Positions 1-64,000 of a stretch of DNA of 64,000 bases are shown here, piece by piece. The notes under the pieces are model-generated. The model did not search any database and was not told the origin of the DNA. It saw only the letters and a program-made list of their open reading frames with translations. The translations under genes and the position numbers were made by a program. Source of the DNA: Bacteroidia bacterium (lineage in GTDB: Bacteria; Bacteroidota; Bacteroidia; Flavobacteriales_D; Cryomorphaceae); assembly GCA_030427905.1 (NCBI GenBank), contig JAUICL010000002.1:434001-498000 (forward strand). The letters run 5' to 3'. The first letter of the stretch is position 1, and every line of letters starts with the position of its first letter.

Positions 1-100
1 CGCCGGGAGAGATGTCGAATTTTTCAAATTCCATATTCGTCCCTTGCGACTTAGCGTGTAGAGCACTCAGCAAGCAGGCTATAGCGATGATTCGTTTCAT
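1..100 (-). CDS. N-terminal fragment of a secreted protein (cut by window edge)
   Basis: Only the first 33 codons are present. The reading begins MKRIIAIACLLSALHAKSQG, a typical Bacteroidota signal peptide with a basic start, a hydrophobic core and cleavage probably after the Ser-Gln, followed by a short acidic mature region. The ATG overlaps the stop codon of the small LuxR-type gene in an ATGA arrangement, so the two are probably translationally coupled and cotranscribed. The mature protein lies outside the window, so no function can be given. Confidence 0.7.
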   Translation of the reverse strand, partial: MKRIIAIACLLSALHAKSQGTNMEFEKFDISPG

Positions 101-318
101 GATACCAGGTTAAATTTGATGGCGTACCGAACCATTCCGGCAGCGTTGCTCACTCTTAGTTTGTTTCTGATGCTCGCTCTGTGACTGCCCACCGTCTTAG
201 GGCTAACATTGAGTAGCGTTGCGATTTTGTTGCTCGTCATCCCTTCCCCGATAAGTTTGAGCACTTCTTGCTCTCTCGGGGTCAGATGATCTACTGTAGG
301 GGTGAAATCTGTTGTCAT
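97..318 (-). CDS. Stand-alone LuxR-type DNA-binding protein, 73 residues
   Basis: The protein is almost only a LuxR/GerE helix-turn-helix. LTPREQEVLKLIGEG (residues 12-26) and the recognition part NVSPKTVGSHRASIRNKL (about 38-55) match the C-terminal domain of NarL/FixJ regulators, but there is no receiver or ligand domain in front. Family knowledge makes it a DNA-binding regulator; without an input domain it may work constitutively or as a dimer partner of a full-length regulator such as the neighbour at 420-1079. It is the first gene of a unit that overlaps the secreted protein at the window edge by four bases. The ATG at 316-318 is followed at once by the conserved domain, so the start is credible. 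Confidence 0.85.
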   Translation of the reverse strand: MTTDFTPTVDHLTPREQEVLKLIGEGMTSNKIATLLNVSPKTVGSHRASIRNKLRVSNAAGMVRYAIKFNLVS

Positions 319-390
319 ATCTTTTCGGTTCTCGATATGACAAAGAAATGGCTAAGCCTTCCTTATTGGAATAGGGCATTAGTCGTATTT

Positions 391-410
391 TACTACGGTA
401 ATCTACGTAG
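391..410. promoter_or_regulatory. Palindromic candidate operator upstream of the small LuxR gene
   Basis: The 101-base gap between the small LuxR gene and the response regulator contains CTACGTAG, a perfect 8-base palindrome at 403-410, with a related CTACGG half-site 10 bases before it (393-398). This is the only clear symmetric element in the gap. LuxR-type dimers bind short inverted repeats, so autoregulation is possible. That is inference from position and symmetry only. Confidence 0.3.
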
Positions 411-419
411 ACTATCGGG

Positions 420-1079
420 CTAGGAAAGAATGCCGGCCTTGATGGCGAGTTTCACCAGGCCGGCTGTATTGTGAATGTCTAGCTTTTTCATCATGTTGGT
501 ACGATGGGTATCAACTGTGCGGTGCGAGATGAATAGTTGGTCACCAATTTCTTTATTTGAAAGGCCTTCGGCAACGAGTTTAAGGATCTCAATTTCTCGA
601 TCAGATAAGGTGGAAATCAAGACATTGTCCTGGTTTACTGTGAATTTTGATTCGGCTGCATTCTCACCCGAGATGATGGCTTGGGCTGCATCGCTGCTGA
701 AGAAGGTTTTGCCTTCGCTAACGCGCAGTAGAGCTTTGTGAAGGTCTTCTTTGTCGGTGTTCTTGAGCAAGTATCCATCTGCTCCAATCTCCATCATCCG
801 CTTGATCAAGGTAGGTTCGCCATGCATCGTTAGAATAATCACCTTTGTGTCCATTTGGGCACTTTTTATCTTGCGTGTTGCTTCGAGTCCATTGAGCACG
901 GGCATGTCCACATCCATCAGGGTAATATGGGGCTTCAAAAGTTCGATAAACTCAAGGGCCTGAGCTCCATTCTCGGCCCTGCCCACTACTCGAAATCCTT
1001 CGAGCTCATCTACGAGTTGAGCGATTCCTTCAGATACTATTTGGTGATCATCAACGATCAAGACTTTTACATCGCTCAT
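420..1079 (-). CDS. NarL/FixJ-family response regulator
   Basis: This 219-residue protein has an N-terminal receiver (residues 4-120) with the acidic pair D10-D11, phosphoacceptor D56 in LMDVDMP and the switch lysine in GYLLKNT, followed by a C-terminal LuxR helix-turn-helix (LSDREIEILKLVAEGLSNKE). It is a complete two-component output protein that binds DNA when phosphorylated. Its ATG overlaps the stop codon of the preceding TPR histidine kinase (ATGA), which marks the kinase as its cognate partner. Length and domain order are standard for the family. Confidence 0.95.
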   Translation of the reverse strand: MSDVKVLIVDDHQIVSEGIAQLVDELEGFRVVGRAENGAQALEFIELLKPHITLMDVDMPVLNGLEATRKIKSAQMDTKVIILTMHGEPTLIKRMMEIGADGYLLKNTDKEDLHKALLRVSEGKTFFSSDAAQAIISGENAAESKFTVNQDNVLISTLSDREIEILKLVAEGLSNKEIGDQLFISHRTVDTHRTNMMKKLDIHNTAGLVKLAIKAGILS

Positions 1080-2983
1080 GCTACAGGGATTTTTACGGTG
1101 GTGATAAATTCCTGCGGAGAATTTGATTTTTCAAAACTCAATTGACCGTTCATTCTACGGGCTCTTGTTTCCATATTCGTGATTCCGTGCCCTGTTCTTT
1201 TGCTCGGGTCAAAACCTTCGCCATTTTCACTTAGCATAAAGATTAGCTGAGACTTCACAGCATATAGCTGAATTTCAGCTTGGGAAGCGCTTGAATATTT
1301 TAGCAGATTGTTTGTCCACTCTTGGGCTATTCGGTACAGGTCTAGTTTGCTTTTCTCATCGAGTTTTGACTCGTCAAAATTCCATGTGAAGTCGTGCTGT
1401 ATATCTTTTACGCCAAAGCTCTTATTAAACATGTCAACAAGTGCCGCTTGCAGCCCAACTTCTTTCAAGGCCTTTGGCATCATCTGGTGGGAGAGTGATC
1501 TGGCCGAATCGGCTGCTTCATCGGCAATCGAAGATATGGTGTTGATGTTTTCCTGAGAGCCGGCGTTTTCTTTGACCAGTCCCAGTTTGATGCTCGTCAA
1601 TTGCTGACCTATTCCATCGTGTAGCTCTTTTGATATCCGCGTACGTTCAGATTCGGTAGCGTCAATTACGGCGTCTAGTCTTTTCTCTTCTTCTAGTCGC
1701 AACGTGCGCTCCATCTTAAGCTCATTTTTCGACTTGTATGACCGATAGCCAAAATACGCTCCTAAGACGAGCAAAATGGTCAATACTATCAACCCGATTA
1801 CCATTTGGTTTCGCGCCCTTATTTCTTCTTCCTGTTCTTTAAGTTCCAGATCTTTAATAACGAGTTCTTGTTCCTTCTCTTTAGTTTGATACTTGGTTTC
1901 CATTTCGGCTATGACATCCATTTGTTGCTGGCCCAATACCGTGTCGTGTACGGCGGCATACTTGATATAATTGTCCAAAGCCTTTTCAAAATCTCCTAAA
2001 ATCTGGTAACTCTGTGTTAAATTTAGATAGGCTGTTTCTACATCGGTTTTTGAGTCTATCTCACGAGCTTTTTGAAGGTTCTCTTCAAGAATGGAAATGG
2101 CTGCCTTTGCGTTTCCAGATTCATTGTGAAGTTCAGCGATATTCGTCATGCAGGTGATCATTCCGCGTACATCACCCATCGTGCTATCTATAGCGTATGA
2201 CTTGTAAAAGGCATCGATGGCCGCATTGAAATCGCCGAGGTAGTAATACACAGCTCCAATGTTATTGATCGACTCCGACATTCCCTTCAGATTGTCGAGT
2301 TCTTTCTCAATTTCATAGGAACGTTCAAAATAAGTGAGCGAAGAGTCAAGAAGACCTTGATTGGCATACACTATTGCGAAATTGTTGTAGATGTTTGCCT
2401 GTTCTTTCTTGTTGTTTTCTTCGAGCTGAATCTCAAGTGCTTGGTCGTAGTATGAAATTGCCTTTTCATAATCTTCTAAGTACATAAACATGACTCCGAT
2501 GTTGTTGAGCACTGTACCCACCTGTTCCGGTTCATCGAGCTCACGGTGCAACTCAATTGATTTTTGATAGGATTCTAGGGCCTGGTCGTATTCTCCCTTA
2601 TATCGATGGCTTACTCCTTGGTTGGAATAGATTGCGGCTTGAATGGAAATCAGGTCAGCTGGAATTGCAATTTGAAGAGCACTGTCACCATATGTGAGCG
2701 CTTTATCGTAATACCCTTGGAGTCGAAAAGTGACAGCCATCTTGTGAAGGGCAGATGCTTTTCCTTCCGGAAATTCAATCTGGTCGGCTTTATCATAGGC
2801 ATACTGCGCCAAGAGGAGTGCGTAGGAGGGATTATTGAAAGCTTCATCAAAACTCATATCGGTGAGCTTTTGAATTTTCGCTTTCTCTGTTGTTTCGTTT
2901 ATGGTTTGATAAAGGCTATCTAAGTTTTGTGCTTGGGATTGGGTCAGAATTAATCCAAGGAGAATCGCAACGTAGTACTTCAT
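1076..2983 (-). CDS. TPR-containing NarL-type sensor histidine kinase
   Basis: This is a 635-residue membrane histidine kinase. In order: signal peptide (1-18), a periplasmic array of tetratricopeptide repeats (about 40-350, with repeated units such as ANIYNNFAIVYANQGLLDSS), a coiled coil (355-392), one transmembrane helix (393-412), a second coiled coil, a HisKA_3 dimerisation helix with phospho-His455 in ISKELHDGIGQQL, and a HATPase domain near the C-terminus (GHGITNMETRARRM). TPR ectodomains of this kind are common in Bacteroidota kinases; the stimulus is unknown. It is cotranscribed and overlapping with the response regulator at 420-1079. A consensus -7 promoter element lies just before its start. 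Confidence 0.93.
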   Translation of the reverse strand: MKYYVAILLGLILTQSQAQNLDSLYQTINETTEKAKIQKLTDMSFDEAFNNPSYALLLAQYAYDKADQIEFPEGKASALHKMAVTFRLQGYYDKALTYGDSALQIAIPADLISIQAAIYSNQGVSHRYKGEYDQALESYQKSIELHRELDEPEQVGTVLNNIGVMFMYLEDYEKAISYYDQALEIQLEENNKKEQANIYNNFAIVYANQGLLDSSLTYFERSYEIEKELDNLKGMSESINNIGAVYYYLGDFNAAIDAFYKSYAIDSTMGDVRGMITCMTNIAELHNESGNAKAAISILEENLQKAREIDSKTDVETAYLNLTQSYQILGDFEKALDNYIKYAAVHDTVLGQQQMDVIAEMETKYQTKEKEQELVIKDLELKEQEEEIRARNQMVIGLIVLTILLVLGAYFGYRSYKSKNELKMERTLRLEEEKRLDAVIDATESERTRISKELHDGIGQQLTSIKLGLVKENAGSQENINTISSIADEAADSARSLSHQMMPKALKEVGLQAALVDMFNKSFGVKDIQHDFTWNFDESKLDEKSKLDLYRIAQEWTNNLLKYSSASQAEIQLYAVKSQLIFMLSENGEGFDPSKRTGHGITNMETRARRMNGQLSFEKSNSPQEFITTVKIPVA

Positions 2984-3010
2984 ATATATTTTGGTTAAAC
3001 CAAATATATA
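2983..3010 (-). promoter_or_regulatory. Promoter -7 element inside an AT-rich inverted repeat
   Basis: On the minus strand the sequence TATATTTG (3001-3008) fits the Bacteroidota sigma-A -7 consensus TAnnTTTG and lies 18 bases before the ATG of the TPR histidine kinase. It is embedded in an inverted repeat centred on TTGGTT-A-AACCAA (2991-3003) that extends with one bulged base into ATATAT arms. No clear -33 TTG was seen at the usual spacing. The symmetry over the transcription start could be an operator or only a result of AT-richness. Confidence 0.45.
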
Positions 3011-3056
3011 AACCTCTAGCGCTTAAGGCTAGATTGTTGAAAATTTGAGCTCAGCT

Positions 3057-3380
3057 TTACTTGAGAATGGTGACACTCCCAGATTCTTGAGCACCTTCTT
3101 GAAAGCGTACCGAATAGAAATACTGACCGGCATCTACTTGGGTGGCATCCCAATTGTTGAGATAGCGCTCCGACTCGAAAATTACTTTCCCAAAGCGATT
3201 AAGTACTACGAGTGATGGTGCCGTTTCCAGTGTGAATTCTCCTACATAAAACGTGTCGTTCTTCCCGTCGTTGTTCGGGGTGATCACATTCGGTAAATTC
3301 AAGTTTTCATTGCCCGAAGGCTGCGCTTGAGCTAGTGCGCAAAGTAGAATAAATAGGATAGGGGCGATTAAACGTTTCAT
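3057..3380 (-). CDS. Small secreted protein made only of a CHU_C (T9SS type B-like) domain
   Basis: The 107-residue product has a signal peptide (MKRLIAPILFILLCALAQAQ) followed directly by a CHU_C / gliding-motility-associated C-terminal domain: LPNVITPNNDGKNDTFYVGE, then VVLNRFGKVIFES, NNWDAT and GQYFYSV. In family members this domain sits at the very end of large surface proteins and directs T9SS export. Here almost no cargo precedes it, since the domain begins about 10 residues after the signal peptide. It may be a small surface protein in its own right or the remnant of a larger gene, but no cargo-like reading frame was seen upstream (3381-3544). The gene stands alone. Confidence 0.8.
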   Translation of the reverse strand: MKRLIAPILFILLCALAQAQPSGNENLNLPNVITPNNDGKNDTFYVGEFTLETAPSLVVLNRFGKVIFESERYLNNWDATQVDAGQYFYSVRFQEGAQESGSVTILK

Positions 3381-3544
3381 TATAAAGGTTTAATAGGTTC
3401 AATTTACCTAATGAAACGAAGGTTTAAGGCCAAAGGTTTCAGAGCTTTTCCTCAACTAGTTGTTAATTAGTGAGCTCCATTATTGAATTTATTTCTACTT
3501 AAGCGTAATTGGGGTCAGAGCGCTTTTAAACATGAATTTCGTTG

Positions 3545-4243
3545 CTACTCTCGCTCTGCGTTGGCTCTGAACAAATAGCCTAGCCTGATGGAGGTTAAAA
3601 CATTCGCTCCGAAGTCAAACGAGCTTCCACCAGGAATCTCTTCTGTGTCAATTTCTCCACCCTTGTCTACATAGTCCACTTTTTCAGTGCCCCAGTGCTG
3701 CGAGACCAATCCTACACCAAGTTCACCACCTACGTAAAAGTCTTTTGCAAAGTAGAAGTCAAACCCACCTACTAGGCCTAGTCCCCAGCGGAAGACCGCT
3801 TGGCATGACTCCAGTTCTTCGGTGTCATCACCGAGTAAAATTTCCTCTTTCGATCCTGAAGTACCATAGCCTAGCAGTACATCGCCACCGATGTAAGGAG
3901 AAAGGCGATTGGTTCCTTCAAAATGCCTTTCTCGTCCGGCACTTACATTGATATTAAAATCGTACGAGCAGATTCTCAACTCTTCGTCTCCAATCAGGTT
4001 ATAATCAGAATCTGATGAATAGTCTAGAAAAAGAGTAGATCTCCACGCGTTTCTGGAGTCTATAAATTTTCTGCCGCGAATACCAACTTGTGAAAATGGT
4101 GTTGAAGAGAATGGAGTGAATTGAAGCTCTAAGTTCCACTCGTTGCCAGATTGTTTGTAGAGGTCATTGTAGAGTTCACCTTGGCTGTATGACTCAGTGG
4201 AAAAGGCGATTAAAATCGCCGCGATAAATAATGTGCGCAACAT
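3545..4243 (-). CDS. Predicted outer-membrane beta-barrel protein
   Basis: I place the start at the ATG at 4241-4243 because it gives a clean signal peptide (MLRTLFIAAILIAFSTESYSQ). An upstream in-frame start would add 18 unlikely residues. The remaining 210 residues alternate polar and hydrophobic/aromatic positions with glycine turns, for example LGLVGGFDFYFAKDFYVGGE and a final strand SIRLGYLF close to the C-terminus, as in small OmpW/OmpA-like barrels. No conserved catalytic motif is visible. It is probably a porin-like or structural outer-membrane protein of unknown role. Confidence 0.7.
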   Translation of the reverse strand: MLRTLFIAAILIAFSTESYSQGELYNDLYKQSGNEWNLELQFTPFSSTPFSQVGIRGRKFIDSRNAWRSTLFLDYSSDSDYNLIGDEELRICSYDFNINVSAGRERHFEGTNRLSPYIGGDVLLGYGTSGSKEEILLGDDTEELESCQAVFRWGLGLVGGFDFYFAKDFYVGGELGVGLVSQHWGTEKVDYVDKGGEIDTEEIPGGSSFDFGANVLTSIRLGYLFRANAERE

Positions 4244-4311
4244 GATTTTTAGGTTTTGGTTGAACTTAAAAATACCTAAATATCTGAATACCACCATGGA
4301 GCATGGTGAAC

Positions 4312-4950
4312 TTATTTTGTGCAGTACTGATCTATGGCGAGCTGAGCATCAGAATCTCCCTTGGTTTTGCCAAGATGAAAATCTCTGCAAGCTTCACTCG
4401 TTTCGGGTAGGGTTGGGGCGAGCGAACCGTTACGTTTGATTAAGTTTATTCGAACATAGCCGCGTTGGGTATACGTACTACCATTGTCTGGATTTATATT
4501 GATCGCTATTGTGAAATCTTCAATTGCACCTGCGTGGTCACCATTTAGTCCTTTGCAATAGCCCCTTTCGTAATAATACGACCAATTATTTGGCGCAAGT
4601 AATACAAGCTGGTTAAGGTCAATCAACGCAGCATTGTAGTCTTCCATTTCCATTAAAAGCATGGCTCGGTTTGTCAATCCGTTTTCGTTGAGTGGGTCGA
4701 GCTCCAATGCGTCGTTGTAATCTTCAAAAGCAAGTCCTTTCTGGTCTGATCTCAAATAGTAAAAAGCCCTTAAGATGTAGGCGTCAGAGTTTTTGGAATT
4801 GGAAGCAATATATTCATTAATGGTTCGCAACGCTTCGGCTTCATTGCCATTGTTGTATTGAGAAAGACTCAGTTCATATCCCGAATTCTGACCAAAAATA
4901 TTCTGAGAATAAAGTAGCGCGATCAACGCCAAGAAGCGGTAGACATTCAT
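4312..4950 (-). CDS. Exported tetratricopeptide-repeat protein
   Basis: Starting at the ATG at 4948-4950 the product has 212 residues with a signal peptide (MNVYRFLALIALLYSQNIFG). A start six codons earlier is possible but puts extra residues before the hydrophobic core. About four TPR units follow, with consensus positions in DAYILRAFYYLRSDQKGLAF, ALELDPLNENGLTNRAMLL, WSYYYERGYCKGLNGDHAGA and AININPDNGSTYTQRGYVRI. TPRs form protein-binding superhelices; the partner is unknown. A conserved Cys (ACRDFHLG) near the end resembles the tail of many Bacteroidota periplasmic TPR proteins. Confidence 0.8.
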   Translation of the reverse strand: MNVYRFLALIALLYSQNIFGQNSGYELSLSQYNNGNEAEALRTINEYIASNSKNSDAYILRAFYYLRSDQKGLAFEDYNDALELDPLNENGLTNRAMLLMEMEDYNAALIDLNQLVLLAPNNWSYYYERGYCKGLNGDHAGAIEDFTIAININPDNGSTYTQRGYVRINLIKRNGSLAPTLPETSEACRDFHLGKTKGDSDAQLAIDQYCTK

Positions 4951-5046
4951 GATCGCGAATTTATGCAAAGTCTGGTCTAGGTGCGGCCATTTCTTAAACT
5001 TCGGGAGTAATCGATTGATTTAGATTGAATTTAGGGTGGTTTCACG

Positions 5047-5079
5047 TTGACTTTAATAGTGGAATTTGCATATTTTTAC
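5047..5079 (+). promoter_or_regulatory. Possible promoter of the giant surface protein
   Basis: A TTGAC (about 5047-5051) and, some 19 bases later, TATTTTTAC (about 5071-5079) resemble the Bacteroidota -33/-7 pair with one mismatch in the -7 element (final A instead of G). The spacing fits and the start codon lies about 27 bases downstream. This is a match by eye only. Confidence 0.3.
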
Positions 5080-5105
5080 GGCAATACCAATCAACTAATT
5101 CTACC

Positions 5106-8100
5106 ATGAAAAAGATGTTTTCCTTGATGGGGGCAGCTCTGCTTTCCATCTCATCCCTGTTTGCACAGGATTGCGAGAACTACTCTTTTTATTTGGTCGA
5201 CAATCACGTCGGACCAAATGATTCGAGAAGTTCTGAAATTTATCAAGTCACGCTCGACGACGGAGCGCAGACCGCTACCCTAACTGAAATCTACAGTCTT
5301 AACAAGACGGTTCACTTAGGTTTTAACGAAGAAGATCAATTGCTTTACACTGTATGTAGTACGACTGGTACTATTTCGGCTATCGACGTGACCACTCTGG
5401 GTCCAGAAACCCCAATCGGAAGTCTTTCTTCAGGCTTTGGTTTTGTCGAAATGGTTTACGATGGAAACGGAACCCTGATTGTTGCAAACGAAGTTACAGA
5501 CGAAATCGTTGCTTTCGATGTGAATACGGCTACCGAGTCTGTAATAAACTCTGCCGCTGTTCATGGAGGTGACCTCGTGATAACCGATGATGGCGACACA
5601 CACATGTACACGCGAAACAATGGCGGCCAAATCGTAGACCTATCAAACGGAAATGCCGTGATCGGAACCATTGCAAACTGGACCACAGGTGCAGCTCTTA
5701 TGGACAATGGGCAGATTTTGGTTAGTGTACGCTACGAAACTCAGTTTGAAGTGTACAATGATGATGGTACGCATGCTGGATCATACGACATCTTGAAAGA
5801 TGGACTTCCCTTTGAACTTGACAATGGTGACTTGGCAGGCGGGTGCAATGATGCCCCAAATGTTGAAGAGCCTTGCCAAAATTTCAAAGCTTTCTATGCT
5901 AGCCATGTAAATTCATCTTCTGGTTCTACCATTTACCACATGAATATAGGTGGGGGAATAGCCGATTTGTCTGAACTCACTACGAGAGACTATGAGCTTC
6001 ACATTTCTTACGATCAGGTAAACAACATCATCTATGCCGTTAACGCGAATGGATCGTTCATCGAAAGAATTGACCCAGTTACTGGTGGTTCTTTAGGAAC
6101 GATTTCCTTGGATGCTGGATTGAATAGTCTGTACTGTAACGTCTACGCCAACGGAGTTGTTTATTTGGCATCTGCCAATCAAGATCGAGTTGTGGAAGTA
6201 GATCTTTCTGATGGATCATGGACCGTGATCGCTACCAATGTTCCCGTACAAGGTGGTGACCTCGTTGTTCGCAATGGCAATCTGTACTTGGCTACGCGCG
6301 ACGGAGATAAGATCTACGAAATAACCGGTGGAATGGCCGTGGAAGTTGGAGATATTCCAGCTGAAGTAAATGGAATCGCCATTTCTGCTTCGAGCGATTA
6401 TCTGCTAGCCAATTTTGGCTCAGACTCATTCTATCTTATTGATGAAGATGGTGATGTGGTGGAAGCCTACCCAGCCATGGTCGATGGAAATCCATTTGGA
6501 CTTTTGAACGGAGATTTAGCATCAGGGTGCTATAGTGGATCTCCTGAAGTTTTGATCGAATGTGTCGGTTCACCAGTACAGGCTTACAATGGCGGAGAAG
6601 AAGTGATCAATATTTCAGATCAAGCTTGTAATGGTTTCGAATTCGCCCTTTGGACCAATAACTTAGCATTAGACATCAGTCCTTCTATGCATTGGACTAT
6701 TGAGAATGGAAGTTTTGTTGAAAACGCTGATGGATCGGCTGTCTTTACTGGAACATTCACCAATAATGCCAACAGCAATTTGATATTCGAAATGACGACC
6801 ATTCTTTCCGGCAGGACGTTTGACCCACCCGCTGGCTCACCTAAAGAAGAAGCCTGTGTGGGAGATGTACCGAATGATGACTGGTACTATTATACTGAAA
6901 CAGTCGGTGTACTTATTGGTGCTGGAGACCTAGAAGGTGCTGTAGTTGAATACACCCGCATGGGAGAAGCATTCCAAGTTGGAACAGGTGCCAACGGCAA
7001 AGACCCGAATCAATACGGAGCTTCTGGGTGGCTCAATTTCGATGTAGTTTCTCAGCCAAACAGCGGGCCAGGCTTTAATGTAAACTCAGATCATGGAGAC
7101 TTTAACTTTGGCTTGGCAGGGCAGCCTCAGCTGTTCGATACGCCAATTGAATGTATCACCATCTGTGAAGGCGAGTCTACTTCGCTTTCAGCTCAAGGAC
7201 TTCTAGGACTTCCACCGTATAGCTTTGAGTGGAGCACTGGCGATATGGAGCAATCTATCACAGTGAGCCCAACAGAGTCTACCGCATATTCTGTTACAGT
7301 GACCGATGCGAATGGAGTTCAATCAACTACGTCGATCTTTGTAACAGTAAACTCACTACCTACAGTAGAATTAGTTGAAGTTGATGGTTCTTGCGAAAGT
7401 GGAAGCGATGGTAGCATGGCGGCAATTCCTTCTGGGAATGGCCCATTTACCTTCCTTTGGAGCAACGATGATACTTCTTCATCAATTGAGAATCTCGAAG
7501 TTGGGACATACGCTGTCACTGTTACTGATGTAAATGGATGTACTGTTCAAGGAGAAGGTGAAATTAGCTTCAGTGATGAAGAAGATCCAGAAGTGATTTG
7601 TGCGATTGAAGATGGCGTAATTTCAATAACGAGCACCGACAATTGCCAGGTGGCTTCAGTAGATGCGTATATCGAACTACCATGTGGTGATCAAATTCCA
7701 GTGGAAGACGGACAGTATGTTGAGGTAAACTGCCCTGAAGAAGTGGCAGTAGAAGCTGAGTATAGCGAAGATGGAAACTACCTTTATGCTTTCAGAGGCC
7801 GCGGTAAAGATCATTTCTGGAGATACAACGTGACTACTGACGATTGGGAAGACATGGCTGATGCTCCCGACAAAGTGGAAGAAGGTGGAGCGCTGACTTA
7901 TGCAGGTGGCGATTACATCTACGCTCTCCAAGGAGATAAAGAAAAAGGCTTTTGGAGATATAGTCTCCTCAATAATTCTTGGACCGTCATGGCCAATACT
8001 CCAGACAAAGTACGATACGGTGGTGCTTTGGTTTACGGTGGTGGCGACTACATCTATGCGTTCCGTGGAGATGATCGTGAAGATTTCTGGCGATACAGCA

Positions 8101-9626
8101 TCTCAGGAGACTCTTGGGAATCGATGGCCGATGCGCCTAATGATGTGAAGGATGGTGGTGCACTAGTTTACACAGGTGGGGACCATATTTTTGCCCTTCG
8201 TGGTGATGATCGCAAGGATTTCTGGCGTTACAGCATATCTGATGACTCGTGGTCAGAAATGGATGACACGCCGTACGATGTGCGAAATGGTGGAGCCCTG
8301 ACCCACGATGGCGACAATTACATCTACGCATTCAGAGGTGATAATAGAACGCACTTCTGGCGATACGATATTGCTGCAGACGATTGGAGCTGGAAAGCAA
8401 ATGCACCTAACTGTGTGAAAGATGGTGGATCGCTCGTTTATGGAGACGATGGGCTTATATACGCATTCCGCGGAGCTGATAAGGATGATTTCTGGAAGTA
8501 CAATCCTGCGACTGATGATTGGTCTTCTAGTTTAGATGATGCCCCAGACAAAGTGAAATATGGTGGATCATTGACTAAAGTTGGAGCTTACTCGATCGAG
8601 ACAGAGCCTGTGTGTGAATGGGAGATTGGAGAAGATGGTGGATTGTACATCACCAGCGAAACAGGAGAGCTCGTAGTAGTTGCCGAAGATGCTAGCGGAA
8701 ACCAAGCTGAATGTTCGACAGATATCGAATGCGAAGAGCCAGAGATTCCATGTGGAGAGTGCGAAGGTCAAATTACATCACTTGACTTAGAATACATCGG
8801 CGATGAATACAATGCGACCGTTCGAATCTATTCGGGTCACTTGAGTAGCAATAACTTGATAGCGATCTTCTACGGTGTGAATCCAGGTGATGTTATGTCT
8901 TTCGAAGGACAGAATAACCACAATAAAATGGGGTCGAAAATTTTTCTAACGGTTAACAGCTATGGATACTGTTGGGGTGTTGACGAAGTAGAAATTCACA
9001 CGAGCTGTTCGGAAGAAATCTACGTGGGAATGGAATACGACGACCAATACAGAATTGTTGCTGGAATGAGCCACGGTGGTGGTCCACTTTGCGAAATGCC
9101 AGAGCCGAGCGACGATGACTGTATTTCGTTCACGACCAATAACTATGAACACTACGTATCTGGACGAGCGATATACTGGTGTGGGTATTACTTCGCGGCG
9201 GGTAGCTTCTCATACATCGGGTGCTGGTATAATGTTTCTACCTTGAGTTCGTATGATGGAAACTGCTGGTACGAAGGAGAGTGTGGAAGTGCAGCTTCTG
9301 CAGTGGTTATCGAAGGAAGTGGAGTGGCTGAAATGGATGGAGCCCTTGCTCAGGCTGATGAACTCAATAGTGAGCTCGACTACTTCCCGAATCCATCTAA
9401 TGGAGACTTGACCATTAATTTTAAGCCTGTAAAAACTGAAAACGCAAGTATCGAGATTTACAACACATCTGGAAAACTTGTGAAAGCTGTCTTTAACGGA
9501 GTCGTGCAAGAAGGAGTGGTACACACTGATCGGATTGATCTACGCCACCTCGAAAATGGCGTGTATATCATTCGCGTAACGGGTGCTGATTACGTTGAAA
9601 TGAAGAAATTCATTTTGGCCTTGTAG
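5106..9626 (+). CDS. Giant T9SS-secreted surface protein with propeller, SprB and tandem kelch-like repeats
   Basis: I choose the ATG at 5106 because it opens a clear signal peptide (MKKMFSLMGAALLSISSLFA); an upstream in-frame start adds 27 atypical residues. The product has 1506 residues. Residues about 22-480 contain two WD/NHL-like propeller regions with repeated NGDLA(G/S)GC endings (near 265 and 475). A PKD-like region and a SprB-type repeat follow (about 690-815, with FLWSNDDTSSSIENL). Then come six 45-residue kelch-like repeats (about 892-1161), Cys-rich segments, and a T9SS type A sorting domain starting at DYFPNPSNGDLTINF. It is predicted to be exported by T9SS and displayed on or released from the surface; ligand unknown. 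A strong terminator follows. Confidence 0.9.
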   Translation: MKKMFSLMGAALLSISSLFAQDCENYSFYLVDNHVGPNDSRSSEIYQVTLDDGAQTATLTEIYSLNKTVHLGFNEEDQLLYTVCSTTGTISAIDVTTLGPETPIGSLSSGFGFVEMVYDGNGTLIVANEVTDEIVAFDVNTATESVINSAAVHGGDLVITDDGDTHMYTRNNGGQIVDLSNGNAVIGTIANWTTGAALMDNGQILVSVRYETQFEVYNDDGTHAGSYDILKDGLPFELDNGDLAGGCNDAPNVEEPCQNFKAFYASHVNSSSGSTIYHMNIGGGIADLSELTTRDYELHISYDQVNNIIYAVNANGSFIERIDPVTGGSLGTISLDAGLNSLYCNVYANGVVYLASANQDRVVEVDLSDGSWTVIATNVPVQGGDLVVRNGNLYLATRDGDKIYEITGGMAVEVGDIPAEVNGIAISASSDYLLANFGSDSFYLIDEDGDVVEAYPAMVDGNPFGLLNGDLASGCYSGSPEVLIECVGSPVQAYNGGEEVINISDQACNGFEFALWTNNLALDISPSMHWTIENGSFVENADGSAVFTGTFTNNANSNLIFEMTTILSGRTFDPPAGSPKEEACVGDVPNDDWYYYTETVGVLIGAGDLEGAVVEYTRMGEAFQVGTGANGKDPNQYGASGWLNFDVVSQPNSGPGFNVNSDHGDFNFGLAGQPQLFDTPIECITICEGESTSLSAQGLLGLPPYSFEWSTGDMEQSITVSPTESTAYSVTVTDANGVQSTTSIFVTVNSLPTVELVEVDGSCESGSDGSMAAIPSGNGPFTFLWSNDDTSSSIENLEVGTYAVTVTDVNGCTVQGEGEISFSDEEDPEVICAIEDGVISITSTDNCQVASVDAYIELPCGDQIPVEDGQYVEVNCPEEVAVEAEYSEDGNYLYAFRGRGKDHFWRYNVTTDDWEDMADAPDKVEEGGALTYAGGDYIYALQGDKEKGFWRYSLLNNSWTVMANTPDKVRYGGALVYGGGDYIYAFRGDDREDFWRYSISGDSWESMADAPNDVKDGGALVYTGGDHIFALRGDDRKDFWRYSISDDSWSEMDDTPYDVRNGGALTHDGDNYIYAFRGDNRTHFWRYDIAADDWSWKANAPNCVKDGGSLVYGDDGLIYAFRGADKDDFWKYNPATDDWSSSLDDAPDKVKYGGSLTKVGAYSIETEPVCEWEIGEDGGLYITSETGELVVVAEDASGNQAECSTDIECEEPEIPCGECEGQITSLDLEYIGDEYNATVRIYSGHLSSNNLIAIFYGVNPGDVMSFEGQNNHNKMGSKIFLTVNSYGYCWGVDEVEIHTSCSEEIYVGMEYDDQYRIVAGMSHGGGPLCEMPEPSDDDCISFTTNNYEHYVSGRAIYWCGYYFAAGSFSYIGCWYNVSTLSSYDGNCWYEGECGSAASAVVIEGSGVAEMDGALAQADELNSELDYFPNPSNGDLTINFKPVKTENASIEIYNTSGKLVKAVFNGVVQEGVVHTDRIDLRHLENGVYIIRVTGADYVEMKKFILAL
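7779..8588 (+). repeat. Six tandem 135-bp coding repeats (kelch-like, 45 residues each)
   Basis: Each unit encodes the pattern YIYAFRG-D-(R/K)-DFWRY, then a D-W/S-W strand, then APDKVK-GGALVY-GGD. The period is exactly 45 residues with no insertions over six units, apart from one extra residue in the last. The repeats have diverged at DNA level, so this is an old expansion or one kept variable by selection. Six units equal one closed six-bladed propeller. The charged residues after YAFRG vary most (GKDH, KEKG, REDF, RKDF, RTHF, KDDF). Confidence 0.9.
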
Positions 9627-9650
9627 GCACATTCTAACAATTTAGTTGTA

Positions 9651-9680
9651 AACCCCAGCAGATTTTCTGCTGGGGTTTTT
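9651..9680 (+). terminator. Rho-independent terminator after the giant surface protein
   Basis: A 12-bp perfect stem (9651-9662 with 9666-9677, core CCCCAGCAGA / TCTGCTGGGG) closes a three-base loop and runs into a T tract (9676-9680). It lies 25 bases past the stop codon and separates the gene from the acetyl-CoA synthetase gene. Confidence 0.9.
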
Positions 9681-9727
9681 ATTTGTTCGGGACGTAATTA
9701 ATATCTTATCGGTTCTAAAATAGAAGC

Positions 9728-11626
9728 ATGAATTTTAAGATAGATAGCTTTCAATCATACAAGGAGAAGTACAAACAAAGCGTTGATGAGCCCGAAGCGT
9801 TTTGGGACGAAGTGGCGGGTGAATATCAATGGTTTAAGCCCTGGTCTAAAACCGTTGAATGGGATTTCGAAAAACCTGAAGTGAAATGGTTTCTGGAAGG
9901 ACAAACCAATATTACGGTAAACTGTCTCGATAGACATTTGGAGACCAGAGGAAATAAAACGGCCCTGATTTGGGAGCCCAATGACCCAAAAGAGCCTTTT
10001 CAAGAGTATACATTTCGGGAATTGCACGACCGAGTTTGTCAAATAGCCAATGTCTTAAAGGCCAAGGGAATTAAGAAAGGTGACCGGGTGGCGCTCTATA
10101 TGCCTATGATTCCCGAGTTGACCATGGCCGTTTTGGCTTGTGCGAGAATTGGTGCCGTTCATTCAGTTGTATTTGCAGGATTTTCAGCACAAGCCTTAGC
10201 TGACAGAGTCAATGATTCTTCTTGCAAAATGGTCATCACAGCCGATGGGCAATACCGTGGTGAGAAAGAGATTCCGCTTAAAGCTGTTGTGAATGAAGCT
10301 TTAAGGACATGTCCTTCGGTGGAAACGGTATTGGTTGCTGAGCGCACCAAGTGGAAAGTGAAGATGGAAGCTGGAAGAGACTTTTACTTACAGGCCGAGA
10401 TGGAAAAAGTACCCCTGTATTGTCCCGCCGAGCGAATGGATAGCGAAGATTTGCTCTTCATTCTCTACACTTCGGGATCTACTGGCAAACCAAAAGGTGT
10501 GGTGCATACATGCGGTGGGTACATGGTGTATGCCGGGTATAGCTTTCTCAATGTGTTTCAACCCGAAGAAAATGACGTGTACTGGTGTACGGCCGATGTA
10601 GGTTGGATAACCGGTCATACGTACATCATTTACGGGCCACTTTTAAATGGAGTGACAACCGTAATGTTTGAAGGAGTCCCGACATTCCCGAGCCCAGGAA
10701 GGTTTTGGCAAGTATGTGATAAGCACAATGTCAACCAGTTTTACACGGCTCCAACTGCAATCCGCGCGCTGATGGCCTGTGGCGAAGATCATGTATTGAG
10801 TTATGGTCTTTACAGCCTGAGAGTATTAGGGTCTGTTGGTGAGCCGATCAATGAAGAAGCTTGGGAGTGGTACCACATTCACGTAGGAAAAGAAAAATGC
10901 CCCATTGTAGATACTTGGTGGCAAACGGAAACGGGTGGAATCATGATATCGGGCCTTGGAAATCACAGCCCGATGAAAGCATCTTATGCTGGATACCCAT
11001 TGCCAGGTATTCAGCCTGTGCTACTTGATGAAAACGGCAATGTGATAGAAGAGAATGGGGTAGAAGGGTACCTTGCAGTCCGCTTCCCATGGCCTGGTAT
11101 GATTCGCACGACTTATGGTGATCATGAACGCTGCAAGAATACGTACTTCTCACATTTCAAAGGGTACTATTTCTCAGGAGATGGGGCTCGTAGAGATGAA
11201 AATGGAATGTATCGCATTATCGGGCGTGTAGACGATGTGATCAATGTATCTGGCCACCGTTTTGGAACGGCTGAAATTGAAAATGCCATCAACGCAAACG
11301 ATCACGTGGTAGCAGAAAGTGCCGTGGTGGGTTATCCGCACCATGTGAAAGGCCAGGGGATATACGCCTATGTGATCTGCAAAGACGGCGTGACCAACGA
11401 AGATCGAACCCGTGCAGAAATTGTAGAAACCGTGGTGGAACAGATTGGTAAAATTGCCAAGCCCGACAAAATCCAGTTCGTACCGGGATTGCCAAAGACT
11501 CGTAGCGGTAAGATTATGCGAAGAATTCTCCGAAAGATTGCGGAAGGAGATACATCAAACTTGGGTGACACATCTACACTTTTGGATCCGAAGGTGGTCG
11601 ATATCATTAAAGACGGAGCGCTTTAA
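9728..11626 (+). CDS. acs: Acetyl-CoA synthetase (AMP-forming)
   Basis: The 632-residue enzyme makes acetyl-CoA from acetate, ATP and CoA through an acetyl-adenylate in the cytoplasm. The AMP-binding P-loop YTSGSTGKPKGVVH lies near residue 244, the A5 region DTWWQTETGG near 397, and the C-terminal RSGKIMRRILRKIA carries the adenylation lysine K595, which is the acetylation target in many homologues. The N-terminal ACAS region (AFWDEVAGEYQWFKPW) is intact and the length is typical. It is a single-gene unit between two terminators. The ATG at 9728 gives the standard N-terminus. Confidence 0.96.
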   Translation: MNFKIDSFQSYKEKYKQSVDEPEAFWDEVAGEYQWFKPWSKTVEWDFEKPEVKWFLEGQTNITVNCLDRHLETRGNKTALIWEPNDPKEPFQEYTFRELHDRVCQIANVLKAKGIKKGDRVALYMPMIPELTMAVLACARIGAVHSVVFAGFSAQALADRVNDSSCKMVITADGQYRGEKEIPLKAVVNEALRTCPSVETVLVAERTKWKVKMEAGRDFYLQAEMEKVPLYCPAERMDSEDLLFILYTSGSTGKPKGVVHTCGGYMVYAGYSFLNVFQPEENDVYWCTADVGWITGHTYIIYGPLLNGVTTVMFEGVPTFPSPGRFWQVCDKHNVNQFYTAPTAIRALMACGEDHVLSYGLYSLRVLGSVGEPINEEAWEWYHIHVGKEKCPIVDTWWQTETGGIMISGLGNHSPMKASYAGYPLPGIQPVLLDENGNVIEENGVEGYLAVRFPWPGMIRTTYGDHERCKNTYFSHFKGYYFSGDGARRDENGMYRIIGRVDDVINVSGHRFGTAEIENAINANDHVVAESAVVGYPHHVKGQGIYAYVICKDGVTNEDRTRAEIVETVVEQIGKIAKPDKIQFVPGLPKTRSGKIMRRILRKIAEGDTSNLGDTSTLLDPKVVDIIKDGAL

Positions 11627-11632
11627 GCCATT

Positions 11633-11663
11633 AAAAAAGGGGACTTAAGAGTCCCCTTTTTTT
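11633..11663. terminator. Bidirectional terminator between acs and the Omp28-like gene
   Basis: Six As, the stem GGGGAC (11639-11644), a TTAAGA loop, GTCCCC (11651-11656) and seven Ts form a symmetric intrinsic terminator that works on both strands. Its T tract includes the first bases of the stop codon of the convergent gene, so the two transcription units share it. Confidence 0.88.
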
Positions 11664-13995
11664 ATTGGATAATGACTTTGCCCGTGTGATAGTACTGATC
11701 ATCCATTACCCTGACCACGTAAATTCCTGGGGCGACATGCCCTAAGTCAATTTCTTCAACTTCCGCTTTGATCAAGCCTGATTTTATCAGCTTTCCATGT
11801 GTATTGAATACATCAAAGCGATTTCCAGAAAGTCCTTCAATTCTAAACAAGCCCGTGCTCGGATTTGGATATAGGTCGATCGACTTTCGGCTGAGTTCCG
11901 CGATTCCATCGGGATTCTCTTCTACAGTATCAAACTTTTTACAACTCATATTTCCAGCATAACTCCCATCTTGATATGCCACAAAGGGAACACCTTCATT
12001 GTTAAACTTGATTATTTGATCAGTCGCTGGATTGGTGAAACCGGCAAGGCCGACGTAGGTCCAATTCGATCCGTTGAAGCGTTTTACAGTAGTTCTTCCG
12101 CCCTGGTTCTCATCTCTATACGCCACGTAAATTTGTCCATCGTCATCAATTTCGATCGAACATGAAGCCGTAGGTCCTTGGCCTAAATCGGCTGTGTGTA
12201 GAGACCAACCTTCTCCATCGAATTCATAGATGTTTAGTTGCTGCGCTTCAGCGCCAATGGTCAAAGCGGCGTAGCATGTACCATCAAATTTAAACGCGAA
12301 GTCGTGATCGAAATAAGTAGGGAAATTTGGTTCAATGTATGTGCCGCCTAACACTTCCCATTCACCGCTGTTTCTAATCGCTACTTCCGAATAAGCACTT
12401 GAAGTTTCATCGGTCCCGTATATCACTGCGGGTTGACCAAAGTCGTCTCGCTTGAGATTATTCCAAATGGCTACATCATCCGTAAAAGGACCGTTTATTA
12501 ACCACTCAGAGCCATCCCATTCTACCGACTTAGACTCGTCATTTGGCGAATCAAAATACACGGCGTGAATATGGTCGTCTTCGCTCACGATGATAGATGT
12601 ATACAGATAGCTCGAAAGCGGCAAGTCTTCGCCCACTTGAACCCAGTCTCCATCAGTCATTTGCCATACTTTACCAGCACCATCAAACGCCACCGGATTG
12701 TCAGAGTTGTCAAGACAAAATGAAGCTTGGAATGGATCCACATTCAAAGGGCTGCCAAACTGGGTCCATTCATCGAGTTCTTCATCATAGCTGAATATCA
12801 AGAGTTGGTCGAGACCATTCATCGTCATTATCATTGGTTCGCCAGCCGAAGTCATTGCTAAATCACTATTGTAAATATCCATATCGGTGAACCCTTCTTC
12901 ACCAACCAGAATCCAATCAGAAGATGGTTCTGTGATAGAAAGTTCATACTCCTGGTCCACGCTCCACGTTCCATCTTCCACCGTTACAACGATTTCAAAT
13001 GTTCCCGTCTCAAGGGCTGTACCCGAAATCAAGGCTTCACCGTCTCCTAAGTCTTCAAAACTCAGTCCCGCTGGAAGAGTTGATTCTGTTGAGATCGTCA
13101 AGTTGTCGTAATCTGGGTCGTGGGCTACAATAGCGTATTCGTATTGCGCATCGAGGTAGGCGGCTTCTACAGGAATTGATTGAACAAAAGGTGGGGCATT
13201 TGAATATCCCGGAAGGTAATTTCCTTCGCCAGCATTCAAAATTTCGCCTGTGGAAACGTCAATCATATAGGCTACAATTTTCACGTACTGCGCAAAATAC
13301 TCTTGTGGCAAGGTGTAGGAGTAGGAGTACGAGTAGGTTTCGCCTTGAAGCAATTCTTCCGGCAAGCTGTTTTCATCTCCCATGTAGCCCCCTGGCAAGT
13401 GTCTCGCCACGTGGTGATAGGCCACCTTGTTGGCAGGCACAGGGTTTGGATCATCTTCGTATCCACCCATGGGGCCGTTGGCTCCATCCGCGTATGAATT
13501 GGCCTGATCGTAATCTTGAGAAACGCCAGTAATTCCATCTTCTACCACGACGGCAGCAAGACGATAGTCGCCACTCAAATCTTCGTTCATTTCTGCATTG
13601 ATCACCATAATGATCTGTCGAGAAATATCATCCCAAATTGTTTGAATGCTAATGTTAGCAGGAGCTGGCACGGCGAGACGCGCGGTCATATCATCGTCTA
13701 GGTTTTCAAACGGATTGAGATCAGTCGTGATCGTTCGATCGATCATGCCTGCCGGTAAATCGCTTTGGCCAGTTGCTTCGGCGTACTCGGCATACTGCAT
13801 AGGATCATCAGAGTGAACCGAAATAAAGACAAATTGTCCTGGATAATTTTCCTCCAAAGTCGAAGCATAAACTTTTCCACTTGGGCATCCACCACACGTT
13901 GTACTTGTCCGTTCTTCGATCAGTACTTTCCTTTCTTGCCCGTGCATATTAGCACTAAGGGCAGCCATAAAAGCGAAGGCAAAAATCTTTTTCAT
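11662..13995 (-). CDS. T9SS-secreted Omp28-like thioredoxin-fold protein with propeller-like region
   Basis: The product has 777 residues. After a signal peptide (MKKIFAFAFMAALSANMHGQ) comes an Omp28-type thioredoxin-fold domain with the redox pair Cys-Gly-Gly-Cys in RTSTTCGGCPSG (about residues 29-40). A cadherin/dystroglycan-like Ig segment (FVQSIPVEAAYLDAQYEY to QEYELSI) follows, then a propeller-like repeat region (about 370-690), and a T9SS type A sorting domain (LYPNPSTGLFRIEGLSGNRF to the end). It is predicted to be exported to the cell surface; thiol chemistry or metal binding at the CGGC is inferred. A short gene of unknown role is read immediately upstream in the same direction and may be cotranscribed. 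Confidence 0.88.
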   Translation of the reverse strand: MKKIFAFAFMAALSANMHGQERKVLIEERTSTTCGGCPSGKVYASTLEENYPGQFVFISVHSDDPMQYAEYAEATGQSDLPAGMIDRTITTDLNPFENLDDDMTARLAVPAPANISIQTIWDDISRQIIMVINAEMNEDLSGDYRLAAVVVEDGITGVSQDYDQANSYADGANGPMGGYEDDPNPVPANKVAYHHVARHLPGGYMGDENSLPEELLQGETYSYSYSYTLPQEYFAQYVKIVAYMIDVSTGEILNAGEGNYLPGYSNAPPFVQSIPVEAAYLDAQYEYAIVAHDPDYDNLTISTESTLPAGLSFEDLGDGEALISGTALETGTFEIVVTVEDGTWSVDQEYELSITEPSSDWILVGEEGFTDMDIYNSDLAMTSAGEPMIMTMNGLDQLLIFSYDEELDEWTQFGSPLNVDPFQASFCLDNSDNPVAFDGAGKVWQMTDGDWVQVGEDLPLSSYLYTSIIVSEDDHIHAVYFDSPNDESKSVEWDGSEWLINGPFTDDVAIWNNLKRDDFGQPAVIYGTDETSSAYSEVAIRNSGEWEVLGGTYIEPNFPTYFDHDFAFKFDGTCYAALTIGAEAQQLNIYEFDGEGWSLHTADLGQGPTASCSIEIDDDGQIYVAYRDENQGGRTTVKRFNGSNWTYVGLAGFTNPATDQIIKFNNEGVPFVAYQDGSYAGNMSCKKFDTVEENPDGIAELSRKSIDLYPNPSTGLFRIEGLSGNRFDVFNTHGKLIKSGLIKAEVEEIDLGHVAPGIYVVRVMDDQYYHTGKVIIQ

Positions 13996-14001
13996 AGGGG
14001 T

Positions 14002-14619
14002 CTATTCTTCTATAGGTTTGTTTTCTCGAACGTGTTTAGCAATGACAGTGGGCATCAAATGTCGGTTCATTTCAATACTGTTTAACCCTTGCTCTGATGA
14101 ATATCCGTAGAGTGTGTTGTTTTCAGGTTTAGACGGACCTTTCACCTTGTATTTCTCGTCGGCAGTTTTTACAAGGGTTTTCATGATTCCTTCTGATTCG
14201 CTGTAAAGCGTTCGTTGTCCAATCGGTTCGTTGAAGTAAATCTGGGCGGTTGAAAATTTGATTTGCTCATAGAGTCGAGTTGTATGTCCACTATCGTTTA
14301 TTTCGTAGTGATCGTCTTTCCACTCGGTGGTCACCGAATTTTGGAGGTGACCATTAATGTAAACGCTTGCCGAAGATGAGATGAGCATACTCTGCTTGTA
14401 CACCGATTGTACGCGATAGGTTACATTCACTCGAAATACATAATTGACATTGATTTCACTCTCTACAGAATAGGTTTCTACTTCTCCTGAAACCACTTTT
14501 TGAGCCTTAATGTGGCCAACCAACTTATCGTTGGCTTTAGCATCGAAAAAACGTGTGTAAGTTTGAGTGTAGGCTGATATGGCCATAAATGTGCCGAGCA
14601 GGGAAAGAATGTATTTCAT
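14002..14619 (-). CDS. Exported protein of unknown function (DUF6134-like)
   Basis: The 205-residue protein has a signal peptide (MKYILSLLGTFMAISAYTQ) and a beta-rich body with no cysteines or catalytic motifs. The pattern GHIKAQKVVSGEVETYSVES, then a variable strand region, then FNEPIGQRTLYSESEG resembles the periplasmic family I know as DUF6134, but the assignment is from memory of the pattern. The gene ends six bases before the start of the Omp28-like gene, so the two are probably one transcript and may act together at the envelope. Confidence 0.7.
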   Translation of the reverse strand: MKYILSLLGTFMAISAYTQTYTRFFDAKANDKLVGHIKAQKVVSGEVETYSVESEINVNYVFRVNVTYRVQSVYKQSMLISSSASVYINGHLQNSVTTEWKDDHYEINDSGHTTRLYEQIKFSTAQIYFNEPIGQRTLYSESEGIMKTLVKTADEKYKVKGPSKPENNTLYGYSSEQGLNSIEMNRHLMPTVIAKHVRENKPIEE

Positions 14620-14677
14620 GTTTCGTTTGTGTGGTGACTAAATTATCAATTATACCCGACCCGATGCAGATTTCATA

Positions 14678-14697
14678 TTGTCGAAAGTGTATTTTGC
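14678..14697 (+). promoter_or_regulatory. Possible promoter of the barrel/TraB operon
   Basis: TTG (14678-14680) and, about 10 to 15 bases further, GTATTTTGC (about 14689-14697) resemble the -33 and -7 elements of Bacteroidota promoters. The -7 lacks one base of the full TAnnTTTG and the spacing is shorter than ideal, so this is a tentative call. The start codon follows about 29 bases later. Confidence 0.25.
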
Positions 14698-14725
14698 AGC
14701 GTCAAACCCAAATAAGTGATTACAG

Positions 14726-15550
14726 ATGAGATTAGCACTGCTCTTCATTTTATCATTTTACTCCATTTCATCTATGGCTCAGTTTCACGAATGGCTGGAG
14801 TCTGACAGACCTGGGAGAAGTACGAGCCCTACAACTGTTGGTAGTGGGGTCTTCCAAATGCAAGTGGGCTATACCTATGAAGATTTAGAGCGCGTATATA
14901 TGCGCACCACTACACTTTACGATCAGAATAACCTGGTAAATGCCAGGTTGAGATACGGTTTGTCACAAAAGCTGGAAGTGTCGGTCAGTACGCGGTACAC
15001 TCATTTTGACGAGACAAGTGATGATGCGTTTACAAAGGATCCCTACGGTCGGTTCGACTATTTCGGTTTTGCCGGAAGATATTGCTTCACTGACCCCACT
15101 AAAGATGCCTTGCAAGTAGGTGCTGAGTTTGAGTTTTTGATGAGTCAGGTTGACGAAGACGATTTTAAACCCCAGACACGTTGGGTTGTTTCGGCTGCTC
15201 TACCACTGGGCGAGAAATTTACGATCACTGGAAATTTGATCTACTCGTATTGGAGTATTCTTAGGCTTACTGCCAATGTGCGGTATGCCTTTTCTGAGAA
15301 TCTATCGGCTTTTGTAGAGTACTACCCGGAGTTTAATTTTGAAAATGGTTCACGCGACAATGGCCGAGAGTATTGGGCCTATATGGGTGAAAGCTACATC
15401 AATGGTGGGATCGGGTTGCGACTTTCTTCTAGGCTTATGGCCGACGTTTCTGGAGGGTGGATTGCACAAAGTGGCTCACTAGACGCCGATTATCAAATCA
15501 ACGGGTTTAATGCGCAAATAGGGCTCACCGCTCGATTTGGCGATAATTAA
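14726..15550 (+). CDS. Outer-membrane barrel, phenol MetA-like transporter family (copy 1)
   Basis: The 274-residue protein begins with a signal peptide (MRLALLFILSFYSISSMAQ) and continues with the family entry signature ESDRPGRSTSPTTVGSGVFQ (residues 24-43), then about 10-12 amphipathic strands ending in NAQIGLTARF. The SDRPG...SP.TVG motif followed by a barrel fits the MetA-pathway/phenol-degradation porin family (Pfam Phenol_MetA_deg). The substrate is unknown. It heads a unit with a paralogue 36 bases downstream (15587) and a TraB/GumN gene. Confidence 0.82.
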   Translation: MRLALLFILSFYSISSMAQFHEWLESDRPGRSTSPTTVGSGVFQMQVGYTYEDLERVYMRTTTLYDQNNLVNARLRYGLSQKLEVSVSTRYTHFDETSDDAFTKDPYGRFDYFGFAGRYCFTDPTKDALQVGAEFEFLMSQVDEDDFKPQTRWVVSAALPLGEKFTITGNLIYSYWSILRLTANVRYAFSENLSAFVEYYPEFNFENGSRDNGREYWAYMGESYINGGIGLRLSSRLMADVSGGWIAQSGSLDADYQINGFNAQIGLTARFGDN

Positions 15551-15586
15551 GCCCCCTTAACTTTTGCTGACTAACCAATTTGTGAA

Positions 15587-16399
15587 ATGAAAAAATTAAT
15601 AGTCTCCATATTTTTAATCCTTCCGTTCTGTTGTTTCGGACAGTTTTCTGAAAGTATTGTTTCTGATAGACCAGGTCAAAGCATGAGCCCCATGACCGTT
15701 GGAAAGAAGGCTGTTCAGTTTCAGGTGGGATACTCTCATGAATCGCTAAACTTGGCTGATCCAATTTTAGGATTGAGTGAATACACGGATAACAATGCAA
15801 ATGCTAAAATTCGGTGGGGACTGCTGGAGCGCACAGAGATTTCTGGTCAAATTACTGGTGGCGAAAGTGCAGAGAGCAATATGCGAGGCGATTATGTCCA
15901 AAGTGGAGTCCAACTAATAGGTGTTGGGGTTAGACAGAACATTATAGCACCGGGTAAAGGCGGAGTTCGACTCGGGGCTGAGCTCGAAAGTAGATGGCAA
16001 AGATCGGGAGATGAATTAATGTATTCAGACTTGCTACTAACCATCTCAGGGGGGCTAGAACTTGGCGATAGGTTTTCTGCGACTGCAAATTCAGGTTTTG
16101 GAATTGAAACGAAAGAGCTGTTTTTTACCGCCAATCTTGGATTTTCGGTAAGCGAGAAGATTGGTGTGTTTGCAGAGTATTACCCAGTTTTAGGAAATTA
16201 CCAAGATGACTCAGGGAAGTCATTTGGACTTAAGCGCTCATACGTTCAAGGTGGTGGGTATTTTGTGGCAGACCCAAGTTTTATTTTAGACTTTATGGCG
16301 GGCTATATGGTTCCAGGGGATCAGTTTAATTTCTGGAATTCTGCTGATGGTTTTGTAGTGCAAGTCGGATTCACAGCTAGATTAGATTGGAGAGAATAA
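15587..16399 (+). CDS. Outer-membrane barrel, phenol MetA-like transporter family (copy 2)
   Basis: This 270-residue paralogue of the preceding gene has its own signal peptide (MKKLIVSIFLILPFCCFGQ) and the same entry motif (VSDRPGQSMSPMTVGKKAVQ). Matching landmarks continue to the end, including FAEYYPVLGNYQDDSGK against FVEYYPEFNFENGSRDN and the terminal VQVGFTARLDW. The two copies clearly come from tandem duplication but have diverged to moderate identity. The stop codon overlaps the ATG of the TraB gene by one base (TAATG), which indicates cotranslation. Confidence 0.82.
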   Translation: MKKLIVSIFLILPFCCFGQFSESIVSDRPGQSMSPMTVGKKAVQFQVGYSHESLNLADPILGLSEYTDNNANAKIRWGLLERTEISGQITGGESAESNMRGDYVQSGVQLIGVGVRQNIIAPGKGGVRLGAELESRWQRSGDELMYSDLLLTISGGLELGDRFSATANSGFGIETKELFFTANLGFSVSEKIGVFAEYYPVLGNYQDDSGKSFGLKRSYVQGGGYFVADPSFILDFMAGYMVPGDQFNFWNSADGFVVQVGFTARLDWRE

Positions 16400-17253
16400 T
16401 GAAAAACACAGTTAGATTAACCAGTATTTTGCTCTGCTTGCTTTCATTGAGTGCTAGCAGCCAAAATTCCCTACTCTGGAAGATTGAAGGCAAAAATATC
16501 GAGACTTCATACCTTTTTGGAACAATTCACGTCATGCCTGCAGCTCAATTCGAAATTAAAGAGAAGGTAGTAACTGCCTTTGAGAATTCGGATCAGCTTG
16601 TCATGGAGTTGGACATGAGTAAGCCCGGCATGCAGCTCGAACTCATGCAGTATGCCATGATGAATGATGGGTCTAAGCTCAGCGAAATGTTGAGTCCTTC
16701 AGCATTTCATGTCATTGACTCCATGATGGTCGCTAGCTCTGGGATGGGCTTAATGGTGATGAACAATATGAAGCCTTTTATCATTTCTTCATTTTTGCTA
16801 AACGCAGTGATTGGTAACGATGTAGGGAGCTACGAGATGAGCTTGACTGAGATGGCTTTGAAAGATTCCATTCCAATTTTTGGACTTGAATCGGTTGCCG
16901 AGCAAATGGCCGCTTTTGATAGTATTCCGATTGCGCAACAGATCGAAGGTTTGGAGACTTTCGTAGACGATATGGATGAACAGTCTCAAATGTACGCAGA
17001 TATGGTAGCTATGTACGTGGCTGAAGATGTCAATGGTTTGTACGAGCTGATTTCGGAAGAAATGGATTCTGACACCGAAGGTGAGTTTCTGCTCCAGCGT
17101 CGAAACGAAAATTGGGTCCCGATTCTGGTCGACGAAATGTCTAAGTCTTCAGCATTTATTGCTGTAGGAGCTGGGCACTTGGGTGGTGAAAACGGACTGA
17201 TCGAATTGTTCCGTGAGCGAGGCTACACACTGAGTCCGGTACTTACTCCTTAA
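16399..17253 (+). CDS. TraB/GumN family protein
   Basis: From the ATG at 16399 the product has 284 residues with a signal peptide (MKNTVRLTSILLCLLSLSAS). An upstream TTG would add four residues, but the ATG overlaps the previous stop and is preceded by GGAGAG. Both family GxxH motifs are present: SYLFGTIHVMP near the start and AVGAGHLGGENGLIELF near the end, with the ME(L)D acidic box between. TraB/GumN proteins are predicted metal-dependent hydrolases related to the Tiki/PrgY proteases; the substrate is unknown. Its 3' end overlaps the convergent methyltransferase gene by 11 bases. Confidence 0.88.
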   Translation: MKNTVRLTSILLCLLSLSASSQNSLLWKIEGKNIETSYLFGTIHVMPAAQFEIKEKVVTAFENSDQLVMELDMSKPGMQLELMQYAMMNDGSKLSEMLSPSAFHVIDSMMVASSGMGLMVMNNMKPFIISSFLLNAVIGNDVGSYEMSLTEMALKDSIPIFGLESVAEQMAAFDSIPIAQQIEGLETFVDDMDEQSQMYADMVAMYVAEDVNGLYELISEEMDSDTEGEFLLQRRNENWVPILVDEMSKSSAFIAVGAGHLGGENGLIELFRERGYTLSPVLTP

Positions 17254-18037
17254 CGGCCTTTAGCGCATAGACCAATGGGATTTTATCTCCCATTTTCTCG
17301 ATACGATGTTTTCCCTTTTCCACTTCTACCGTGTCTTTAAAGCACGGGTAGGGGCTGTAGTCGTATTCGTTGAAGAAGTTGACACTTAAGCCGGCCTTTT
17401 GAAGCGCGCGGAATACTTCGCCTAGACTGTGGTTCCAGCTGACATACTTGGTCTTGATTGGGGCTGATGTATCCGCATATGTACCTTCTTCAGTTTCTTC
17501 AATAGGCTCAGACTTGAAGTATCTGTATTTTACTTCATTAAAATCATCATCAAACATCCATGCCACAGGGTGAAACTCCGCCATGACAAATTCACCACCA
17601 GGTTTGAGAGAGTCAACAATCACCTTGGCCCATTTATCCAGATCTGGTAGCCAGCCGATGGTTCCGTACGATGTGAATACGACATCAAATTGATCGTTCA
17701 AAACGCTCCGCGTGGAGTATACGTCCGTAGCGAAAAACCGAACGTCGAGTTTCAGTCTTTCCGCTAGCGATTTCCCAACTTCTATCGCTTCATCAGAAAG
17801 GTCTATTCCCGTTACCTGCGCACCCATTCTGGCGAGTGAAAGGCTATCTTGACCAAAGTGACATTGCAGATGAAGCAGTGTTTTGTTCCGGACATCGCCC
17901 AATAGCGGAGCTTCGATATCGTTGATGGAATTCCAGCCAGCCAGAAAATCATCCATCCGGTAGAAATCTGATTCTAAGTGGGACTCAACACGTTGGTTCC
18001 ACGATTCTTTGTTAATGCTAAGGTATTGATCGACCAT
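17243..18037 (-). CDS. Class I SAM-dependent methyltransferase
   Basis: From the ATG at 18035-18037 the protein has 264 residues; a TTG two codons upstream is also possible. The Rossmann motif I is LLHLQCHFGQDSLSLARMGA (about residues 54-73), followed by the acidic motif II VTGIDLSDEAI and motif IV DVVFTSYGTIGWLPD. This pattern with HLQCHFGQDS is a distinct subgroup of small-molecule methyltransferases. The substrate cannot be told. No signal peptide, so it is cytoplasmic. It is a single gene facing the TraB unit. Confidence 0.88.
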   Translation of the reverse strand: MVDQYLSINKESWNQRVESHLESDFYRMDDFLAGWNSINDIEAPLLGDVRNKTLLHLQCHFGQDSLSLARMGAQVTGIDLSDEAIEVGKSLAERLKLDVRFFATDVYSTRSVLNDQFDVVFTSYGTIGWLPDLDKWAKVIVDSLKPGGEFVMAEFHPVAWMFDDDFNEVKYRYFKSEPIEETEEGTYADTSAPIKTKYVSWNHSLGEVFRALQKAGLSVNFFNEYDYSPYPCFKDTVEVEKGKHRIEKMGDKIPLVYALKAVKE

Positions 18038-18093
18038 TGTCAAGCTTGATTCAAAAGCTTGAAGTTCGAGAATTTAAATGGGATTTCAGGTTT

Positions 18094-18963
18094 TTACTTG
18101 GGTGAAACACGCGCTCCCTTAGCTAAAGGGAAGTTTAGTCCGAAGACAATATTGTATTGACTGAAGAAGAAGTGCTGGCTAGCATGATCGGCTTTGTCGT
18201 GCGTGATGCGGACCTGGGGCATATGAATAAATCCACCTTTAATTTCTCCTTGAACAAAAAAGTAGTTCCAAAATGTCACGCCCAAGCCTACCACACCGTC
18301 AAATCCATATCCAGCAATGTTGAAATCATCATATCTTTCTTGGCCTAGAAAAGTCGCATTGGTTTTGGGTAAGAGTACAGCAGCTCCTAGCCCTGTGGTG
18401 AGATCCACAGCCAGAAAACGCCATCTGAGCACATTATCTAGCCTTCGCAGTTCCAGGTTGGTATAATTGAGCCCATCGGTATGCTCAAATTGGAGTAGGT
18501 CAGGAGAGACCACAATCAGCTGGTCGTTATATGCACCGTCGTAAATAGTCCCTGAGCCAGAAATTTCGCCATCTATTGTAGCCACCTGATCGGCTACCAT
18601 TACATATTTCATATGATCTAAGCCGAATGAGATACTCATCTTCTCAGAGAAAAAATACCCTACACGAAAGTTGAATTGAGGAATTGTGATGGTACTAAAC
18701 CGGAAGTAGTCTTTCGAAAAATGGCTTTGACGATCGGTGGCTTTCACACGTTTTAAAACAAAGTCGTAGTTCTCGCCTTGGAAGTGAATATTTGATTTGG
18801 TGTAATCACTGTAATTCCAGCCCCAGTACAAAAATCCCTGACCTTTGCGGTTGGTTTGGCCAAACCAAGACAATTCTTGGCCAGAAGCAAAATGTCCAAA
18901 TAAAATAGCAAAAGTGAATACCAGTAGCTTTCGTAGGAAACTGGTATTATGCGATGAAGTCAT
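18094..18963 (-). CDS. Predicted outer-membrane beta-barrel protein
   Basis: The 289-residue protein has a signal peptide (about residues 1-28, ending FGHFASGQ) and alternating aromatic strands throughout: GQGFLYWGWNYSDYTKSN, FNFRVGYFFSEKMSISFGLD and FGLNFPLA near the end. The length and strand count suggest a 10-12-stranded barrel. I recognise no enzyme residues. It is separated from the SIMPL gene upstream by about 37 bases and is probably cotranscribed with it. Confidence 0.72.
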   Translation of the reverse strand: MTSSHNTSFLRKLLVFTFAILFGHFASGQELSWFGQTNRKGQGFLYWGWNYSDYTKSNIHFQGENYDFVLKRVKATDRQSHFSKDYFRFSTITIPQFNFRVGYFFSEKMSISFGLDHMKYVMVADQVATIDGEISGSGTIYDGAYNDQLIVVSPDLLQFEHTDGLNYTNLELRRLDNVLRWRFLAVDLTTGLGAAVLLPKTNATFLGQERYDDFNIAGYGFDGVVGLGVTFWNYFFVQGEIKGGFIHMPQVRITHDKADHASQHFFFSQYNIVFGLNFPLAKGARVSPK

Positions 18964-19000
18964 TTCCCTTTAAAAGCTGCCAAAGATAACTGAAATCAGA

Positions 19001-19711
19001 TTAGTTTTTCTTGCCAATTATCCAGGTAATAAACACGCTTTTCTCAATACTGATTTCACTGGGGTTCAGCGAAATTGCCCCACCAGCATCATCGGCCATC
19101 TTGGCAAACTCTGCGCGCATCAGTGGGCCAGTAGAAATTTGATTGTCTGAATATCGGAGTTCCTGAATATGAGATAGACCAACTTCTGCCGCGTTCGCCA
19201 GCACTTCAGCTTTGCTTTGTGCATCTCTTACAGCCGTTTCCATCGCCTGAGTTTCAAGACTCTCTTTCTGCTCTTCTGAAAGGGCAAAGCTCAAAGAGTA
19301 TCCAAAACTATATTCGGGTTGGCTCAACACTTTGATCAGATCGCCGAGCTCATCCGCGGAGGTGCCCATCTCGAGACTGACCGACATGTTTCCTACATAA
19401 CCCACGCGCACGCGCTGATTGTTTTGATACTGGTAATCGTCGTCAATACGAACTGAGTTTGACTTGATTTCTTTTTCATCAAACCCAACTTTTACGAGCG
19501 CTTTCTTAAGACTTCGGTATGTCGATATTAGTTTGTCATTACAGCTTTGGTATTCTGCATCTCGTGCGTCTACAGGGATTCGAACGATCGTTTTCTCAGG
19601 CGTAGCCTTGATCGATGCTTTTCCTTCTACCACAATTGTAGCAGGAGATACTTGAGCTATAGCTGGTTGAAGCACTATGAACAGCAGAAAAAGTGAAATA
19701 TAGAATCGCAT
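19001..19711 (-). CDS. SIMPL (DUF541) domain periplasmic protein
   Basis: The 236-residue protein begins with a signal peptide (MRFYISLFLLFIVLQPAIAQ), followed by the typical opening ATIVVEGKASIKATPEKTIV and YRSLKKALVKVGFDEKEIKS, and the C-terminal part SKAEVLANAAEVGLSHIQEL. These identify the SIMPL/DUF541 family, which includes E. coli YggE and BP26. These proteins form envelope channels or oligomers linked to oxidative-stress resistance. A consensus -7 element lies 27 bases before its start. Confidence 0.9.
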   Translation of the reverse strand: MRFYISLFLLFIVLQPAIAQVSPATIVVEGKASIKATPEKTIVRIPVDARDAEYQSCNDKLISTYRSLKKALVKVGFDEKEIKSNSVRIDDDYQYQNNQRVRVGYVGNMSVSLEMGTSADELGDLIKVLSQPEYSFGYSLSFALSEEQKESLETQAMETAVRDAQSKAEVLANAAEVGLSHIQELRYSDNQISTGPLMRAEFAKMADDAGGAISLNPSEISIEKSVFITWIIGKKN

Positions 19712-19737
19712 GGTATTTTATTGATAAATAGACGTAG

Positions 19738-19745
19738 CAAATCTA
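19738..19745 (-). promoter_or_regulatory. -7 promoter element of the SIMPL gene
   Basis: On the minus strand TAGATTTG matches TAnnTTTG exactly and stands 27 bases upstream of the SIMPL ATG. The -33 part is not clear. Between it and the divergent thioesterase gene lies a 6-bp inverted repeat ATAAGG-ACATT-CCTTAT (19769-19785) that could be an operator. Confidence 0.5.
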
Positions 19746-19823
19746 CGGATTACAAAATGATATCTGGAATAAGGACATTCCTTATGAATTCGGTCTAAAT
19801 TCGTTTTTAATAATAATTAGCGG

Positions 19824-20222
19824 ATGAATTTTAGAATGCGAAAATGGGTAAAGCCCGAAGATTTGAATCCAAACGGAACGCTTTTTGGCGGGCGCTTGTT
19901 GGAATGGATTGATGAAGAAGCAGCACTTTACACGATTGTTCAACTGGAAAACAGGAAGATCGTTACCAAGTTTATGTCGGAAATCAATTTTATTCAAGCA
20001 CCTGTGCAAGGCGACATTATTGAGATGGGAATTGATGTTGTGAAGTTTGGCCGAACATCTCTCACGCTGCGCTGTGTGGTCAGAAACAAAATGAATCAGG
20101 AAGAAGTGTTGAGAATCGAGAATATTACAATGGTAAATCTCGGTGATGATGGAAAGCCGGCTCCACACGGAAAAACCAAAAAGGAATTTGTTTCCGAGCG
20201 CTTGAGAAATAGCCAGCTCTAG
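19824..20222 (+). CDS. Hotdog-fold acyl-CoA thioesterase (YciA-like)
   Basis: The 132-residue protein shows the family core LNPNGTLFGGRLLEWIDEEA (residues 13-32), in which the Asn/Gly-rich loop and the Asp/Glu on the central helix form the active site, then SEINFIQAPVQGDIIEM. It hydrolyses acyl-CoA thioesters in the cytoplasm; chain preference cannot be read. An ATG four codons later is an alternative start. The stop overlaps that of the convergent gene at 20219. Standing alone, its pathway is unknown. Confidence 0.88.
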   Translation: MNFRMRKWVKPEDLNPNGTLFGGRLLEWIDEEAALYTIVQLENRKIVTKFMSEINFIQAPVQGDIIEMGIDVVKFGRTSLTLRCVVRNKMNQEEVLRIENITMVNLGDDGKPAPHGKTKKEFVSERLRNSQL

Positions 20223-21514
20223 AAAGGAAGTTTTTCCCGTAGTAAATGCCAGGTCTTTTCGTCGATGGGGGTTTGGTAGAGATAGTAAACGAAACCGTCG
20301 TAGATCTTTACATTTCGGGCAAATGGCTTGTCTAGTTTGTAGGGTGCTCCCGTACTTCCATTGATTTTATTGAGTTGGCGAACGAAGGTATGCCCCCCCG
20401 TTTTGTGGACAGTGTACAGCTCTTCAGTCACTTGGTCTTGACAGTTCTTTACGAATTCTTCCTTGGTCAATTCATCGTGGTAAACACCAGTTGAATCAAA
20501 TGGATCAGCAAATTGATTGTGCTTGTACAACATTTGACTAAAATGATCAAAAACAAGAATCGTATCTCCATGGGTAAAAGCTGGAGAATAGGGTTTGTCC
20601 AAATTTCTTCTCTGGTAATAGCTTCGCACAAGTGGCGCAAAATATTTTGCGGATATGCCTTGCTCATCTTCCCACTTGTCTACTAATGCCATCTCCGATT
20701 CACTCAGCATCGAAAAATCGTCGTCGATGTAATTGAAGTAGTCGTAATTCTTCACATTTCTATATACGCGCTTTCTACCCGAATTGTCCAATACTACGTG
20801 CTGAACGATGGGAATGGCATCGTGCGAGATTGTTGCCAAATAGTTGTCATTAAACTTGGTATTCGGTCGTTTGTTTGGATCTAAGTAGTCATGGCTCACC
20901 ACCCGGTAGGCATATTGATTTTCGTCATTGGTGTAGATCTCGGTGGCAATATCGCGTCCTAGTAAAAAAATGTCGTTTTCGGGACTCACCCATATTTGTC
21001 GAATATCGTTGGGCATGACAAGTCTCTGAACCAGTTCCCCATAGCGGTAAACACTGAGGACACAATTCTTGAGATCACGGTTCTTCATGTGTTCCTGCTT
21101 CATATAGGTCGCTACAAAGAGCATTTCTCCCTGAAAAGCATAATCTCGCACATGTTCGAAATGATTGTCAACAATCGATTCGGAATTGTTCTTCTCAATG
21201 ACGTTGGCTTTGTACTGTGAAGTAGGCGTTAAGTAAAACTTCTGACCAGCGCCTTGTGGAACCTTTTTCGAACTAATGATTTGATTGTCGAATCGGGGGT
21301 GGTATATCTCGAGGGGTTCGTCTGATTTTATAGCAAGGTTAAACTTTCCATTTCGATCGGTTTTCACCGACTTTATTCCAGATCGAACTACCGCTTTGTA
21401 TAGAGGTTTTTGGCTCGAGCCTGAATACACCGTCCCGCTGAGCTGTCCTTGTGCAAAACACATATGCCCTAAGCACAGTGCTCCAATAACCGATGTGAAA
21501 ATGACGCCTCTCAT
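20219..21514 (-). CDS. Secreted protein with carboxypeptidase-regulatory-like domain and propeller-like body
   Basis: I use the ATG at 21512-21514, which opens the signal peptide MRGVIFTSVIGALCLGHMCF; a TTG two codons upstream is the alternative. Residues about 25-95 form a CarboxypepD_reg-like fold (GTVYSGSSQKPLYKAVVRSG, VKTDRNGKFNLAI). The remaining 330 residues have repeated beta segments (NDIFLLGRDIATEIY, KIYDGFVYYLYQTPID) as in six-bladed propeller proteins of Bacteroidota. No T9SS sorting domain is seen, so a periplasmic or outer-membrane-bound location is likely. Function unknown. Confidence 0.75.
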   Translation of the reverse strand: MRGVIFTSVIGALCLGHMCFAQGQLSGTVYSGSSQKPLYKAVVRSGIKSVKTDRNGKFNLAIKSDEPLEIYHPRFDNQIISSKKVPQGAGQKFYLTPTSQYKANVIEKNNSESIVDNHFEHVRDYAFQGEMLFVATYMKQEHMKNRDLKNCVLSVYRYGELVQRLVMPNDIRQIWVSPENDIFLLGRDIATEIYTNDENQYAYRVVSHDYLDPNKRPNTKFNDNYLATISHDAIPIVQHVVLDNSGRKRVYRNVKNYDYFNYIDDDFSMLSESEMALVDKWEDEQGISAKYFAPLVRSYYQRRNLDKPYSPAFTHGDTILVFDHFSQMLYKHNQFADPFDSTGVYHDELTKEEFVKNCQDQVTEELYTVHKTGGHTFVRQLNKINGSTGAPYKLDKPFARNVKIYDGFVYYLYQTPIDEKTWHLLREKLPF

Positions 21515-21587
21515 ACTCAAATTTAAGGATTACTCTTGAATTCGATTCTACTGGTAAACAAGGCACAAAAATTAATCCAAACTAAAA

Positions 21588-21608
21588 AGACCCCGATGGG
21601 GTCTCTTT
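21588..21608 (-). terminator. Intrinsic terminator after the LuxR-type gene
   Basis: A 7-bp stem AGACCCC (21588-21594) / GGGGTCT (21598-21604) with a GAT loop is followed on the minus strand by TTTTT. It lies about 110 bases after the stop of the LuxR-type gene at 21719. The gap between also contains hairpins: GGTGAG/CTCACC (21621-21651) and GCGG-T-GATTG/CAATC-CGC (about 21705-21727), so the 3' UTR is well structured. Confidence 0.75.
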
Positions 21609-21718
21609 AGTTTCTGTTTCGGTGAGTGTAACTCGGAAAACTCGCCTCACCCAATGTGGTAGCATTAGATGTGGCACGGATTTGGGCTCAATTTGTCTCA
21701 AGCCGCGGTGATTGGTCG

Positions 21719-22306
21719 TCAATCCGCGCCATTTTGTTCTCCGAGATGATTGGCTAGCCAACTCAAAAATTTGACTTCATTATGTGATCCAATTTTTTGA
21801 ATTTTCTTTTTTGCATTTTTTCGGTGATTCTTCACCGTTGTTTCACTGATTCTCAGAATGCCTGAAATGTCCTTCGATGTACGTCTTTCGCTTACCAGCA
21901 CCATCACTTGCCTCTCTCTAAGAGTTAGGTTCTCATATACATTTTTGAAGGCCAGGGCTCGAGAAAGGGTGTTGTCCTTCGAACTTGAGACGTCAAAATT
22001 GACGTCGTTCAAATCGAGAAACATATTGATTTCTTTATCAGAGTTTTCAACCGGTACTCTAAATCGGAGTGCGTTTTTAGGAAGATTGTCTCGTTTCAAT
22101 TTCAAGTTGACAAACTCTAAATTCACCTTCTTTTCTTGACGCTCCAATACACGATTGGATTCCGGATCAATCAAAATGCCCTCCACCGGGTCTGTAGCGA
22201 AGTGTATGTGTCGAAAGTTTTGATCGGCAATTGCAATTACTGCCGAAAAGGCGGTAGAGAGCATTTTCATTGATCCGTATAATTCTGATTCCGTTTGGTT
22301 CTGCAT
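21719..22306 (-). CDS. LuxR-type transcriptional regulator without receiver
   Basis: From the ATG at 22304-22306 the protein has 195 residues; a GTG 22 codons upstream is possible. The C-terminus (about 130-190) is a LuxR helix-turn-helix: LTLRERQVMVLVSERRTSKD then RISETTVKNHRKNAKKKI. The N-terminal 125 residues show no receiver motif (no DD pair, no phospho-Asp) and resemble a PAS-like sensor only loosely. It is read away from the sensor-kinase block at 22493-25120 and may regulate it. A hairpin lies in its upstream region (22383-22398). Confidence 0.82.
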   Translation of the reverse strand: MQNQTESELYGSMKMLSTAFSAVIAIADQNFRHIHFATDPVEGILIDPESNRVLERQEKKVNLEFVNLKLKRDNLPKNALRFRVPVENSDKEINMFLDLNDVNFDVSSSKDNTLSRALAFKNVYENLTLRERQVMVLVSERRTSKDISGILRISETTVKNHRKNAKKKIQKIGSHNEVKFLSWLANHLGEQNGAD

Positions 22307-22382
22307 GGCAGTTTTTACTTTCGACAAGCCAAATGTACACCGCCACTTGATTGAAACAGGTGATGAAATCACGGGAATGAAC

Positions 22383-22403
22383 AGGGTGTTTTCACCCTTT
22401 TTT
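22383..22403 (+). terminator. Terminator-like hairpin with no plus-strand gene before it
   Basis: AGGGTG (22383-22388), a TTTT loop, CACCCT (22393-22398) and a run of six Ts make a textbook intrinsic terminator for plus-strand transcription, yet no plus-strand gene ends here: the nearest one stops at 20222. Read on the minus strand it would be a short hairpin with an AAAA loop in the leader of the LuxR-type gene. It may protect the 22493 operon from read-through antisense to the LuxR gene, or end a short RNA. Confidence 0.5.
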
Positions 22404-22492
22404 AAATTAATGGCAAAGCCATATCATTGCATGAATTCCCAATTCGCTAAAACATACTTTATAAATTAATACAGATTAAACTTCATTCTTGC

Positions 22493-22876
22493 ATGTCGCA
22501 GAAGATCTCCCCAAAAACAGCTTGTTCATATTTTAGAACGTATCACAACAATCCATCTCAACCCAAATTAAGGAATGCGACAAATGTTATTGACCTTATG
22601 ATTCTTGAAGGGACTGATATAGAGTACCTGAAAAAGAAGGCTGGAGCTAACTATTACGGCATTGCCGCTGTACCAGCGCATAACACAGTTACCAAAAGTG
22701 ATACGATAATCCTTGTAGCGCTAACTCGTGACCCCAAAACGGGTGAAATAGATTTGGTTCTTCCGGCAAGTGATCCGAATTCTAATGATTATATAGTTGA
22801 TGATACATTGGTCGGTCCACCATACAATATGGGTAATAACTTCAATAGATTACATCTTATTGATTGGGGATGTTAG
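22493..22876 (+). CDS. Hypothetical protein, 127 residues
   Basis: I do not recognise this protein. It has no signal peptide or membrane segment. The middle is hydrophobic beta-like (ANYYGIAAVPAHN, DTIILVALTRD) and the end is Pro/Asn-rich (VGPPYNMGNNFNRLHLIDWG) with a final Cys. An ATG with a TACTTTA -7-like element about 38 bases upstream supports expression. It precedes a membrane protein and a histidine kinase/response regulator pair in the same direction (gaps of 73-100 bases or less) and may be part of that sensing unit. Confidence 0.6.
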   Translation: MSQKISPKTACSYFRTYHNNPSQPKLRNATNVIDLMILEGTDIEYLKKKAGANYYGIAAVPAHNTVTKSDTIILVALTRDPKTGEIDLVLPASDPNSNDYIVDDTLVGPPYNMGNNFNRLHLIDWGC

Positions 22877-22975
22877 CCTTGATTCTCAATAATTAACTTC
22901 GAATTTGATGATCTGGCAAAACAGCCGACCATCGGAAGCTAGATTAAATTGTCGAATCTTTCAGATTTGTATTGG

Positions 22976-23656
22976 ATGTCCCTGCAAATAATCAATGTAT
23001 ATTTAATTTATGGTCTCTGTTTAGCTTTGTTTGCAGTGCTTGTAGCTAAATGGAAACGGCTACCAAACTCGCTCCGGGCATTTGCATTTTATTGCTTTTT
23101 TATGGCAGGATTTCAAATTTTTGCACCATATTTCCTGAGGGCTTATGGCGAAAATGTTTCCTACTACGGCTTGGTGAATAATGTCTATTTAACTTTTGTT
23201 TATTTGACAATACGCAACCTCCTGAAAACCCAATCTCTAAGGCGGATTGTCGATATGCTTGGCGTGATTTCGGTTCTCGGTTGCACGGTTATGTCCATTC
23301 TGGTATATGGAGATCCGGTAGTAGGATACCAACTAAGATTGGTTTACTCAATTATTCTTGTGCTATTTGGATTGATTTATTTTTATGACTTACTCAAGCA
23401 CGTAAGTCAGAAGAGTTTGTTTAAACGATGGGACTTTATTCTTGTTGGAGCATTTTTCTTTTATAACCTTTCCAGTCTTGCTAATCGCTTTATCGTCTGG
23501 ATATCCTTGAAATTAGAAGTAAATGTTGGGCAAGCCAATTATATCAACCTTGTTCTCTACGATATCGAGCTCGTACTCTTTACATATGCCATTTGGCTCT
23601 ATTTTCGAGAAATGCATGAAAATGGAGAAGGTAAACTCCGGACTGCGGTAGATTAA
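22976..23656 (+). CDS. Multi-pass membrane protein, candidate sensor partner of the downstream kinase
   Basis: The product has about 226 residues from the ATG at 22976 (a TTG at 22949 would add nine). It has six or seven hydrophobic segments: VYLIYGLCLALFAVLVA, FAFYCFFMAGFQIF, NVYLTFVYLTI, LGVISVLGCTVMSILVY, LVYSIILVLFGLIYFY, FILVGAFFFYNLSSLA and YDIELVLFTYAIWLYF. No transporter or enzyme motif is visible. It ends 43 bases before a kinase that has only one membrane helix and no sensor domain, so a role as the membrane receptor of that kinase is a fair inference. Confidence 0.72.
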   Translation: MSLQIINVYLIYGLCLALFAVLVAKWKRLPNSLRAFAFYCFFMAGFQIFAPYFLRAYGENVSYYGLVNNVYLTFVYLTIRNLLKTQSLRRIVDMLGVISVLGCTVMSILVYGDPVVGYQLRLVYSIILVLFGLIYFYDLLKHVSQKSLFKRWDFILVGAFFFYNLSSLANRFIVWISLKLEVNVGQANYINLVLYDIELVLFTYAIWLYFREMHENGEGKLRTAVD

Positions 23657-23699
23657 TATTTAATAAAATTGCACTAGAAGATTTTCTAGTTTAGCGGCG

Positions 23700-24485
23700 A
23701 TGGAGGCTAACGACTTTGTATTCGCGATAATCGTATCAACAATCATTTTAATCATGATTGTCGGATTCTTCGTGGTCTTTTTCGTGCTTTATCAAAAGCG
23801 TCAGAAAGAGAGCTTGCTCAAACAAGCCAAGTTAAAGGAGGCGTTTAGTGTCGAGTTGATGAACACGCAAATTGAGCTCAAGGAAGAAGTGTTTAAGCAG
23901 ATTTCTCAAGAGATTCACGACAATGTAGGTCAGAGCCTGACTTTTGCTAAAATGCAGCTAAACTATATTCAATCTGACGGAGATAAGGAAAAAGCCGTGT
24001 CTGCGAAGGAGTTGATTACCCGATCGCTTTCAGACTTGAGAGATCTCAGTAAATCCTTAAATGGGACATACATCTTAAACGAAGGCTTGGAAAATGCTAT
24101 CCAGCGAGAGCTGAACTACATAAAGCGCACGGGTGAAATGAAATGCGAACTTCGAAATGGTCATTTCACTTTTCAGTTGGATGAAGGCGTTGAGATCATT
24201 TTGTTTCGCTGTGTACAGGAGTGTTTGAGCAATGCCGTGAAATACTCACAAGCATCGGAGATCATTGTCACAATAGAACAAATTGATGATCGACTTCTGT
24301 TCACCATAGCAGATAATGGGGTAGGGCTTCCAGAAGATTGGCGCGAAAACACGGGCGTAGGTATGGTTAGCTTAAAGAAGCGGGTTGAATTGCTGCAAGG
24401 TGAATTGAATATTGATTCTAAACCCCAAAAGGGCACTAAAATTTCTATAAATTTACCAGCAATTAACCTGGAACCCACATTGTGA
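23700..24485 (+). CDS. Minimal NarL-type sensor histidine kinase
   Basis: The 261-residue kinase has one N-terminal transmembrane helix (about 9-31), a short coiled coil, a HisKA_3 helix with phospho-His73 in QISQEIHDNVGQSL, and a HATPase domain (LSNAVKYSQASE N-box, TIADNGVGLPEDW, GVGMVSLKKR). There is no extracellular domain, so the signal must come through a partner, most simply the membrane protein just upstream. Its stop overlaps the GTG start of the response regulator gene (GTGA). Confidence 0.92.
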   Translation: MEANDFVFAIIVSTIILIMIVGFFVVFFVLYQKRQKESLLKQAKLKEAFSVELMNTQIELKEEVFKQISQEIHDNVGQSLTFAKMQLNYIQSDGDKEKAVSAKELITRSLSDLRDLSKSLNGTYILNEGLENAIQRELNYIKRTGEMKCELRNGHFTFQLDEGVEIILFRCVQECLSNAVKYSQASEIIVTIEQIDDRLLFTIADNGVGLPEDWRENTGVGMVSLKKRVELLQGELNIDSKPQKGTKISINLPAINLEPTL

Positions 24486-25120
24486 AAATAGCCATAGCAG
24501 ACGATCACAACTTAGTAAGAAACGGTATAGCCGACCTTTTGAGACATGAAGGATTGGAAGTGGATTTCTTAGCATCGAATGGAAAGGAGATGTTGGATTA
24601 TGCCATCGACAACAATCCAGACGTTGTTTTGATGGACATCAATATGCCACTCATGGATGGATGGGAAGCTACGGAAGCATTAAAAAAGGAATGTCCCAAT
24701 GTGAAGGTGATTGCTTTGAGTGTCCTCGATGATGATTTATCAGTAATCAGAATGCTTCGGGCTGGGGCAAGGGGGTATTTACTCAAAGACTCCGAGCCCA
24801 AAGAACTGGTCAAGGCGATAAATACGGTTTACGATTCCGGTTATTACCACACCGATTTTGTTTCAAGCCGTCTTATGAAGGTGGTTACAGGTGGCGAAGC
24901 CAATGGTGAAATCCACGCAATGGATGCACTCACTGATCGCGAAATGGAGTTTCTTAAATTCACCTGTAGTGAATTGACGTATAAAGAAATAGCCGACAAA
25001 ATGTTCCTAAGTCCGCGCACAATCGATGGCTACCGCGATTCACTCTTCAATAAATTAAATATCAAGAGTAGAGTAGGGCTGGTGCTTTACGCTATCAAGC
25101 ACCGCATTGTAGAAGTATAA
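24482..25120 (+). CDS. NarL/FixJ-family response regulator
   Basis: The 212-residue protein has a receiver with D7-D8, phosphoacceptor D52 in LMDINMP and lysine in GYLLKDS, followed by a LuxR helix-turn-helix (LTDREMEFLKFTCSELTYKE, SPRTIDGYRDSLFNKL). It uses a GTG start inside the stop region of the kinase gene, which is its evident partner. The overall design matches the 420-2983 pair, but the receivers differ clearly. Confidence 0.94.
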   Translation: MKIAIADDHNLVRNGIADLLRHEGLEVDFLASNGKEMLDYAIDNNPDVVLMDINMPLMDGWEATEALKKECPNVKVIALSVLDDDLSVIRMLRAGARGYLLKDSEPKELVKAINTVYDSGYYHTDFVSSRLMKVVTGGEANGEIHAMDALTDREMEFLKFTCSELTYKEIADKMFLSPRTIDGYRDSLFNKLNIKSRVGLVLYAIKHRIVEV

Positions 25121-25126
25121 AGCATA

Positions 25127-25153
25127 AAAAAGGCTGCCCATGGCAGCCTTTCG
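25127..25153. terminator. Bidirectional terminator after the kinase/regulator operon
   Basis: A-rich sequence, the stem AGGCTGCC (25131-25138), a CAT loop, GGCAGCCT (25142-25149) and TT form a hairpin shared by the response regulator gene and the convergent PLP-enzyme gene. A TTTTT run lies a few bases later. Confidence 0.85.
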
Positions 25154-25174
25154 TATTTTTAGAGCACTAGACTC

Positions 25175-26422
25175 TTATCTCCAATCTACAATTTCATTGG
25201 CTTCGTACTCACCAGCTTCCAGTTTCACTTTCATGGCTTTAAAAGACTCGATGGTGTATTCCACATCTTCCATTTTGTGAATGGCCGTAGGAATCAATCG
25301 AAGCATGATGACATCTTTTGGTACAACCGGGTAAACTACGATCGAACAGAATATGTTGTAGTTCTCTCTTAGGTCCATGGTGATGTTTGTCGCTTCACCA
25401 AGAGTTCCCTTCAAGAATACCGGTGTAACGGCAGAGTTTGTAACTCCGATATCAAAACCAGCTTCAGTAAGTCCGCTTTGAAGTGCTTTTGCAATTCTCC
25501 AAAGGTTGTCCTTGTGCTCGCTTGAGTTTTGGATCATTTCCAAACGCTTGATAGCACCAGCTACGATAGGCATTGGCAAAGACTTGGCAAAAGTTTGAGA
25601 ACGCATATTGTATCTCAAATACTCGATGATGCTCTCATCACCTGCAACGAATGCACCGATAGTAGCCATCGCTTTAGCGAATGTTCCGAAATACACGTCG
25701 ATTTGATCTTGAACGCCTTGAGCATCTCCAGCTCCGCGTCCATTTTCACCAATCGTACCAAAGCCGTGAGCGTCATCCACGAAAAGACGGAATTTGTACT
25801 GCTCTTTAAACGATACAATCTCCTTCAACCTTCCTTGGTCTCCAGCCATTCCAAAAACACCTTCGGTTACAACGAGAATCCCGCCGCCTGTGTTTTCAGT
25901 CCAGTTCTTTGCTCGCACCAATTGCTTCTCAAAGCTTTCCATGTCGTTGTGTTTAAACACAAAGCGCTTTCCCTGGTGAAGACGAACACCGTCTACCATA
26001 CAGGCGTGCGATTCTGAGTCGTACACAATTACATCGTTTCGATCTACCAAGGCTTCAATAGCCGACTGGCATCCCTGATAACCGTAGTTGAGCAAAAATG
26101 CATCTTCTTTTTGCATGAACTCTGCAAGGTTTTCCTCGAGCTGTTCGTGCAGCGAAGTCTGTCCTGACATCATTCTGGCACCCATCGGGTAAGCCATTCC
26201 CCAGCGCGCAGACGCTTCAGCATCTACTTGTCGTACTTCAGGATGATTCGCTAAACCAAGATAATTGTTGATACTCCATACCAACACTTCTTTACCACGG
26301 AAAGTCATTTTGCGATCGATGTCACCTTCGAGTTTAGGGAAAGTGAAATAACCGTGAGATTCTTTCGCGTGTTTTCCTAATGGACCTCTATTGTCCTTGA
26401 TTTTATCAAATATATCTTGCAT
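25175..26422 (-). CDS. Alpha-oxoamine synthase, probably serine palmitoyltransferase
   Basis: The 415-residue PLP enzyme shows the family landmarks: INNYLGLANHP, SESHACMVDG with the PLP-stacking H139, FVDDAHGFG with D217 and H219, and GTFAKAMATIGAF with the Schiff-base lysine K250. This family condenses acyl-CoA with an amino acid. In Bacteroidota this variant usually serves sphingolipid or sulfonolipid synthesis (serine or cysteate as substrate); KBL or AONS activity cannot be excluded. It is a single cytoplasmic gene with its own promoter, divergent from bamD. Confidence 0.85.
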   Translation of the reverse strand: MQDIFDKIKDNRGPLGKHAKESHGYFTFPKLEGDIDRKMTFRGKEVLVWSINNYLGLANHPEVRQVDAEASARWGMAYPMGARMMSGQTSLHEQLEENLAEFMQKEDAFLLNYGYQGCQSAIEALVDRNDVIVYDSESHACMVDGVRLHQGKRFVFKHNDMESFEKQLVRAKNWTENTGGGILVVTEGVFGMAGDQGRLKEIVSFKEQYKFRLFVDDAHGFGTIGENGRGAGDAQGVQDQIDVYFGTFAKAMATIGAFVAGDESIIEYLRYNMRSQTFAKSLPMPIVAGAIKRLEMIQNSSEHKDNLWRIAKALQSGLTEAGFDIGVTNSAVTPVFLKGTLGEATNITMDLRENYNIFCSIVVYPVVPKDVIMLRLIPTAIHKMEDVEYTIESFKAMKVKLEAGEYEANEIVDWR

Positions 26423-26452
26423 AAAAACGTGATATTCACATTTGTCAAAGCG

Positions 26453-26485
26453 CGAAAGTACTTCTTATCCACAACCTGACCAAAA
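26453..26485 (-). promoter_or_regulatory. Promoter of the serine-palmitoyltransferase-like gene
   Basis: On the minus strand TTTTGG (26480-26485) is followed about 20 bases later by TACTTTCG (26453-26460), close to TAnnTTTG with one mismatch, and the ATG follows 31 bases further. The arrangement is back to back with the bamD promoter. Confidence 0.5.
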
Positions 26486-26537
26486 CTGGCTAAGTGAACA
26501 TACCAACAATAAGCAGTTGTTAAGCCGCGTTAAACAA

Positions 26538-26568
26538 TTTTTGAATCGTTTAAAAGGTGTTATCTTTG
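26538..26568 (+). promoter_or_regulatory. Promoter of the bamD-recN gene series
   Basis: TTTTTG (26538-26543), a 17-base spacer and TATCTTTG (26561-26568) match the Bacteroidota housekeeping promoter TTG-N17-TAnnTTTG exactly. It is the best promoter seen in the window. It lies only 13 bases before the GTG start, so the leader would be very short. Confidence 0.75.
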
Positions 26569-26581
26569 CGCCTTATTTTCA

Positions 26582-27376
26582 GTGTTGAGAGTATTCCTAT
26601 ATATAATCACCCTATTCGTTTTCGCTTCCTGTTCTGAGTACAACAAGGTACTGAAGAGCACAGATGTCGAGTACAAGTACCGCAAAGCGGTGGAGTACTT
26701 TGAGGAAGAAGACTACAACAAAGCTTTGTCTTTATTTGACGAGTTGGGTGCCGTTTATATTGGAACGAATAAAAGTGAAGATGTACATTATTACGTCGCC
26801 GATTGCCATTTCAAACTAAAGGACTACTATTTCGCAAATTACTACTATAAGAATTTTGCGAAAACGTATCCGGCAAGTCCTAGAGCCGAGAATGCGATGT
26901 TTGCAAGTGCCTACTGCAGTTACCTAAACTCTCCTAAGAGTAGCTTAGATCAAACCGACACAGAGCAAGCTTTAGACGAGTTTCAGCTATTCTTGAACCG
27001 GTACCCACGAACGGAACTAAAAGATAGTACAAACAAGATGATCGATGAGCTTAGACTTAAGCTCGAGCGCAAAGCTTTTGATAACGCCAAATTGTATTAT
27101 CTCACAGAAAATTACAAAAGTGCCACTGTAGCACTCGAAAATATGTTGCGAGATTTTCCGGATAGCCCACATCTCGAAGAGATTCGTTTTTTGGTTGTGA
27201 AAAGCTCGTACATCCTAGCAGTAAACAGTATTGAGTCAAAAAAGGAAGAGCGATTAAACGACACGATCGAGAATTATCACAAGTTTATTGACCTCTATCC
27301 AGAGAGCGATTTCTCTAAGGACGCAGAAAAGTATTACGCGGATGCGATTAGAGAACTGGAAAAAATGAAATTCTAA
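26582..27376 (+). CDS. bamD: Outer-membrane assembly lipoprotein BamD
   Basis: The 264-residue lipoprotein has a lipobox (FVFASC, Cys about residue 17) and TPR motifs (YRKAVEYFEEEDYNKALSLF, ADCHFKLKDYYFANYYYKNF, FLNRYPRTELKDSTNKMIDE). It belongs to the BAM complex that folds beta-barrels into the outer membrane and is anchored at the inner leaflet of that membrane. A GTG (26582) or the next codon TTG can serve as start. It leads the conserved Bacteroidota series bamD, rpoZ-like, coaBC, DUF4835, recN. Confidence 0.92.
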   Translation: MLRVFLYIITLFVFASCSEYNKVLKSTDVEYKYRKAVEYFEEEDYNKALSLFDELGAVYIGTNKSEDVHYYVADCHFKLKDYYFANYYYKNFAKTYPASPRAENAMFASAYCSYLNSPKSSLDQTDTEQALDEFQLFLNRYPRTELKDSTNKMIDELRLKLERKAFDNAKLYYLTENYKSATVALENMLRDFPDSPHLEEIRFLVVKSSYILAVNSIESKKEERLNDTIENYHKFIDLYPESDFSKDAEKYYADAIRELEKMKF

Positions 27377-27390
27377 ACTATATTTGGAGC

Positions 27391-27723
27391 ATGAACTTCA
27401 AGAACACAAATGCCGCACGCACTACCGAAACGCGTAACGTGCAAGAGCTTGAAAAGCAGACAGGAAACATTTACGAGTCGATTTCAGTGATGGGCAAGCG
27501 CGCCAATCAGATCTCGGCCGAAATGAAAGAGGAGTTGACAGCGAAGCTTCAAGAGTTTGCTACTACTCAAGACAACCTAGAAGAGATTTTTGAGAATCGC
27601 GAGCAAATCGAGATCTCAAAATTCTACGAACGTCTTCCTAAGCCACACGCTATTGCGGTACAGGAGATGCTAGAAGATAAGATTTATATCCGTCGTCCCG
27701 AAGAGGGGAACGAAGAGAACTAA
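27391..27723 (+). CDS. RNA polymerase omega subunit, Rpb6/RpoZ-like
   Basis: The 110-residue protein has the Bacteroidota omega pattern: NIYESISVMGKRANQISAEM (residues 27-46), the conserved contact region to the beta-prime subunit, then a helical segment and the tail FYERLPKPHAIAVQEMLEDK. It stabilises RNA polymerase assembly. Its stop TAA overlaps the coaBC ATG (TAATG), a gene order found across the phylum. Confidence 0.92.
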   Translation: MNFKNTNAARTTETRNVQELEKQTGNIYESISVMGKRANQISAEMKEELTAKLQEFATTQDNLEEIFENREQIEISKFYERLPKPHAIAVQEMLEDKIYIRRPEEGNEEN

Positions 27724-28928
27724 TGTCGCGGAATTTGCTCGCTGGCAAACGTGTTCTCCTCGGGGTTACGGGGAGCATTGCCGCGTACAAATCTGCGTTT
27801 CTCATTAGAGAATTTGTAAAATCTGGAGCCGAGGTACAAGTCGTTTGTACCCCGGCTGCTTTGGATTTTGTCACTCCCTTAACGCTTTCTACGCTCAGTA
27901 AGCGTCCAGTCTTGGTGGAGCTCATCAAAGATTCTGAGCATGGCGTGTGGAACAATCACGTCGAGTTAGGGCTTTGGGCCGACTTTGTGGTCATAGCCCC
28001 AGCATCGGCCAACACCTTGGCCAAAATGCGGTCAGGTGAAGCGAACAATCTACTTCTCACTACCTTCTTGAGCGCACGCTGTCCTGTCTATTTTGCTCCG
28101 GCAATGGACTTGGATATGCATGCACATCCTGCTAATCAAGACAATATAGCCGAGCTCATATCGCGAGGCCAGATCGAGATTCCATCCGAATCGGGTGAAT
28201 TGGCATCGGGGTTGGTGGGCACTGGCCGCATGGCTGAGCCAGAAACAATTGTTGATTTTATTGCTGACGATCTCAAGGCAAAGTCGCCACTACACGGGCG
28301 TAAAGTCTTGATTACCGCTGGCCCAACTCGTGAGCCGATAGACCCGGTGCGCTATATCGGAAATCGGAGTTCGGGAAAGATGGGGTACGCTATTGCCGAA
28401 GCGGCTGTAATTGCAGGCGCTGATGTAGTGCTGGTTTCAGGTCCAGTATCGATCGATCCACCTGCCGGAGTGAAACTGAAGCAGGTAGAAACAGCTGAAG
28501 AAATGTATCAGGCTGCTTTTCCCGAATTTGAAGATGCAGACATCGCCATTCTAGCGGCTGCAGTTGCCGATTTCACCCCATCGAAAGTTTACGACGAAAA
28601 AGTAAAGAAATCTGATGCTGGGATGGATGTAGAGCTCCAGAAGACAAAGGATATCCTGATGTCTTTAGGAGAAGTGAAGAAGGATCAAATCCTTGTGGGC
28701 TTTGCGCTAGAGTCTGAAAATGAACTCGAAAATGCCAAAGGAAAGCTAGCCAGAAAGAATTGTGATTTAATCGTTTTAAATTCGATTCGAAATGAAGGAG
28801 CGGGATTTGGTTTTGATACCAATCAGGTTACCTTCGTAGAACACAATAATACCACACCATTGGAGTTGATGTCTAAGCGCGAAGTAGCTTCCGCTTTGAT
28901 CGACTACATTTTGAAGAATTTCCTATGA
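27723..28928 (+). CDS. coaBC: Phosphopantothenoylcysteine decarboxylase / phosphopantothenate-cysteine ligase
   Basis: This 401-residue fusion carries two steps of coenzyme A synthesis. The N-terminal flavoprotein half (about 1-185) has [12 protein letters not shown], the catalytic His in [11 protein letters not shown] and [19 protein letters not shown]. The C-terminal ligase half (about 190-401) has [20 protein letters not shown] and [12 protein letters not shown]. Length and motifs are complete. The protein is cytoplasmic. It overlaps the DUF4835 gene downstream by four bases. Confidence 0.96.
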
Positions 28929-29827
28929 AGCGAATTGGAATACTGGTTATAGCTGTATTCGGATTTCTGAGTGTAAAAGCTCAGGAGCTCAATTGTCAGG
29001 TAGATGTTATTTATCCCCAGATACAAGGGGTGAACACCCAGATTTTTGATCAAATGAAACAGGACATTTTCGAGTTTATGAATAACCGAAAATGGACCAA
29101 TGATGTGTTTACCATCGAAGAGCGCATTGAGTGCAGCTTGATATTGAACATTACTGAAGCTCGCGCCAGCTCAAATAACTACAGAGCTGAGATCCAGATT
29201 ATTTCTTCAAGACCGGTTTTTAACACCGATTACGAAAGTCCTGTGCTGAATGTGCGCGACACCGAAGTGAACTTTGAATATTTCCAAAACACGCAGTACA
29301 ATTTTAATCCAGATCAGTTTAGAAATAACCTCGTGTCCGTTTTGGCATACTACGCCTACATGGTGATTGGTTTTGACTACGATACGTACAGCCCCAAAGG
29401 CGGCACGCCTTACTTTCAACAGGCACAGCGTATCGTTCAGGCCGCTCAAGTGTCTAACGCAGCCGGTTGGAAAGCTTTTGAAGGCGACAAAAATCGCTAC
29501 TGGCTCGTGGAAGATATCTTGCACAAGACCTTTGAGCCTTTGAGAGAATGTCTCTACTCATACCACCGACTGGGCTTGGATGTAATGAGCGATAAAGCTC
29601 AACAAGGGCGTCAGCAAATACTCACGTCGATCCAGAAATTCAACCAGATTCACCGCATCAAGCCATTGGCATATAATACCCAACAATTTTTCCTGGCAAA
29701 GAGCGATGAGATCGTGAACGTATTTAAAACAGCACCTGTACAAGAGCGAAATATGGCCTATGAGACTCTATCAAAGGTAGATCCGGGAAATATCGCAAAG
29801 TACGATCGGATGCAGAAGGGGAAGTAG
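28925..29827 (+). CDS. DUF4835 family secreted protein
   Basis: The 300-residue protein has a signal peptide ([20 protein letters not shown]) and the DUF4835 pattern: ELNCQVDVIYPQIQGVNTQI, IIGFDYDTYSP-type segment (MVIGFDYDTYSPKGG), RYWLVEDIL and YHRLGLDVMSDK. The role is unknown but the gene is kept between coaBC and recN throughout Bacteroidota. The ATGA overlap with coaBC and the 36-base gap to recN suggest one operon. Confidence 0.9.
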   Translation: MKRIGILVIAVFGFLSVKAQELNCQVDVIYPQIQGVNTQIFDQMKQDIFEFMNNRKWTNDVFTIEERIECSLILNITEARASSNNYRAEIQIISSRPVFNTDYESPVLNVRDTEVNFEYFQNTQYNFNPDQFRNNLVSVLAYYAYMVIGFDYDTYSPKGGTPYFQQAQRIVQAAQVSNAAGWKAFEGDKNRYWLVEDILHKTFEPLRECLYSYHRLGLDVMSDKAQQGRQQILTSIQKFNQIHRIKPLAYNTQQFFLAKSDEIVNVFKTAPVQERNMAYETLSKVDPGNIAKYDRMQKGK

Positions 29828-29863
29828 TAATAGAATAATCACCATTTTCGGAATTGCTGGTTT

Positions 29864-31516
29864 ATGCTGAAATCTCTCACCATTAAGCATTACGCATTGA
29901 TTGATGAACTCAGTGTAGAGTTTGATCAAGGCTTCAATATTATTACTGGTGAAACGGGTTCGGGAAAATCGATCATGCTCGATGCACTGGGTCTGATCAT
30001 TGGCGACCGTGCCGATACTTCTATCGTCAGAACTGGGGCAAAGAAATGCATCGTAGAAGGCTGTTTTGTCTTGAATCACGCTGGAGTCAAGAAGCGATTT
30101 GAAGCTTTAGATCTAGACTTTGAAGAAGAAACCATTGTTCGTCGAGAAGTTTCGTCAAATGGTAAGTCAAGGGCTTTTGTGAATGATACACCTGTGACTT
30201 TGGCTGCGCTGAAGACCTTAGCGGGAGAGTGGGTCGATATTCATTCACAGCACCAGACGCTCGAAGTTCAAAAGAGTAAGTTTCAAATGGGTGCACTCGA
30301 TCGGTTTGGTGGTCATGAAAAGTTGATTGGATCTTATCGAGAAGTATTCAACCAATTTAAAAAGCACGAAACTGATCTTGAAGAACTGCGATCTGAACTA
30401 AGTAAAGGACTCAAACAACAGGATTACTTCCAATTTCAGTGGGAGGAATTAGAAAAGGCCAATCTTGAAAAGTGGGCCGAACAAGATGTTGACCAGGAAT
30501 ATATTGAGCTTGAGAACGCTGGTGAAATCAAATCCAAGTTAGCTCAAGCCCTGAATGCGATAAAAGAAGACGATCAGAGTTCATTAGATCAAATTAAGAA
30601 CGTCGCTCGTATTGTCGAATCTTTGAGCGAGTTTGGCGATGCGTATTCTGAAATGGCGAATCGACTAAACTCCATTGCAATAGAGCTAGATGATTTGGGT
30701 TCGGAATTCTACAACCGAATGGATGGCATCGAGGAGAATCCTGAGCGGATGGCCGAATTGGATGCAGTTCGTTCTTCAATTTTCAATTTGGAGCGCAAGC
30801 ACCAGGTAGAGGGAATCTCAGAACTGATCAGGGTGAAGGAAGAATTGAATTCAAATCTTCAATCCTTAGATCATCTGGAAACGGCCATTGAAGAAAAAGC
30901 GAGCATACTCGATTCCACCAGAAAAGAACTCTTATCAGTAGGGAAGAAGCTCAGTGAAGCGAGAAAAAAATCGAGTGTAACGTTTTCGAAAAAACTCATT
31001 CAACTTGTTGAGACTCTCAACATGAACCATGTTCAATTTGTATTTGAATTTCGTCCATCTGAAGTGCCTACGCGGGATGGCTTGGAGTCGGTACAAGTGC
31101 TTTTTTCGGCAAACAAGGGTCAAAAACCAGCGCCAATTCATGAAGTGGCTTCAGGCGGGGAATTATCTCGTATCATGCTGGCAATCAAAGCGCTTTCAAG
31201 TCATGGAGATGATCGGACCACAATGATTTTTGACGAGATTGATACCGGTGTGAGTGGAGAAGTAGCCAATGCTATGGGGAGGCTTATGCTCGACCTGTCA
31301 GCGTCGCAACAGCTGATCAGTATTACACACTTACCGCAAATCGCATCTAAAGGTAGAAGGCACTTTAGGGTATTGAAGGAAGTATCGGATGAGACGCGAA
31401 CAAACATGCTCAAACTCAGCGATGATGAGCGAATTGTGGAAATAGCCCAAATGTTGAGTGGTGCCAAAACCACCCAGGCTTCCCTAGACAACGCCAGAGA
31501 ATTACTCGCGCAATAG
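29864..31516 (+). CDS. recN: DNA repair protein RecN
   Basis: This 550-residue SMC-like ATPase has a Walker A GETGSGKS (about residues 29-36), the SQHQTLEVQ motif, long coiled-coil arms (about 160-370), the ABC signature VASGGELSRIMLAIKALSS and the Walker B TMIFDEIDTGVSGEVANAMG, then THLPQIAS. RecN acts in double-strand-break repair by bridging DNA ends. Length is standard for RecN. Confidence 0.95.
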   Translation: MLKSLTIKHYALIDELSVEFDQGFNIITGETGSGKSIMLDALGLIIGDRADTSIVRTGAKKCIVEGCFVLNHAGVKKRFEALDLDFEEETIVRREVSSNGKSRAFVNDTPVTLAALKTLAGEWVDIHSQHQTLEVQKSKFQMGALDRFGGHEKLIGSYREVFNQFKKHETDLEELRSELSKGLKQQDYFQFQWEELEKANLEKWAEQDVDQEYIELENAGEIKSKLAQALNAIKEDDQSSLDQIKNVARIVESLSEFGDAYSEMANRLNSIAIELDDLGSEFYNRMDGIEENPERMAELDAVRSSIFNLERKHQVEGISELIRVKEELNSNLQSLDHLETAIEEKASILDSTRKELLSVGKKLSEARKKSSVTFSKKLIQLVETLNMNHVQFVFEFRPSEVPTRDGLESVQVLFSANKGQKPAPIHEVASGGELSRIMLAIKALSSHGDDRTTMIFDEIDTGVSGEVANAMGRLMLDLSASQQLISITHLPQIASKGRRHFRVLKEVSDETRTNMLKLSDDERIVEIAQMLSGAKTTQASLDNARELLAQ

Positions 31517-31539
31517 CCCTAGCGCGAAACGCATTTTTC

Positions 31540-31547
31540 TATATTTG
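31540..31547 (+). promoter_or_regulatory. -7 promoter element of fabI
   Basis: TATATTTG matches TAnnTTTG exactly and stands 27 bases before the fabI ATG, within the 57-base gap after recN. No -33 TTG is seen at the usual distance. Confidence 0.5.
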
Positions 31548-31573
31548 TCCCCTTACTTTAAAGAACCACCATT

Positions 31574-32389
31574 ATGGCCAATAACCTGCTAAAAGGGAAG
31601 AAGGGTATCATTTTCGGAGCCCTAAATGATATGTCGATTGCCTGGAAAGTAGCTCAAAGAGCGCACGAAGAAGGAGCAGAAATAGTTTTGACAAATGCCC
31701 CAATCGCTATGCGAATGGGAGAAATCAATAAACTCGCTGAAGAATGTGGAAATGCTCCAGTCATCCCAGCTGATGCAACCAATATGGACGACCTGAGCAA
31801 CTTGTTTGACCAGGCCATGGAGCACCTAGGTGGAAAAGTTGATTTCGTATTGCACTCTATCGGGATGTCGCCAAACGTGCGAAAGGGAAAGCACTACACC
31901 GATACCAATTACGATTTCTATCACAAGACCATGGACATTTCGGCGATGAGCCTTCACCGCGTTTTGAAAGTAGCCTATGAGAAAGATGCGATCAACGATT
32001 GGGGATCGGTTATTGCCCTGACTTATATCGCTGCGCAGCGCGTATTCCCAGACTACAACGATATGGCAGATGCCAAGTCATTGCTCGAGTCAATCTCTCG
32101 TAGCTTCGGTTACCACTACGGTGTAAAGAAGAAGGTGCGAATCAATACCATCAGCCAGTCGCCAACGGTTACTACGGCCGGTAGCGGGGTGAAAGGGTTT
32201 GACGAATTTGTGGCCTATGCCGATGCAATGAGCCCACTAGGAAATGCTGGAGCTATGGACTGTGCCAATTACGTCATTTCTATGTTTAGCGATTTGACTA
32301 AATACGTGACCATGCAGAACCTATTCCACGATGGAGGGTTCAGCTATACAGGAGTGTCAAACGAGGTGATTGATAAATTCGCCAAATAA
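31574..32389 (+). CDS. fabI: Enoyl-[acyl-carrier-protein] reductase (NADH), FabI type
   Basis: The 271-residue SDR-like enzyme catalyses the last step of each fatty acid elongation cycle. NAD binding starts with GKKGIIFGALNDMSIAWKVA (residues 8-27). The catalytic pair is Y161 and K168 in YNDMADAK (Y-x6-K), with the outer Y151 in ALTYIAAQR. The segment FVLHSIGMSP is the usual FabI strand. The triclosan-type inhibitor site is of the FabI class, so this is not FabV or FabL. It faces the channel gene convergently, 14 bases apart. Confidence 0.95.
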   Translation: MANNLLKGKKGIIFGALNDMSIAWKVAQRAHEEGAEIVLTNAPIAMRMGEINKLAEECGNAPVIPADATNMDDLSNLFDQAMEHLGGKVDFVLHSIGMSPNVRKGKHYTDTNYDFYHKTMDISAMSLHRVLKVAYEKDAINDWGSVIALTYIAAQRVFPDYNDMADAKSLLESISRSFGYHYGVKKKVRINTISQSPTVTTAGSGVKGFDEFVAYADAMSPLGNAGAMDCANYVISMFSDLTKYVTMQNLFHDGGFSYTGVSNEVIDKFAK

Positions 32390-32397
32390 AACGTGAA

Positions 32398-32416
32398 AAT
32401 GGACTAGTTGTCCATT
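32398..32416 (-). terminator. Weak hairpin between fabI and the channel gene
   Basis: A 7-bp stem AATGGAC/GTCCATT with a TAGTT loop covers the stop codon of the channel gene. On the minus strand it is followed by TTTTCACGTTTT, so it could end the channel transcript. Confidence 0.4.
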
Positions 32417-33480
32417 AGACCATATTTACCCAATTCAAGGCGCCATTGAATAGAATTAGTTTCTTCAATGAGCGCCTTGTTTATTCTCTGAAAATCGGGA
32501 TGATTACTCGGCATTGCAAAGCCGTAGAATTTGCTCGAATACTTTGCCGGCGCGATAACAATATCGCCATCTAATTTCGCCTTACTGATCTCATAGCGCA
32601 TCACAGGTTCCTCGTGTACCAGCGCGTCTATTTCTCCATCAATTAGCATGCGCAGTGCTTCATCGGCCGAATTTACTTTGATGTAAGGGACTTTTGAAAG
32701 TGTAAGGAAACGTTCTGCAGAGTAGCTCTCGACCACAGCTATTTTAGACTTTTTCAAATCTTCGATTGAGTGGATGTCAAGCGAAAGTTCATCGACAGTG
32801 AGAAGTGAAGCAACAGACCCAGTGAATGTGCTGATCACCACAACCGCAGTAAACATCCACATCATAGCTACTATTCGGCCACCAACTGTTTTAGGTGTTC
32901 TATCGCCATAGCCTACTGTTGTCATGGTGACGGCACTCCACCAAAAAGCTTCCCAAACACCTTTTCGATCATTTGAGAAATGGTTTTTGTTACGCTTTCG
33001 CTCGAAGAACCAGGTCAGTGTTCCAAAGATTAGTATGAGAATGGCCAATGCCGAAATTCCAGCCAAAAAGCTGAAAGTAAACATCATTCTAAACAGCCGT
33101 TTTAAGATGTTGCTTTCAGAAGCCTTAAATCCAATAGCCAAATTAGAAACCATGAACGGGTGGGTATAGTCTACATCATCCATAAACTGTGCAGCTGGTG
33201 TGGCTGGATTTCCGACTAAATCTACTTCTCTTTCTCGCACAGCTGAGACCAAAGAATCCACGTCGTTGTACGTTTTATAATCAAAATGCAAGTCTAAGTC
33301 AGACTCCATATTATTCAACAGATACATGCAAAGTCCGAAGCGTTCTCCTTCTTCTGTTATCACAAATGGATATTGATCCATAATAGCAACAGTAAGGCTA
33401 TCTTTTGATTGCAAACTTGTAGTGAGCCATAGGCCCACAAAGAGTCCAAATACCTTTTTAAGGCTAAACTTATTAATCAT
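32404..33480 (-). CDS. Ionotropic-glutamate-receptor-like potassium channel (GluR0 type)
   Basis: The 358-residue protein has a signal segment (1-25), the first half of a periplasmic-binding fold S1 (about 28-120), a membrane helix (134-158), a pore helix and selectivity filter TVGYGD (188-193), a second helix with STFTGSVASLLT (217-228), and the second binding half S2 (about 232-358). This S1-TM-pore-TM-S2 layout is that of bacterial GluR0. STFTGSVASLLT parallels the gate motif SYTANLAAFLT of animal receptors. It would be a ligand-gated K+ channel in the inner membrane. The ligand is unclear: the arginine that holds the amino-acid carboxylate is not evident in ATPAAQFMDDVDYTHPF. It overlaps the Nudix gene by 8 bases. 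Confidence 0.9.
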   Translation of the reverse strand: MINKFSLKKVFGLFVGLWLTTSLQSKDSLTVAIMDQYPFVITEEGERFGLCMYLLNNMESDLDLHFDYKTYNDVDSLVSAVREREVDLVGNPATPAAQFMDDVDYTHPFMVSNLAIGFKASESNILKRLFRMMFTFSFLAGISALAILILIFGTLTWFFERKRNKNHFSNDRKGVWEAFWWSAVTMTTVGYGDRTPKTVGGRIVAMMWMFTAVVVISTFTGSVASLLTVDELSLDIHSIEDLKKSKIAVVESYSAERFLTLSKVPYIKVNSADEALRMLIDGEIDALVHEEPVMRYEISKAKLDGDIVIAPAKYSSKFYGFAMPSNHPDFQRINKALIEETNSIQWRLELGKYGLMDN

Positions 33481-34135
33481 GCTGTCTCGTTAGATTCAGA
33501 GTTATCTCATTGGTTTTTATGATGTCGGCCAACTCGCTGAGCATCATGGCTGTGGCGCCCCAAACCACTTCGCCTGCGATATCGAAGTACTTGACCTTTG
33601 ATCGCAATCCATTTTGCCCTAATTCAAGGTATTTTTCCTTCTGCTTCGATGTGTCCAAAAAGGCTTCGAGCGGGGTTTCGATAATTCGATTTACCTCCGT
33701 AGGGTCGGGTATGAAGTCTGGCCTACTGGTGCTAACTGCCAAAAAAGGCGTGACAAAAAAATTGCTAGGCGGAATGTAGACTTGGGTTAAAGGCAGAATC
33801 TTTCTGACCTGTTGCGGATCGATTCCCAGCTCCTCGTTGGCTTCCCGGAGGGCTGTAGCCCAAAGGTCGCTGTCGATTTCTTCCATCTTTCCACCCGGAA
33901 AACTGACCTGCCCGCTATGCACACCGTGGTATGTATTGCGGAGCATGAGCACGGTGTGTACTTTGTTGTGCTTTGGGTAAAGGAGAGCCATGACAGCACT
34001 TTGTCTCGCATGCGGAAAATTGAGCTCAGCTTCTTCGGGTTTCGGTCTTTTAAAATTGATCATTTTTTGCTGGGCTTCCCATCCTGGAAGCGAAGCTGGC
34101 GAGAGCTGACTTAAATTGGCAATGATTTCATCCAC
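33473..34135 (-). CDS. Nudix hydrolase, CoA pyrophosphatase-like (NudL type)
   Basis: The 220-residue enzyme starts at a GTG. The UPF0035 stretch LMLRNTYHGVHSGQVSFPGG leads into the Nudix box (GGKMEEIDSDLWATALREAN then EELGI), with the metal-binding glutamates REANEE. This combination is typical of CoA pyrophosphatases, which cut CoA to phosphopantetheine and 3',5'-ADP. It is upstream of and overlapping the channel gene, which suggests cotranscription but no obvious functional tie. Confidence 0.88.
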   Translation of the reverse strand: MDEIIANLSQLSPASLPGWEAQQKMINFKRPKPEEAELNFPHARQSAVMALLYPKHNKVHTVLMLRNTYHGVHSGQVSFPGGKMEEIDSDLWATALREANEELGIDPQQVRKILPLTQVYIPPSNFFVTPFLAVSTSRPDFIPDPTEVNRIIETPLEAFLDTSKQKEKYLELGQNGLRSKVKYFDIAGEVVWGATAMMLSELADIIKTNEITLNLTRQHD

Positions 34136-34175
34136 AATTCAAATATAGTAAGGAATAGGTTTCGATATTTGCGGA

Positions 34176-34862
34176 ATGCCTTTATACGAACTCGATCCTT
34201 ATCACATGGAGTTTCCACACCCCGAGCTAGCAAGTGATGATGGCCTTTTGGCTATCGGTGGGGAGTTGAGAGCCGACTGGCTTCTGACAGCCTATGAGTC
34301 AGGTATTTTTCCCTGGTTTAATGAAGGTGACCCATACTTGTGGTGGAGTCCAGATCCGAGGTTTGTCCTTTTCCCCCATCTGGTTAAGATCCAAAAGAGT
34401 ATGCGGACATATCTTAATAATTCGAGCTATGAATTTAGGCTAGATACTGCATTTGATCAAGTCATTGAAGCTTGTTCGAGTGTGCCGAGAAGAGGACAGG
34501 ATGGCACTTGGCTTACAAACGAAATGAAGGTAGCTTATCAGAGCTTGCATCGAATTGGAATGGCTCACAGTGCTGAGATATGGAAGGAAGGCCATCTTAT
34601 TGGTGGGCTCTACGGAGTGAGCATTGGTAAAATATTCTTCGGTGAAAGCATGTTTTCGCATGAGTCAAATGCTTCAAAGCTGGCGTTGATCAGACTTTGT
34701 CAATGGCTGGATGAAAGAAGTTTCCTGATTCTCGATTGTCAGGTGCATACAGATCACCTCGAACACATGGGTGCAGAGCACATTCCGCGTGCTGATTTTC
34801 TCGAAATTTTGGAGAATGCGCTAGATGGCGATACCTTGAAGGGCAAATGGACAGACTTATGA
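34176..34862 (+). CDS. aat: Leucyl/phenylalanyl-tRNA-protein transferase
   Basis: The 228-residue enzyme attaches Leu or Phe from charged tRNA to N-terminal Lys/Arg of proteins, marking them for ClpS/ClpAP. Family landmarks are all present: ASDDGLLAIGGELRADWLL, SGIFPWFNEGDPYLWWSPDP, GGLYGVSIGKIFFGESMFSH and LDCQVHTDHLEHMGA. A near-consensus -7 element (GATATTTG, 34164-34171) lies so close to the ATG that the message may be almost leaderless or begin inside the annotated frame. Its stop overlaps the downstream start (ATGA at 34859). Confidence 0.93.
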   Translation: MPLYELDPYHMEFPHPELASDDGLLAIGGELRADWLLTAYESGIFPWFNEGDPYLWWSPDPRFVLFPHLVKIQKSMRTYLNNSSYEFRLDTAFDQVIEACSSVPRRGQDGTWLTNEMKVAYQSLHRIGMAHSAEIWKEGHLIGGLYGVSIGKIFFGESMFSHESNASKLALIRLCQWLDERSFLILDCQVHTDHLEHMGAEHIPRADFLEILENALDGDTLKGKWTDL

Positions 34863-36196
34863 GCATTTTCTTCAATCGAATCAGCCTAATGGCCCTTGTG
34901 GTTTTATCATCCTTTTCGTTCTATACGCAAGCTCAGGGGGGCTGGGAGTGGGAAGAACTGACGGACATGCCCGAGCCCGTTTCAAACAATGCGGTAAGTC
35001 AAGGTTTGAGTGGCGATACCTTGTGTGTTTACAGTTTTACTGGAATCGCTTCAGGGCTTCAACCTGGTGATATACACTTAAAGTCATGGCGGTATAATAC
35101 CATTCTGCAAGAGTGGACACAGCTTCCAGATGTAAATGATTTTAGAGGAAAAATTGCCGCCGGGGCTTCTACGGTCAATAATCAGATCATTTTAATAGGT
35201 GGCTATCACGTTTTTGATAATCTGGATGAGCAGTCTTCGGCCAAGGTGCATCGATTCGACTGCGAAACCAATACATGGCTACCCGATGGGGCTGAACTTC
35301 CCGTAGCAACTGATGATCATGTTCAGGCTGTGTGGCGCGATAGTCTGGTTTTTGTCATTAGCGGTTGGAGCCAAAACACCAACATCGATGAAGTTCAGAT
35401 TTACAATCCGTACACCGATTCGTGGAACTTAGGCACTCCCGTACCGAACAATAATAATTTTAAAGCTTTTGGCGCAAGCGGCACCATTATAGGCGATACG
35501 ATCTACTATTTTGGTGGCGTCCAGATCAATACATTTTCTTTCACAGCCAACAGCAAACTCCGAAAAGGAGTAATAAACCCTGAAAACCCGACCGAGATAG
35601 TGTGGACACAGCTTCCAGACGCAGAAGGAGACAAGGGATATAGGATGGCGAGCACTTCCTATGAAAATGAAGCCATTTGGATTGGTGGGGCAGGAGTAGC
35701 CTACAATTTTGATGGATTGGCTTATTCAAATGGAGCGGGCGTGGAGCCGCTTGCGCAGATTAGAACCTATCATGCTCAAAATTCTGAATGGGCAGTATAT
35801 ACCCCAACACCTTTTGATGTGATGGATCTACGCGGTATAGCCCGTGTATCGGAAAACTCGTGGATCATAGCCGGGGGAATGAGTACCGGCCAAATGGTGA
35901 GCGACAAGACGTACCGAATCACGAGAGGAGAGTCTGTTTCTACATCTGATTTTAAAGGTATAGATCTCCTTATTAGTCAGGATCAAAATCGGTTTAAAGT
36001 AGAGCTGCCCACTTATTCTGAAAATCGATTTTCAAATATGGAGATAAGAGATGTTACGGGGAGATTGGTACTCCGAATTGGGGCCGATTCGCATTTTTTG
36101 AAATTTGACCTGAGCGGATACCAAACTGGATTATATTTGCTGACTTTTTATTTTGCGGATGGCCAAATGGCGAGCCGTAAAATTTGGAATCCGTAG
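34859..36196 (+). CDS. Secreted kelch-repeat protein with T9SS-like C-terminus
   Basis: I favour the ATG at 34859, which overlaps the aat stop and opens the signal peptide MSIFFNRISLMALVVLSSFS; an ATG four codons earlier is possible. The 445-residue product carries kelch/galactose-oxidase-like repeats (KSWRYNTILQEWTQLPDV, NNQIILIGGYHVF, DEVQIYNPYTDSWNLGTPVP, DTIYYFGGVQ, NSWIIAGGMS). The last 85 residues resemble a T9SS type A domain (MEIRDVTGRLVLRIG, LSGYQTGLYLLTFYF) but lack the usual YPNP opening, so this sorting domain is degenerate. Target unknown. Confidence 0.82.
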   Translation: MSIFFNRISLMALVVLSSFSFYTQAQGGWEWEELTDMPEPVSNNAVSQGLSGDTLCVYSFTGIASGLQPGDIHLKSWRYNTILQEWTQLPDVNDFRGKIAAGASTVNNQIILIGGYHVFDNLDEQSSAKVHRFDCETNTWLPDGAELPVATDDHVQAVWRDSLVFVISGWSQNTNIDEVQIYNPYTDSWNLGTPVPNNNNFKAFGASGTIIGDTIYYFGGVQINTFSFTANSKLRKGVINPENPTEIVWTQLPDAEGDKGYRMASTSYENEAIWIGGAGVAYNFDGLAYSNGAGVEPLAQIRTYHAQNSEWAVYTPTPFDVMDLRGIARVSENSWIIAGGMSTGQMVSDKTYRITRGESVSTSDFKGIDLLISQDQNRFKVELPTYSENRFSNMEIRDVTGRLVLRIGADSHFLKFDLSGYQTGLYLLTFYFADGQMASRKIWNP

Positions 36197-36202
36197 TGAA
36201 TT

Positions 36203-36856
36203 ATGTATCCAAAAGATCTGACTGGAACCGAGTTTAACGGGGTCTATATCCACGAACCTGGCAGCGTATTATCCAATTTATTGATCGTATTAGTTTGTCT
36301 TTTGCTATTGTTTCGGCTGAAGTCAAATGTTTCGGTCTTTGCTAAGGACTGGAAGGCATTCATTGCTTTACTGGGTTTAGCAGCTTTTGGTGGAATGTTT
36401 AGCCATGGAATTCCGACCTATTTGGGACCAACTGGATTTTACATTGTTTGGGCACTGAAGGGGATTCTCGTTCCACTTGCAAACGTGTATGCTATTAAGG
36501 GAACACTGTCAGCTGAGCAGTACCGCAAGTACAAGCGGCTAATATGGATCAAGGCAGTCTTGGCTTCAATCGCCCTGTGTGTTGTTTATAATTTTGTTCC
36601 GGCAATTGTTGATTTACTTCTCTCGTATATCATTGTCATGGTGGTGTCATTTAAGAAGAAAGAAGCGAAGAAATACGCTTGGATTTACTATTCATTTCTA
36701 TTCGCCTTTTTGACGGGGCTACTGTTTCCGTTCAAAATAGATATCGATCCGGTTTGGTTTAACCACAAAGATTTGGCCCACTTATTTGCCGCAGGCAGCC
36801 TTTGGTTGATTTATATAGCGGTAAAGCATGATGATAGTGGAGATTCACTATCTTGA
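36203..36856 (+). CDS. Seven-helix membrane protein, possibly CREST-like hydrolase
   Basis: The 217-residue protein has about seven hydrophobic segments (SVLSNLLIVLVCLLLLF, AFIALLGLAAFGGMF, FYIVWALKGILVPLANVY, AVLASIALCVVYNF, VDLLLSYIIVMVVSF, WIYYSFLFAFLTGLLF, LAHLFAAGSLWLIYIA). A Ser-His in GMFSHG and a His pair in WFNHKDLAHLF lie near helix ends and recall the metal-binding Ser/His set of CREST enzymes (ceramidase, TraB-like membrane hydrolases). The likeness is by eye. It is wedged between two T9SS cargo genes, with a 6-base gap before it. Confidence 0.65.
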   Translation: MYPKDLTGTEFNGVYIHEPGSVLSNLLIVLVCLLLLFRLKSNVSVFAKDWKAFIALLGLAAFGGMFSHGIPTYLGPTGFYIVWALKGILVPLANVYAIKGTLSAEQYRKYKRLIWIKAVLASIALCVVYNFVPAIVDLLLSYIIVMVVSFKKKEAKKYAWIYYSFLFAFLTGLLFPFKIDIDPVWFNHKDLAHLFAAGSLWLIYIAVKHDDSGDSLS

Positions 36857-36876
36857 CGCTCAAACAACTAAATCAT

Positions 36877-38214
36877 ATGAGAGTAATTCTATTCTTAGCT
36901 GCTGCCTTGGTAGCTCATTTTTCTTTTGCCCAAGACAGCATGAATATGGTGTCGCTTTACAACTGGACCACTGACGGAATGCCTTCTAGCTCGGCATGGG
37001 GCAATCTGTATAACGAAGTATGGGGATATGAACAAGATGGGCGTGAGTATGCGATAATAGGTACCACGGGGGGGACGCATTTTATAGACGTTACCGATCC
37101 GGCCAATGCTGTGGAAGTCGATTTTGTGGAAGGGACTCAAACGGGCCCAATTGTCGTACACAGAGACTACCACAATATGGACAATTACCTCTATATGGTT
37201 TGTCAGGAAGGGCAGAGCTCATTGCAAATAGCCGACTTGTCTTATCTCCCAGATTCGGTGCATGTAGTGTACGATGATAATGCCATTTTGCGTGGATCGC
37301 ACAACGTTTTTATCGATACAGCCCAAGCCAAGCTTTATGCCTGTTATGTGTTCAAGCCTGGATTTCAAGGGGTAATTGGCTTGCAGGTTATCGATATTTC
37401 AAATCCTGAAGTGCCCACTATTCTTGATGAATTATACTTACAGGAAGACGTTCACGATATGTATGTCAAGGACAATATTGCCTACCTCCACAGAGGGTAT
37501 AACGGTGGTTTGCAAATTGTAGATTTCAATGAATCTCCTCCGGCAATGCTCGGTTCTATAACCGAATATGAAGGTCAAGGCTATAACCACAGTGGGTACT
37601 TAAGTGAAGACGAAAACATCTATGTACTTGCCGATGAAACACATGGCTCACCATTAAAAATTTTGAATGTATCAGACCCAACCGATATCGAAGTTTTGAC
37701 TACAGTGACATCAGGGATAAACCCGTTGAGCATAGCCCATAATCAAATCATTCACGACGATAAGATCTATTCCGCATTCTATTACGATGGTATATACGTT
37801 TGGAGTATTGAGAACCCCGAGTCGCCAGTTTTGATTGGGTATTATGATACGTCTACGCTCGCGCATCAGCAGAGCTATGAAGGTGCTTGGGGAGTTTATC
37901 CATTTTTATCATCAGGGCATATCCTGGTATCTGATATGCAAACGGGCTTGTGGGTCTTAGAACTTGATGAATCACTAAGTGCAGATTTAGAGCAAAAGAC
38001 CAGGTTTGATATCTTCCCAAATCCCACCTCGTCTTTCATTACATTGATGGGGGAAAATCTTGAAAACCAACCTTATCAGATCTTGGATCAAACCGGTAGG
38101 CTGGTTCGCTCAGGATATGTGGAGCTTTCAGGTAAAATCGAGCTCAGTAGCATGCCAAACGGTATCTACATTTTGCAGATCGGCAACGCTTATAAAAGAG
38201 TAATAAAGAATTAG
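36877..38214 (+). CDS. Choice-of-anchor B family secreted protein (LVIVD repeats, T9SS domain)
   Basis: The ATG at 36877 gives the signal peptide MRVILFLAAALVAHFSFAQ; a TTG eight codons upstream would put charged residues ahead of it. The 445-residue protein has the choice-of-anchor B opening SSAWGNLYNEVWGYEQDGRE, YAIIGTTGGTHFIDVTDPAN and LVIVD-type repeats (YLHRGYNGGLQIVDFNE, LKILNVSDPTDIEVL). A T9SS type A sorting domain follows (FDIFPNPTSSFITLMG to the end). It is a surface or released propeller protein of unknown ligand. Its stop overlaps that of the convergent receiver gene. Confidence 0.88.
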   Translation: MRVILFLAAALVAHFSFAQDSMNMVSLYNWTTDGMPSSSAWGNLYNEVWGYEQDGREYAIIGTTGGTHFIDVTDPANAVEVDFVEGTQTGPIVVHRDYHNMDNYLYMVCQEGQSSLQIADLSYLPDSVHVVYDDNAILRGSHNVFIDTAQAKLYACYVFKPGFQGVIGLQVIDISNPEVPTILDELYLQEDVHDMYVKDNIAYLHRGYNGGLQIVDFNESPPAMLGSITEYEGQGYNHSGYLSEDENIYVLADETHGSPLKILNVSDPTDIEVLTTVTSGINPLSIAHNQIIHDDKIYSAFYYDGIYVWSIENPESPVLIGYYDTSTLAHQQSYEGAWGVYPFLSSGHILVSDMQTGLWVLELDESLSADLEQKTRFDIFPNPTSSFITLMGENLENQPYQILDQTGRLVRSGYVELSGKIELSSMPNGIYILQIGNAYKRVIKN

Positions 38215-38618
38215 GTTAAAGCAGCAAATACGCTCTTTAGCTTGGATGGTAGCATGGGCTTCTCTATAAATGCATCAACACGTTTGTGAGAGTCTATTCG
38301 CAAGATATCGTCTACATGTCGTGATGAGCTCGTAATGATGATTCTTGGCCATTTGGACTGAGGTATTTCGTTCATACTTTGAAGGTCCTCGAGTTGATCC
38401 AATATTTCTAGTCCGTGGCCATCACTTAGCCGAAAAGCGAGCATAATGAAGTCGCATTCAAAATCTGGATCTCGCATAAGGTCAATCAAACCTTTGCCAG
38501 ACCGGATAAACGTGGTTTTGTTTGAAATGTTCATTAAGCCGAGCATACGCTGTGCTATGAAAAGATCAACCTCTTCACTATCTACTATTGCAATTCGGTA
38601 TGATGCGGCTGACCTCAT
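38211..38618 (-). CDS. Stand-alone receiver domain lacking the phosphoacceptor Asp
   Basis: The 135-residue protein is a receiver fold (RIAIVDSEEVDLFIAQRMLG start, RIIITSSSRHVDDI, FIEKPMLPSKL with the switch lysine), but the strand that should carry the phosphoaspartate reads FIMLAFRLSDG, with Ala in the Asp position, and the N-terminal acidic pair is Asp-Ser. It is therefore a degenerate receiver that may work by binding rather than phosphotransfer. Its ATG follows the stop of the receiver-kinase gene with no gap. It closes the Rv1355c/acyltransferase/kinase unit. Confidence 0.85.
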   Translation of the reverse strand: MRSAASYRIAIVDSEEVDLFIAQRMLGLMNISNKTTFIRSGKGLIDLMRDPDFECDFIMLAFRLSDGHGLEILDQLEDLQSMNEIPQSKWPRIIITSSSRHVDDILRIDSHKRVDAFIEKPMLPSKLKSVFAALT

Positions 38619-39725
38619 CTAAAGCGTAAATTGGTCTGGGATAGTGACCGTAAATTCGGTCCAGGTATCTACCTGAGAATCAACTTCTATCTTGCCTTTT
38701 ACTTTCGACACGGCATCGTGAACTAAATAAAGCCCCAAGCCGGTGCTCTTGCTGGTTTGGTTGGTGCTGCTTCTATAGAACATGTCAAAAATTTTGGTGA
38801 GTTCATCTTTGGGGATTCCAACACCATAATCCTTAACCTTTACAATCAATTCCCCATCTGTTTTAGTGGCAGATAATTCGATGATCACATCACCAACATG
38901 ATCGGGCTTTCTACCATACTTTACAGCATTGCTAAGTATATTGCCAATGATGATCTTAAGTCGCATCTTATCCGTTACTGAATCAATCGATTCGTCCACT
39001 TCTGTTACGAACTCGACATGATCATTGTATGACTTCAAACTCTCTGTGAGTTCATTGACCAACGTCTTTACATCAATCGTTTCTACAGTAATTTCAGACT
39101 TGAAATTTCGATAGTACTCTAGGGTCGTTTGAATGTAATTGTCCATTTTGTGGACACTCTTTTCCATCAGATCGAAAAACTGACCTTGCTCTTGCGGTTT
39201 TTCTTCAATCCGAACGAGATGAATAAGCCCAAGTAATGACATAAGCGGGGCTCTCAAATCGTGGGAAACGCTATAGACGAATCTATTTAGTTCTTCATTG
39301 GTTCGTTTAAGTTCTTCATTCTTATCTTGAAGCTCAACTCTTGTCAGGAACATCTGATAGCAAGAATTGATGGTGGACTCAATCAATATTGGGTCCCAAG
39401 GCTTCATAAGATACCGGTCGATATGGCCTTTGTTAACGGCGTCAATCACCGTTTGTGAGCTCGTGTATGCCGTCAAGAGTATCCGCGTAGGATTTGGGAA
39501 ATCTTCTTTAACCTTCTCGAAGAATTCCACTCCAGTCATTTTTGGCATCCGGTGGTCAGCGATGATGATTTCAGGAGAATTTTCTTCGAGAATGTCAAAA
39601 GCATCTTCCGCGTTGTTGGCTAGTAAAATGTCATATTTTCTTCTGAAGCTCGCCTTAAATGCCGATAAATTTTGTTGCTCGTCATCGAGATATAGTATTG
39701 ATATCTTCTTGTCCGGTTCTTTCAT
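38619..39725 (-). CDS. Receiver-histidine kinase (REC-HisKA-HATPase), soluble
   Basis: The 368-residue protein has a receiver (residues 7-120: D14-D15, phospho-D57 in IIADHRMP, lysine in YLMKPWDP), a coiled coil (about 130-150), HisKA with H155 in SVSHDLRAPLMSLL, and HATPase motifs (ILSNAVKYGRKP, KDYGVGIPKDEL, STGLGLYLVHDA). It has no membrane segment. The receiver is strikingly like the divergent stand-alone receiver at 44996-45469. It probably takes phosphate from the 7TMR kinase just upstream (4-base gap). Confidence 0.92.
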   Translation of the reverse strand: MKEPDKKISILYLDDEQQNLSAFKASFRRKYDILLANNAEDAFDILEENSPEIIIADHRMPKMTGVEFFEKVKEDFPNPTRILLTAYTSSQTVIDAVNKGHIDRYLMKPWDPILIESTINSCYQMFLTRVELQDKNEELKRTNEELNRFVYSVSHDLRAPLMSLLGLIHLVRIEEKPQEQGQFFDLMEKSVHKMDNYIQTTLEYYRNFKSEITVETIDVKTLVNELTESLKSYNDHVEFVTEVDESIDSVTDKMRLKIIIGNILSNAVKYGRKPDHVGDVIIELSATKTDGELIVKVKDYGVGIPKDELTKIFDMFYRSSTNQTSKSTGLGLYLVHDAVSKVKGKIEVDSQVDTWTEFTVTIPDQFTL

Positions 39726-39729
39726 TCTG

Positions 39730-41880
39730 TTAATCCTTCAATTCTGACTTAATCGGAAGAACAATAGTGAAGGTGGATCCAACTCCTTCTTCTGACTCGA
39801 CCGTTATTTGTCCTTTATGCGTTTCGATAATGTTAAATGATATGCTCAGCCCCAGACCAGTACCTTCACCAACTTCTTTCGTGGTAAAGAAAGGCTCAAA
39901 TATATGGCTGCGAACTTCTTGCGACATACCGGTACCAGTATCACTAATTCTAAGGTAAACATTACCATTAGATTCTTGAGTGTCAATTGATAGAATCTTT
40001 TCACGAACTGCATCAACACTTTTCAATGCATACAGCGCGTTGGAAATCAAGTTCATAATCACTTGATTGACTTTTCCCCCCATGCACTCTACAGGTGTAA
40101 GTTCGCCGTAATTTTCCTCCACCTTTATGTCACTTGGAATTTCATTCTTCAAAAGTAGGAGAGTAGATTTGATCCCCTCGTTGATATCTATAGGTTTAAT
40201 TGACCCTTCGTCTATCCGACTGAAATTCTTTAATCCTTTCACGATCTCTGCAGTCCTACTGGCTCCCTCTTGGATGCCTTCAAGAAGCTGACTAATCTCT
40301 TCTTTCGTAAAGTCTAAGTCTATTTCTTGCTTGTAAGCTTCAATTTCTTCCTTCTTAATATCAAATTGATCACTCGATGAAATCTCATCATACATGTCTA
40401 CCAATTTGAAGAGATCTTCTACGTCGTACCGAAGTGGAGTGACATTGGCACTAACAAAATTTATAGGGTTATTTATCTCATGGGCTATTCCAGCAGTGAG
40501 CTGTCCGAGTGATGCCATCTTTTCTGCATCTACCAACTGCGATTGAGTGTCCTTAAGTTCATTTAAGGTAATATTCAATTGTGAATTAGATTCTTGAAGG
40601 TCAGTTGTTCGTTCTTTTACTTTTTCTTCCAAAACGATGTTCTGCTCTTTTACAATCCGTTCATTTTCTTTTGAAACTTTCAGCGCTTCTGCTTGCGATT
40701 GAGCTTTTTCACGTTTTAGAATATTGATGCGGTCAGCAAGAGCAAAAGAGAGTAGGATAACTTCTATTGCGCTTCCAAACTGCATCGTGTAATGGGTAAA
40801 TGGCGTGGCTGCTACAATACCCGCATCTTTCAGGGAGAAAATAATAATGCCCACCAGCAACACTAACCAAGCAAAGAGAAAGAATTTTGCTGGTGAGTAG
40901 CCCTTTCTGTATACCTTAACGGCGGTTAGAAAAATAAAAACTGAAACGATGGCAATACTGACTTGAGTACTTGTGTGTACAGCCTTTTCGACTGAAAATA
41001 GAGCGCTGATAATAATAATCACAAAAAGGCCAATAACACCGTAAGACACTTTGTGCAGGGTAGGGGTAAAAACCCGGGTCTTGAGAAAGTCATTCAAGAA
41101 AATTACACTTGAAATGCTTACTAAGCTAGTTAAGATATACACGCTCCTGCTCGCCAGCCACGGGCTATTCGGCCAGAAATACATGAAAGTATATCCTTCT
41201 AATGCAGCCTGGGTAAGGCCTACGAAAAATATGTAAATCACGTAATAGAGATAGCTCGCATCGCGTACCGAAAAATAGATGAATAAATTGTAGAAGGCCA
41301 TTACCAGAATAAGCCCAAAATATGCGCTTAACAATAAGTCGGCTTGCTGGGTTAGTGTACGTGATCCATTAGGAGTCGCTAGATAAATAGGTACTTCAAT
41401 GGGCTCCTTGCTTCTAATCCGAACGAGAAGCTCAGTATCAACAGACGTTTCAACTTTAATGGGAAGTACAAAATACCGATCGGTGACATCTCTTTCATAG
41501 AACGGATGTGCTTCTCCGAGGGTCGACCTACATGTAATTTCACCTTCTTCATCGAAACAATACACTTCGATAGAGTCCAGTACAGGCTGATTAATATGGA
41601 GGTAGAACTCGTTTTTCGGGGTTTGGTTGTGTATTCGGGTTTTGAGCCATATAGCACCATCTACAAATCCAAAATTAGGTCTAGGCGATTCTACTTGGTT
41701 GAATTTTGATCCCATTAAACGGATCGAATCGACCGATAAACCTGCCGATGGATCAATGTAGTACTCAAGCTCCTTTCCTAGAGCTTCACGGTAGAATCCG
41801 TCGTTGATATCAAGGTTTTGAGAAAAAGCAAATTGTACTATTCCAAGAAAGAATATAGTGAGATAATACGCGTGTCTCAT
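39730..41880 (-). CDS. 7TMR-DISM sensor histidine kinase
   Basis: The 716-residue kinase has a signal peptide (1-20), a 7TMR-DISMED2-type ectodomain (about 30-175; GAIWLKTRIHNQTPKNEFYL, LPIKVETSVDTELLVRIRSK), seven membrane helices (about 182-385), a coiled coil (about 390-455), HisKA with H467 in GIAHEINNPINF and a HATPase domain (NLISNALYALK, DTGTGM, GTGLGLSISFNI). DISMED2 domains are thought to bind carbohydrates or other small ligands. Its ATG shares one base with the stop of the acyltransferase-like gene, so it is encoded in one unit with the enzymes. Confidence 0.94.
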   Translation of the reverse strand: MRHAYYLTIFFLGIVQFAFSQNLDINDGFYREALGKELEYYIDPSAGLSVDSIRLMGSKFNQVESPRPNFGFVDGAIWLKTRIHNQTPKNEFYLHINQPVLDSIEVYCFDEEGEITCRSTLGEAHPFYERDVTDRYFVLPIKVETSVDTELLVRIRSKEPIEVPIYLATPNGSRTLTQQADLLLSAYFGLILVMAFYNLFIYFSVRDASYLYYVIYIFFVGLTQAALEGYTFMYFWPNSPWLASRSVYILTSLVSISSVIFLNDFLKTRVFTPTLHKVSYGVIGLFVIIIISALFSVEKAVHTSTQVSIAIVSVFIFLTAVKVYRKGYSPAKFFLFAWLVLLVGIIIFSLKDAGIVAATPFTHYTMQFGSAIEVILLSFALADRINILKREKAQSQAEALKVSKENERIVKEQNIVLEEKVKERTTDLQESNSQLNITLNELKDTQSQLVDAEKMASLGQLTAGIAHEINNPINFVSANVTPLRYDVEDLFKLVDMYDEISSSDQFDIKKEEIEAYKQEIDLDFTKEEISQLLEGIQEGASRTAEIVKGLKNFSRIDEGSIKPIDINEGIKSTLLLLKNEIPSDIKVEENYGELTPVECMGGKVNQVIMNLISNALYALKSVDAVREKILSIDTQESNGNVYLRISDTGTGMSQEVRSHIFEPFFTTKEVGEGTGLGLSISFNIIETHKGQITVESEEGVGSTFTIVLPIKSELKD

Positions 41881-42596
41881 CAGGTATAAGGTTCTATTTC
41901 GCCAACATTTGGTAAATGTAGCTCGTGCTCATAAATGAGCTCTTTACCATCATCGAGAATTTCTTTACGTACAAACATGGGGTTACTTCGCAAGTCTAAA
42001 ATTTTCGTTTTAAAAGTGCCGTACGTCCTTTCTAAAGGTCTGGGATCCATTGATAAAACTCGTGCAATATAGTTCGAATTTGGATAAACAAACTCCCCGT
42101 TTTTACCGACATTTTTCTCAATTGCGAATCCCATTCGCAAGGCAATTTTTAGCGTATACGAAGCTACGATGGTAAAGATACTTGTAATTGGAAGTTGTGA
42201 GCAAAGCGCCATTCCCGCTATCACCAAATTGATTGTTACACCTACATTGGGTGCTTTTGTTCGGCTATTCCAAAGCCCACAAAGCTCAGATGTACCACCA
42301 TTTCTATGATAGGCCTTGACGAGTTCAATGACGTTTGGATCGAAATGGGCTACGGCTTCTTCTACAGGAAGTTTAATCCCACCACCAGCTATTTGCACTC
42401 TTATCCCTCCTAAAAGTTCATTGGTCAAGCTATCATAAGCCATGATGACATAGACATGCGGATTGTACGCCCATGCTACGTTATTGGTGCTGATGTTTCC
42501 AAGATCAAATCCATCCAAGACACGACGGTGCCCTTCGGCATACGCCAAACAGCTTCCTTCATCATCAATAGCTCTGAAGGCCTTTAGTCGAATCAT
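41880..42596 (-). CDS. GNAT-like N-acyltransferase (acyl amino acid or autoinducer synthase-like)
   Basis: The 238-residue protein has no signal peptide. A GNAT-like layout is visible: VYVIMAYDSLTNELLGGIRV (central strand pair), SELCGLWNSRTKA (beta-4 region), GVTINLVIAGMALCSQLPI (helix) and a later LKIALRMGFAIEKN segment, which resembles the FeeM/LuxI-like acyl transferases that join acyl chains to amino compounds. The assignment is by pattern only. It overlaps the ThiF/nitroreductase gene by four bases (ATGA) and the kinase by one base, so its substrate may be the product of that fusion enzyme. Confidence 0.6.
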   Translation of the reverse strand: MIRLKAFRAIDDEGSCLAYAEGHRRVLDGFDLGNISTNNVAWAYNPHVYVIMAYDSLTNELLGGIRVQIAGGGIKLPVEEAVAHFDPNVIELVKAYHRNGGTSELCGLWNSRTKAPNVGVTINLVIAGMALCSQLPITSIFTIVASYTLKIALRMGFAIEKNVGKNGEFVYPNSNYIARVLSMDPRPLERTYGTFKTKILDLRSNPMFVRKEILDDGKELIYEHELHLPNVGEIEPYT

Positions 42597-44863
42597 GCTA
42601 GCGCTTGATAGTGTTGGTCGATGTTTCTCCTGAGCGATTTCTTTACGGGCTTTACTGCTTTAAACAATCTAAATATGAAAATAGGAGTTCCACCATGCTT
42701 ACTCCTAAAGATGTCTGATAGTTTTTCAGATGCTATTTTTAATTCGTTGACCTGGGCTTCATTAAGGTCTGCAGAATTTTCTAGCCTTTCGAGAATTAGG
42801 CTCAACGGCGATTGCGGCTGGAAGCCAATTCCTTTCTTGTTGGCTCCGATCCACACGCGCTCCAAATCTCTACCGGCATTTATGAAGTCCGTTTTACTCT
42901 TCTCTGGCCTTGTGATAATCCCAAGGCAAGAGGCCGACTCGGTGCTTTTCTTTGAGAGCTTTTCGAAGGCTGTCCCGCCACCCCATTCCTGGAGTTTGTC
43001 AATAACTTGTCGGTTGGTAGCGAGCTTGAAACCGGCCAATTCACCTTCGGTCAGATCACAGGTTTCTATATCGATACCATCCTTTGAAACTTCGACATCT
43101 TCTTGGTTCCAGCGCATTTCTTCTGTGAAATTTTGGTGGCCCATGGGGTGCATTATTCTGAAGCGCTCAGCAAAAGCAATAAGTTTAGCTAGCTCGTCCT
43201 TCTCTTCGCCTTCCAGAATGACAAGCGATGATCCGTTGGCAGAAGCCAATGATTGAAGATGATCTAAGTTCTCACTTTCTATTGGCTCGCCTTTTTCAAT
43301 ATTTCGATTGGTATGCCTTTGGAAAATGGCCTCACCAAGCTCCAAGTCAACTACACTTGGCTCATTTCCTTTAGCGAAGCTCAAGTTGGCTATACATCCA
43401 TTTATTTGTTCCTGGCAGAAATGTACATCAACGCTATACCCTAAGGCTGAAGCCTTAAGCACAGCATTTTCGAGAGAAGCTCCCAGTGCAATCATGGAAG
43501 CGATATCGTTGTAATCAAGGAACGAACTAGTCAAGGTTTTATCGTGCCGCAATTGAAGAGCGCCATTGTGATAAACCCATTGCCATGGCTGCAAATTTCC
43601 ACCGCTCGGGGCGTGACAGGCCGCTTCTACAACTAAATCGGCATCTGGCTTAGTCAGTGCGCTTGCTATCTCTGGGAGAGAAACGGATACATCGGCCAAT
43701 TGGGGTTCTTGAAACATTTGCTTCGAACTGGCTCGCTCACCTTTTTTATTGCCAATTATCTCTTCCACATCCATGTAGTACCTACCAGATTCGTGAAACT
43801 GGTTGAGAAAAATCCGGCGTACAACGTCGGCAGTAATTCCACCACCTAAAGTAACTGCAGAAGCGAGCTGGGGCCAGGTGGTGATTGTTTCGCCAATTTC
43901 CAACATACTCGCTTTAGCGCGCGTCGAAATGGTCTCAAGACCCACAATGTCGAGCATGTATGGGATTTTTTCTTCGTTGGTTTCGAGGGTCTTCAAAAGC
44001 TCAGTATTCAAATCGCCAACTAAACCATGGAGTAGGGGGCGCTCTGGCTCAAGGTCGAAACGCTCCACATCTACCATCCCGCGATCGCTTGCTTCCATCA
44101 CAACTGGAATGCCCATGGACTTCGCTTTTTCTCTAGCCAAAATTTTAATTTCTAGACCGTCGCATTCATCTATTAATAAGTCAAGATCGCCACCTTCGGT
44201 AAAAAACGAGTCCATATTCTCTTCGGTGATACCGTCTGTGAAGCACTTGAGACTTAAGAATGGATCTATTTCCATGATTTCTCTCGCCACTGAAATCACC
44301 TTAGAAACACCTAGGTTTTTGATCCCTGTTCTGATTCGATTCAAATTGGTCAATTCGAGCGTATCAAAATCGGCCAGTCTGAGCTCTCCAAATCCGCGCT
44401 CCATGGCCATGGTAACCGCTACCGATTGCCCTACAGAAAGGCCGATCAAGCCAACCTTTTTCTTAACTAAAGTCTGCTGTTCTTCAGGACTTATTTTGTA
44501 GTGATTTCGGTTTGATCTTACCTGAATGAACTCATTTTCAGGCAGGATATGTACGAGCCTGTTAGACCAGGAATAGAAGACCCAAAGGCCATACAAATCT
44601 GGGTCTGTACCTTTTAAATGGTCTAGAGCAGCTTGTTTTAAGCGTTCTCCGCTCAATCGTTGACGAGGGTGTAGGCATTTCACCAACTCCTCGAGTTGCA
44701 CCATGATGTCATTGGTAACGATGAGAAATTCATTTCTTGCAATCGCGGCTAGTCTCTGTTGGTCATTCTCATCATTTGGATTTAAAATCTCGGGAGTCCA
44801 GGATTCTAAATCTCTCTTTGAACTTTTTTCAGACAGTAAGTCAAAAGTGTCTCTTGTATTCAT
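42593..44863 (-). CDS. ThiF (E1-like)-nitroreductase fusion, Rv1355c family
   Basis: The 756-residue protein joins two catalytic folds. Residues about 120-380 form an E1/ThiF adenylating domain: Rossmann turn KKVGLIGLSVGQSVAV, then LADFDTLELTNLNRIRTG (nucleotide and Mg contacts) and LLIDECDGLEIK. Residues about 395-740 form a nitroreductase/FMN fold (AACHAPSGGNLQPWQWVYHN, FQRHTNRNIEKGEP, FQPQSPLSLILERL). The 110-residue N-terminus is of unknown fold. Mycobacterial Rv1355c (MoeY) has this architecture. The metabolic product is unknown. It leads the operon of acyltransferase, kinase, receiver-kinase and degenerate receiver. Confidence 0.88.
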   Translation of the reverse strand: MNTRDTFDLLSEKSSKRDLESWTPEILNPNDENDQQRLAAIARNEFLIVTNDIMVQLEELVKCLHPRQRLSGERLKQAALDHLKGTDPDLYGLWVFYSWSNRLVHILPENEFIQVRSNRNHYKISPEEQQTLVKKKVGLIGLSVGQSVAVTMAMERGFGELRLADFDTLELTNLNRIRTGIKNLGVSKVISVAREIMEIDPFLSLKCFTDGITEENMDSFFTEGGDLDLLIDECDGLEIKILAREKAKSMGIPVVMEASDRGMVDVERFDLEPERPLLHGLVGDLNTELLKTLETNEEKIPYMLDIVGLETISTRAKASMLEIGETITTWPQLASAVTLGGGITADVVRRIFLNQFHESGRYYMDVEEIIGNKKGERASSKQMFQEPQLADVSVSLPEIASALTKPDADLVVEAACHAPSGGNLQPWQWVYHNGALQLRHDKTLTSSFLDYNDIASMIALGASLENAVLKASALGYSVDVHFCQEQINGCIANLSFAKGNEPSVVDLELGEAIFQRHTNRNIEKGEPIESENLDHLQSLASANGSSLVILEGEEKDELAKLIAFAERFRIMHPMGHQNFTEEMRWNQEDVEVSKDGIDIETCDLTEGELAGFKLATNRQVIDKLQEWGGGTAFEKLSKKSTESASCLGIITRPEKSKTDFINAGRDLERVWIGANKKGIGFQPQSPLSLILERLENSADLNEAQVNELKIASEKLSDIFRSKHGGTPIFIFRLFKAVKPVKKSLRRNIDQHYQALA

Positions 44864-44995
44864 CCTTGCTGGTTGGCTGTTGGTTTATTGAGTAAAAATG
44901 GTACATTCGAAACTATTAAAGAATCGAGTTTTATCAATTTATTTTCGACGAACAGCGATATTTAGAGTACGATAGTTGAAAATCAAGAAGAAGTC

Positions 44996-45469
44996 ATGTC
45001 AGAAAAAGATGAGAGCGTAAAATCAGGCGTGTTATACGTGGATGATGAAGAGAATAATCTGATAGCTTTTAAAGCAGCTTTTAGGAGAGATTTTAATGTG
45101 TATACCGCTTTGAGCCCTCGGGAAGCGAAGATGTTCTTGGACAAGGATGAGCTTAAAGTCATCATTTCTGACCAAAGAATGCCGGATAAGACGGGGGTCG
45201 AGTTTTTATCGGAAGTGAAGACTTCCCACCCTGAGCCAATCCGAATTTTGCTCACCGGATACTCGGACATGGAAGCTGTGATTGACTCAATAAACGAGGG
45301 CGAAGTCTACCGTTACCTAACAAAGCCTTGGGATCCGAAAGTGCTTAAGTCTATCATCAATCAGGCCATTGAGATATTTGATTTGAGAAAGGAGAACAAA
45401 CAACTCCTAGCCGATCTGAAGCGAGCCAATGGTCAACTCGAGTTTTACTTAAGACAAAAATTGTTGTAG
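44996..45469 (+). CDS. Stand-alone response-regulator receiver domain
   Basis: The 157-residue protein is a complete receiver (residues 11-130: D16-D17, phospho-D59 in VIISDQRMP, lysine in YLTKPWDP) followed by a short coiled coil (about 130-155). It has no DNA-binding or enzymatic output. Its receiver closely matches that of the receiver-kinase at 38619-39725, with the same RR motif in FRR and PWDP. Divergently transcribed from the Rv1355c-family gene across a 131-base gap, it may be a phosphate shuttle for that system. Confidence 0.9.
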   Translation: MSEKDESVKSGVLYVDDEENNLIAFKAAFRRDFNVYTALSPREAKMFLDKDELKVIISDQRMPDKTGVEFLSEVKTSHPEPIRILLTGYSDMEAVIDSINEGEVYRYLTKPWDPKVLKSIINQAIEIFDLRKENKQLLADLKRANGQLEFYLRQKLL

Positions 45470-45482
45470 TAGTCTCCGACGC

Positions 45483-47993
45483 TTATTGCTTCAAGAGTTT
45501 GCTCGTGTATTCATTGCCGTTGTTGGCATATCCGGTTACTACATACACTCCAGAAGGTAATTGGGATACTTCAACCTGGATCTTAAACAGTTCTGAATCT
45601 TCTGTTTGAGCATCAATCAAAGTCACTCCTAAAGAGTTTACAATTTCAATTTTGCGGATCCCACAATTTTCGCAGAGAATATTAACGATGTTTTCCGTAG
45701 GGTTGGGGTAGAGAAGAAGTCTGTGTTCATCAAGCGTTGAAGGCCAGTTTAAACTCGGATCGTAGGTCACCCAAGGTCGTACTTGTTTTATAGCGAGTTG
45801 GTTATCTTGATCTATCTTGTACTCAATATCGACCGCAAAGCTGTGATTTCTTTCTGCCTTGTACAATTTTGAGAACTCATGATGAATGCGAGATAGGTAT
45901 GTTCTCATCTCAGCTAGGTGAATGGGACTCATAAGAAGCGAGTCAGGCGGAACTAAATTTGATCGCTGTATGACGTAGTACTCGTCTTCATCTCCTACAA
46001 ATTCATCCAGTAGAATCTCTTCGGGTTTTGTGTTGGCAGGTGGGTTAGTAATCAGATCTTCGCCCTTTTGAGAATTCAGATAATAGGTGTGTTCAGTACC
46101 GTACACCGGATCAGCGCTCACGCCTACGCCGTTCACTTTTTCGTTTGAGTAATTGGGATGGCAAAGTACGGCCATGCTAGAGCTGAAGTGATTTACTTTG
46201 TAAAAGTCCCTTTCTTCGAAAGCCCTTAAGTTCCATATGCTGGCATACACTTGCTTTATTGATTTTTCGATATGCCCTTCCCACGGATGTTGGGTTTTTG
46301 ATTCGTAGAGACCTGCACCATTAAAGCCGGGAAGGTCTTCATTGTTCGTACTCGACCTGCACCTAATCGATGTGCCATCGGGAAACATTCCTTGTAGTTC
46401 AGCCAATTCATCGTACATCCAACTTGGTAGTGGCGCGGCTTTGATGCTGGCTCGGAGACTAGCTAGCAACTCATCCCTTACATCTCTATTCTCTTGAAAA
46501 TCTGTTCGGTTAAGTAACTCTTCCACCACATTGAAAAAGCCGTTGTACTTCATGAATTCCTGATAGAAAAAGAAGGGTACTCCAAATCCGTCAGGAATGG
46601 TGCCGTCAGGAAATCCGAAGGTATGCATCGTAGCAAGGTTAGCGCATTTTGCACCGTAGCCGTTCTGCATATCAAAGGTGATTTCTGAGAGGGGAAGTAT
46701 GGATTGGTACGATAGATTTAAAGGCGGTTCTTGGTTGTGCTCTGGCCGGATATGATCAAACCACCTATTCACATCTTCGATTGATGCTTCTTTCAGAACG
46801 AATCCATCCTGATCTGCCCGGAAGTATACGTAATGTCCAAGTAATGCACTCACTGCTTCATTTGCGAGAGCATCTCTAATAAAGGCGTTTGGAATACCGT
46901 CTTGAATGGCTCGCAAATTGACGTGTGAAAGTGGTGTTTGAATCTCTGATGTAATTATTCCTGAAACGCGGGGAAGGAGATTGGGAGCTGACTCGTAGAT
47001 CACGATGTCGGTAACACTAGGAATTTCATCTGGACTCATGTACCTGAGCTTTCCATAGCCTTCAGTCAAGTTCAAGCCGAGGTAATCAATCTGAGAATAG
47101 ACGTCAGACTCAAGGATGACAGACACTCTCGAATTTTCGTAAAGCTCCTGTTCCCAATAATATCCGTCTTCGTTATTGAGTGTAACAAAGTAAGCCAAGT
47201 TGTTTCGAAGTACGGGCATATTGGCAGCCAGGATCTCATTAGTTCTTTGCACATCGGTAAATGGGCGTTGACCATTATTACTGTAATTAAAAGCAAATGT
47301 GCCCAAAGTGCCGTTACTCGAAGGAATGGTAGGGTGAAAGACCACATTCCCGCGTCGCACATCTTCAGCCAGGTAATCTACACCTAGCCAATCGGCAAAT
47401 TCGGAGTGAAGCCAATGTGTTTCACTATTCATGAAATATACCGAAGGCGTATCCGAATCAAAATCCAATATGATGAACTTCAGAAATTCCTTCCCATTTA
47501 AAAACTCAAAAAATTGAACCACAGGGAGCTGAGTTGAAAGCGCATTGAAGGTGTTCATCGACTCAATAGCCACAGCCGCATCTATGAGTTCCATGGGCTC
47601 TGTATTGCTAAACGGACTTTGCGCAGGGCGATTTTCTATCTCTTCAATATCGTTGTACCCATCGCCATCAATATCCCCTGGATTATTGATAGGAAACTCT
47701 AAAACCTGGTAATTTTCAATAGGGTAGGCACCAAGCGATTCTTTTAGGATAGTGGTACCTTCTGCACCGTAGGTCAATGACAAGTTTAAGGTAAAAGGAT
47801 CTTGATCGTTGTGACGTCCTTTCAGAATATAGTACTTGTCCGAACTCGATTCTATCTCGATGTTTACTTGCCCAAAGGCATCAACATGATGCGATAGAAT
47901 TTCAACTTCCTGGCAAAAAACTGAAGTAGCACTGATGGTACATAGGATGATGAACCAAAAAACTACTGGAGAATTGTAAAAGGAGCTTTTCAT
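45483..47993 (-). CDS. T9SS-exported dikinase-like protein (phosphohistidine plus ATP-grasp domains)
   Basis: The 836-residue protein has a signal peptide (1-27), a Ca-type DIDGDGYNDIEE loop (107-118), a PEP-utiliser phosphohistidine domain (about 335-400; catalytic His357 in TPLSHVNL), then a PPDK-type ATP-grasp domain (about 445-740; GYGAKCANL with K449, RCRSSTNNEDLPGFNGAGLY, IKQVRPW), and a T9SS type A sorting domain (760-836, LLYPNPTENIVNI). His domain before ATP-grasp is the order of glucan water dikinase, not of PEP synthase. All key residues seem kept. An ATP-dependent phosphotransferase outside the cell would lack ATP, so the real substrate or site of action is open. Confidence 0.88.
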   Translation of the reverse strand: MKSSFYNSPVVFWFIILCTISATSVFCQEVEILSHHVDAFGQVNIEIESSSDKYYILKGRHNDQDPFTLNLSLTYGAEGTTILKESLGAYPIENYQVLEFPINNPGDIDGDGYNDIEEIENRPAQSPFSNTEPMELIDAAVAIESMNTFNALSTQLPVVQFFEFLNGKEFLKFIILDFDSDTPSVYFMNSETHWLHSEFADWLGVDYLAEDVRRGNVVFHPTIPSSNGTLGTFAFNYSNNGQRPFTDVQRTNEILAANMPVLRNNLAYFVTLNNEDGYYWEQELYENSRVSVILESDVYSQIDYLGLNLTEGYGKLRYMSPDEIPSVTDIVIYESAPNLLPRVSGIITSEIQTPLSHVNLRAIQDGIPNAFIRDALANEAVSALLGHYVYFRADQDGFVLKEASIEDVNRWFDHIRPEHNQEPPLNLSYQSILPLSEITFDMQNGYGAKCANLATMHTFGFPDGTIPDGFGVPFFFYQEFMKYNGFFNVVEELLNRTDFQENRDVRDELLASLRASIKAAPLPSWMYDELAELQGMFPDGTSIRCRSSTNNEDLPGFNGAGLYESKTQHPWEGHIEKSIKQVYASIWNLRAFEERDFYKVNHFSSSMAVLCHPNYSNEKVNGVGVSADPVYGTEHTYYLNSQKGEDLITNPPANTKPEEILLDEFVGDEDEYYVIQRSNLVPPDSLLMSPIHLAEMRTYLSRIHHEFSKLYKAERNHSFAVDIEYKIDQDNQLAIKQVRPWVTYDPSLNWPSTLDEHRLLLYPNPTENIVNILCENCGIRKIEIVNSLGVTLIDAQTEDSELFKIQVEVSQLPSGVYVVTGYANNGNEYTSKLLKQ

Positions 47994-48165
47994 TTGAGCT
48001 CCAAGATAGTTTTATTCAACCTTGAAAGACAAAGCCAATCCATCAAGAAATTATCGATTGTATAATTCTCAGATGTTGAAATTCTTCTGATAAGTGAAGA
48101 ATGAACACAACCTAGTTTAATCTACAACCAAGTAGCTTCGAGAATTTCGCTAGGGAACTATAGGA

Positions 48166-48831
48166 TTACCAAGTCGGGCTAGAGCTATACGAAGTGTGCG
48201 GTTTTGAATTGGTTTCTCCCAATTTCACAACCACACCTCCAGAAAAGTCTCCCTGAATGATAGTAGTCGATGCACCTGCTCCGACGCTACATCCAGAACC
48301 AGTACCACAGTAAAGTCCACCAGAACCATATTGAAGAGGCATTAACATGGCAGCTTTCAATTTGATTCCTAATCGCTCAGTGAAAAAGATCTTCAAACCA
48401 CCTTGTAAAGCAGCGGCAAAATGCACGGAAGTATCGTATCTCGGGTCGTCAAAGCTAGCTGTGGCAATCCCCAGTCCGATCCCGCCAAATGGAACGATTT
48501 GGTTAATTTCTTTTTCGTAGACACCATTTACAAGGAAATAATTGTTCCAGGCACCACCTAAATGTTCAAGATCAAAACTATTGAAACCATGAAAGTCCAT
48601 ACGGGTATCTTGTGCAAACCACTGCAGGCTTACCGAAAACCCATCTCTCAATTGGTAATCCAGATCAACAGAAAATGATTCACTATCGGCAATTTTAATA
48701 TAACCTAAATCACCACCGTAGTATACATCTACTTCACCTCCAACACGATATCCATAAGAACCACTAATCTGAAGTTGAGCTGCGAGGTCTAAGCTCAATA
48801 GTACCAAGCCAAATAGAAGAAACTTTTTCAT
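48166..48831 (-). CDS. Predicted outer-membrane beta-barrel protein
   Basis: The ATG at 48829-48831 opens a clear signal peptide (MKKFLLFGLVLLSLDLAAQ); an upstream in-frame ATG would add 15 unlikely residues. The 221-residue product alternates strands and turns (SGSYGYRVGGEVDVYYGGDL, GFSVSLQWFAQ, GIGLGIATASF, LGIKLKAAMLMPLQ) and ends with a Ser-rich tail. A Cys pair occurs in LYCGTGSGCSVG. Barrel of the OmpW/outer-membrane opacity type, function unknown. It is divergent from the lipoprotein cluster at 48941. Confidence 0.72.
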   Translation of the reverse strand: MKKFLLFGLVLLSLDLAAQLQISGSYGYRVGGEVDVYYGGDLGYIKIADSESFSVDLDYQLRDGFSVSLQWFAQDTRMDFHGFNSFDLEHLGGAWNNYFLVNGVYEKEINQIVPFGGIGLGIATASFDDPRYDTSVHFAAALQGGLKIFFTERLGIKLKAAMLMPLQYGSGGLYCGTGSGCSVGAGASTTIIQGDFSGGVVVKLGETNSKPHTSYSSSPTW

Positions 48832-48896
48832 AATAATGTATGCTGATTTCGGGCGAAAGGTAAGCAAAAAGGCCATAATCGTCTCGGGTTATTGTA

Positions 48897-48904
48897 TATA
48901 TTTG
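48897..48904 (+). promoter_or_regulatory. -7 promoter element of the lipoprotein cluster
   Basis: TATATTTG fits TAnnTTTG exactly and lies 37 bases before the ATG of the DUF4136 gene. A related element on the opposite strand (TACCTTTC, about 48854-48861) may serve the divergent barrel gene. Confidence 0.5.
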
Positions 48905-48940
48905 CCTCGGTGTTCAACAACACTTATAGCAAATATTCTT

Positions 48941-49564
48941 ATGAAAAAAATCTTTCTAGGGTCGCTGGTAGCACTGTTTTTAGCAGGATGTTACCCCAAA
49001 GGGCCAGAGTACGTTTCTGACTTAGACTTGGCCGTTACGAACTACGATGATGAGTTTGATTTTGAAGCTCAGGTTAATTACTTCATGATTGACTCGATTA
49101 TTCACATTGCTGATGACGGAGAAAACATAAGTAGAACATATGATGAGCGCATCCTTGATCGGGTTGAAGCAAATCTGAATGAACGGGGTTATGTGCGTGT
49201 AAACACGTTACAAGAATCTGATATCGCTATTGGTGTTTCGGCATGGTCGTCTACCACAGTCAATTTTGTGTATGATTGGTGGTATTACTGGGGTGGCTGG
49301 TACCCTGGCTACGGACCAGGATGGGGCTGGGGCTACCCTGGCTACGGTTGGACGTATGCGTACTCTTACACCACAGGTACTATTTCTATTGAAATGAGCT
49401 ACCCTGAAGGAGCAAACCCAGAAGAAATGACAATTCCAATTGTATGGCACGGATATGTAAATGGATTGATTCAAGGATCTAGTGCATCAGTTGGACAGCG
49501 AATAGATGAAAACATTGATCAGACTTTCGAGCAGAGTCCATACCTAATTTCAAACCCTGAATAA
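48941..49564 (+). CDS. DUF4136-type lipoprotein with aromatic-glycine-rich insert
   Basis: The ATG at 48941 gives a lipoprotein signal (LVALFLAGCYP, Cys about residue 17); an upstream in-frame ATG adds 35 unlikely residues. The 207-residue protein follows the DUF4136 plan: an early strand DLAVTNYDDEF, a middle DRVEANLNERGYVRVN with the S-D-I-A-I-G-V strand, and a C-terminal LSSYPEGA/WHGYVNG part. Between lies a Trp/Tyr/Gly/Pro-rich stretch (YYWGGWYPGYGPGWGWGYPG). It heads a four-gene envelope cluster with tiny gaps. Function unknown. Confidence 0.82.
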   Translation: MKKIFLGSLVALFLAGCYPKGPEYVSDLDLAVTNYDDEFDFEAQVNYFMIDSIIHIADDGENISRTYDERILDRVEANLNERGYVRVNTLQESDIAIGVSAWSSTTVNFVYDWWYYWGGWYPGYGPGWGWGYPGYGWTYAYSYTTGTISIEMSYPEGANPEEMTIPIVWHGYVNGLIQGSSASVGQRIDENIDQTFEQSPYLISNPE

Positions 49565-50155
49565 ATGAAAAAGTTAATTTGGACAATCGGATTTGTAGCT
49601 GTAGCAGTTGCACTTTTTGGTCAGGGCCGATCGCAGACTACCCTCTATTACTCAGTTGGGCTCCCTTTGGGAAACACGAGTGATTTTATCGAAGAAACAA
49701 GCTTTCGAGGATTCTCTCTTTACAGCGATTATTTTATTGAAGACGAGTGGTCTCTCGGTTTTGGTACAGGGGTGCAAACCTATTATGAAGACCTTGGGAA
49801 AGTAACTGAAACCAGAGGAAATATTACTGCTACTGGTAAAGAGTATAGATACATCAATCAGTTTCCATTCTTGTTTACAGCTAAGTACCACGTAAACCGT
49901 TTTGCCGCGGTTACGCCACATATCGGGCTCGGTATTGGGACCTACTACAATATTCAGACGGTTGAATTTGCAGGGATAGTAGTTGACGATAACGAGTGGC
50001 AATTTGGTTTTCAACCTGAAGCCGCGTTGGGAATTGAACTATCACCGAATACCGACTTTATCATTGGTGCGACTTATAATTTTGCTTTTGATAGCAAGGA
50101 TATCGACGGCCTTTCATCTCTTGGCTTTCACGCTGGACTTAGATTTATTCCTTAA
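49565..50155 (+). CDS. Small outer-membrane beta-barrel protein
   Basis: The 196-residue protein starts directly after the previous stop codon. It has a signal peptide (MKKLIWTIGFVAVAVALFGQ) and an OmpA/OmpW-like eight-stranded barrel pattern: TTLYYSVGLPLGNTS, WSLGFGTGVQTYYEDLGK, FPFLFTAKYHVNRF, PHIGLGIGTYYNIQ, and a final GFHAGLRFIP ending in an aromatic strand. It is part of the lipoprotein cluster and may bind one of its lipoproteins at the outer membrane. Confidence 0.78.
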   Translation: MKKLIWTIGFVAVAVALFGQGRSQTTLYYSVGLPLGNTSDFIEETSFRGFSLYSDYFIEDEWSLGFGTGVQTYYEDLGKVTETRGNITATGKEYRYINQFPFLFTAKYHVNRFAAVTPHIGLGIGTYYNIQTVEFAGIVVDDNEWQFGFQPEAALGIELSPNTDFIIGATYNFAFDSKDIDGLSSLGFHAGLRFIP

Positions 50156-50173
50156 CCATAGAGACATTATCGC

Positions 50174-50818
50174 ATGAAATTGACATTTAAAACATTCTTA
50201 TCGATTGCCATTTTTGCTTTCATAGCTGTAGCATGTGGAAGTACGAAAATCGTAGGTAGCTGGAAAAATAGTGACTTCGCTGAAAAGAAGTATGGGTCGA
50301 TATTGGTTGTTGGTCTCTCTACAAACGTAGTGGCTAAGGCTAGTGTAGAACAGCAAATGGCTACTGTATTGAGTGCAAAACGCGTAAATGCCAAAGGCGC
50401 AGGTGGAATATTTAACCCAGAGGTGAAGCACACAGAAGAAGAGCAGAAGCAGATTTTTGAGAAAATCAAATCGGAAGGATTTGATGGTGTTCTAACCATG
50501 GCACTGGTGGCTCATGAAGAGAAAACCGACTACGTACCTGGCACTTATTCGTATTCGCCTTATTCTACTGGGTACTACGGAAGTTACTGGGGTTATTATG
50601 GTTACTATGCACCACAAGTTTATTCACCAGGCTATTACACCAATTACCAGGTATATACTGTTGAAGCTCTTTTGTATGATGTAAACACTGAAAAACTGGT
50701 TTGGGCGGCGCGCTCTGAAACCACAGATCCGAGTGATTTGGACCGTTTTTCTCAGGAATATGCGGAGACAGTAGTTTATCAACTTCAGAAAGATCAAATG
50801 CTCAAAACGGGCAATTAA
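50174..50818 (+). CDS. DUF4136-like lipoprotein with tyrosine-rich insert
   Basis: The 214-residue lipoprotein has the lipobox IAVACGSTK (Cys about residue 17). A Rossmann-like beta start (YGSILVVGLSTNVVAKASVE) and GFDGVLTMALVAHEEK lead to a Tyr/Gly/Ser-rich stretch (SPYSTGYYGSYWGYYGYYAP) and a final strand (NYQVYTVEALLYDVNTEKLV, WAARSETTD). The last part resembles DUF4136 and CsgG-like envelope lipoproteins. It shares the aromatic insert idea with the gene at 48941. Role unknown. Confidence 0.75.
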   Translation: MKLTFKTFLSIAIFAFIAVACGSTKIVGSWKNSDFAEKKYGSILVVGLSTNVVAKASVEQQMATVLSAKRVNAKGAGGIFNPEVKHTEEEQKQIFEKIKSEGFDGVLTMALVAHEEKTDYVPGTYSYSPYSTGYYGSYWGYYGYYAPQVYSPGYYTNYQVYTVEALLYDVNTEKLVWAARSETTDPSDLDRFSQEYAETVVYQLQKDQMLKTGN

Positions 50819-50823
50819 TCAAT

Positions 50824-51582
50824 ATGAACTTTATTTACAGCCCCGGCATCGTCTTAGTTGCCGGGCTTTTTTTGTTTGGATGTTTGGGGTCTGAAAAGAT
50901 TGAGACTTCAAGTCCAAAAGATCTCAATAGTACTATCGCCTGGTACGAATTGCAATCTAATCTAGATACCATGGTGTCGCCGGAAATAGACTTTGTTGCA
51001 ATCGGAAATGATGGCACTTGGGGTATTCAAATGGCATTCGATAGCATCCTAATTCTCCAAACGAAGTTTGACACAACCAAGTTCGAAGACTTTCTTGAAG
51101 TTCAGGAACAGTCTGGTTATGAGCGTAGCTATTCGGCTACAAATCAAAACCAAAGAATTGATGTTTTCTTGTCGTTTGATTCTTGCCGGAACCAATGGCC
51201 ATACAAAGTTTATTTAAAGGCAGGTACGCATCCAAATATTATCGATTCAATGGGCTGCGGTATCTATAACAATGGGATTTGGATGCACAATATTTGGGGA
51301 CTCGTAGGAAGTCGCTCAATCAAAGTACCGAAGTCATTAATTTTCGAGTTGAATCTTAGGCAGAATAGAGCGTACATCACAGCATCTAACTGGGTAACAG
51401 AAGTGCGAATTGAGCCAATGGGATCTAAGATTCAATTTGGGCACATTCCCGAACCGGAGAGCATGGAAGCAAAACACTTAGTTCACTTTCTGTCTAATAA
51501 AATGGTTGCGATCCGAAGGGTTCAAAATAGAATGGTGCTAAGCTCTGAAGACGGTGACTTGGAATTTAGGGCAATAGACTAA
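50824..51582 (+). CDS. Lipoprotein of unknown function
   Basis: The 252-residue product has a lipoprotein signal (LVAGLFLFGCLGS, Cys about residue 20). The body is beta-rich with no known motif; a Cys in FDSCRNQWPYK and another in SMGCGIYNNG might form a disulfide. It begins only a few bases after the stop of the preceding lipoprotein gene and closes the cluster. I do not recognise the family. Confidence 0.7.
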   Translation: MNFIYSPGIVLVAGLFLFGCLGSEKIETSSPKDLNSTIAWYELQSNLDTMVSPEIDFVAIGNDGTWGIQMAFDSILILQTKFDTTKFEDFLEVQEQSGYERSYSATNQNQRIDVFLSFDSCRNQWPYKVYLKAGTHPNIIDSMGCGIYNNGIWMHNIWGLVGSRSIKVPKSLIFELNLRQNRAYITASNWVTEVRIEPMGSKIQFGHIPEPESMEAKHLVHFLSNKMVAIRRVQNRMVLSSEDGDLEFRAID

Positions 51583-51584
51583 TA

Positions 51585-51610
51585 AAAAAAGGAGCCATTA
51601 GGACTCCTTC
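51585..51610. terminator. Hairpin between the lipoprotein cluster and the superoxide dismutase gene
   Basis: AAAAAAAGGAGCC-ATTA-GGACTCCTT forms a stem with one bulged A between two converging genes. A-rich left and T-containing right arms suit a bidirectional intrinsic terminator, although the T tract after it (TTCG) is weak. Confidence 0.55.
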
Positions 51611-51634
51611 GATTGGTTATCTGCGATACGTAAC

Positions 51635-52381
51635 TTAAGCGTTACTCAGGTTTTTCGCTACCTGATCCCAATTAATTACGTTGAAAAAGTTGTCGATGTA
51701 GTCACCGCGCTTATTTTGATAATTCAAGTAGTAGGCGTGTTCCCACACATCAATACCCATGAGTGGAGTGGCTACTTCTTCTGCAATATGCGACATGAGC
51801 GGATTGTCTTGATTTGGAGTTGATGTGATGATTAAATCGCCACTTGAATTCTTGCACAGCCAAGCCCAGCCCGACCCGAACACTGAGCTCGCTTCCTTTG
51901 CAAACTCTGACTTGAACGCCTCGTATGAACCAAATGAAGCCGCGATGGCATCACCAATCATGCCCGTAGGAGCTCCGCCAGCGCTAGGCGCCATGATTTC
52001 CCAAAACATGCAGTGGTTGTAATATCCACCAGCGTTGTTGCGCAGTTTGTCTTGCGCGTCACTTCCGTCGAGTGCACTCAAAATGTCTTCTATGGATTTA
52101 CCCTGAAAACTCATTTGGCTCTCCAGTGCCGCATTCAGCTTCTTGGTATAACCCGCATGGTGCTTATCGTGGTGTATTTCCATTGTTCGCGCATCGATAT
52201 TTGGCTCCAATGCATCAAAGGCATAGGGGAGAGCGGGTAGCTCAAAAACAATTGCCTTTTGTCCTTCTCCTTCTGAATTTTCTTCCTTTTTAGGTGCTTG
52301 TCCACAGAATGTGAGTGCTGGTGCTACAACTGCTCCAGCCGCAACAACTCCCGAAAGTTTTAAGAATTCTCTTTTATCCAT
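51635..52381 (-). CDS. Exported Fe/Mn superoxide dismutase
   Basis: The 248-residue protein carries the full Fe/Mn-SOD domain (about 40-245) with metal ligands in HHDKHHAGY, GYYNHCMFWEIMAP and DVWEHAYYLNYQNKRGDY. It is preceded by a Tat-like leader (DKREFLKLSGVVAAGAVVA) and a lipobox-like LTFCG (Cys about residue 26), so it may be an exported lipoprotein in the periplasm rather than a cytosolic enzyme. It dismutates superoxide. Metal preference cannot be told by eye. The leader has Lys-Arg rather than the canonical twin Arg. Confidence 0.92.
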   Translation of the reverse strand: MDKREFLKLSGVVAAGAVVAPALTFCGQAPKKEENSEGEGQKAIVFELPALPYAFDALEPNIDARTMEIHHDKHHAGYTKKLNAALESQMSFQGKSIEDILSALDGSDAQDKLRNNAGGYYNHCMFWEIMAPSAGGAPTGMIGDAIAASFGSYEAFKSEFAKEASSVFGSGWAWLCKNSSGDLIITSTPNQDNPLMSHIAEEVATPLMGIDVWEHAYYLNYQNKRGDYIDNFFNVINWDQVAKNLSNA

Positions 52382-52422
52382 AAGTGTTTCTTCGCTTTTT
52401 TGGCTTTTTCGAAAAATACACT

Positions 52423-52998
52423 TTATATCTCAATCGCTCCAGAATTTTTTGATTCAAAAACACCGAGTGCCTTTCGCGCTTGGATGATATGTCTGACTTC
52501 GTGGAAGATCACAAAACGAAGTGTATCACCCAGTTTGAATTTGATTAACGGCAAGGTCGTTTTGGTCTTGGTTCGGTCTAGGCTTACCTTATCGGCTTTT
52601 CGTATAATCTGGAGAAACTCGAGTTGCTGATTGATAAACTTCCGAATAACCACCTTATCGAACTGTTCGCCTTCCGGATTTTTGGATTTAAACGTTTTCA
52701 TCGGCTTCTTGACTTCGCCTTTCATAGGTAGCATGTCCTCCGCACTCTTGTTTCCCAACCAAGTCGGCATGTACGTTTCTTGGCTTGCGAAGCGAGATGA
52801 ATTTATCGCTCGGTTCAATTCGGGTATATAGAAATCACTGTATCTATTCAAATGTTCGATGCACTCGATAGATGACCAACCGCCATTCTCGGGCTTTTGT
52901 GATAAAAGTTCAATGGGCATTTTATTGAATTCTTCGGCTTGGGATATCATGCCTTCTATCCGGCTTTCAATGTCAGCCAATACTTCTTTGCAATTCAT
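52423..52998 (-). CDS. DinB-superfamily metal-binding protein
   Basis: From the ATG at 52996-52998 the product has 191 residues; a TTG six codons upstream is possible. The four-helix DinB pattern is seen with likely metal ligands in ECIEHLNRYSDFYIP and FHEVRHIIQARKAL. DinB_2-type proteins are small cytoplasmic hydrolase or thiol-transferase candidates; the substrate is unknown. It is transcribed alone, in the same direction as the downstream SOD gene, 42 bases apart. Confidence 0.85.
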   Translation of the reverse strand: MNCKEVLADIESRIEGMISQAEEFNKMPIELLSQKPENGGWSSIECIEHLNRYSDFYIPELNRAINSSRFASQETYMPTWLGNKSAEDMLPMKGEVKKPMKTFKSKNPEGEQFDKVVIRKFINQQLEFLQIIRKADKVSLDRTKTKTTLPLIKFKLGDTLRFVIFHEVRHIIQARKALGVFESKNSGAIEI

Positions 52999-53053
52999 GA
53001 TTTTTGTTTTGAACAAAGCTCTATATCCCTTGATTTACAAACATTGATCGAGA

Positions 53054-53593
53054 TTAAGAATTCCGAATCCGGCTCAAATGCTCTGGAGTCATTCTCAAAT
53101 AGTTTGCAATATAAACAGCTGGAATCTCTTGAAATAGTTTGGGGCTACGCTCTAATACCCTAGCATACCTGTCCTGGGGCAATGGTGTGAGCAAATCTAT
53201 TTCTCGTTCTATCTGTTGTCTCACCAAGTCCTGAAGCATGTGTATGTAGGCATCCTGAAGCTCAGCACTTGAATTCACATATTTTAAAAGCGTCTCCTTG
53301 TAAAAACATTTTACTTCAGATTTTCTGATAGCAATAATGTCGAATAGAGATACCGACTGATCGAAAAAGGCGGGGAGTGAAGTGATAATCGAATTCTGGT
53401 AGCCCAGTCGGATAACCTGATCGGAGCCATCCTTAGTAAAGACGATACGGACAGCCCCAGATTCAATAAAATAAACGAAATGTTCACGCTGTCCGGTCAG
53501 AATAATATGCTCGTTTCTAGCGTAGGTTCGTTGTACGACTGCTTCAGGGTGTAGGCTCTCAAAATTTCTGAATAATTGATCGAAAGGGTTCAT
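53054..53593 (-). CDS. Crp/Fnr-family transcriptional regulator
   Basis: The 179-residue protein has a cyclic-nucleotide-binding-like beta roll (ARNEHIILTGQREHFVYFIE, GAVRIVFTKDGSDQVIRLGY), the long dimer helix (LQDLVRQQIEREIDLLTPLP) and a short C-terminal helix-turn-helix (IPAVYIANYLRMTPEHLSRI). The recognition part is cut close to the end, as in many Bacteroidota members of the family. The effector is unknown. It sits downstream of a structured intergenic segment after folP. Confidence 0.88.
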   Translation of the reverse strand: MNPFDQLFRNFESLHPEAVVQRTYARNEHIILTGQREHFVYFIESGAVRIVFTKDGSDQVIRLGYQNSIITSLPAFFDQSVSLFDIIAIRKSEVKCFYKETLLKYVNSSAELQDAYIHMLQDLVRQQIEREIDLLTPLPQDRYARVLERSPKLFQEIPAVYIANYLRMTPEHLSRIRNS

Positions 53594-53660
53594 GCCGATT
53601 TAAGGATTCTTAACATTTTTTTGGAGCGATATCACTTTCAAGCTTCATCGAAGGTTCTAC

Positions 53661-53736
53661 TTTAGCCCGCAGAGAGTTACTCTCTAAACTAAACAAGGCC
53701 TTCTGAACTAAGCAATCAGAAGGCATATAGGCTAAA
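53661..53736. other. Candidate structured RNA element (nested hairpins)
   Basis: A 7-bp closing stem TTTAGCC (53661-53667) / GGCTAAA (53730-53736) encloses two further hairpins: AGAGAG/CTCTCT (53671-53676, 53680-53685, TTA loop) and GCCTTCTGA/TCAGAAGGC (53698-53706, 53716-53724). This gives a three-way junction of 76 bases. It can fold on either strand. On the minus strand it lies between folP and the Crp-family gene and would be in the latter's leader. The size recalls a tRNA, but there is no T-loop or anticodon arm. Confidence 0.45.
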
Positions 53737-53737
53737 A

Positions 53738-53763
53738 GACATGTCGGATTTTTCCGGCATGTC
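53738..53763 (-). terminator. Intrinsic terminator after folP
   Basis: GACATGTCGGA (53738-53748), a TTTT loop and TCCGGCATGTC (53753-53763) make an 11-bp stem with one G-T pair. On the minus strand it is followed by TTTT, and it lies about 16 bases beyond the folP stop, so it ends that transcript. The T run is also part of the closing stem of the adjacent structured element. Confidence 0.72.
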
Positions 53764-53778
53764 GTAGCGCCAGTTCGA

Positions 53779-54630
53779 TCAGTTTATCACCTTTTCATAC
53801 AAGTTTATACATTCTTTTGCCTCGCGCACATCGTGCACACGTAGGATGTTTGATCCATTAACTAGTGCCATAGTATTGAGTACGGTGGTTCCGTTTAAAG
53901 CACCGCTTGGATCGGTGTTTAAAGTTTTCCACACCAACGATTTCCTTGAGAGACCTGCTAGTATGGGGCAGTCTAATATTTTCAACATTTCCATTCCACG
54001 AAGCAAAGCGAAATTTTGTTCCACCGTTTTTGAAAATCCGAAGCCGGGATCAATGATCACATCACTCACTCCCAAAGATCTTAACACCTGAAGCTTCGCT
54101 GACAATTCTTGAATCACATCGCCTACTACGTGTTTATAAGTGGTGTGATCGTTCATTTCTTTCGGGTTGGCTCTGTTGTGCATTAGAATGTAGGGCACCT
54201 TGAGTTCGGCGACAGTTTCAAACATGGCAGAATCCAAAACACCACAGCCCACATCGTTGATCAGGTCAGCTCCGGCGGCTACTGCTTCACGCGCTATTTC
54301 AGAGCGAAATGTGTCGACCGAAATAGGTGTTTCAATCCCTTCAGTTCTTATGGCTTTGATGGCATCGCAAACCACCCGACTTTCCGTGTCTACAGGAATT
54401 ACATCAGCCCCTGGTCTGGTCGAGTACCCACCAATATCTAAAATGTCTGCCCCGTCAATAACCATTTGCCTGGCCTTCTGAACTATGCTCGATGCATCTT
54501 GAAATCGGCTGCCTTCATAAAAGGAATCTGGAGTGATATTCAAGATTCCCATGGTTAAAGGCTTGTTAAAATTTATCAACTTACCTCCAATGAGCATACT
54601 TTGGTCAATGATAAAAGAAGTATCTTTCAC
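53779..54630 (-). CDS. folP: Dihydropteroate synthase
   Basis: The 283-residue enzyme condenses p-aminobenzoate with dihydropterin pyrophosphate in folate synthesis. Standard motifs: TMGILNITPDSFYEGSRF, DILDIGGYSTRPGAD, LINDVGCG, YILMHNRANP, VIIDPGFGFSKTVEQNF, LAGLSRKSLVWKTL and LRVHDVREA. It starts at GTG (54630) or at the ATG 11 codons later (54595-54597). It is single, divergent from the DUF1599 gene with a short gap, as is common in this phylum. Confidence 0.95.
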   Translation of the reverse strand: MKDTSFIIDQSMLIGGKLINFNKPLTMGILNITPDSFYEGSRFQDASSIVQKARQMVIDGADILDIGGYSTRPGADVIPVDTESRVVCDAIKAIRTEGIETPISVDTFRSEIAREAVAAGADLINDVGCGVLDSAMFETVAELKVPYILMHNRANPKEMNDHTTYKHVVGDVIQELSAKLQVLRSLGVSDVIIDPGFGFSKTVEQNFALLRGMEMLKILDCPILAGLSRKSLVWKTLNTDPSGALNGTTVLNTMALVNGSNILRVHDVREAKECINLYEKVIN

Positions 54631-54663
54631 GGCTGTTGAAATTACATATTTAGATCCCTATAA

Positions 54664-55209
54664 ATGGCGCAAAATACATCGGAGCAGTATCAAAACGTAA
54701 TAAAGCAGTGTAAAGATATTTTCTTCAAGAAAATGACAGATTACGGGACGGCATGGCGCATCCTGAGAACCAGTTCTCTAACCGACCAAATCTTTATAAA
54801 AGCCAACAGAATCAGGACTATCCAAGAAGTGGAGAAAAGCTTGGTAGGTGAAGGGATCGACGGGGAGTTTGTAGGAATTATCAACTACTGTATCATGGCT
54901 CTTATCCAACTGGAACTCGGTGATTCTGGAAAAATAGAGTTAGAGAAAGACGAAACCATTGCCTTGTATGATAAATACGCGAATGAAGCATTTGAGCTCA
55001 TGCTTCGGAAAAATCACGATTACGGCGAAGCTTGGCGCGATATGCGTGTTTCATCGCTTACTGACTTGATTTTGATGAAATTACTCCGGACCAAACAGAT
55101 TGAAGACAATGATGGGAAGACCATTATTTCCGAAGGTTTGGATGCCAATTATTTCGATATGCTCAACTATGCCGTTTTCGCATTGATTCAACTCGACGAA
55201 CAGAAATAA
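54664..55209 (+). CDS. DUF1599 family protein with internal duplication
   Basis: The 181-residue protein has two clearly related halves: DYGTAWRILRTSSLTDQIFI (about residues 23-42) and DYGEAWRDMRVSSLTDLILM (about 119-138). Each is followed by a helix with K-R-x-I and a NY-IMALIQL/NYAVFALIQL strand. DUF1599 proteins resemble MazG/dUTPase-like all-alpha folds; function unknown. It is conserved next to folP and the BT_3928-family gene in Bacteroidota. Confidence 0.88.
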   Translation: MAQNTSEQYQNVIKQCKDIFFKKMTDYGTAWRILRTSSLTDQIFIKANRIRTIQEVEKSLVGEGIDGEFVGIINYCIMALIQLELGDSGKIELEKDETIALYDKYANEAFELMLRKNHDYGEAWRDMRVSSLTDLILMKLLRTKQIEDNDGKTIISEGLDANYFDMLNYAVFALIQLDEQK

Positions 55210-55221
55210 ATCCATATAACT

Positions 55222-56754
55222 ATGCCTAAATCAAAAGTACTCGGACTCGGACTTTCACTCATAGCGATCATCATGCTTATCCTTGGTTTCATAAGTGAAA
55301 CTGCAGTAGATGAATTCAATATTTTTTGGATGGCCATGGGCATGGCACTCGTTTCAGGTGTGCTTTTAGTCATGGGAAAAGTCAAAGCGGCTGTCCTGTT
55401 TTCGCGCATTATAGTCGGTGGTGTTTTTGTGGTGTCTGGCTTGATAAAAGCTAATGATACGATGGGTTTTGGATTCAAGCTCGAAGAGTATTTTGATGAA
55501 AATGCGCTTGGTAGTTTCTGGGCCCATTTCCACGACTACTCCTTAGGGCTGGCTATTTTTATTGCGGGTATCGAAGTTCTCCTGGGGCTTGCAGTACTCT
55601 ATGGAGCAAAGGCGAGATTGGTATCTATCACCTTGCTTGGGATGACTGTTTTCTTTGGGTGGCTGACTCTTTTTACTGCTCAGTGCAATGACGCTCAAAT
55701 GGCGGCTATGGCTGCTGGTGAAGCTTTCGATAAAGTCTGTGTTACAGACTGTGGTTGTTTTGGCGATGCCTTGCGTGGATCGGTTGGTCGGTCGCTCACT
55801 CCTTGGGAAAGCTTCTACAAAGATTTGGGCCTGTTTTTTTTAACACTCGTCATTCTCTTTCAGAGCAAAACGATTACCATCAATACCAAATCAGATGACA
55901 TGGTGATTCTGCCTGGTGCATTGGTGGTTTTGCTGGGATTTGGCGGATGGCTTTTCGGATGGATGTTTCCAACGTGGTTTTTCATCGTTTCAACATTGAT
56001 TTATTTTGGACTCAAGCAGGTTTCTTCGATTCAGAAGTTCTATGAATGGGTCCTGGCGGGAGCGCTAGCCATATTGACTTACACGTTTGCATTTTACACC
56101 TATACTCATCTTCCTATCAAGGATTACAGGCCATACGCTACTGGAAAGGATATAAATGATCAGATGAAGTCGGCTGAAGAGCTTGGACTGGAGCCTACCG
56201 TTTATGCCAATGTCTACAAAATGAAGAATGCTAAGACAGGGGAGATGATGACCATGAATTCCCAAGATTATTTGGCGCAGAAGTTCTGGGAGAACAAAGA
56301 TTGGGCAATTGAATCGACCTTACCTGACCCAATCGTGATCACCCGTGGGTACGAGCCACCAATTGCCACATTTACTGTGACAGACGAAAACGGGAGCGAC
56401 ATCGGATATGATATTCTTCACGAAACGGAGTATACTTTTATGGTTGTGATGTACGATATCGAGAAAGCTGCTCATGGAAATATCCCTACGGAGCTATCAG
56501 CTCTTACGAAACAGGCAGAATCTGCAGGAATCTCGAGCTTCGGGGTGTCATCTTCGCCTTATGAAACTGTGGAAGAGTATAAGCACGAGTACCAATTGGC
56601 CTTTCCGATCTATACAGCCGATGAGATATTCCTGAAAACCATTGTTCGTTCTAATCCAGGCTTGGTATTACTCAAAGAAGGTAAAGTGATGGGCAAGTGG
56701 CACGGGAATGATTTGCCGAGTTTCGATGAGATTTCGGCGACATATTTAAACTAG
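55222..56754 (+). CDS. BT_3928-family membrane protein (DoxX-like plus thioredoxin-like domain)
   Basis: The 510-residue protein has a hydrophobic N-terminal half with about eight membrane helices, of the DoxX/MauE kind. It contains the Cys-rich loop CVTDCGCFGDALRGS (about residues 173-187). The soluble C-terminus (about 365-510) resembles a thioredoxin-like domain (HETEYTFMVVMYDIEKAAHG, VRSNPGLVLLKEGKVMGKWH) without a CxxC. Family knowledge suggests electron transfer or thiol chemistry at the membrane. It belongs to the folP/DUF1599 neighbourhood and precedes the permease. Confidence 0.85.
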   Translation: MPKSKVLGLGLSLIAIIMLILGFISETAVDEFNIFWMAMGMALVSGVLLVMGKVKAAVLFSRIIVGGVFVVSGLIKANDTMGFGFKLEEYFDENALGSFWAHFHDYSLGLAIFIAGIEVLLGLAVLYGAKARLVSITLLGMTVFFGWLTLFTAQCNDAQMAAMAAGEAFDKVCVTDCGCFGDALRGSVGRSLTPWESFYKDLGLFFLTLVILFQSKTITINTKSDDMVILPGALVVLLGFGGWLFGWMFPTWFFIVSTLIYFGLKQVSSIQKFYEWVLAGALAILTYTFAFYTYTHLPIKDYRPYATGKDINDQMKSAEELGLEPTVYANVYKMKNAKTGEMMTMNSQDYLAQKFWENKDWAIESTLPDPIVITRGYEPPIATFTVTDENGSDIGYDILHETEYTFMVVMYDIEKAAHGNIPTELSALTKQAESAGISSFGVSSSPYETVEEYKHEYQLAFPIYTADEIFLKTIVRSNPGLVLLKEGKVMGKWHGNDLPSFDEISATYLN

Positions 56755-56758
56755 GACT

Positions 56759-58039
56759 TTGGGAAGATTCATTTTCCGCAAATCGCTTTATGGATTGCTC
56801 GTTTTATGGGGAGTTGTGACCTTGGTGTTTGCCATTTTTAGCATCAATCCAGGCGATCCGGCTCGGATGTTACTTGGGCAGCGAGTAGATGAAGAAGCGC
56901 TCCAGGCAGTGAATAGAGAGCTTGGATTGGACCTTCCCATTGTTCATCAATACATCTTGTATTTAAACGATATTTCGCCCGTTTCCATCCACAATACGGC
57001 CGATAAAAATTCACGTATTTACCTGGACTCTCAAAAATATAAGACTCTGGTAAGTGTACCACTGGGCTCTACGTCTATTGCTGTCAAGCAGCCCTATCTC
57101 AGGCGTAGCTACCAATCGCGAAAGCCCGTTTCAGAAATTATATCTGAAGCGCTACCAGGCACAGCGCTTTTAGCCATTGTCGCAATCTGTTTCGCTCTGG
57201 TGGTTGGGGTTTCCATTGGTGTAGTCACGGCACTTTACAAGGATAGCTTTATTGACAAATTTGCCTTGTTTACGGCAGTTTTAGGAATGTCCACTCCATC
57301 ATTCTTTTCAGCCATCATTGTTTCTTGGCTGGGAGGATACCTATGGGCCGAGACAATGTCATTACCCATGTTGCCCATTGTCGGTTTGCTGATTTTCGCC
57401 CTGATCACATGGTTTGGGAAGGGCCGAAAATCTCTGATGGAAGCTTTTTCAGCTGGATTAAAAGGAATGCTCCTCGGACTCGGTGTCCACACCCTTATCT
57501 GGCTGTTTTTCGGCATTTCATCTGGTGGATTGGGTAGTTTCCTATTTGTCTCATTTCCAGGCACCGGTCTCGATATGACTGGTTCCATGTACGGAGTAGA
57601 TGTGTTTGAAGGGAAATTCCTCGCTCTTGGTAATTTGATTTTACCAGTAATCACTCTGGGTATAAGGCCACTGGCCGTGGTGGTTCAGCTTACGCGAAAT
57701 TCGATGCTCGATGTGCTGTCGCAAGATTACATTCGTACGGCGCGAGCCAAGGGCTTGAGTCAATCGCGAATTGTGATCAAACACGCGCTGCGCAATGCGA
57801 TGAACCCTGTAATTACAGCCGTTTCTGGATGGTTTGCATCCATGCTTGCCGGAGCCGTGTTTATCGAATTTGTTTTCAATTGGAAAGGCTTAGGATTGCA
57901 GGTGTTTCAATCCCTTCAGACTGATGATTATCCCGTGGTGATGGGGAGCGTTCTCGTAATTGCTGCCATCTTTGTCATCATTAATATTTTTGTAGATATC
58001 CTTTATGGATGGCTCGATCCTCGAATAAGAATTAAGTAA
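56759..58039 (+). CDS. ABC transporter permease, DppB/OppB type, without partners nearby
   Basis: The 426-residue permease starts at TTG, 4 bases after the preceding stop. It has the DppB start (LYGLLVLWGVVTLVFAIFSI, INPGDPARMLLGQRVDEEAL), a BPD_transp domain with the EAA loop YIRTARAKGLSQSRIVIKHA, and an unusually long insert of about 100 residues after the first helix. DppB proteins pair with DppC and an ATPase to import peptides. No partner lies in the window. It precedes tpiA by one base gap, so it rides on a housekeeping transcript. Confidence 0.88.
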   Translation: MGRFIFRKSLYGLLVLWGVVTLVFAIFSINPGDPARMLLGQRVDEEALQAVNRELGLDLPIVHQYILYLNDISPVSIHNTADKNSRIYLDSQKYKTLVSVPLGSTSIAVKQPYLRRSYQSRKPVSEIISEALPGTALLAIVAICFALVVGVSIGVVTALYKDSFIDKFALFTAVLGMSTPSFFSAIIVSWLGGYLWAETMSLPMLPIVGLLIFALITWFGKGRKSLMEAFSAGLKGMLLGLGVHTLIWLFFGISSGGLGSFLFVSFPGTGLDMTGSMYGVDVFEGKFLALGNLILPVITLGIRPLAVVVQLTRNSMLDVLSQDYIRTARAKGLSQSRIVIKHALRNAMNPVITAVSGWFASMLAGAVFIEFVFNWKGLGLQVFQSLQTDDYPVVMGSVLVIAAIFVIINIFVDILYGWLDPRIRIK

Positions 58040-58040
58040 A

Positions 58041-58790
58041 ATGAGAAAACCACTAGTAGCTGGAAACTGGAAAATGAATATGGATCAAAACGATGTGAAT
58101 GCATTCGTATCTGAGATTCTTGATAAAATATCCGCAAACGATGTAGACGTGATGATAGCTCCCCCCGCACTTTTTGCAGCGGGAATGCAGAAATCGTTTG
58201 GCGATAAGATAAGAGTAGGGTTGCAAGATATCAGCGCCCACGACTCAGGAGCATACACGGGTGAAATCTCTGCCGAAATGGCCGCTTCAGCTTCTATTCA
58301 ATACGCGATCATTGGTCACAGTGAGCGTAGAACCTACCACAGTGAAAACGATCACTTGATCAACACCAAAATCCAGTCGGCTATAAAGCACGGCCTTGTT
58401 CCGGTGTATTGTTGCGGCGAGAAATTGGAAGAGCGCGAAAGTGGAAACCACAAAGAAGTGGTTATTTCGCAAATCAGTGAAGCGCTTCAAGGCTTTAGCG
58501 AGGATCAGTTAAAAGACCTTGTCGTTGCCTATGAACCCGTTTGGGCGATCGGAACGGGTAAAACGGCCACGTCTGATCAAGCTCAGGAAATGCACGAAGC
58601 TATCAGGAACTGCCTGAGTGAACTGTTTAGCCAAGCTTTTGCCGAGAAAACCCGAATTCTCTACGGTGGAAGTTGTAAGCCATCTAATGCTTCTGAAATC
58701 TTTAGCCAGCCAGATGTAGATGGTGGGCTTATCGGTGGAGCTTCTCTCAAAGTCGATGATTTTCTCGCCATAGTAGAAGCGGCCAAATGA
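58041..58790 (+). CDS. tpiA: Triosephosphate isomerase
   Basis: The 249-residue glycolytic enzyme interconverts dihydroxyacetone phosphate and glyceraldehyde 3-phosphate. The active-site residues are K11 in AGNWKMNMD, H93 in AIIGHSERRTYH and the catalytic Glu in VVAYEPVWAIGTGKT, with the phosphate loop YGGSCKPSNA and GGLIGGASL. Length is typical for bacterial TIM. It overlaps prmA by four bases (ATGA). Confidence 0.96.
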   Translation: MRKPLVAGNWKMNMDQNDVNAFVSEILDKISANDVDVMIAPPALFAAGMQKSFGDKIRVGLQDISAHDSGAYTGEISAEMAASASIQYAIIGHSERRTYHSENDHLINTKIQSAIKHGLVPVYCCGEKLEERESGNHKEVVISQISEALQGFSEDQLKDLVVAYEPVWAIGTGKTATSDQAQEMHEAIRNCLSELFSQAFAEKTRILYGGSCKPSNASEIFSQPDVDGGLIGGASLKVDDFLAIVEAAK

Positions 58791-59614
58791 ATTACATCAA
58801 AGTAGATCTCAATCTCAAGCCAGTAGAGCCACTCCGCGACATTCTGATCAGTGAATTCGCCGAGCTTGATTTTGAAAGTTTCGAGAATACGGAATCGGGT
58901 TTTGAAGGATACATCCAAAAGGATCGTTTCGACAAGAACGAATTAAAATCTCTGCTCGAATCTTATGCTGCTTTGGGCGATATCGTTCACGAAGTCAGTG
59001 AAATTGAAGATCAAAACTGGAATGCCGTTTGGGAGTCAGAGTATGAGATAGTTGACGTAGAAGGTAAGTGTTTGGTGCGTGCTCCATTCCATCAGATCGA
59101 GAAACCTTACGACTACGACATCATCATTCAGCCGAAAATGTCATTCGGAACGGGACATCACGAGACGACATTTATGATGGTTTCTCACTCCCTTGAAACT
59201 GAGCTGGTCGACAAAGACGTCTTGGATATGGGCTCAGGTACAGGTGTTTTGGCAATTCTGGCTGCAAAGATGGGAGCTAGGACCGTAGATGCCATTGATA
59301 TCGAAGATTGGGCTTTTGAAAATACCATTGAAAACAAAACGCTCAACGACGTTGAAATCAATGTTGAAAAAGGAGATGCATCCATCCTAAAGGGCCGCTC
59401 TTATGATGTTATCTTGGCCAATATCAATAAGAATGTTCTGCTACAGGATTTGCCGACTTATGTGCAATGTTTGAAATCAGATGGCGTTCTCATTTTGAGT
59501 GGCTTTTTTGAAACGGATGTTACCGATTTGGAAAGGGCCGCCAATGAGCTGCACCTGAAACTGCAAGGCACTAAATCGCGCAACGGCTGGGCGGCTTTGA
59601 AATTTAAAAAATAA
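58787..59614 (+). CDS. prmA: Ribosomal protein L11 methyltransferase
   Basis: The 275-residue SAM enzyme trimethylates lysines of ribosomal protein L11. Motifs: PKMSFGTGHHETTFMMVSHS (about residues 109-128), the SAM-binding VLDMGSGTGVLAILAAKMGA and DVILANINKNVL. The N-terminal region (FEGYIQKD, DQNWNAVWESEYEIV) is the L11-recognition part. The tpiA-prmA overlap is conserved in Bacteroidota. A short gap of six bases separates it from the long gene downstream. Confidence 0.93.
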   Translation: MNYIKVDLNLKPVEPLRDILISEFAELDFESFENTESGFEGYIQKDRFDKNELKSLLESYAALGDIVHEVSEIEDQNWNAVWESEYEIVDVEGKCLVRAPFHQIEKPYDYDIIIQPKMSFGTGHHETTFMMVSHSLETELVDKDVLDMGSGTGVLAILAAKMGARTVDAIDIEDWAFENTIENKTLNDVEINVEKGDASILKGRSYDVILANINKNVLLQDLPTYVQCLKSDGVLILSGFFETDVTDLERAANELHLKLQGTKSRNGWAALKFKK

Positions 59615-59620
59615 ACTTGC

Positions 59621-62600
59621 ATGGCTAAGCGGGTAGCTTTAATGCTTATCACTTTTGTGATAGGTAGTTCCATTTACGCTCAATCGCTCAGAGAATTCAC
59701 CAGAGAAAGACAGGCCTTTTACGAGCAGCTAGAAGATATGATGTCGGCTGTGGACAAAAAGGAAACCAAAGCGCTTCTCGAAGAACGCTTTGGGCCCTTC
59801 TGGCTTAATGGGACGATCTACAACGAAGCACAAACTGAGCAGATATACGACGTGGCGGATGTCATGCTGAAAAAGCGCCTTCGTCCTTTTCCCTTTTTTA
59901 AGGCATACATTGAGTGCTTGATGTACTTCCCCGGCTCTCCGCAAGAAGGTGAAGGGTGGAATACCTGGATAGAGACCATGATGTCTATGTCTTCGGGTAG
60001 TAAAAAAAACCTCGAAGAGTATTTAGTCATGAGCGAAACACTCTTTACCGAAAACGTGTTTTACTCGTCGTCTTCCACGCGCTGGAGAACAAGTACGTAT
60101 AATTGGTCTTTCGCCTTTGATGGTAAGTCGCCGAGCATAGTTTTCCCAGATATGGACTTGACTTGCTTATCCAAGGGCGATAGCTCCATGATCTACGGAA
60201 CATCTGGAGTTTATTACCCAAGCACAGAACGATTTGTGGGGAAGGATGGGAAGCTGACTTGGGAGCGAGCAGCATTGGGTCCTGATGAAACTTTTGCCTT
60301 AGTGCAATATCCCTACCAGCTCAAAATGCGCTCTGCAGCTATTCTCATAGATTCAGTGCAGTTTTTTACGAGTTTCTTTTCATATCCGTTGGAAGGTACA
60401 TACGAAGACAAAATTCTAGCTAACGTAACGCCAGAAAAGGCCACGTATCCCCAGTTCTCCTCCTTCGAAAAGCGCTTGTCGATTGAGAATATTGTAGATA
60501 AAGTTGATTATAACGGCGGGTTTAGAATGGAAGGAGCCAATCTGAAAGGTTTTGGTACGAAGCAAGAGCCAGCTAAACTTACCTTCAAGCGAGACGGCCT
60601 TCCACAGCTCATTTCTTACGCACAATTCTACACCATCAAGCCTGATAGAATTGCCACAAACGATGCCAAGATTGTCATTGTTTTGAACAATGACAGCATC
60701 GTTCACCCGAGCCTTCAACTTCGTTTCAAAAATGAGAATAGACAATTGGCTTTGATCCGGACTGATGAAGGGCTTTCAGCTTCGCCATACTACAATTCCT
60801 ATCACAAGGTAGATATGTACTTTGAAGCGTTCTACTGGAATATTGATGATCCGGTGATGCGTATGGGAAATCTCTTTGGAAGCACCGAAACCCGTGCAGC
60901 TTTTGAATCGGCCAATTTCTTTAAAAAGAAGCGATACACAAGTCTGCAAGGAATGGATCGGATCAACCCCTTGTATGGTATAAGACAGTACGCAAGGCAG
61001 GTAAATTCGGATGTTTTTAATGCCGAAGGATTGGCAGCGCATATGGGCTACAGGCTTGAAGTGTACGTGCCACGATTGGTTGATCTAACAAACAAAGGGT
61101 TTATTAATTACGACCTGCAATCGCAAACGGTAGAAGTGCGTCAAAAGCTATATGACTATATTTCGGCGGCTGCAGGAAATCTCGATTACGATGTAATCAT
61201 TTTCAACTCGAATGTAAAGAATGGCGACAATGCCCAACTGAACTTGGTCAATTTTGATCTTGTGCTACAAGGTGTCGATCAAATTTTGCTTTCCGACTCC
61301 CAAAACGTGGCCATTTTCCCTAAAAATGGAGAAGTCAATCTTCGAAAGAATCGAGACTTCAATTTTGGAGGTGTTATTCGCTCTGGAAAGTTTGAATTTT
61401 ACGGAGAAGAGTATGACTTCGACTACGACAAATTCCTAGTCGATTTGATTCAAGTAGACTCCTGTCGCCTTTACGTAGAAGACTTTAGGCCGGAGCGCAG
61501 TAATCTGCGAAGAGTTAAAAACGTAATAGAAGGAATTGGTGGAACTCTGCAGATTGACAACCCATTCAATAAGTCTGGTTTGCAAGAAGAGTTTACCGAA
61601 TACCCCATTCTGCTCTCCGATAAGGAGTCCTTTGTTTATTACGACAATACTTCCATTCAAGGTGGGGTTTATGAGCGAGATAAAGTTTTCTTCGAACTAG
61701 AGCCATTTACCCTTGACTCGCTCGACAACTTCGCTACGGAGCAAGTAGCCTTTGTCGGAAAATTCGTTTCTGGTGGAATTTTCCCAGAGATGAGCGAGCA
61801 ACTCAAAGTGCAGGAAGATTATTCTCTTGGGTTTGAGCGATCTACACCTCCAGATGGATTGGCCTTGTACGGCAACAAAGCCACATTTAAGAACGACATT
61901 ATCCTGAACTACAACGGTTTGCAAGGTGATGGAGCTCTCGAGTATTTGACATCTACAAGCGAATCAGAGCTTTTCACGTTCTTCCCGGATAGTACGCGGG
62001 GTATGACCAATTCTTTTGTGAATATTGAGCAAAATACCGGACTTGAAATTCCAGAAGCGAATGCTTCTGTAGTCGATCTTTCTTTCTTTCCAATCCAAGA
62101 CAACTTGACGCTAACTGTTGTCGACTCTACCATTTCCATGTTTAATGGTCAAGCCGATGTAATAGCCGGAGATCTTTACGTAGAACCTGAAGGTGTTTCT
62201 GGAAGTGGAATTGTGGAATTTTCGGGTGCGGAGCTCGAAGCCGATGTGATCAATTATGACTTCAATAGCTTCAAGTCTGATACGGCGGCGTTTCGCTTGC
62301 TCGCTTTACAGGAAGCGAATCTCGCGTTTAGTACGGATAATGTGAATGCCCACATCGATTTTGACCAGCGTATTGGAAACTTTAAATCGAATGGAGAAGA
62401 GACGCTCGTTGAATTCCCGGTAAATCAGTACGTGTGTTTCATGGATGAATTCAAGTGGTTTATGGATGCCAACGACATAGCACTCGAAACGTCCCGACAA
62501 ATGGCTACCGACTTCGTGATCGATACGGAGCTCGATATGCAGCGATCCAACTTCTTTAGCGTCCATAAAGACCAGGACTCTTTGAACTTCATGTCGCCTA

Positions 62601-64000
62601 AGGCGGTTTACGATCTCGATACGTATACCATTACTGGAGACCAGATCCCCTGGATACGGGTAGCCGATGCCAAGATTACTCCAGACAGTGGACGTGTGGT
62701 GATACGCAAACGCGCTAAAATGGACCCGCTCACCAATGCGACTATTCTCACCAACTATGTAACCCAGTATCACACCATTGAGTCGGCTTTTGTGACTATA
62801 CTTTCGAGAAAGGAATACGTCGGTTCTGGTGAATACGCGTATATCGATGAAAACCAGCAACCCAATATTCTGACCCTTGAAACCATAGGCGTAGATAGCA
62901 GCCAGCAGACCATTGGTACGGGTAAGATTTTGGAGAATGATCAGTTCTTCCTAAATCCACACTTCGAGTATCAGGGTAGGGTGGAGCTTCGATCAAACGA
63001 CAAGTTCTTGACCTTCGATGGTAGTACACGCATCATTCATACGTGTGAGCGATTGGAAAGAAACTGGATGAATTTCTCTGCGAGTATTGATCCAAACGAA
63101 GTGAAGATACCTGTGGATACCGTACTCACCGACGATCGTGGAAACCCAGTGGATGTTGGGCTTAAACTTATGTTGGATCCTTATCAGATATACGGAACCT
63201 TCTTGTCGGAAGCTCAAAACGAAACAGACCAGTCGGTTGTAACTTCGCGTGGAATCTTACGCTTCAATAAGAACAGTCAGCAATATGAAGTGGCTGCCGA
63301 AGACAAGTTGAACCAAAACACCTTGCCGGGCAATTATGTTGCACTCGACAAGGGAAGTTGCGATTTGAAAGGTCTCGGTAAACTAGAACTTGGTGCCGAT
63401 TTGAGTCAATTCGAAATGAATATTCTCGGTCAGTTAGACTACAAAACAGCTGATGAACAAGTGGAAATTGGCTCATCCATGAGTCTGAATTTCCCATTTA
63501 GCGATCAAGCACTCGATAAAATGAGAGTTTATCTAGCTTCCGTCCCAGACTTGAAGCCTGTGGATTTTTCAAAGTCGAACTACGAATACGCCATTCGAGA
63601 GCTCATGGGGCTGGAAGGCTCTGATAAGGTCATTTCAGAATTAAACTTGAGTGGAAATATCAAGAAGCTTCCAGACGCTTTGAACAAAACGATCTTTATA
63701 TCTGATGTCAAAATGACTTGGGACCCAATCTTGGAATCATTTATTTCGGAAGGTGATATTGGAATAGCTAGTTTCGGTAAGGATCAGTTCTTTAGAAAGG
63801 TGCCAGGAAAATTGGTGGTAGAGAAAAAAGCGAGTGGAGATATCGTGCACCTGTACCTTGAGATTGATGATGCCAACTGGTACTATTTCACGTATAAAAG
63901 GGGATTACTTCAGACCTATTCTTCAGACAAATCCTTCAATGGTATTGTTATGGAAGAGAAAGAAGAGAAGCGAAAATCACCCGGTAAAAAGAAAGAAGAT
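59621..64000 (+). CDS. Very large exported protein of unknown function (cut at window end)
   Basis: The frame from the ATG at 59621 stays open for exactly 1460 codons to the last base; no stop codon was found. It has a signal peptide (MAKRVALMLITFVIGSSIYA) and a body rich in beta structure and aromatic residues (for example WSFAFDGKSPSIVFPDMDLT, FFTSFFSYPLEG). The later half carries repeated short segments on membrane-like or scaffold surfaces (VEFSGAELEADVI, IDFDQRIGNFKSNG, LDLSGNIKKLPD) and ends in a Lys/Glu-rich stretch. I recognise no domain. A periplasmic or outer-membrane scaffold of the AsmA/LptD kind is only a guess. It follows prmA by six bases and may be cotranscribed. Confidence 0.85.
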   Translation, partial: MAKRVALMLITFVIGSSIYAQSLREFTRERQAFYEQLEDMMSAVDKKETKALLEERFGPFWLNGTIYNEAQTEQIYDVADVMLKKRLRPFPFFKAYIECLMYFPGSPQEGEGWNTWIETMMSMSSGSKKNLEEYLVMSETLFTENVFYSSSSTRWRTSTYNWSFAFDGKSPSIVFPDMDLTCLSKGDSSMIYGTSGVYYPSTERFVGKDGKLTWERAALGPDETFALVQYPYQLKMRSAAILIDSVQFFTSFFSYPLEGTYEDKILANVTPEKATYPQFSSFEKRLSIENIVDKVDYNGGFRMEGANLKGFGTKQEPAKLTFKRDGLPQLISYAQFYTIKPDRIATNDAKIVIVLNNDSIVHPSLQLRFKNENRQLALIRTDEGLSASPYYNSYHKVDMYFEAFYWNIDDPVMRMGNLFGSTETRAAFESANFFKKKRYTSLQGMDRINPLYGIRQYARQVNSDVFNAEGLAAHMGYRLEVYVPRLVDLTNKGFINYDLQSQTVEVRQKLYDYISAAAGNLDYDVIIFNSNVKNGDNAQLNLVNFDLVLQGVDQILLSDSQNVAIFPKNGEVNLRKNRDFNFGGVIRSGKFEFYGEEYDFDYDKFLVDLIQVDSCRLYVEDFRPERSNLRRVKNVIEGIGGTLQIDNPFNKSGLQEEFTEYPILLSDKESFVYYDNTSIQGGVYERDKVFFELEPFTLDSLDNFATEQVAFVGKFVSGGIFPEMSEQLKVQEDYSLGFERSTPPDGLALYGNKATFKNDIILNYNGLQGDGALEYLTSTSESELFTFFPDSTRGMTNSFVNIEQNTGLEIPEANASVVDLSFFPIQDNLTLTVVDSTISMFNGQADVIAGDLYVEPEGVSGSGIVEFSGAELEADVINYDFNSFKSDTAAFRLLALQEANLAFSTDNVNAHIDFDQRIGNFKSNGEETLVEFPVNQYVCFMDEFKWFMDANDIALETSRQMATDFVIDTELDMQRSNFFSVHKDQDSLNFMSPKAVYDLDTYTITGDQIPWIRVADAKITPDSGRVVIRKRAKMDPLTNATILTNYVTQYHTIESAFVTILSRKEYVGSGEYAYIDENQQPNILTLETIGVDSSQQTIGTGKILENDQFFLNPHFEYQGRVELRSNDKFLTFDGSTRIIHTCERLERNWMNFSASIDPNEVKIPVDTVLTDDRGNPVDVGLKLMLDPYQIYGTFLSEAQNETDQSVVTSRGILRFNKNSQQYEVAAEDKLNQNTLPGNYVALDKGSCDLKGLGKLELGADLSQFEMNILGQLDYKTADEQVEIGSSMSLNFPFSDQALDKMRVYLASVPDLKPVDFSKSNYEYAIRELMGLEGSDKVISELNLSGNIKKLPDALNKTIFISDVKMTWDPILESFISEGDIGIASFGKDQFFRKVPGKLVVEKKASGDIVHLYLEIDDANWYYFTYKRGLLQTYSSDKSFNGIVMEEKEEKRKSPGKKKED

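Follow-up and report, generated by a model that had tools for sequence, protein, structure and literature searches.

The window, i.e. the whole stretch of 64,000 nucleotides analysed from a Bacteroidia bacterium of the Cryomorphaceae, contains a minus-strand run of five genes, called as open reading frames from position 44863 down to 38211. At its head lies a ThiF-nitroreductase fusion of the TrzS/OxzB type (42593..44863; 756 aa). It is followed by a FeeM/AHL-synthase-like N-acyltransferase, predicted to be an N-acyl amino acid synthase (41880..42596; 238 aa), a 7TMR-DISM sensor histidine kinase (39730..41880; 716 aa), a receiver fused to a histidine kinase, without DNA-binding domain and laid out like PhcR (38619..39725; 368 aa), and a single receiver (38211..38618; 135 aa). 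Successive members overlap or are spaced by -4, -1, +4 and 0 bases. A second single receiver, also lacking a DNA-binding domain and PhcQ-like in layout, is encoded divergently on the plus strand (44996..45469; 157 aa); the 132 bases in between (44864..44995) putatively hold the promoters of both units. A TTCGAA element in this intergenic region is also present in two of the three closest relatives; this is weak evidence, which merely suggests that the divergent promoter contains a regulatory motif. The Pfam-type domains of the unit are ThiF, Nitroreductase, 7TMR-DISMED2, 7TMR-DISM_7TM, HisKA, HATPase_c and Response_reg. The operon encodes no DNA-binding output, no exporter was found within the unit, and according to gene calls and domain search a LuxR-type cytoplasmic receptor is absent from it.

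The fusion protein is an enzyme of the Rv1355c/TrzS family: it scores 782 bits against NF005901 ('Rv1355c family'; curated cut-off 476) and covers positions 4-717 of the 722 in the profile, and no member above the cut-off occurs in the control genomes. It consists of a ThiF-like cyclase (approximately aa 95-360) and an FMN oxidase/nitroreductase-fold desaturase (approximately aa 390-756). Alignment with Rhodococcus and Mycolicibacterium members reveals GLSVG, ECD and Arg-x-Thr motifs common to the fusion and the actinobacterial Rv1355c-family proteins; the Asp of ECD is position 235 of the window protein. The equivalence of its residues to D217 and R540 of TrzS is inferred, not shown. According to work from 2025, this family cyclises and desaturates N-acyl amino acids to oxazolones (PMC12856293). 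TrzS matches from plasmids belong to the actinobacterial family (31-35% identity), are not accompanied by kinases, and offer no labelled TrzA for comparison. The acyltransferase matches no Pfam or NCBIfam model, not even at an E-value of 1, and its identity hence relies on structure. The top PDB matches of its model (pLDDT 93.9) are FeeM (2g0b) and then the CoA-dependent AHL synthases MesI and BjaI; these lead a set of matches with TM-scores, by target, of 0.58-0.76. A LuxI/FeeM-type fold is thereby shown on a predicted structure. Because no sequence-family model matches, we say only that the protein is predicted to work like a synthase of the FeeM/TrzA type, not that it is a filed member of a described sequence family.

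Domain search resolves the sensor kinase into a DISMED2 ectodomain, a seven-helix membrane domain and a HisKA/HATPase core (model pLDDT 94.7). In a structure search, the ectodomain comes closest, among solved structures, to the sensor domain of RetS (3jyb), with carbohydrate-binding folds next. The catalytic residues of the kinases and of two active receivers are intact: H467 of the sensor kinase is kept in 105/105 relatives, D57 and H155 of the receiver-kinase in 101/101 and 100/101, and D59 of the divergent receiver in 141/141. The gene of the latter is present at 150 of 160 loci, and its helical C-terminus, NeQLEF-LRQkLLS, is strongly conserved. The receiver at 38211..38618 yields only a sub-threshold Response_reg match (27.8 bits) and has lost the phospho-Asp position (D61->A) as well as D14 (->S), but its counterpart retains the phospho-Asp in 76 of 79 relatives. 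The original prediction, made from the sequence alone, is confirmed as to gene content, single strand, tight spacing and divergent receiver. Its assignment of the fusion to the Rv1355c kind held, and its 'GNAT-like' label for the acyltransferase held on a structural basis only. The 'degenerate receiver' held for the window, as a peculiarity of its lineage and not of the system. The claim that the divergent receiver mirrors the receiver-kinase held in part, since the former resembles the latter truncated just before the H-box.

The linkage of synthase and receptor was examined in an even class sample of 395 Bacteroidia genomes and in a wider set of 160 loci with the acyltransferase. About a fifth of the sampled Bacteroidia (75/395 genomes) possess a bona fide acyltransferase gene, and a 7TMR-DISM kinase adjoins it at 74 of these 75 loci, across dozens of families; the remaining one is cut by a contig end. 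In the wider set the arrangement recurs at 157/160 loci, always on the same strand, the three exceptions lying near contig ends. This recurrence is far beyond chance. Likewise, 75 sensor matches in the 395 genomes score above 340 bits, of which 74 adjoin an acyltransferase; the exception is without a kinase core. The operon kinase represents a separate clade among 7TMR-DISM kinases. Adjacency to such enzymes as a property of all 7TMR-DISM kinases is ruled out, as the 20 best other proteins of this type have unrelated neighbours. In some other lineages, a LuxR-type regulator lies within the locus.

While acyltransferase and kinase are constant, the tailoring gene varies between ThiF-nitroreductase, ThiF, methyltransferases and an FAD oxidase. 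The acyltransferase tree implies at least 27 changes of tailoring enzyme, and its well-supported branches force at least five for the methyltransferase label; one locus (L162) is reduced to acyltransferase and kinase alone. Where methyltransferases stand in place of ThiF, the inferred products are methyl esters of N-acyl amino acids. After tailoring swaps, sensor divergence came out too high in a comparison of rows thinned at 72% identity; on all rows, a chemistry swap by itself has a modest effect on it, weaker as a signal than the block pattern.

This pattern consists in the replacement, as one unit, of the block formed by nitroreductase, acyltransferase and sensor in related genomes, and it is clearest in four metagenome-assembled genomes. 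In L059, L060, L072 and L085, receivers and receiver-kinase are 94-98% identical, the kinase core 82-90% and ThiF 74-89%, as against 22-35% for the nitroreductase, 52-71% for the acyltransferase, 27-34% for the ectodomain and 41-45% for the membrane domain. Across block-replaced genomes, the retained receivers and kinase core show 80-98% identity, and the DNA alignment ends inside both boundary genes of the replaced block. An isolate case, Pedobacter L066 versus L055/L071/L083, is real but less extreme. As a control, the remaining 7TMR-DISM receptors in the same genomes have sensors 68-98% identical, the operon receptor 37-41%; isolate genomes agree with this control. It rules out that the sensor is variable merely because sensors evolve fast. 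Sensor and acyltransferase co-vary with a partial r of 0.33 (bootstrap 0.15-0.49; permutation maximum 0.18), which exceeds the value of the sensor versus its own kinase core (0.10), although partial correlations leave some shared ancestry in. In these relatives, synthase and receptor-sensor are hypervariable together, with kinase core and regulator conserved. This is not shown for the species of the window: the lineages in which blocks are seen to be replaced do not include its close kin (sensors 44-52% identical), and variation of the locus has been observed between species, not yet within one.

TrzAS (Rv1356c-Rv1355c), OxzAB and TyzACB likewise combine an N-acyltransferase of the FeeM/AHL-synthase type with a ThiF cyclase and an FMN desaturase, the latter two fused in TrzS and OxzB as in the window protein. 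However, the window acyltransferase matches no sequence model, gene order and neighbours differ, and the literature searched describes neither a sensor kinase nor a two-component relay alongside these systems. In clusters for stieleriacine and N-acyl dehydrotyrosine, genes for ThiF, nitroreductase and methyltransferase likewise accompany an N-acyl amino acid synthase, but these clusters are planctomycete and proteobacterial, and the paper on them mentions no histidine kinase (PMC12479983). The phcBSRQ operon of Ralstonia (3-OH PAME/MAME) resembles the window operon in uniting synthase, sensor kinase, receiver-kinase and receiver (PMC8578825), in the order of the last three, in the lack of DNA-binding domains in both receiver proteins and, in some Bacteroidota loci, in a methyltransferase as tailoring enzyme. 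In contrast, the window operon lacks the methyltransferase synthase PhcB, in place of which acyltransferase and ThiF-nitroreductase are predicted to form the signal; its receptor is a 7TMR-DISM protein, a divergent receiver is added, and no PhcA-like LysR regulator was seen at the locus itself. A plasmid search with the receiver-kinase returned no phcR-like homologues. With ComQXPA and agr, polymorphic loci that form communication groups, the system shares a contiguous hypervariable synthase and receptor-sensor block between conserved parts (PMC4408185); there the signals are modified peptides, here a small molecule of the acyl-amino-acid type is predicted. The synthase fold belongs to the LuxI/FeeM group, but unlike LuxI/LuxR, the unit has a membrane kinase and no LuxR as receptor, and there is no evidence of a homoserine lactone.

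Gene content, conservation, folds, intact residues, enzyme swapping and synthase-sensor co-replacement are shown; the most likely reading (probability about 0.72) is a quorum-sensing cassette for N-acyl-amino-acid/oxazolone signals of lineage-specific type, with product, ligand and phenotype inferred. The acyltransferase would use acyl-CoA (or acyl-ACP) to acylate an amino acid, an aromatic one being the most likely; the ThiF domain would activate the carboxylate with ATP and close the oxazolone, and the FMN domain would desaturate it. Cyclisation and desaturation would remove the negative charge and leave a small hydrophobic molecule, whose exact structure is inferred. Diffusing or held in the membrane, it may be recognised by the adjacent kinase through the ectodomain and/or the seven-helix domain. 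Phosphate would pass to the receiver-kinase and the single receivers, a direction that is inferred, and the single receivers may act by protein contacts on an output coded elsewhere, as PhcR and PhcQ do. The original prediction that the enzymes make what the kinase senses is supported, because the tailoring enzyme is swapped, the block is co-replaced and the sensor divergence is specific to the operon receptor; ligand binding and signalling remain inferred. That prediction would have been refuted had acyltransferase and kinase rarely been neighbours, but the neighbourhood check found them adjacent at all but one of the class-sample loci. Its statement that no such system is described held partly: the enzymatic half is already described (TrzAS/OxzAB/TyzACB; PMC12856293, PMC10404671). 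With the chemistry largely known, the coupling of oxazolone-type enzymes to a sensor appears to be the sole new part. It is undescribed in the open-access literature searched (7TMR-DISM/ThiF, oxzB, oxazolone signalling); this scope excludes subscription journals and with them the original OxzAB paper.

Against the signalling reading, the oxazolones published so far were found mainly with the cells, and a signalling role has been proven for none of them (PMC12856293). They are also broken down by acid (PMC12856293). Alternatively, the product could be a bioactive, i.e. antimicrobial or protective, acyl-oxazolone; the kinase would then be a pathway-specific regulator that senses it, so that the pathway induces itself or protects the producer, as lantibiotic systems do, with communication secondary. 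Antimicrobial activity is reported for N-acyl tyrosine derivatives (PMC12856293), co-replacement of synthase and sensor fits equally well, and although no exporter or immunity gene was seen, small hydrophobic products may need none. We nevertheless consider this unlikely, since a tailoring enzyme that is swapped or missing, down to the pair at L162, is easier to reconcile with a signal than with a conserved toxin, and no resistance gene recurs among the loci inspected.

Less likely still is a kinase that senses something else, such as glycans, membrane state or stress, and merely controls the adjacent production of oxazolone lipids. The resemblance of the ectodomain to RetS and carbohydrate-binding folds speaks for it, as does the suspicion that oxazolones are stress lipids (PMC12856293). 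But it predicts neither the joint replacement of sensor and synthase with kinase core and relay retained, nor a sensor that co-varies more with the synthase than with its own kinase core. Accidental co-location or slow decay of gene order, with sensors merely evolving fast, is all but excluded: kinase cores are generally slower-evolving than sensor domains, but the class-wide linkage rules out an accidental neighbourhood, and 7TMR-DISM receptors outside the operon are conserved within the same genomes and have unrelated neighbours.

For the group that characterised acyl oxazolones, what these molecules do is a major question still to be resolved (PMC12856293), and the open-access literature searched names no receptor for them. 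The cluster probably constitutes a complete, previously undescribed cell-to-cell signalling system that is widespread in Bacteroidota, although product and ligand are inferred. Because the pairing of enzyme and receptor is conserved in about a fifth of the sampled Bacteroidia, a signalling role of oxazolones can be tested directly in genera that are culturable and non-pathogenic, e.g. Pedobacter and Chitinophaga; laboratory strains with the cassette include Pedobacter steynii DSM 19110 (L058) and Chitinophaga rupis DSM 21039 (L100). If the reading is true, many Bacteroidota would have a quorum-sensing language with dialects, acyl-amino-acid (oxazolone-type) molecules would gain a function and a receptor, and 7TMR-DISM receptors a ligand class; the loci would also supply naturally matched pairs of synthase and receptor. 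A bolder reading, towards which we lean by a narrow margin, is a polymorphic small-molecule quorum-sensing family on the scale of the phylum. In it, a constant pair of acyltransferase and seven-helix 7TMR-DISM receptor kinase would combine with carboxylate-capping enzymes that can be exchanged for one another – an oxazolone cyclase that may or may not come with a desaturase, methyltransferases, an oxidase – to give lineage-specific N-acyl-amino-acid signals. To our knowledge, no earlier non-peptide signal system has block polymorphism like that of comQXP/agr, so this family would be the first, and in its kinases oxazolones would gain their first receptors.

The window locus lies in a 3.8-Mb genome (G000); Cryomorpha ignava (L044, contig G004:C67) is a relative from its family, which marks the source as a Flavobacteriales-type bacterium. 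Five cassette genes run on the minus strand from 44863 down to 38211 with gene-to-gene steps of -4, -1, +4 and 0 bases, and the divergent receiver lies on the opposite strand, 132 bases from the first gene of this unit. The original prediction had described, from sequence alone, a ThiF-nitroreductase fusion, a GNAT-like protein, a 7TMR-DISM kinase, a receiver-kinase and two receivers; gene coordinates agree with its placement of all six, and its domain assignments held in domain and family model searches. The GNAT-like protein has no Pfam or NCBIfam match, and its identity as an acyltransferase rests on structure. Beyond the cassette, 45483-47993 (minus strand) encodes an 836-aa protein whose gene ends 13 bases away from that of the divergent receiver. 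Its N-terminal segment is signal-like, and it carries a type IX secretion tail and a PPDK_N domain (pyruvate phosphate dikinase ATP-binding); the dikinase domain appears to be exported.

The ThiF-nitroreductase protein scores 782 bits against NCBIfam NF005901 (Rv1355c family; cut-off 476) and shares motifs with actinobacterial members: the glycine-rich and ECD motifs of ThiF and those of the flavin domain. Rv1355c was shown in December 2025 to be TrzS, which converts N-acyl tryptophan to N-acyl tryptazolone by cyclisation (ATP) and desaturation (O2, FMN), its N-acyltransferase partner being TrzA (Rv1356c) (PMC12856293). Tyrosine and phenylalanine analogues are products of OxzAB and TyzACB (PMC10404671); for TyzA, FeeM and BjaI are reported as structural neighbours, and the window acyltransferase has these neighbours too. 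Because of the family match, the common motifs and these neighbours, an N-acyl amino acid oxazolone is very probably the product of the window pair, though its amino acid and chain length are not readable from sequence; support for the enzyme identity is strong. On a Streptomyces plasmid (L209, 5158-8072), a ThiF domain with 46% identity to that of the window protein across this region carries an N-terminal extension that by eye resembles a GNAT/FeeM-like domain; its gene adjoins a beta-ketoacyl-ACP synthase III, with no kinase listed nearby. On a Rhodococcus plasmid (L208, 2696-6944), a GGDEF protein gene lies two genes upstream of the Rv1355c-family gene; since cyclic-di-GMP genes also accompany M. 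tuberculosis trzAS (PMC12856293), actinobacterial versions might be wired to c-di-GMP.

The acyltransferase model matched 77 of 395 evenly drawn genomes of the class, with 75 loci representing a real match; outside the class it is rare (one further genome in the phylum draw). A 7TMR-DISM kinase lies within 4 kb in 74 of these 75 loci, the last being cut by a contig end, and a divergent-type receiver is present in all of them. Across all loci the kinase is found in 157 of 160, every time on the same strand. Conversely, when sensor-domain matches in these 395 genomes are limited to those above 340 bits, 74 of the 75 are cassette kinases, and the lone exception has a different output domain; the genes around the 20 best other 7TMR-DISM proteins are housekeeping genes or unrelated. 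One cassette (L062, 9228-10678) contains a tandem pair of acyltransferase genes (100 and 176 bits), conceivably reflecting mixed signals or a recent duplication.

A tailoring gene sits between or beside acyltransferase and kinase in the class sample: the ThiF-nitroreductase fusion in 42/75 loci, ThiF alone in 20/75, a SAM methyltransferase in 7/75, an ICMT-type methyltransferase and an O-methyltransferase in 1/75 each, cut fusions in 2/75 and nothing recognisable in 2/75 (one cut by a contig end). FAD-linked oxidases are an additional type in the wider locus set. On a tree of 105 acyltransferases, at least 27 changes of the tailoring label are required; for the methyltransferase label, well-supported branches impose a minimum of 5. 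We infer a common logic, in which cyclisation and methylation would each mask an N-acyl amino acid's carboxylate; the methylation site is likewise inferred. At L213 (G344, 8134-11797), a 7TMR-DISM kinase near the operon type (393 bits for the kinase core) adjoins a protein similar to the FAD-linked oxidases of loci L091 and L118, and the acyltransferase is absent; this could be a sister system using another synthase.

Structure prediction (pLDDT 94.7) places a RetS-like DISMED2 domain atop a seven-helix domain in the sensor. Relatives show essentially no variation in the catalytic residues of the kinase, the receiver-kinase or the divergent receiver; the phospho-Asp of the small receiver is present in 76 of 79 sequences and lost in the window. 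The operon order kinase, receiver-kinase, receiver resembles Ralstonia phcS-phcR-phcQ, in which PhcR combines a receiver with a kinase, PhcQ is a receiver, and neither has a DNA-binding domain; the Ralstonia genes adjoin that of the signal methyltransferase PhcB (PMC8578825). In some lineages a receiver-PAS-HisKA_3 kinase takes the receiver-kinase role. Five loci with a relay kinase of the longer type have a LuxR-type regulator nearby, which suggests a transcriptional output.

The clearest co-replaced block is seen in a set of four related genomes (L059, L060, L072, L085), in which the DNA flanking the locus is colinear and about 70-83% identical. Identity is high in divergent receiver (95-98%), receiver-kinase (94-98%), kinase core (82-90%) and ThiF (74-89%), but low in nitroreductase (22-35%), acyltransferase (52-71%), ectodomain (27-34%) and membrane domain (41-45%). 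Between L060 and L085 the 83% DNA similarity breaks off within trzS, past the ThiF part, and returns within the kinase gene, where the last membrane helix ends. Comparable blocks are present in L133/L177 (of one genus, and with the tailoring gene exchanged too), L089/L091, L054/L088 and, among isolates, in Pedobacter sp. MC2016-24 (L066) versus other Pedobacter. As a control for rapid divergence of such receptors in general, the four genomes' remaining 7TMR-DISM receptors were compared as reciprocal-best pairs (two evident mis-pairings involving L265 left out): their sensor identity is 68-98%, versus 37-41% in the operon receptor. Among the Pedobacter isolates, identities of sensor/output are 0.33-0.36/0.70-0.75 for the L066 type and 0.39-0.76/0.45-0.83 for control receptors. 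Over 82 loci, membrane domain and acyltransferase co-vary (partial rank r 0.33 with kinase-core and relay divergence removed; bootstrap 0.15-0.49, permutation maximum 0.18), whereas the membrane domain hardly co-varies with its own kinase core (0.10). The pattern of co-varying, co-replaced synthase and sensor matches that of comQXP, whose polymorphic signal-synthesis and receptor genes set communication groups (PMC4408185).

Two side observations concern these loci. L054 and L085 both derive from the MAG LF-bin-428 (G659), as two cassette copies of different types; they may be two dialects within one cell or bin contamination. In the four genomes, the intergenic DNA between divergent receiver and trzS has two blocks that are candidate regulatory sites: one of about 37 invariant bases, which includes the inverted repeat GTTTTA-N9-TAAAAC, and another with TTACGTAA.

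The best-supported reading remains make-and-sense, a quorum-sensing-like cassette whose enzymes make a small molecule that the adjacent kinase senses (probability about 0.72): evolution strongly suggests product-sensor coupling, and cell-to-cell signalling is inferred. The acyltransferase, with cyclase and desaturase, would yield a hydrophobic signal; this would be perceived by the 7TMR-DISM kinase, which would pass it through receiver-kinase and receivers to an output. The main rival, in which the product is an antimicrobial whose production is autoinduced, appears unlikely to us. Enzymes, receptor family and relay layout are each already known; the searchable literature yielded no description of the three combined, of how widespread the combination is or of its block polymorphism. 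Under the make-and-sense reading, with signalling still an inference, the cassette would be a form of quorum sensing whose ligand-receptor pair is unusual.
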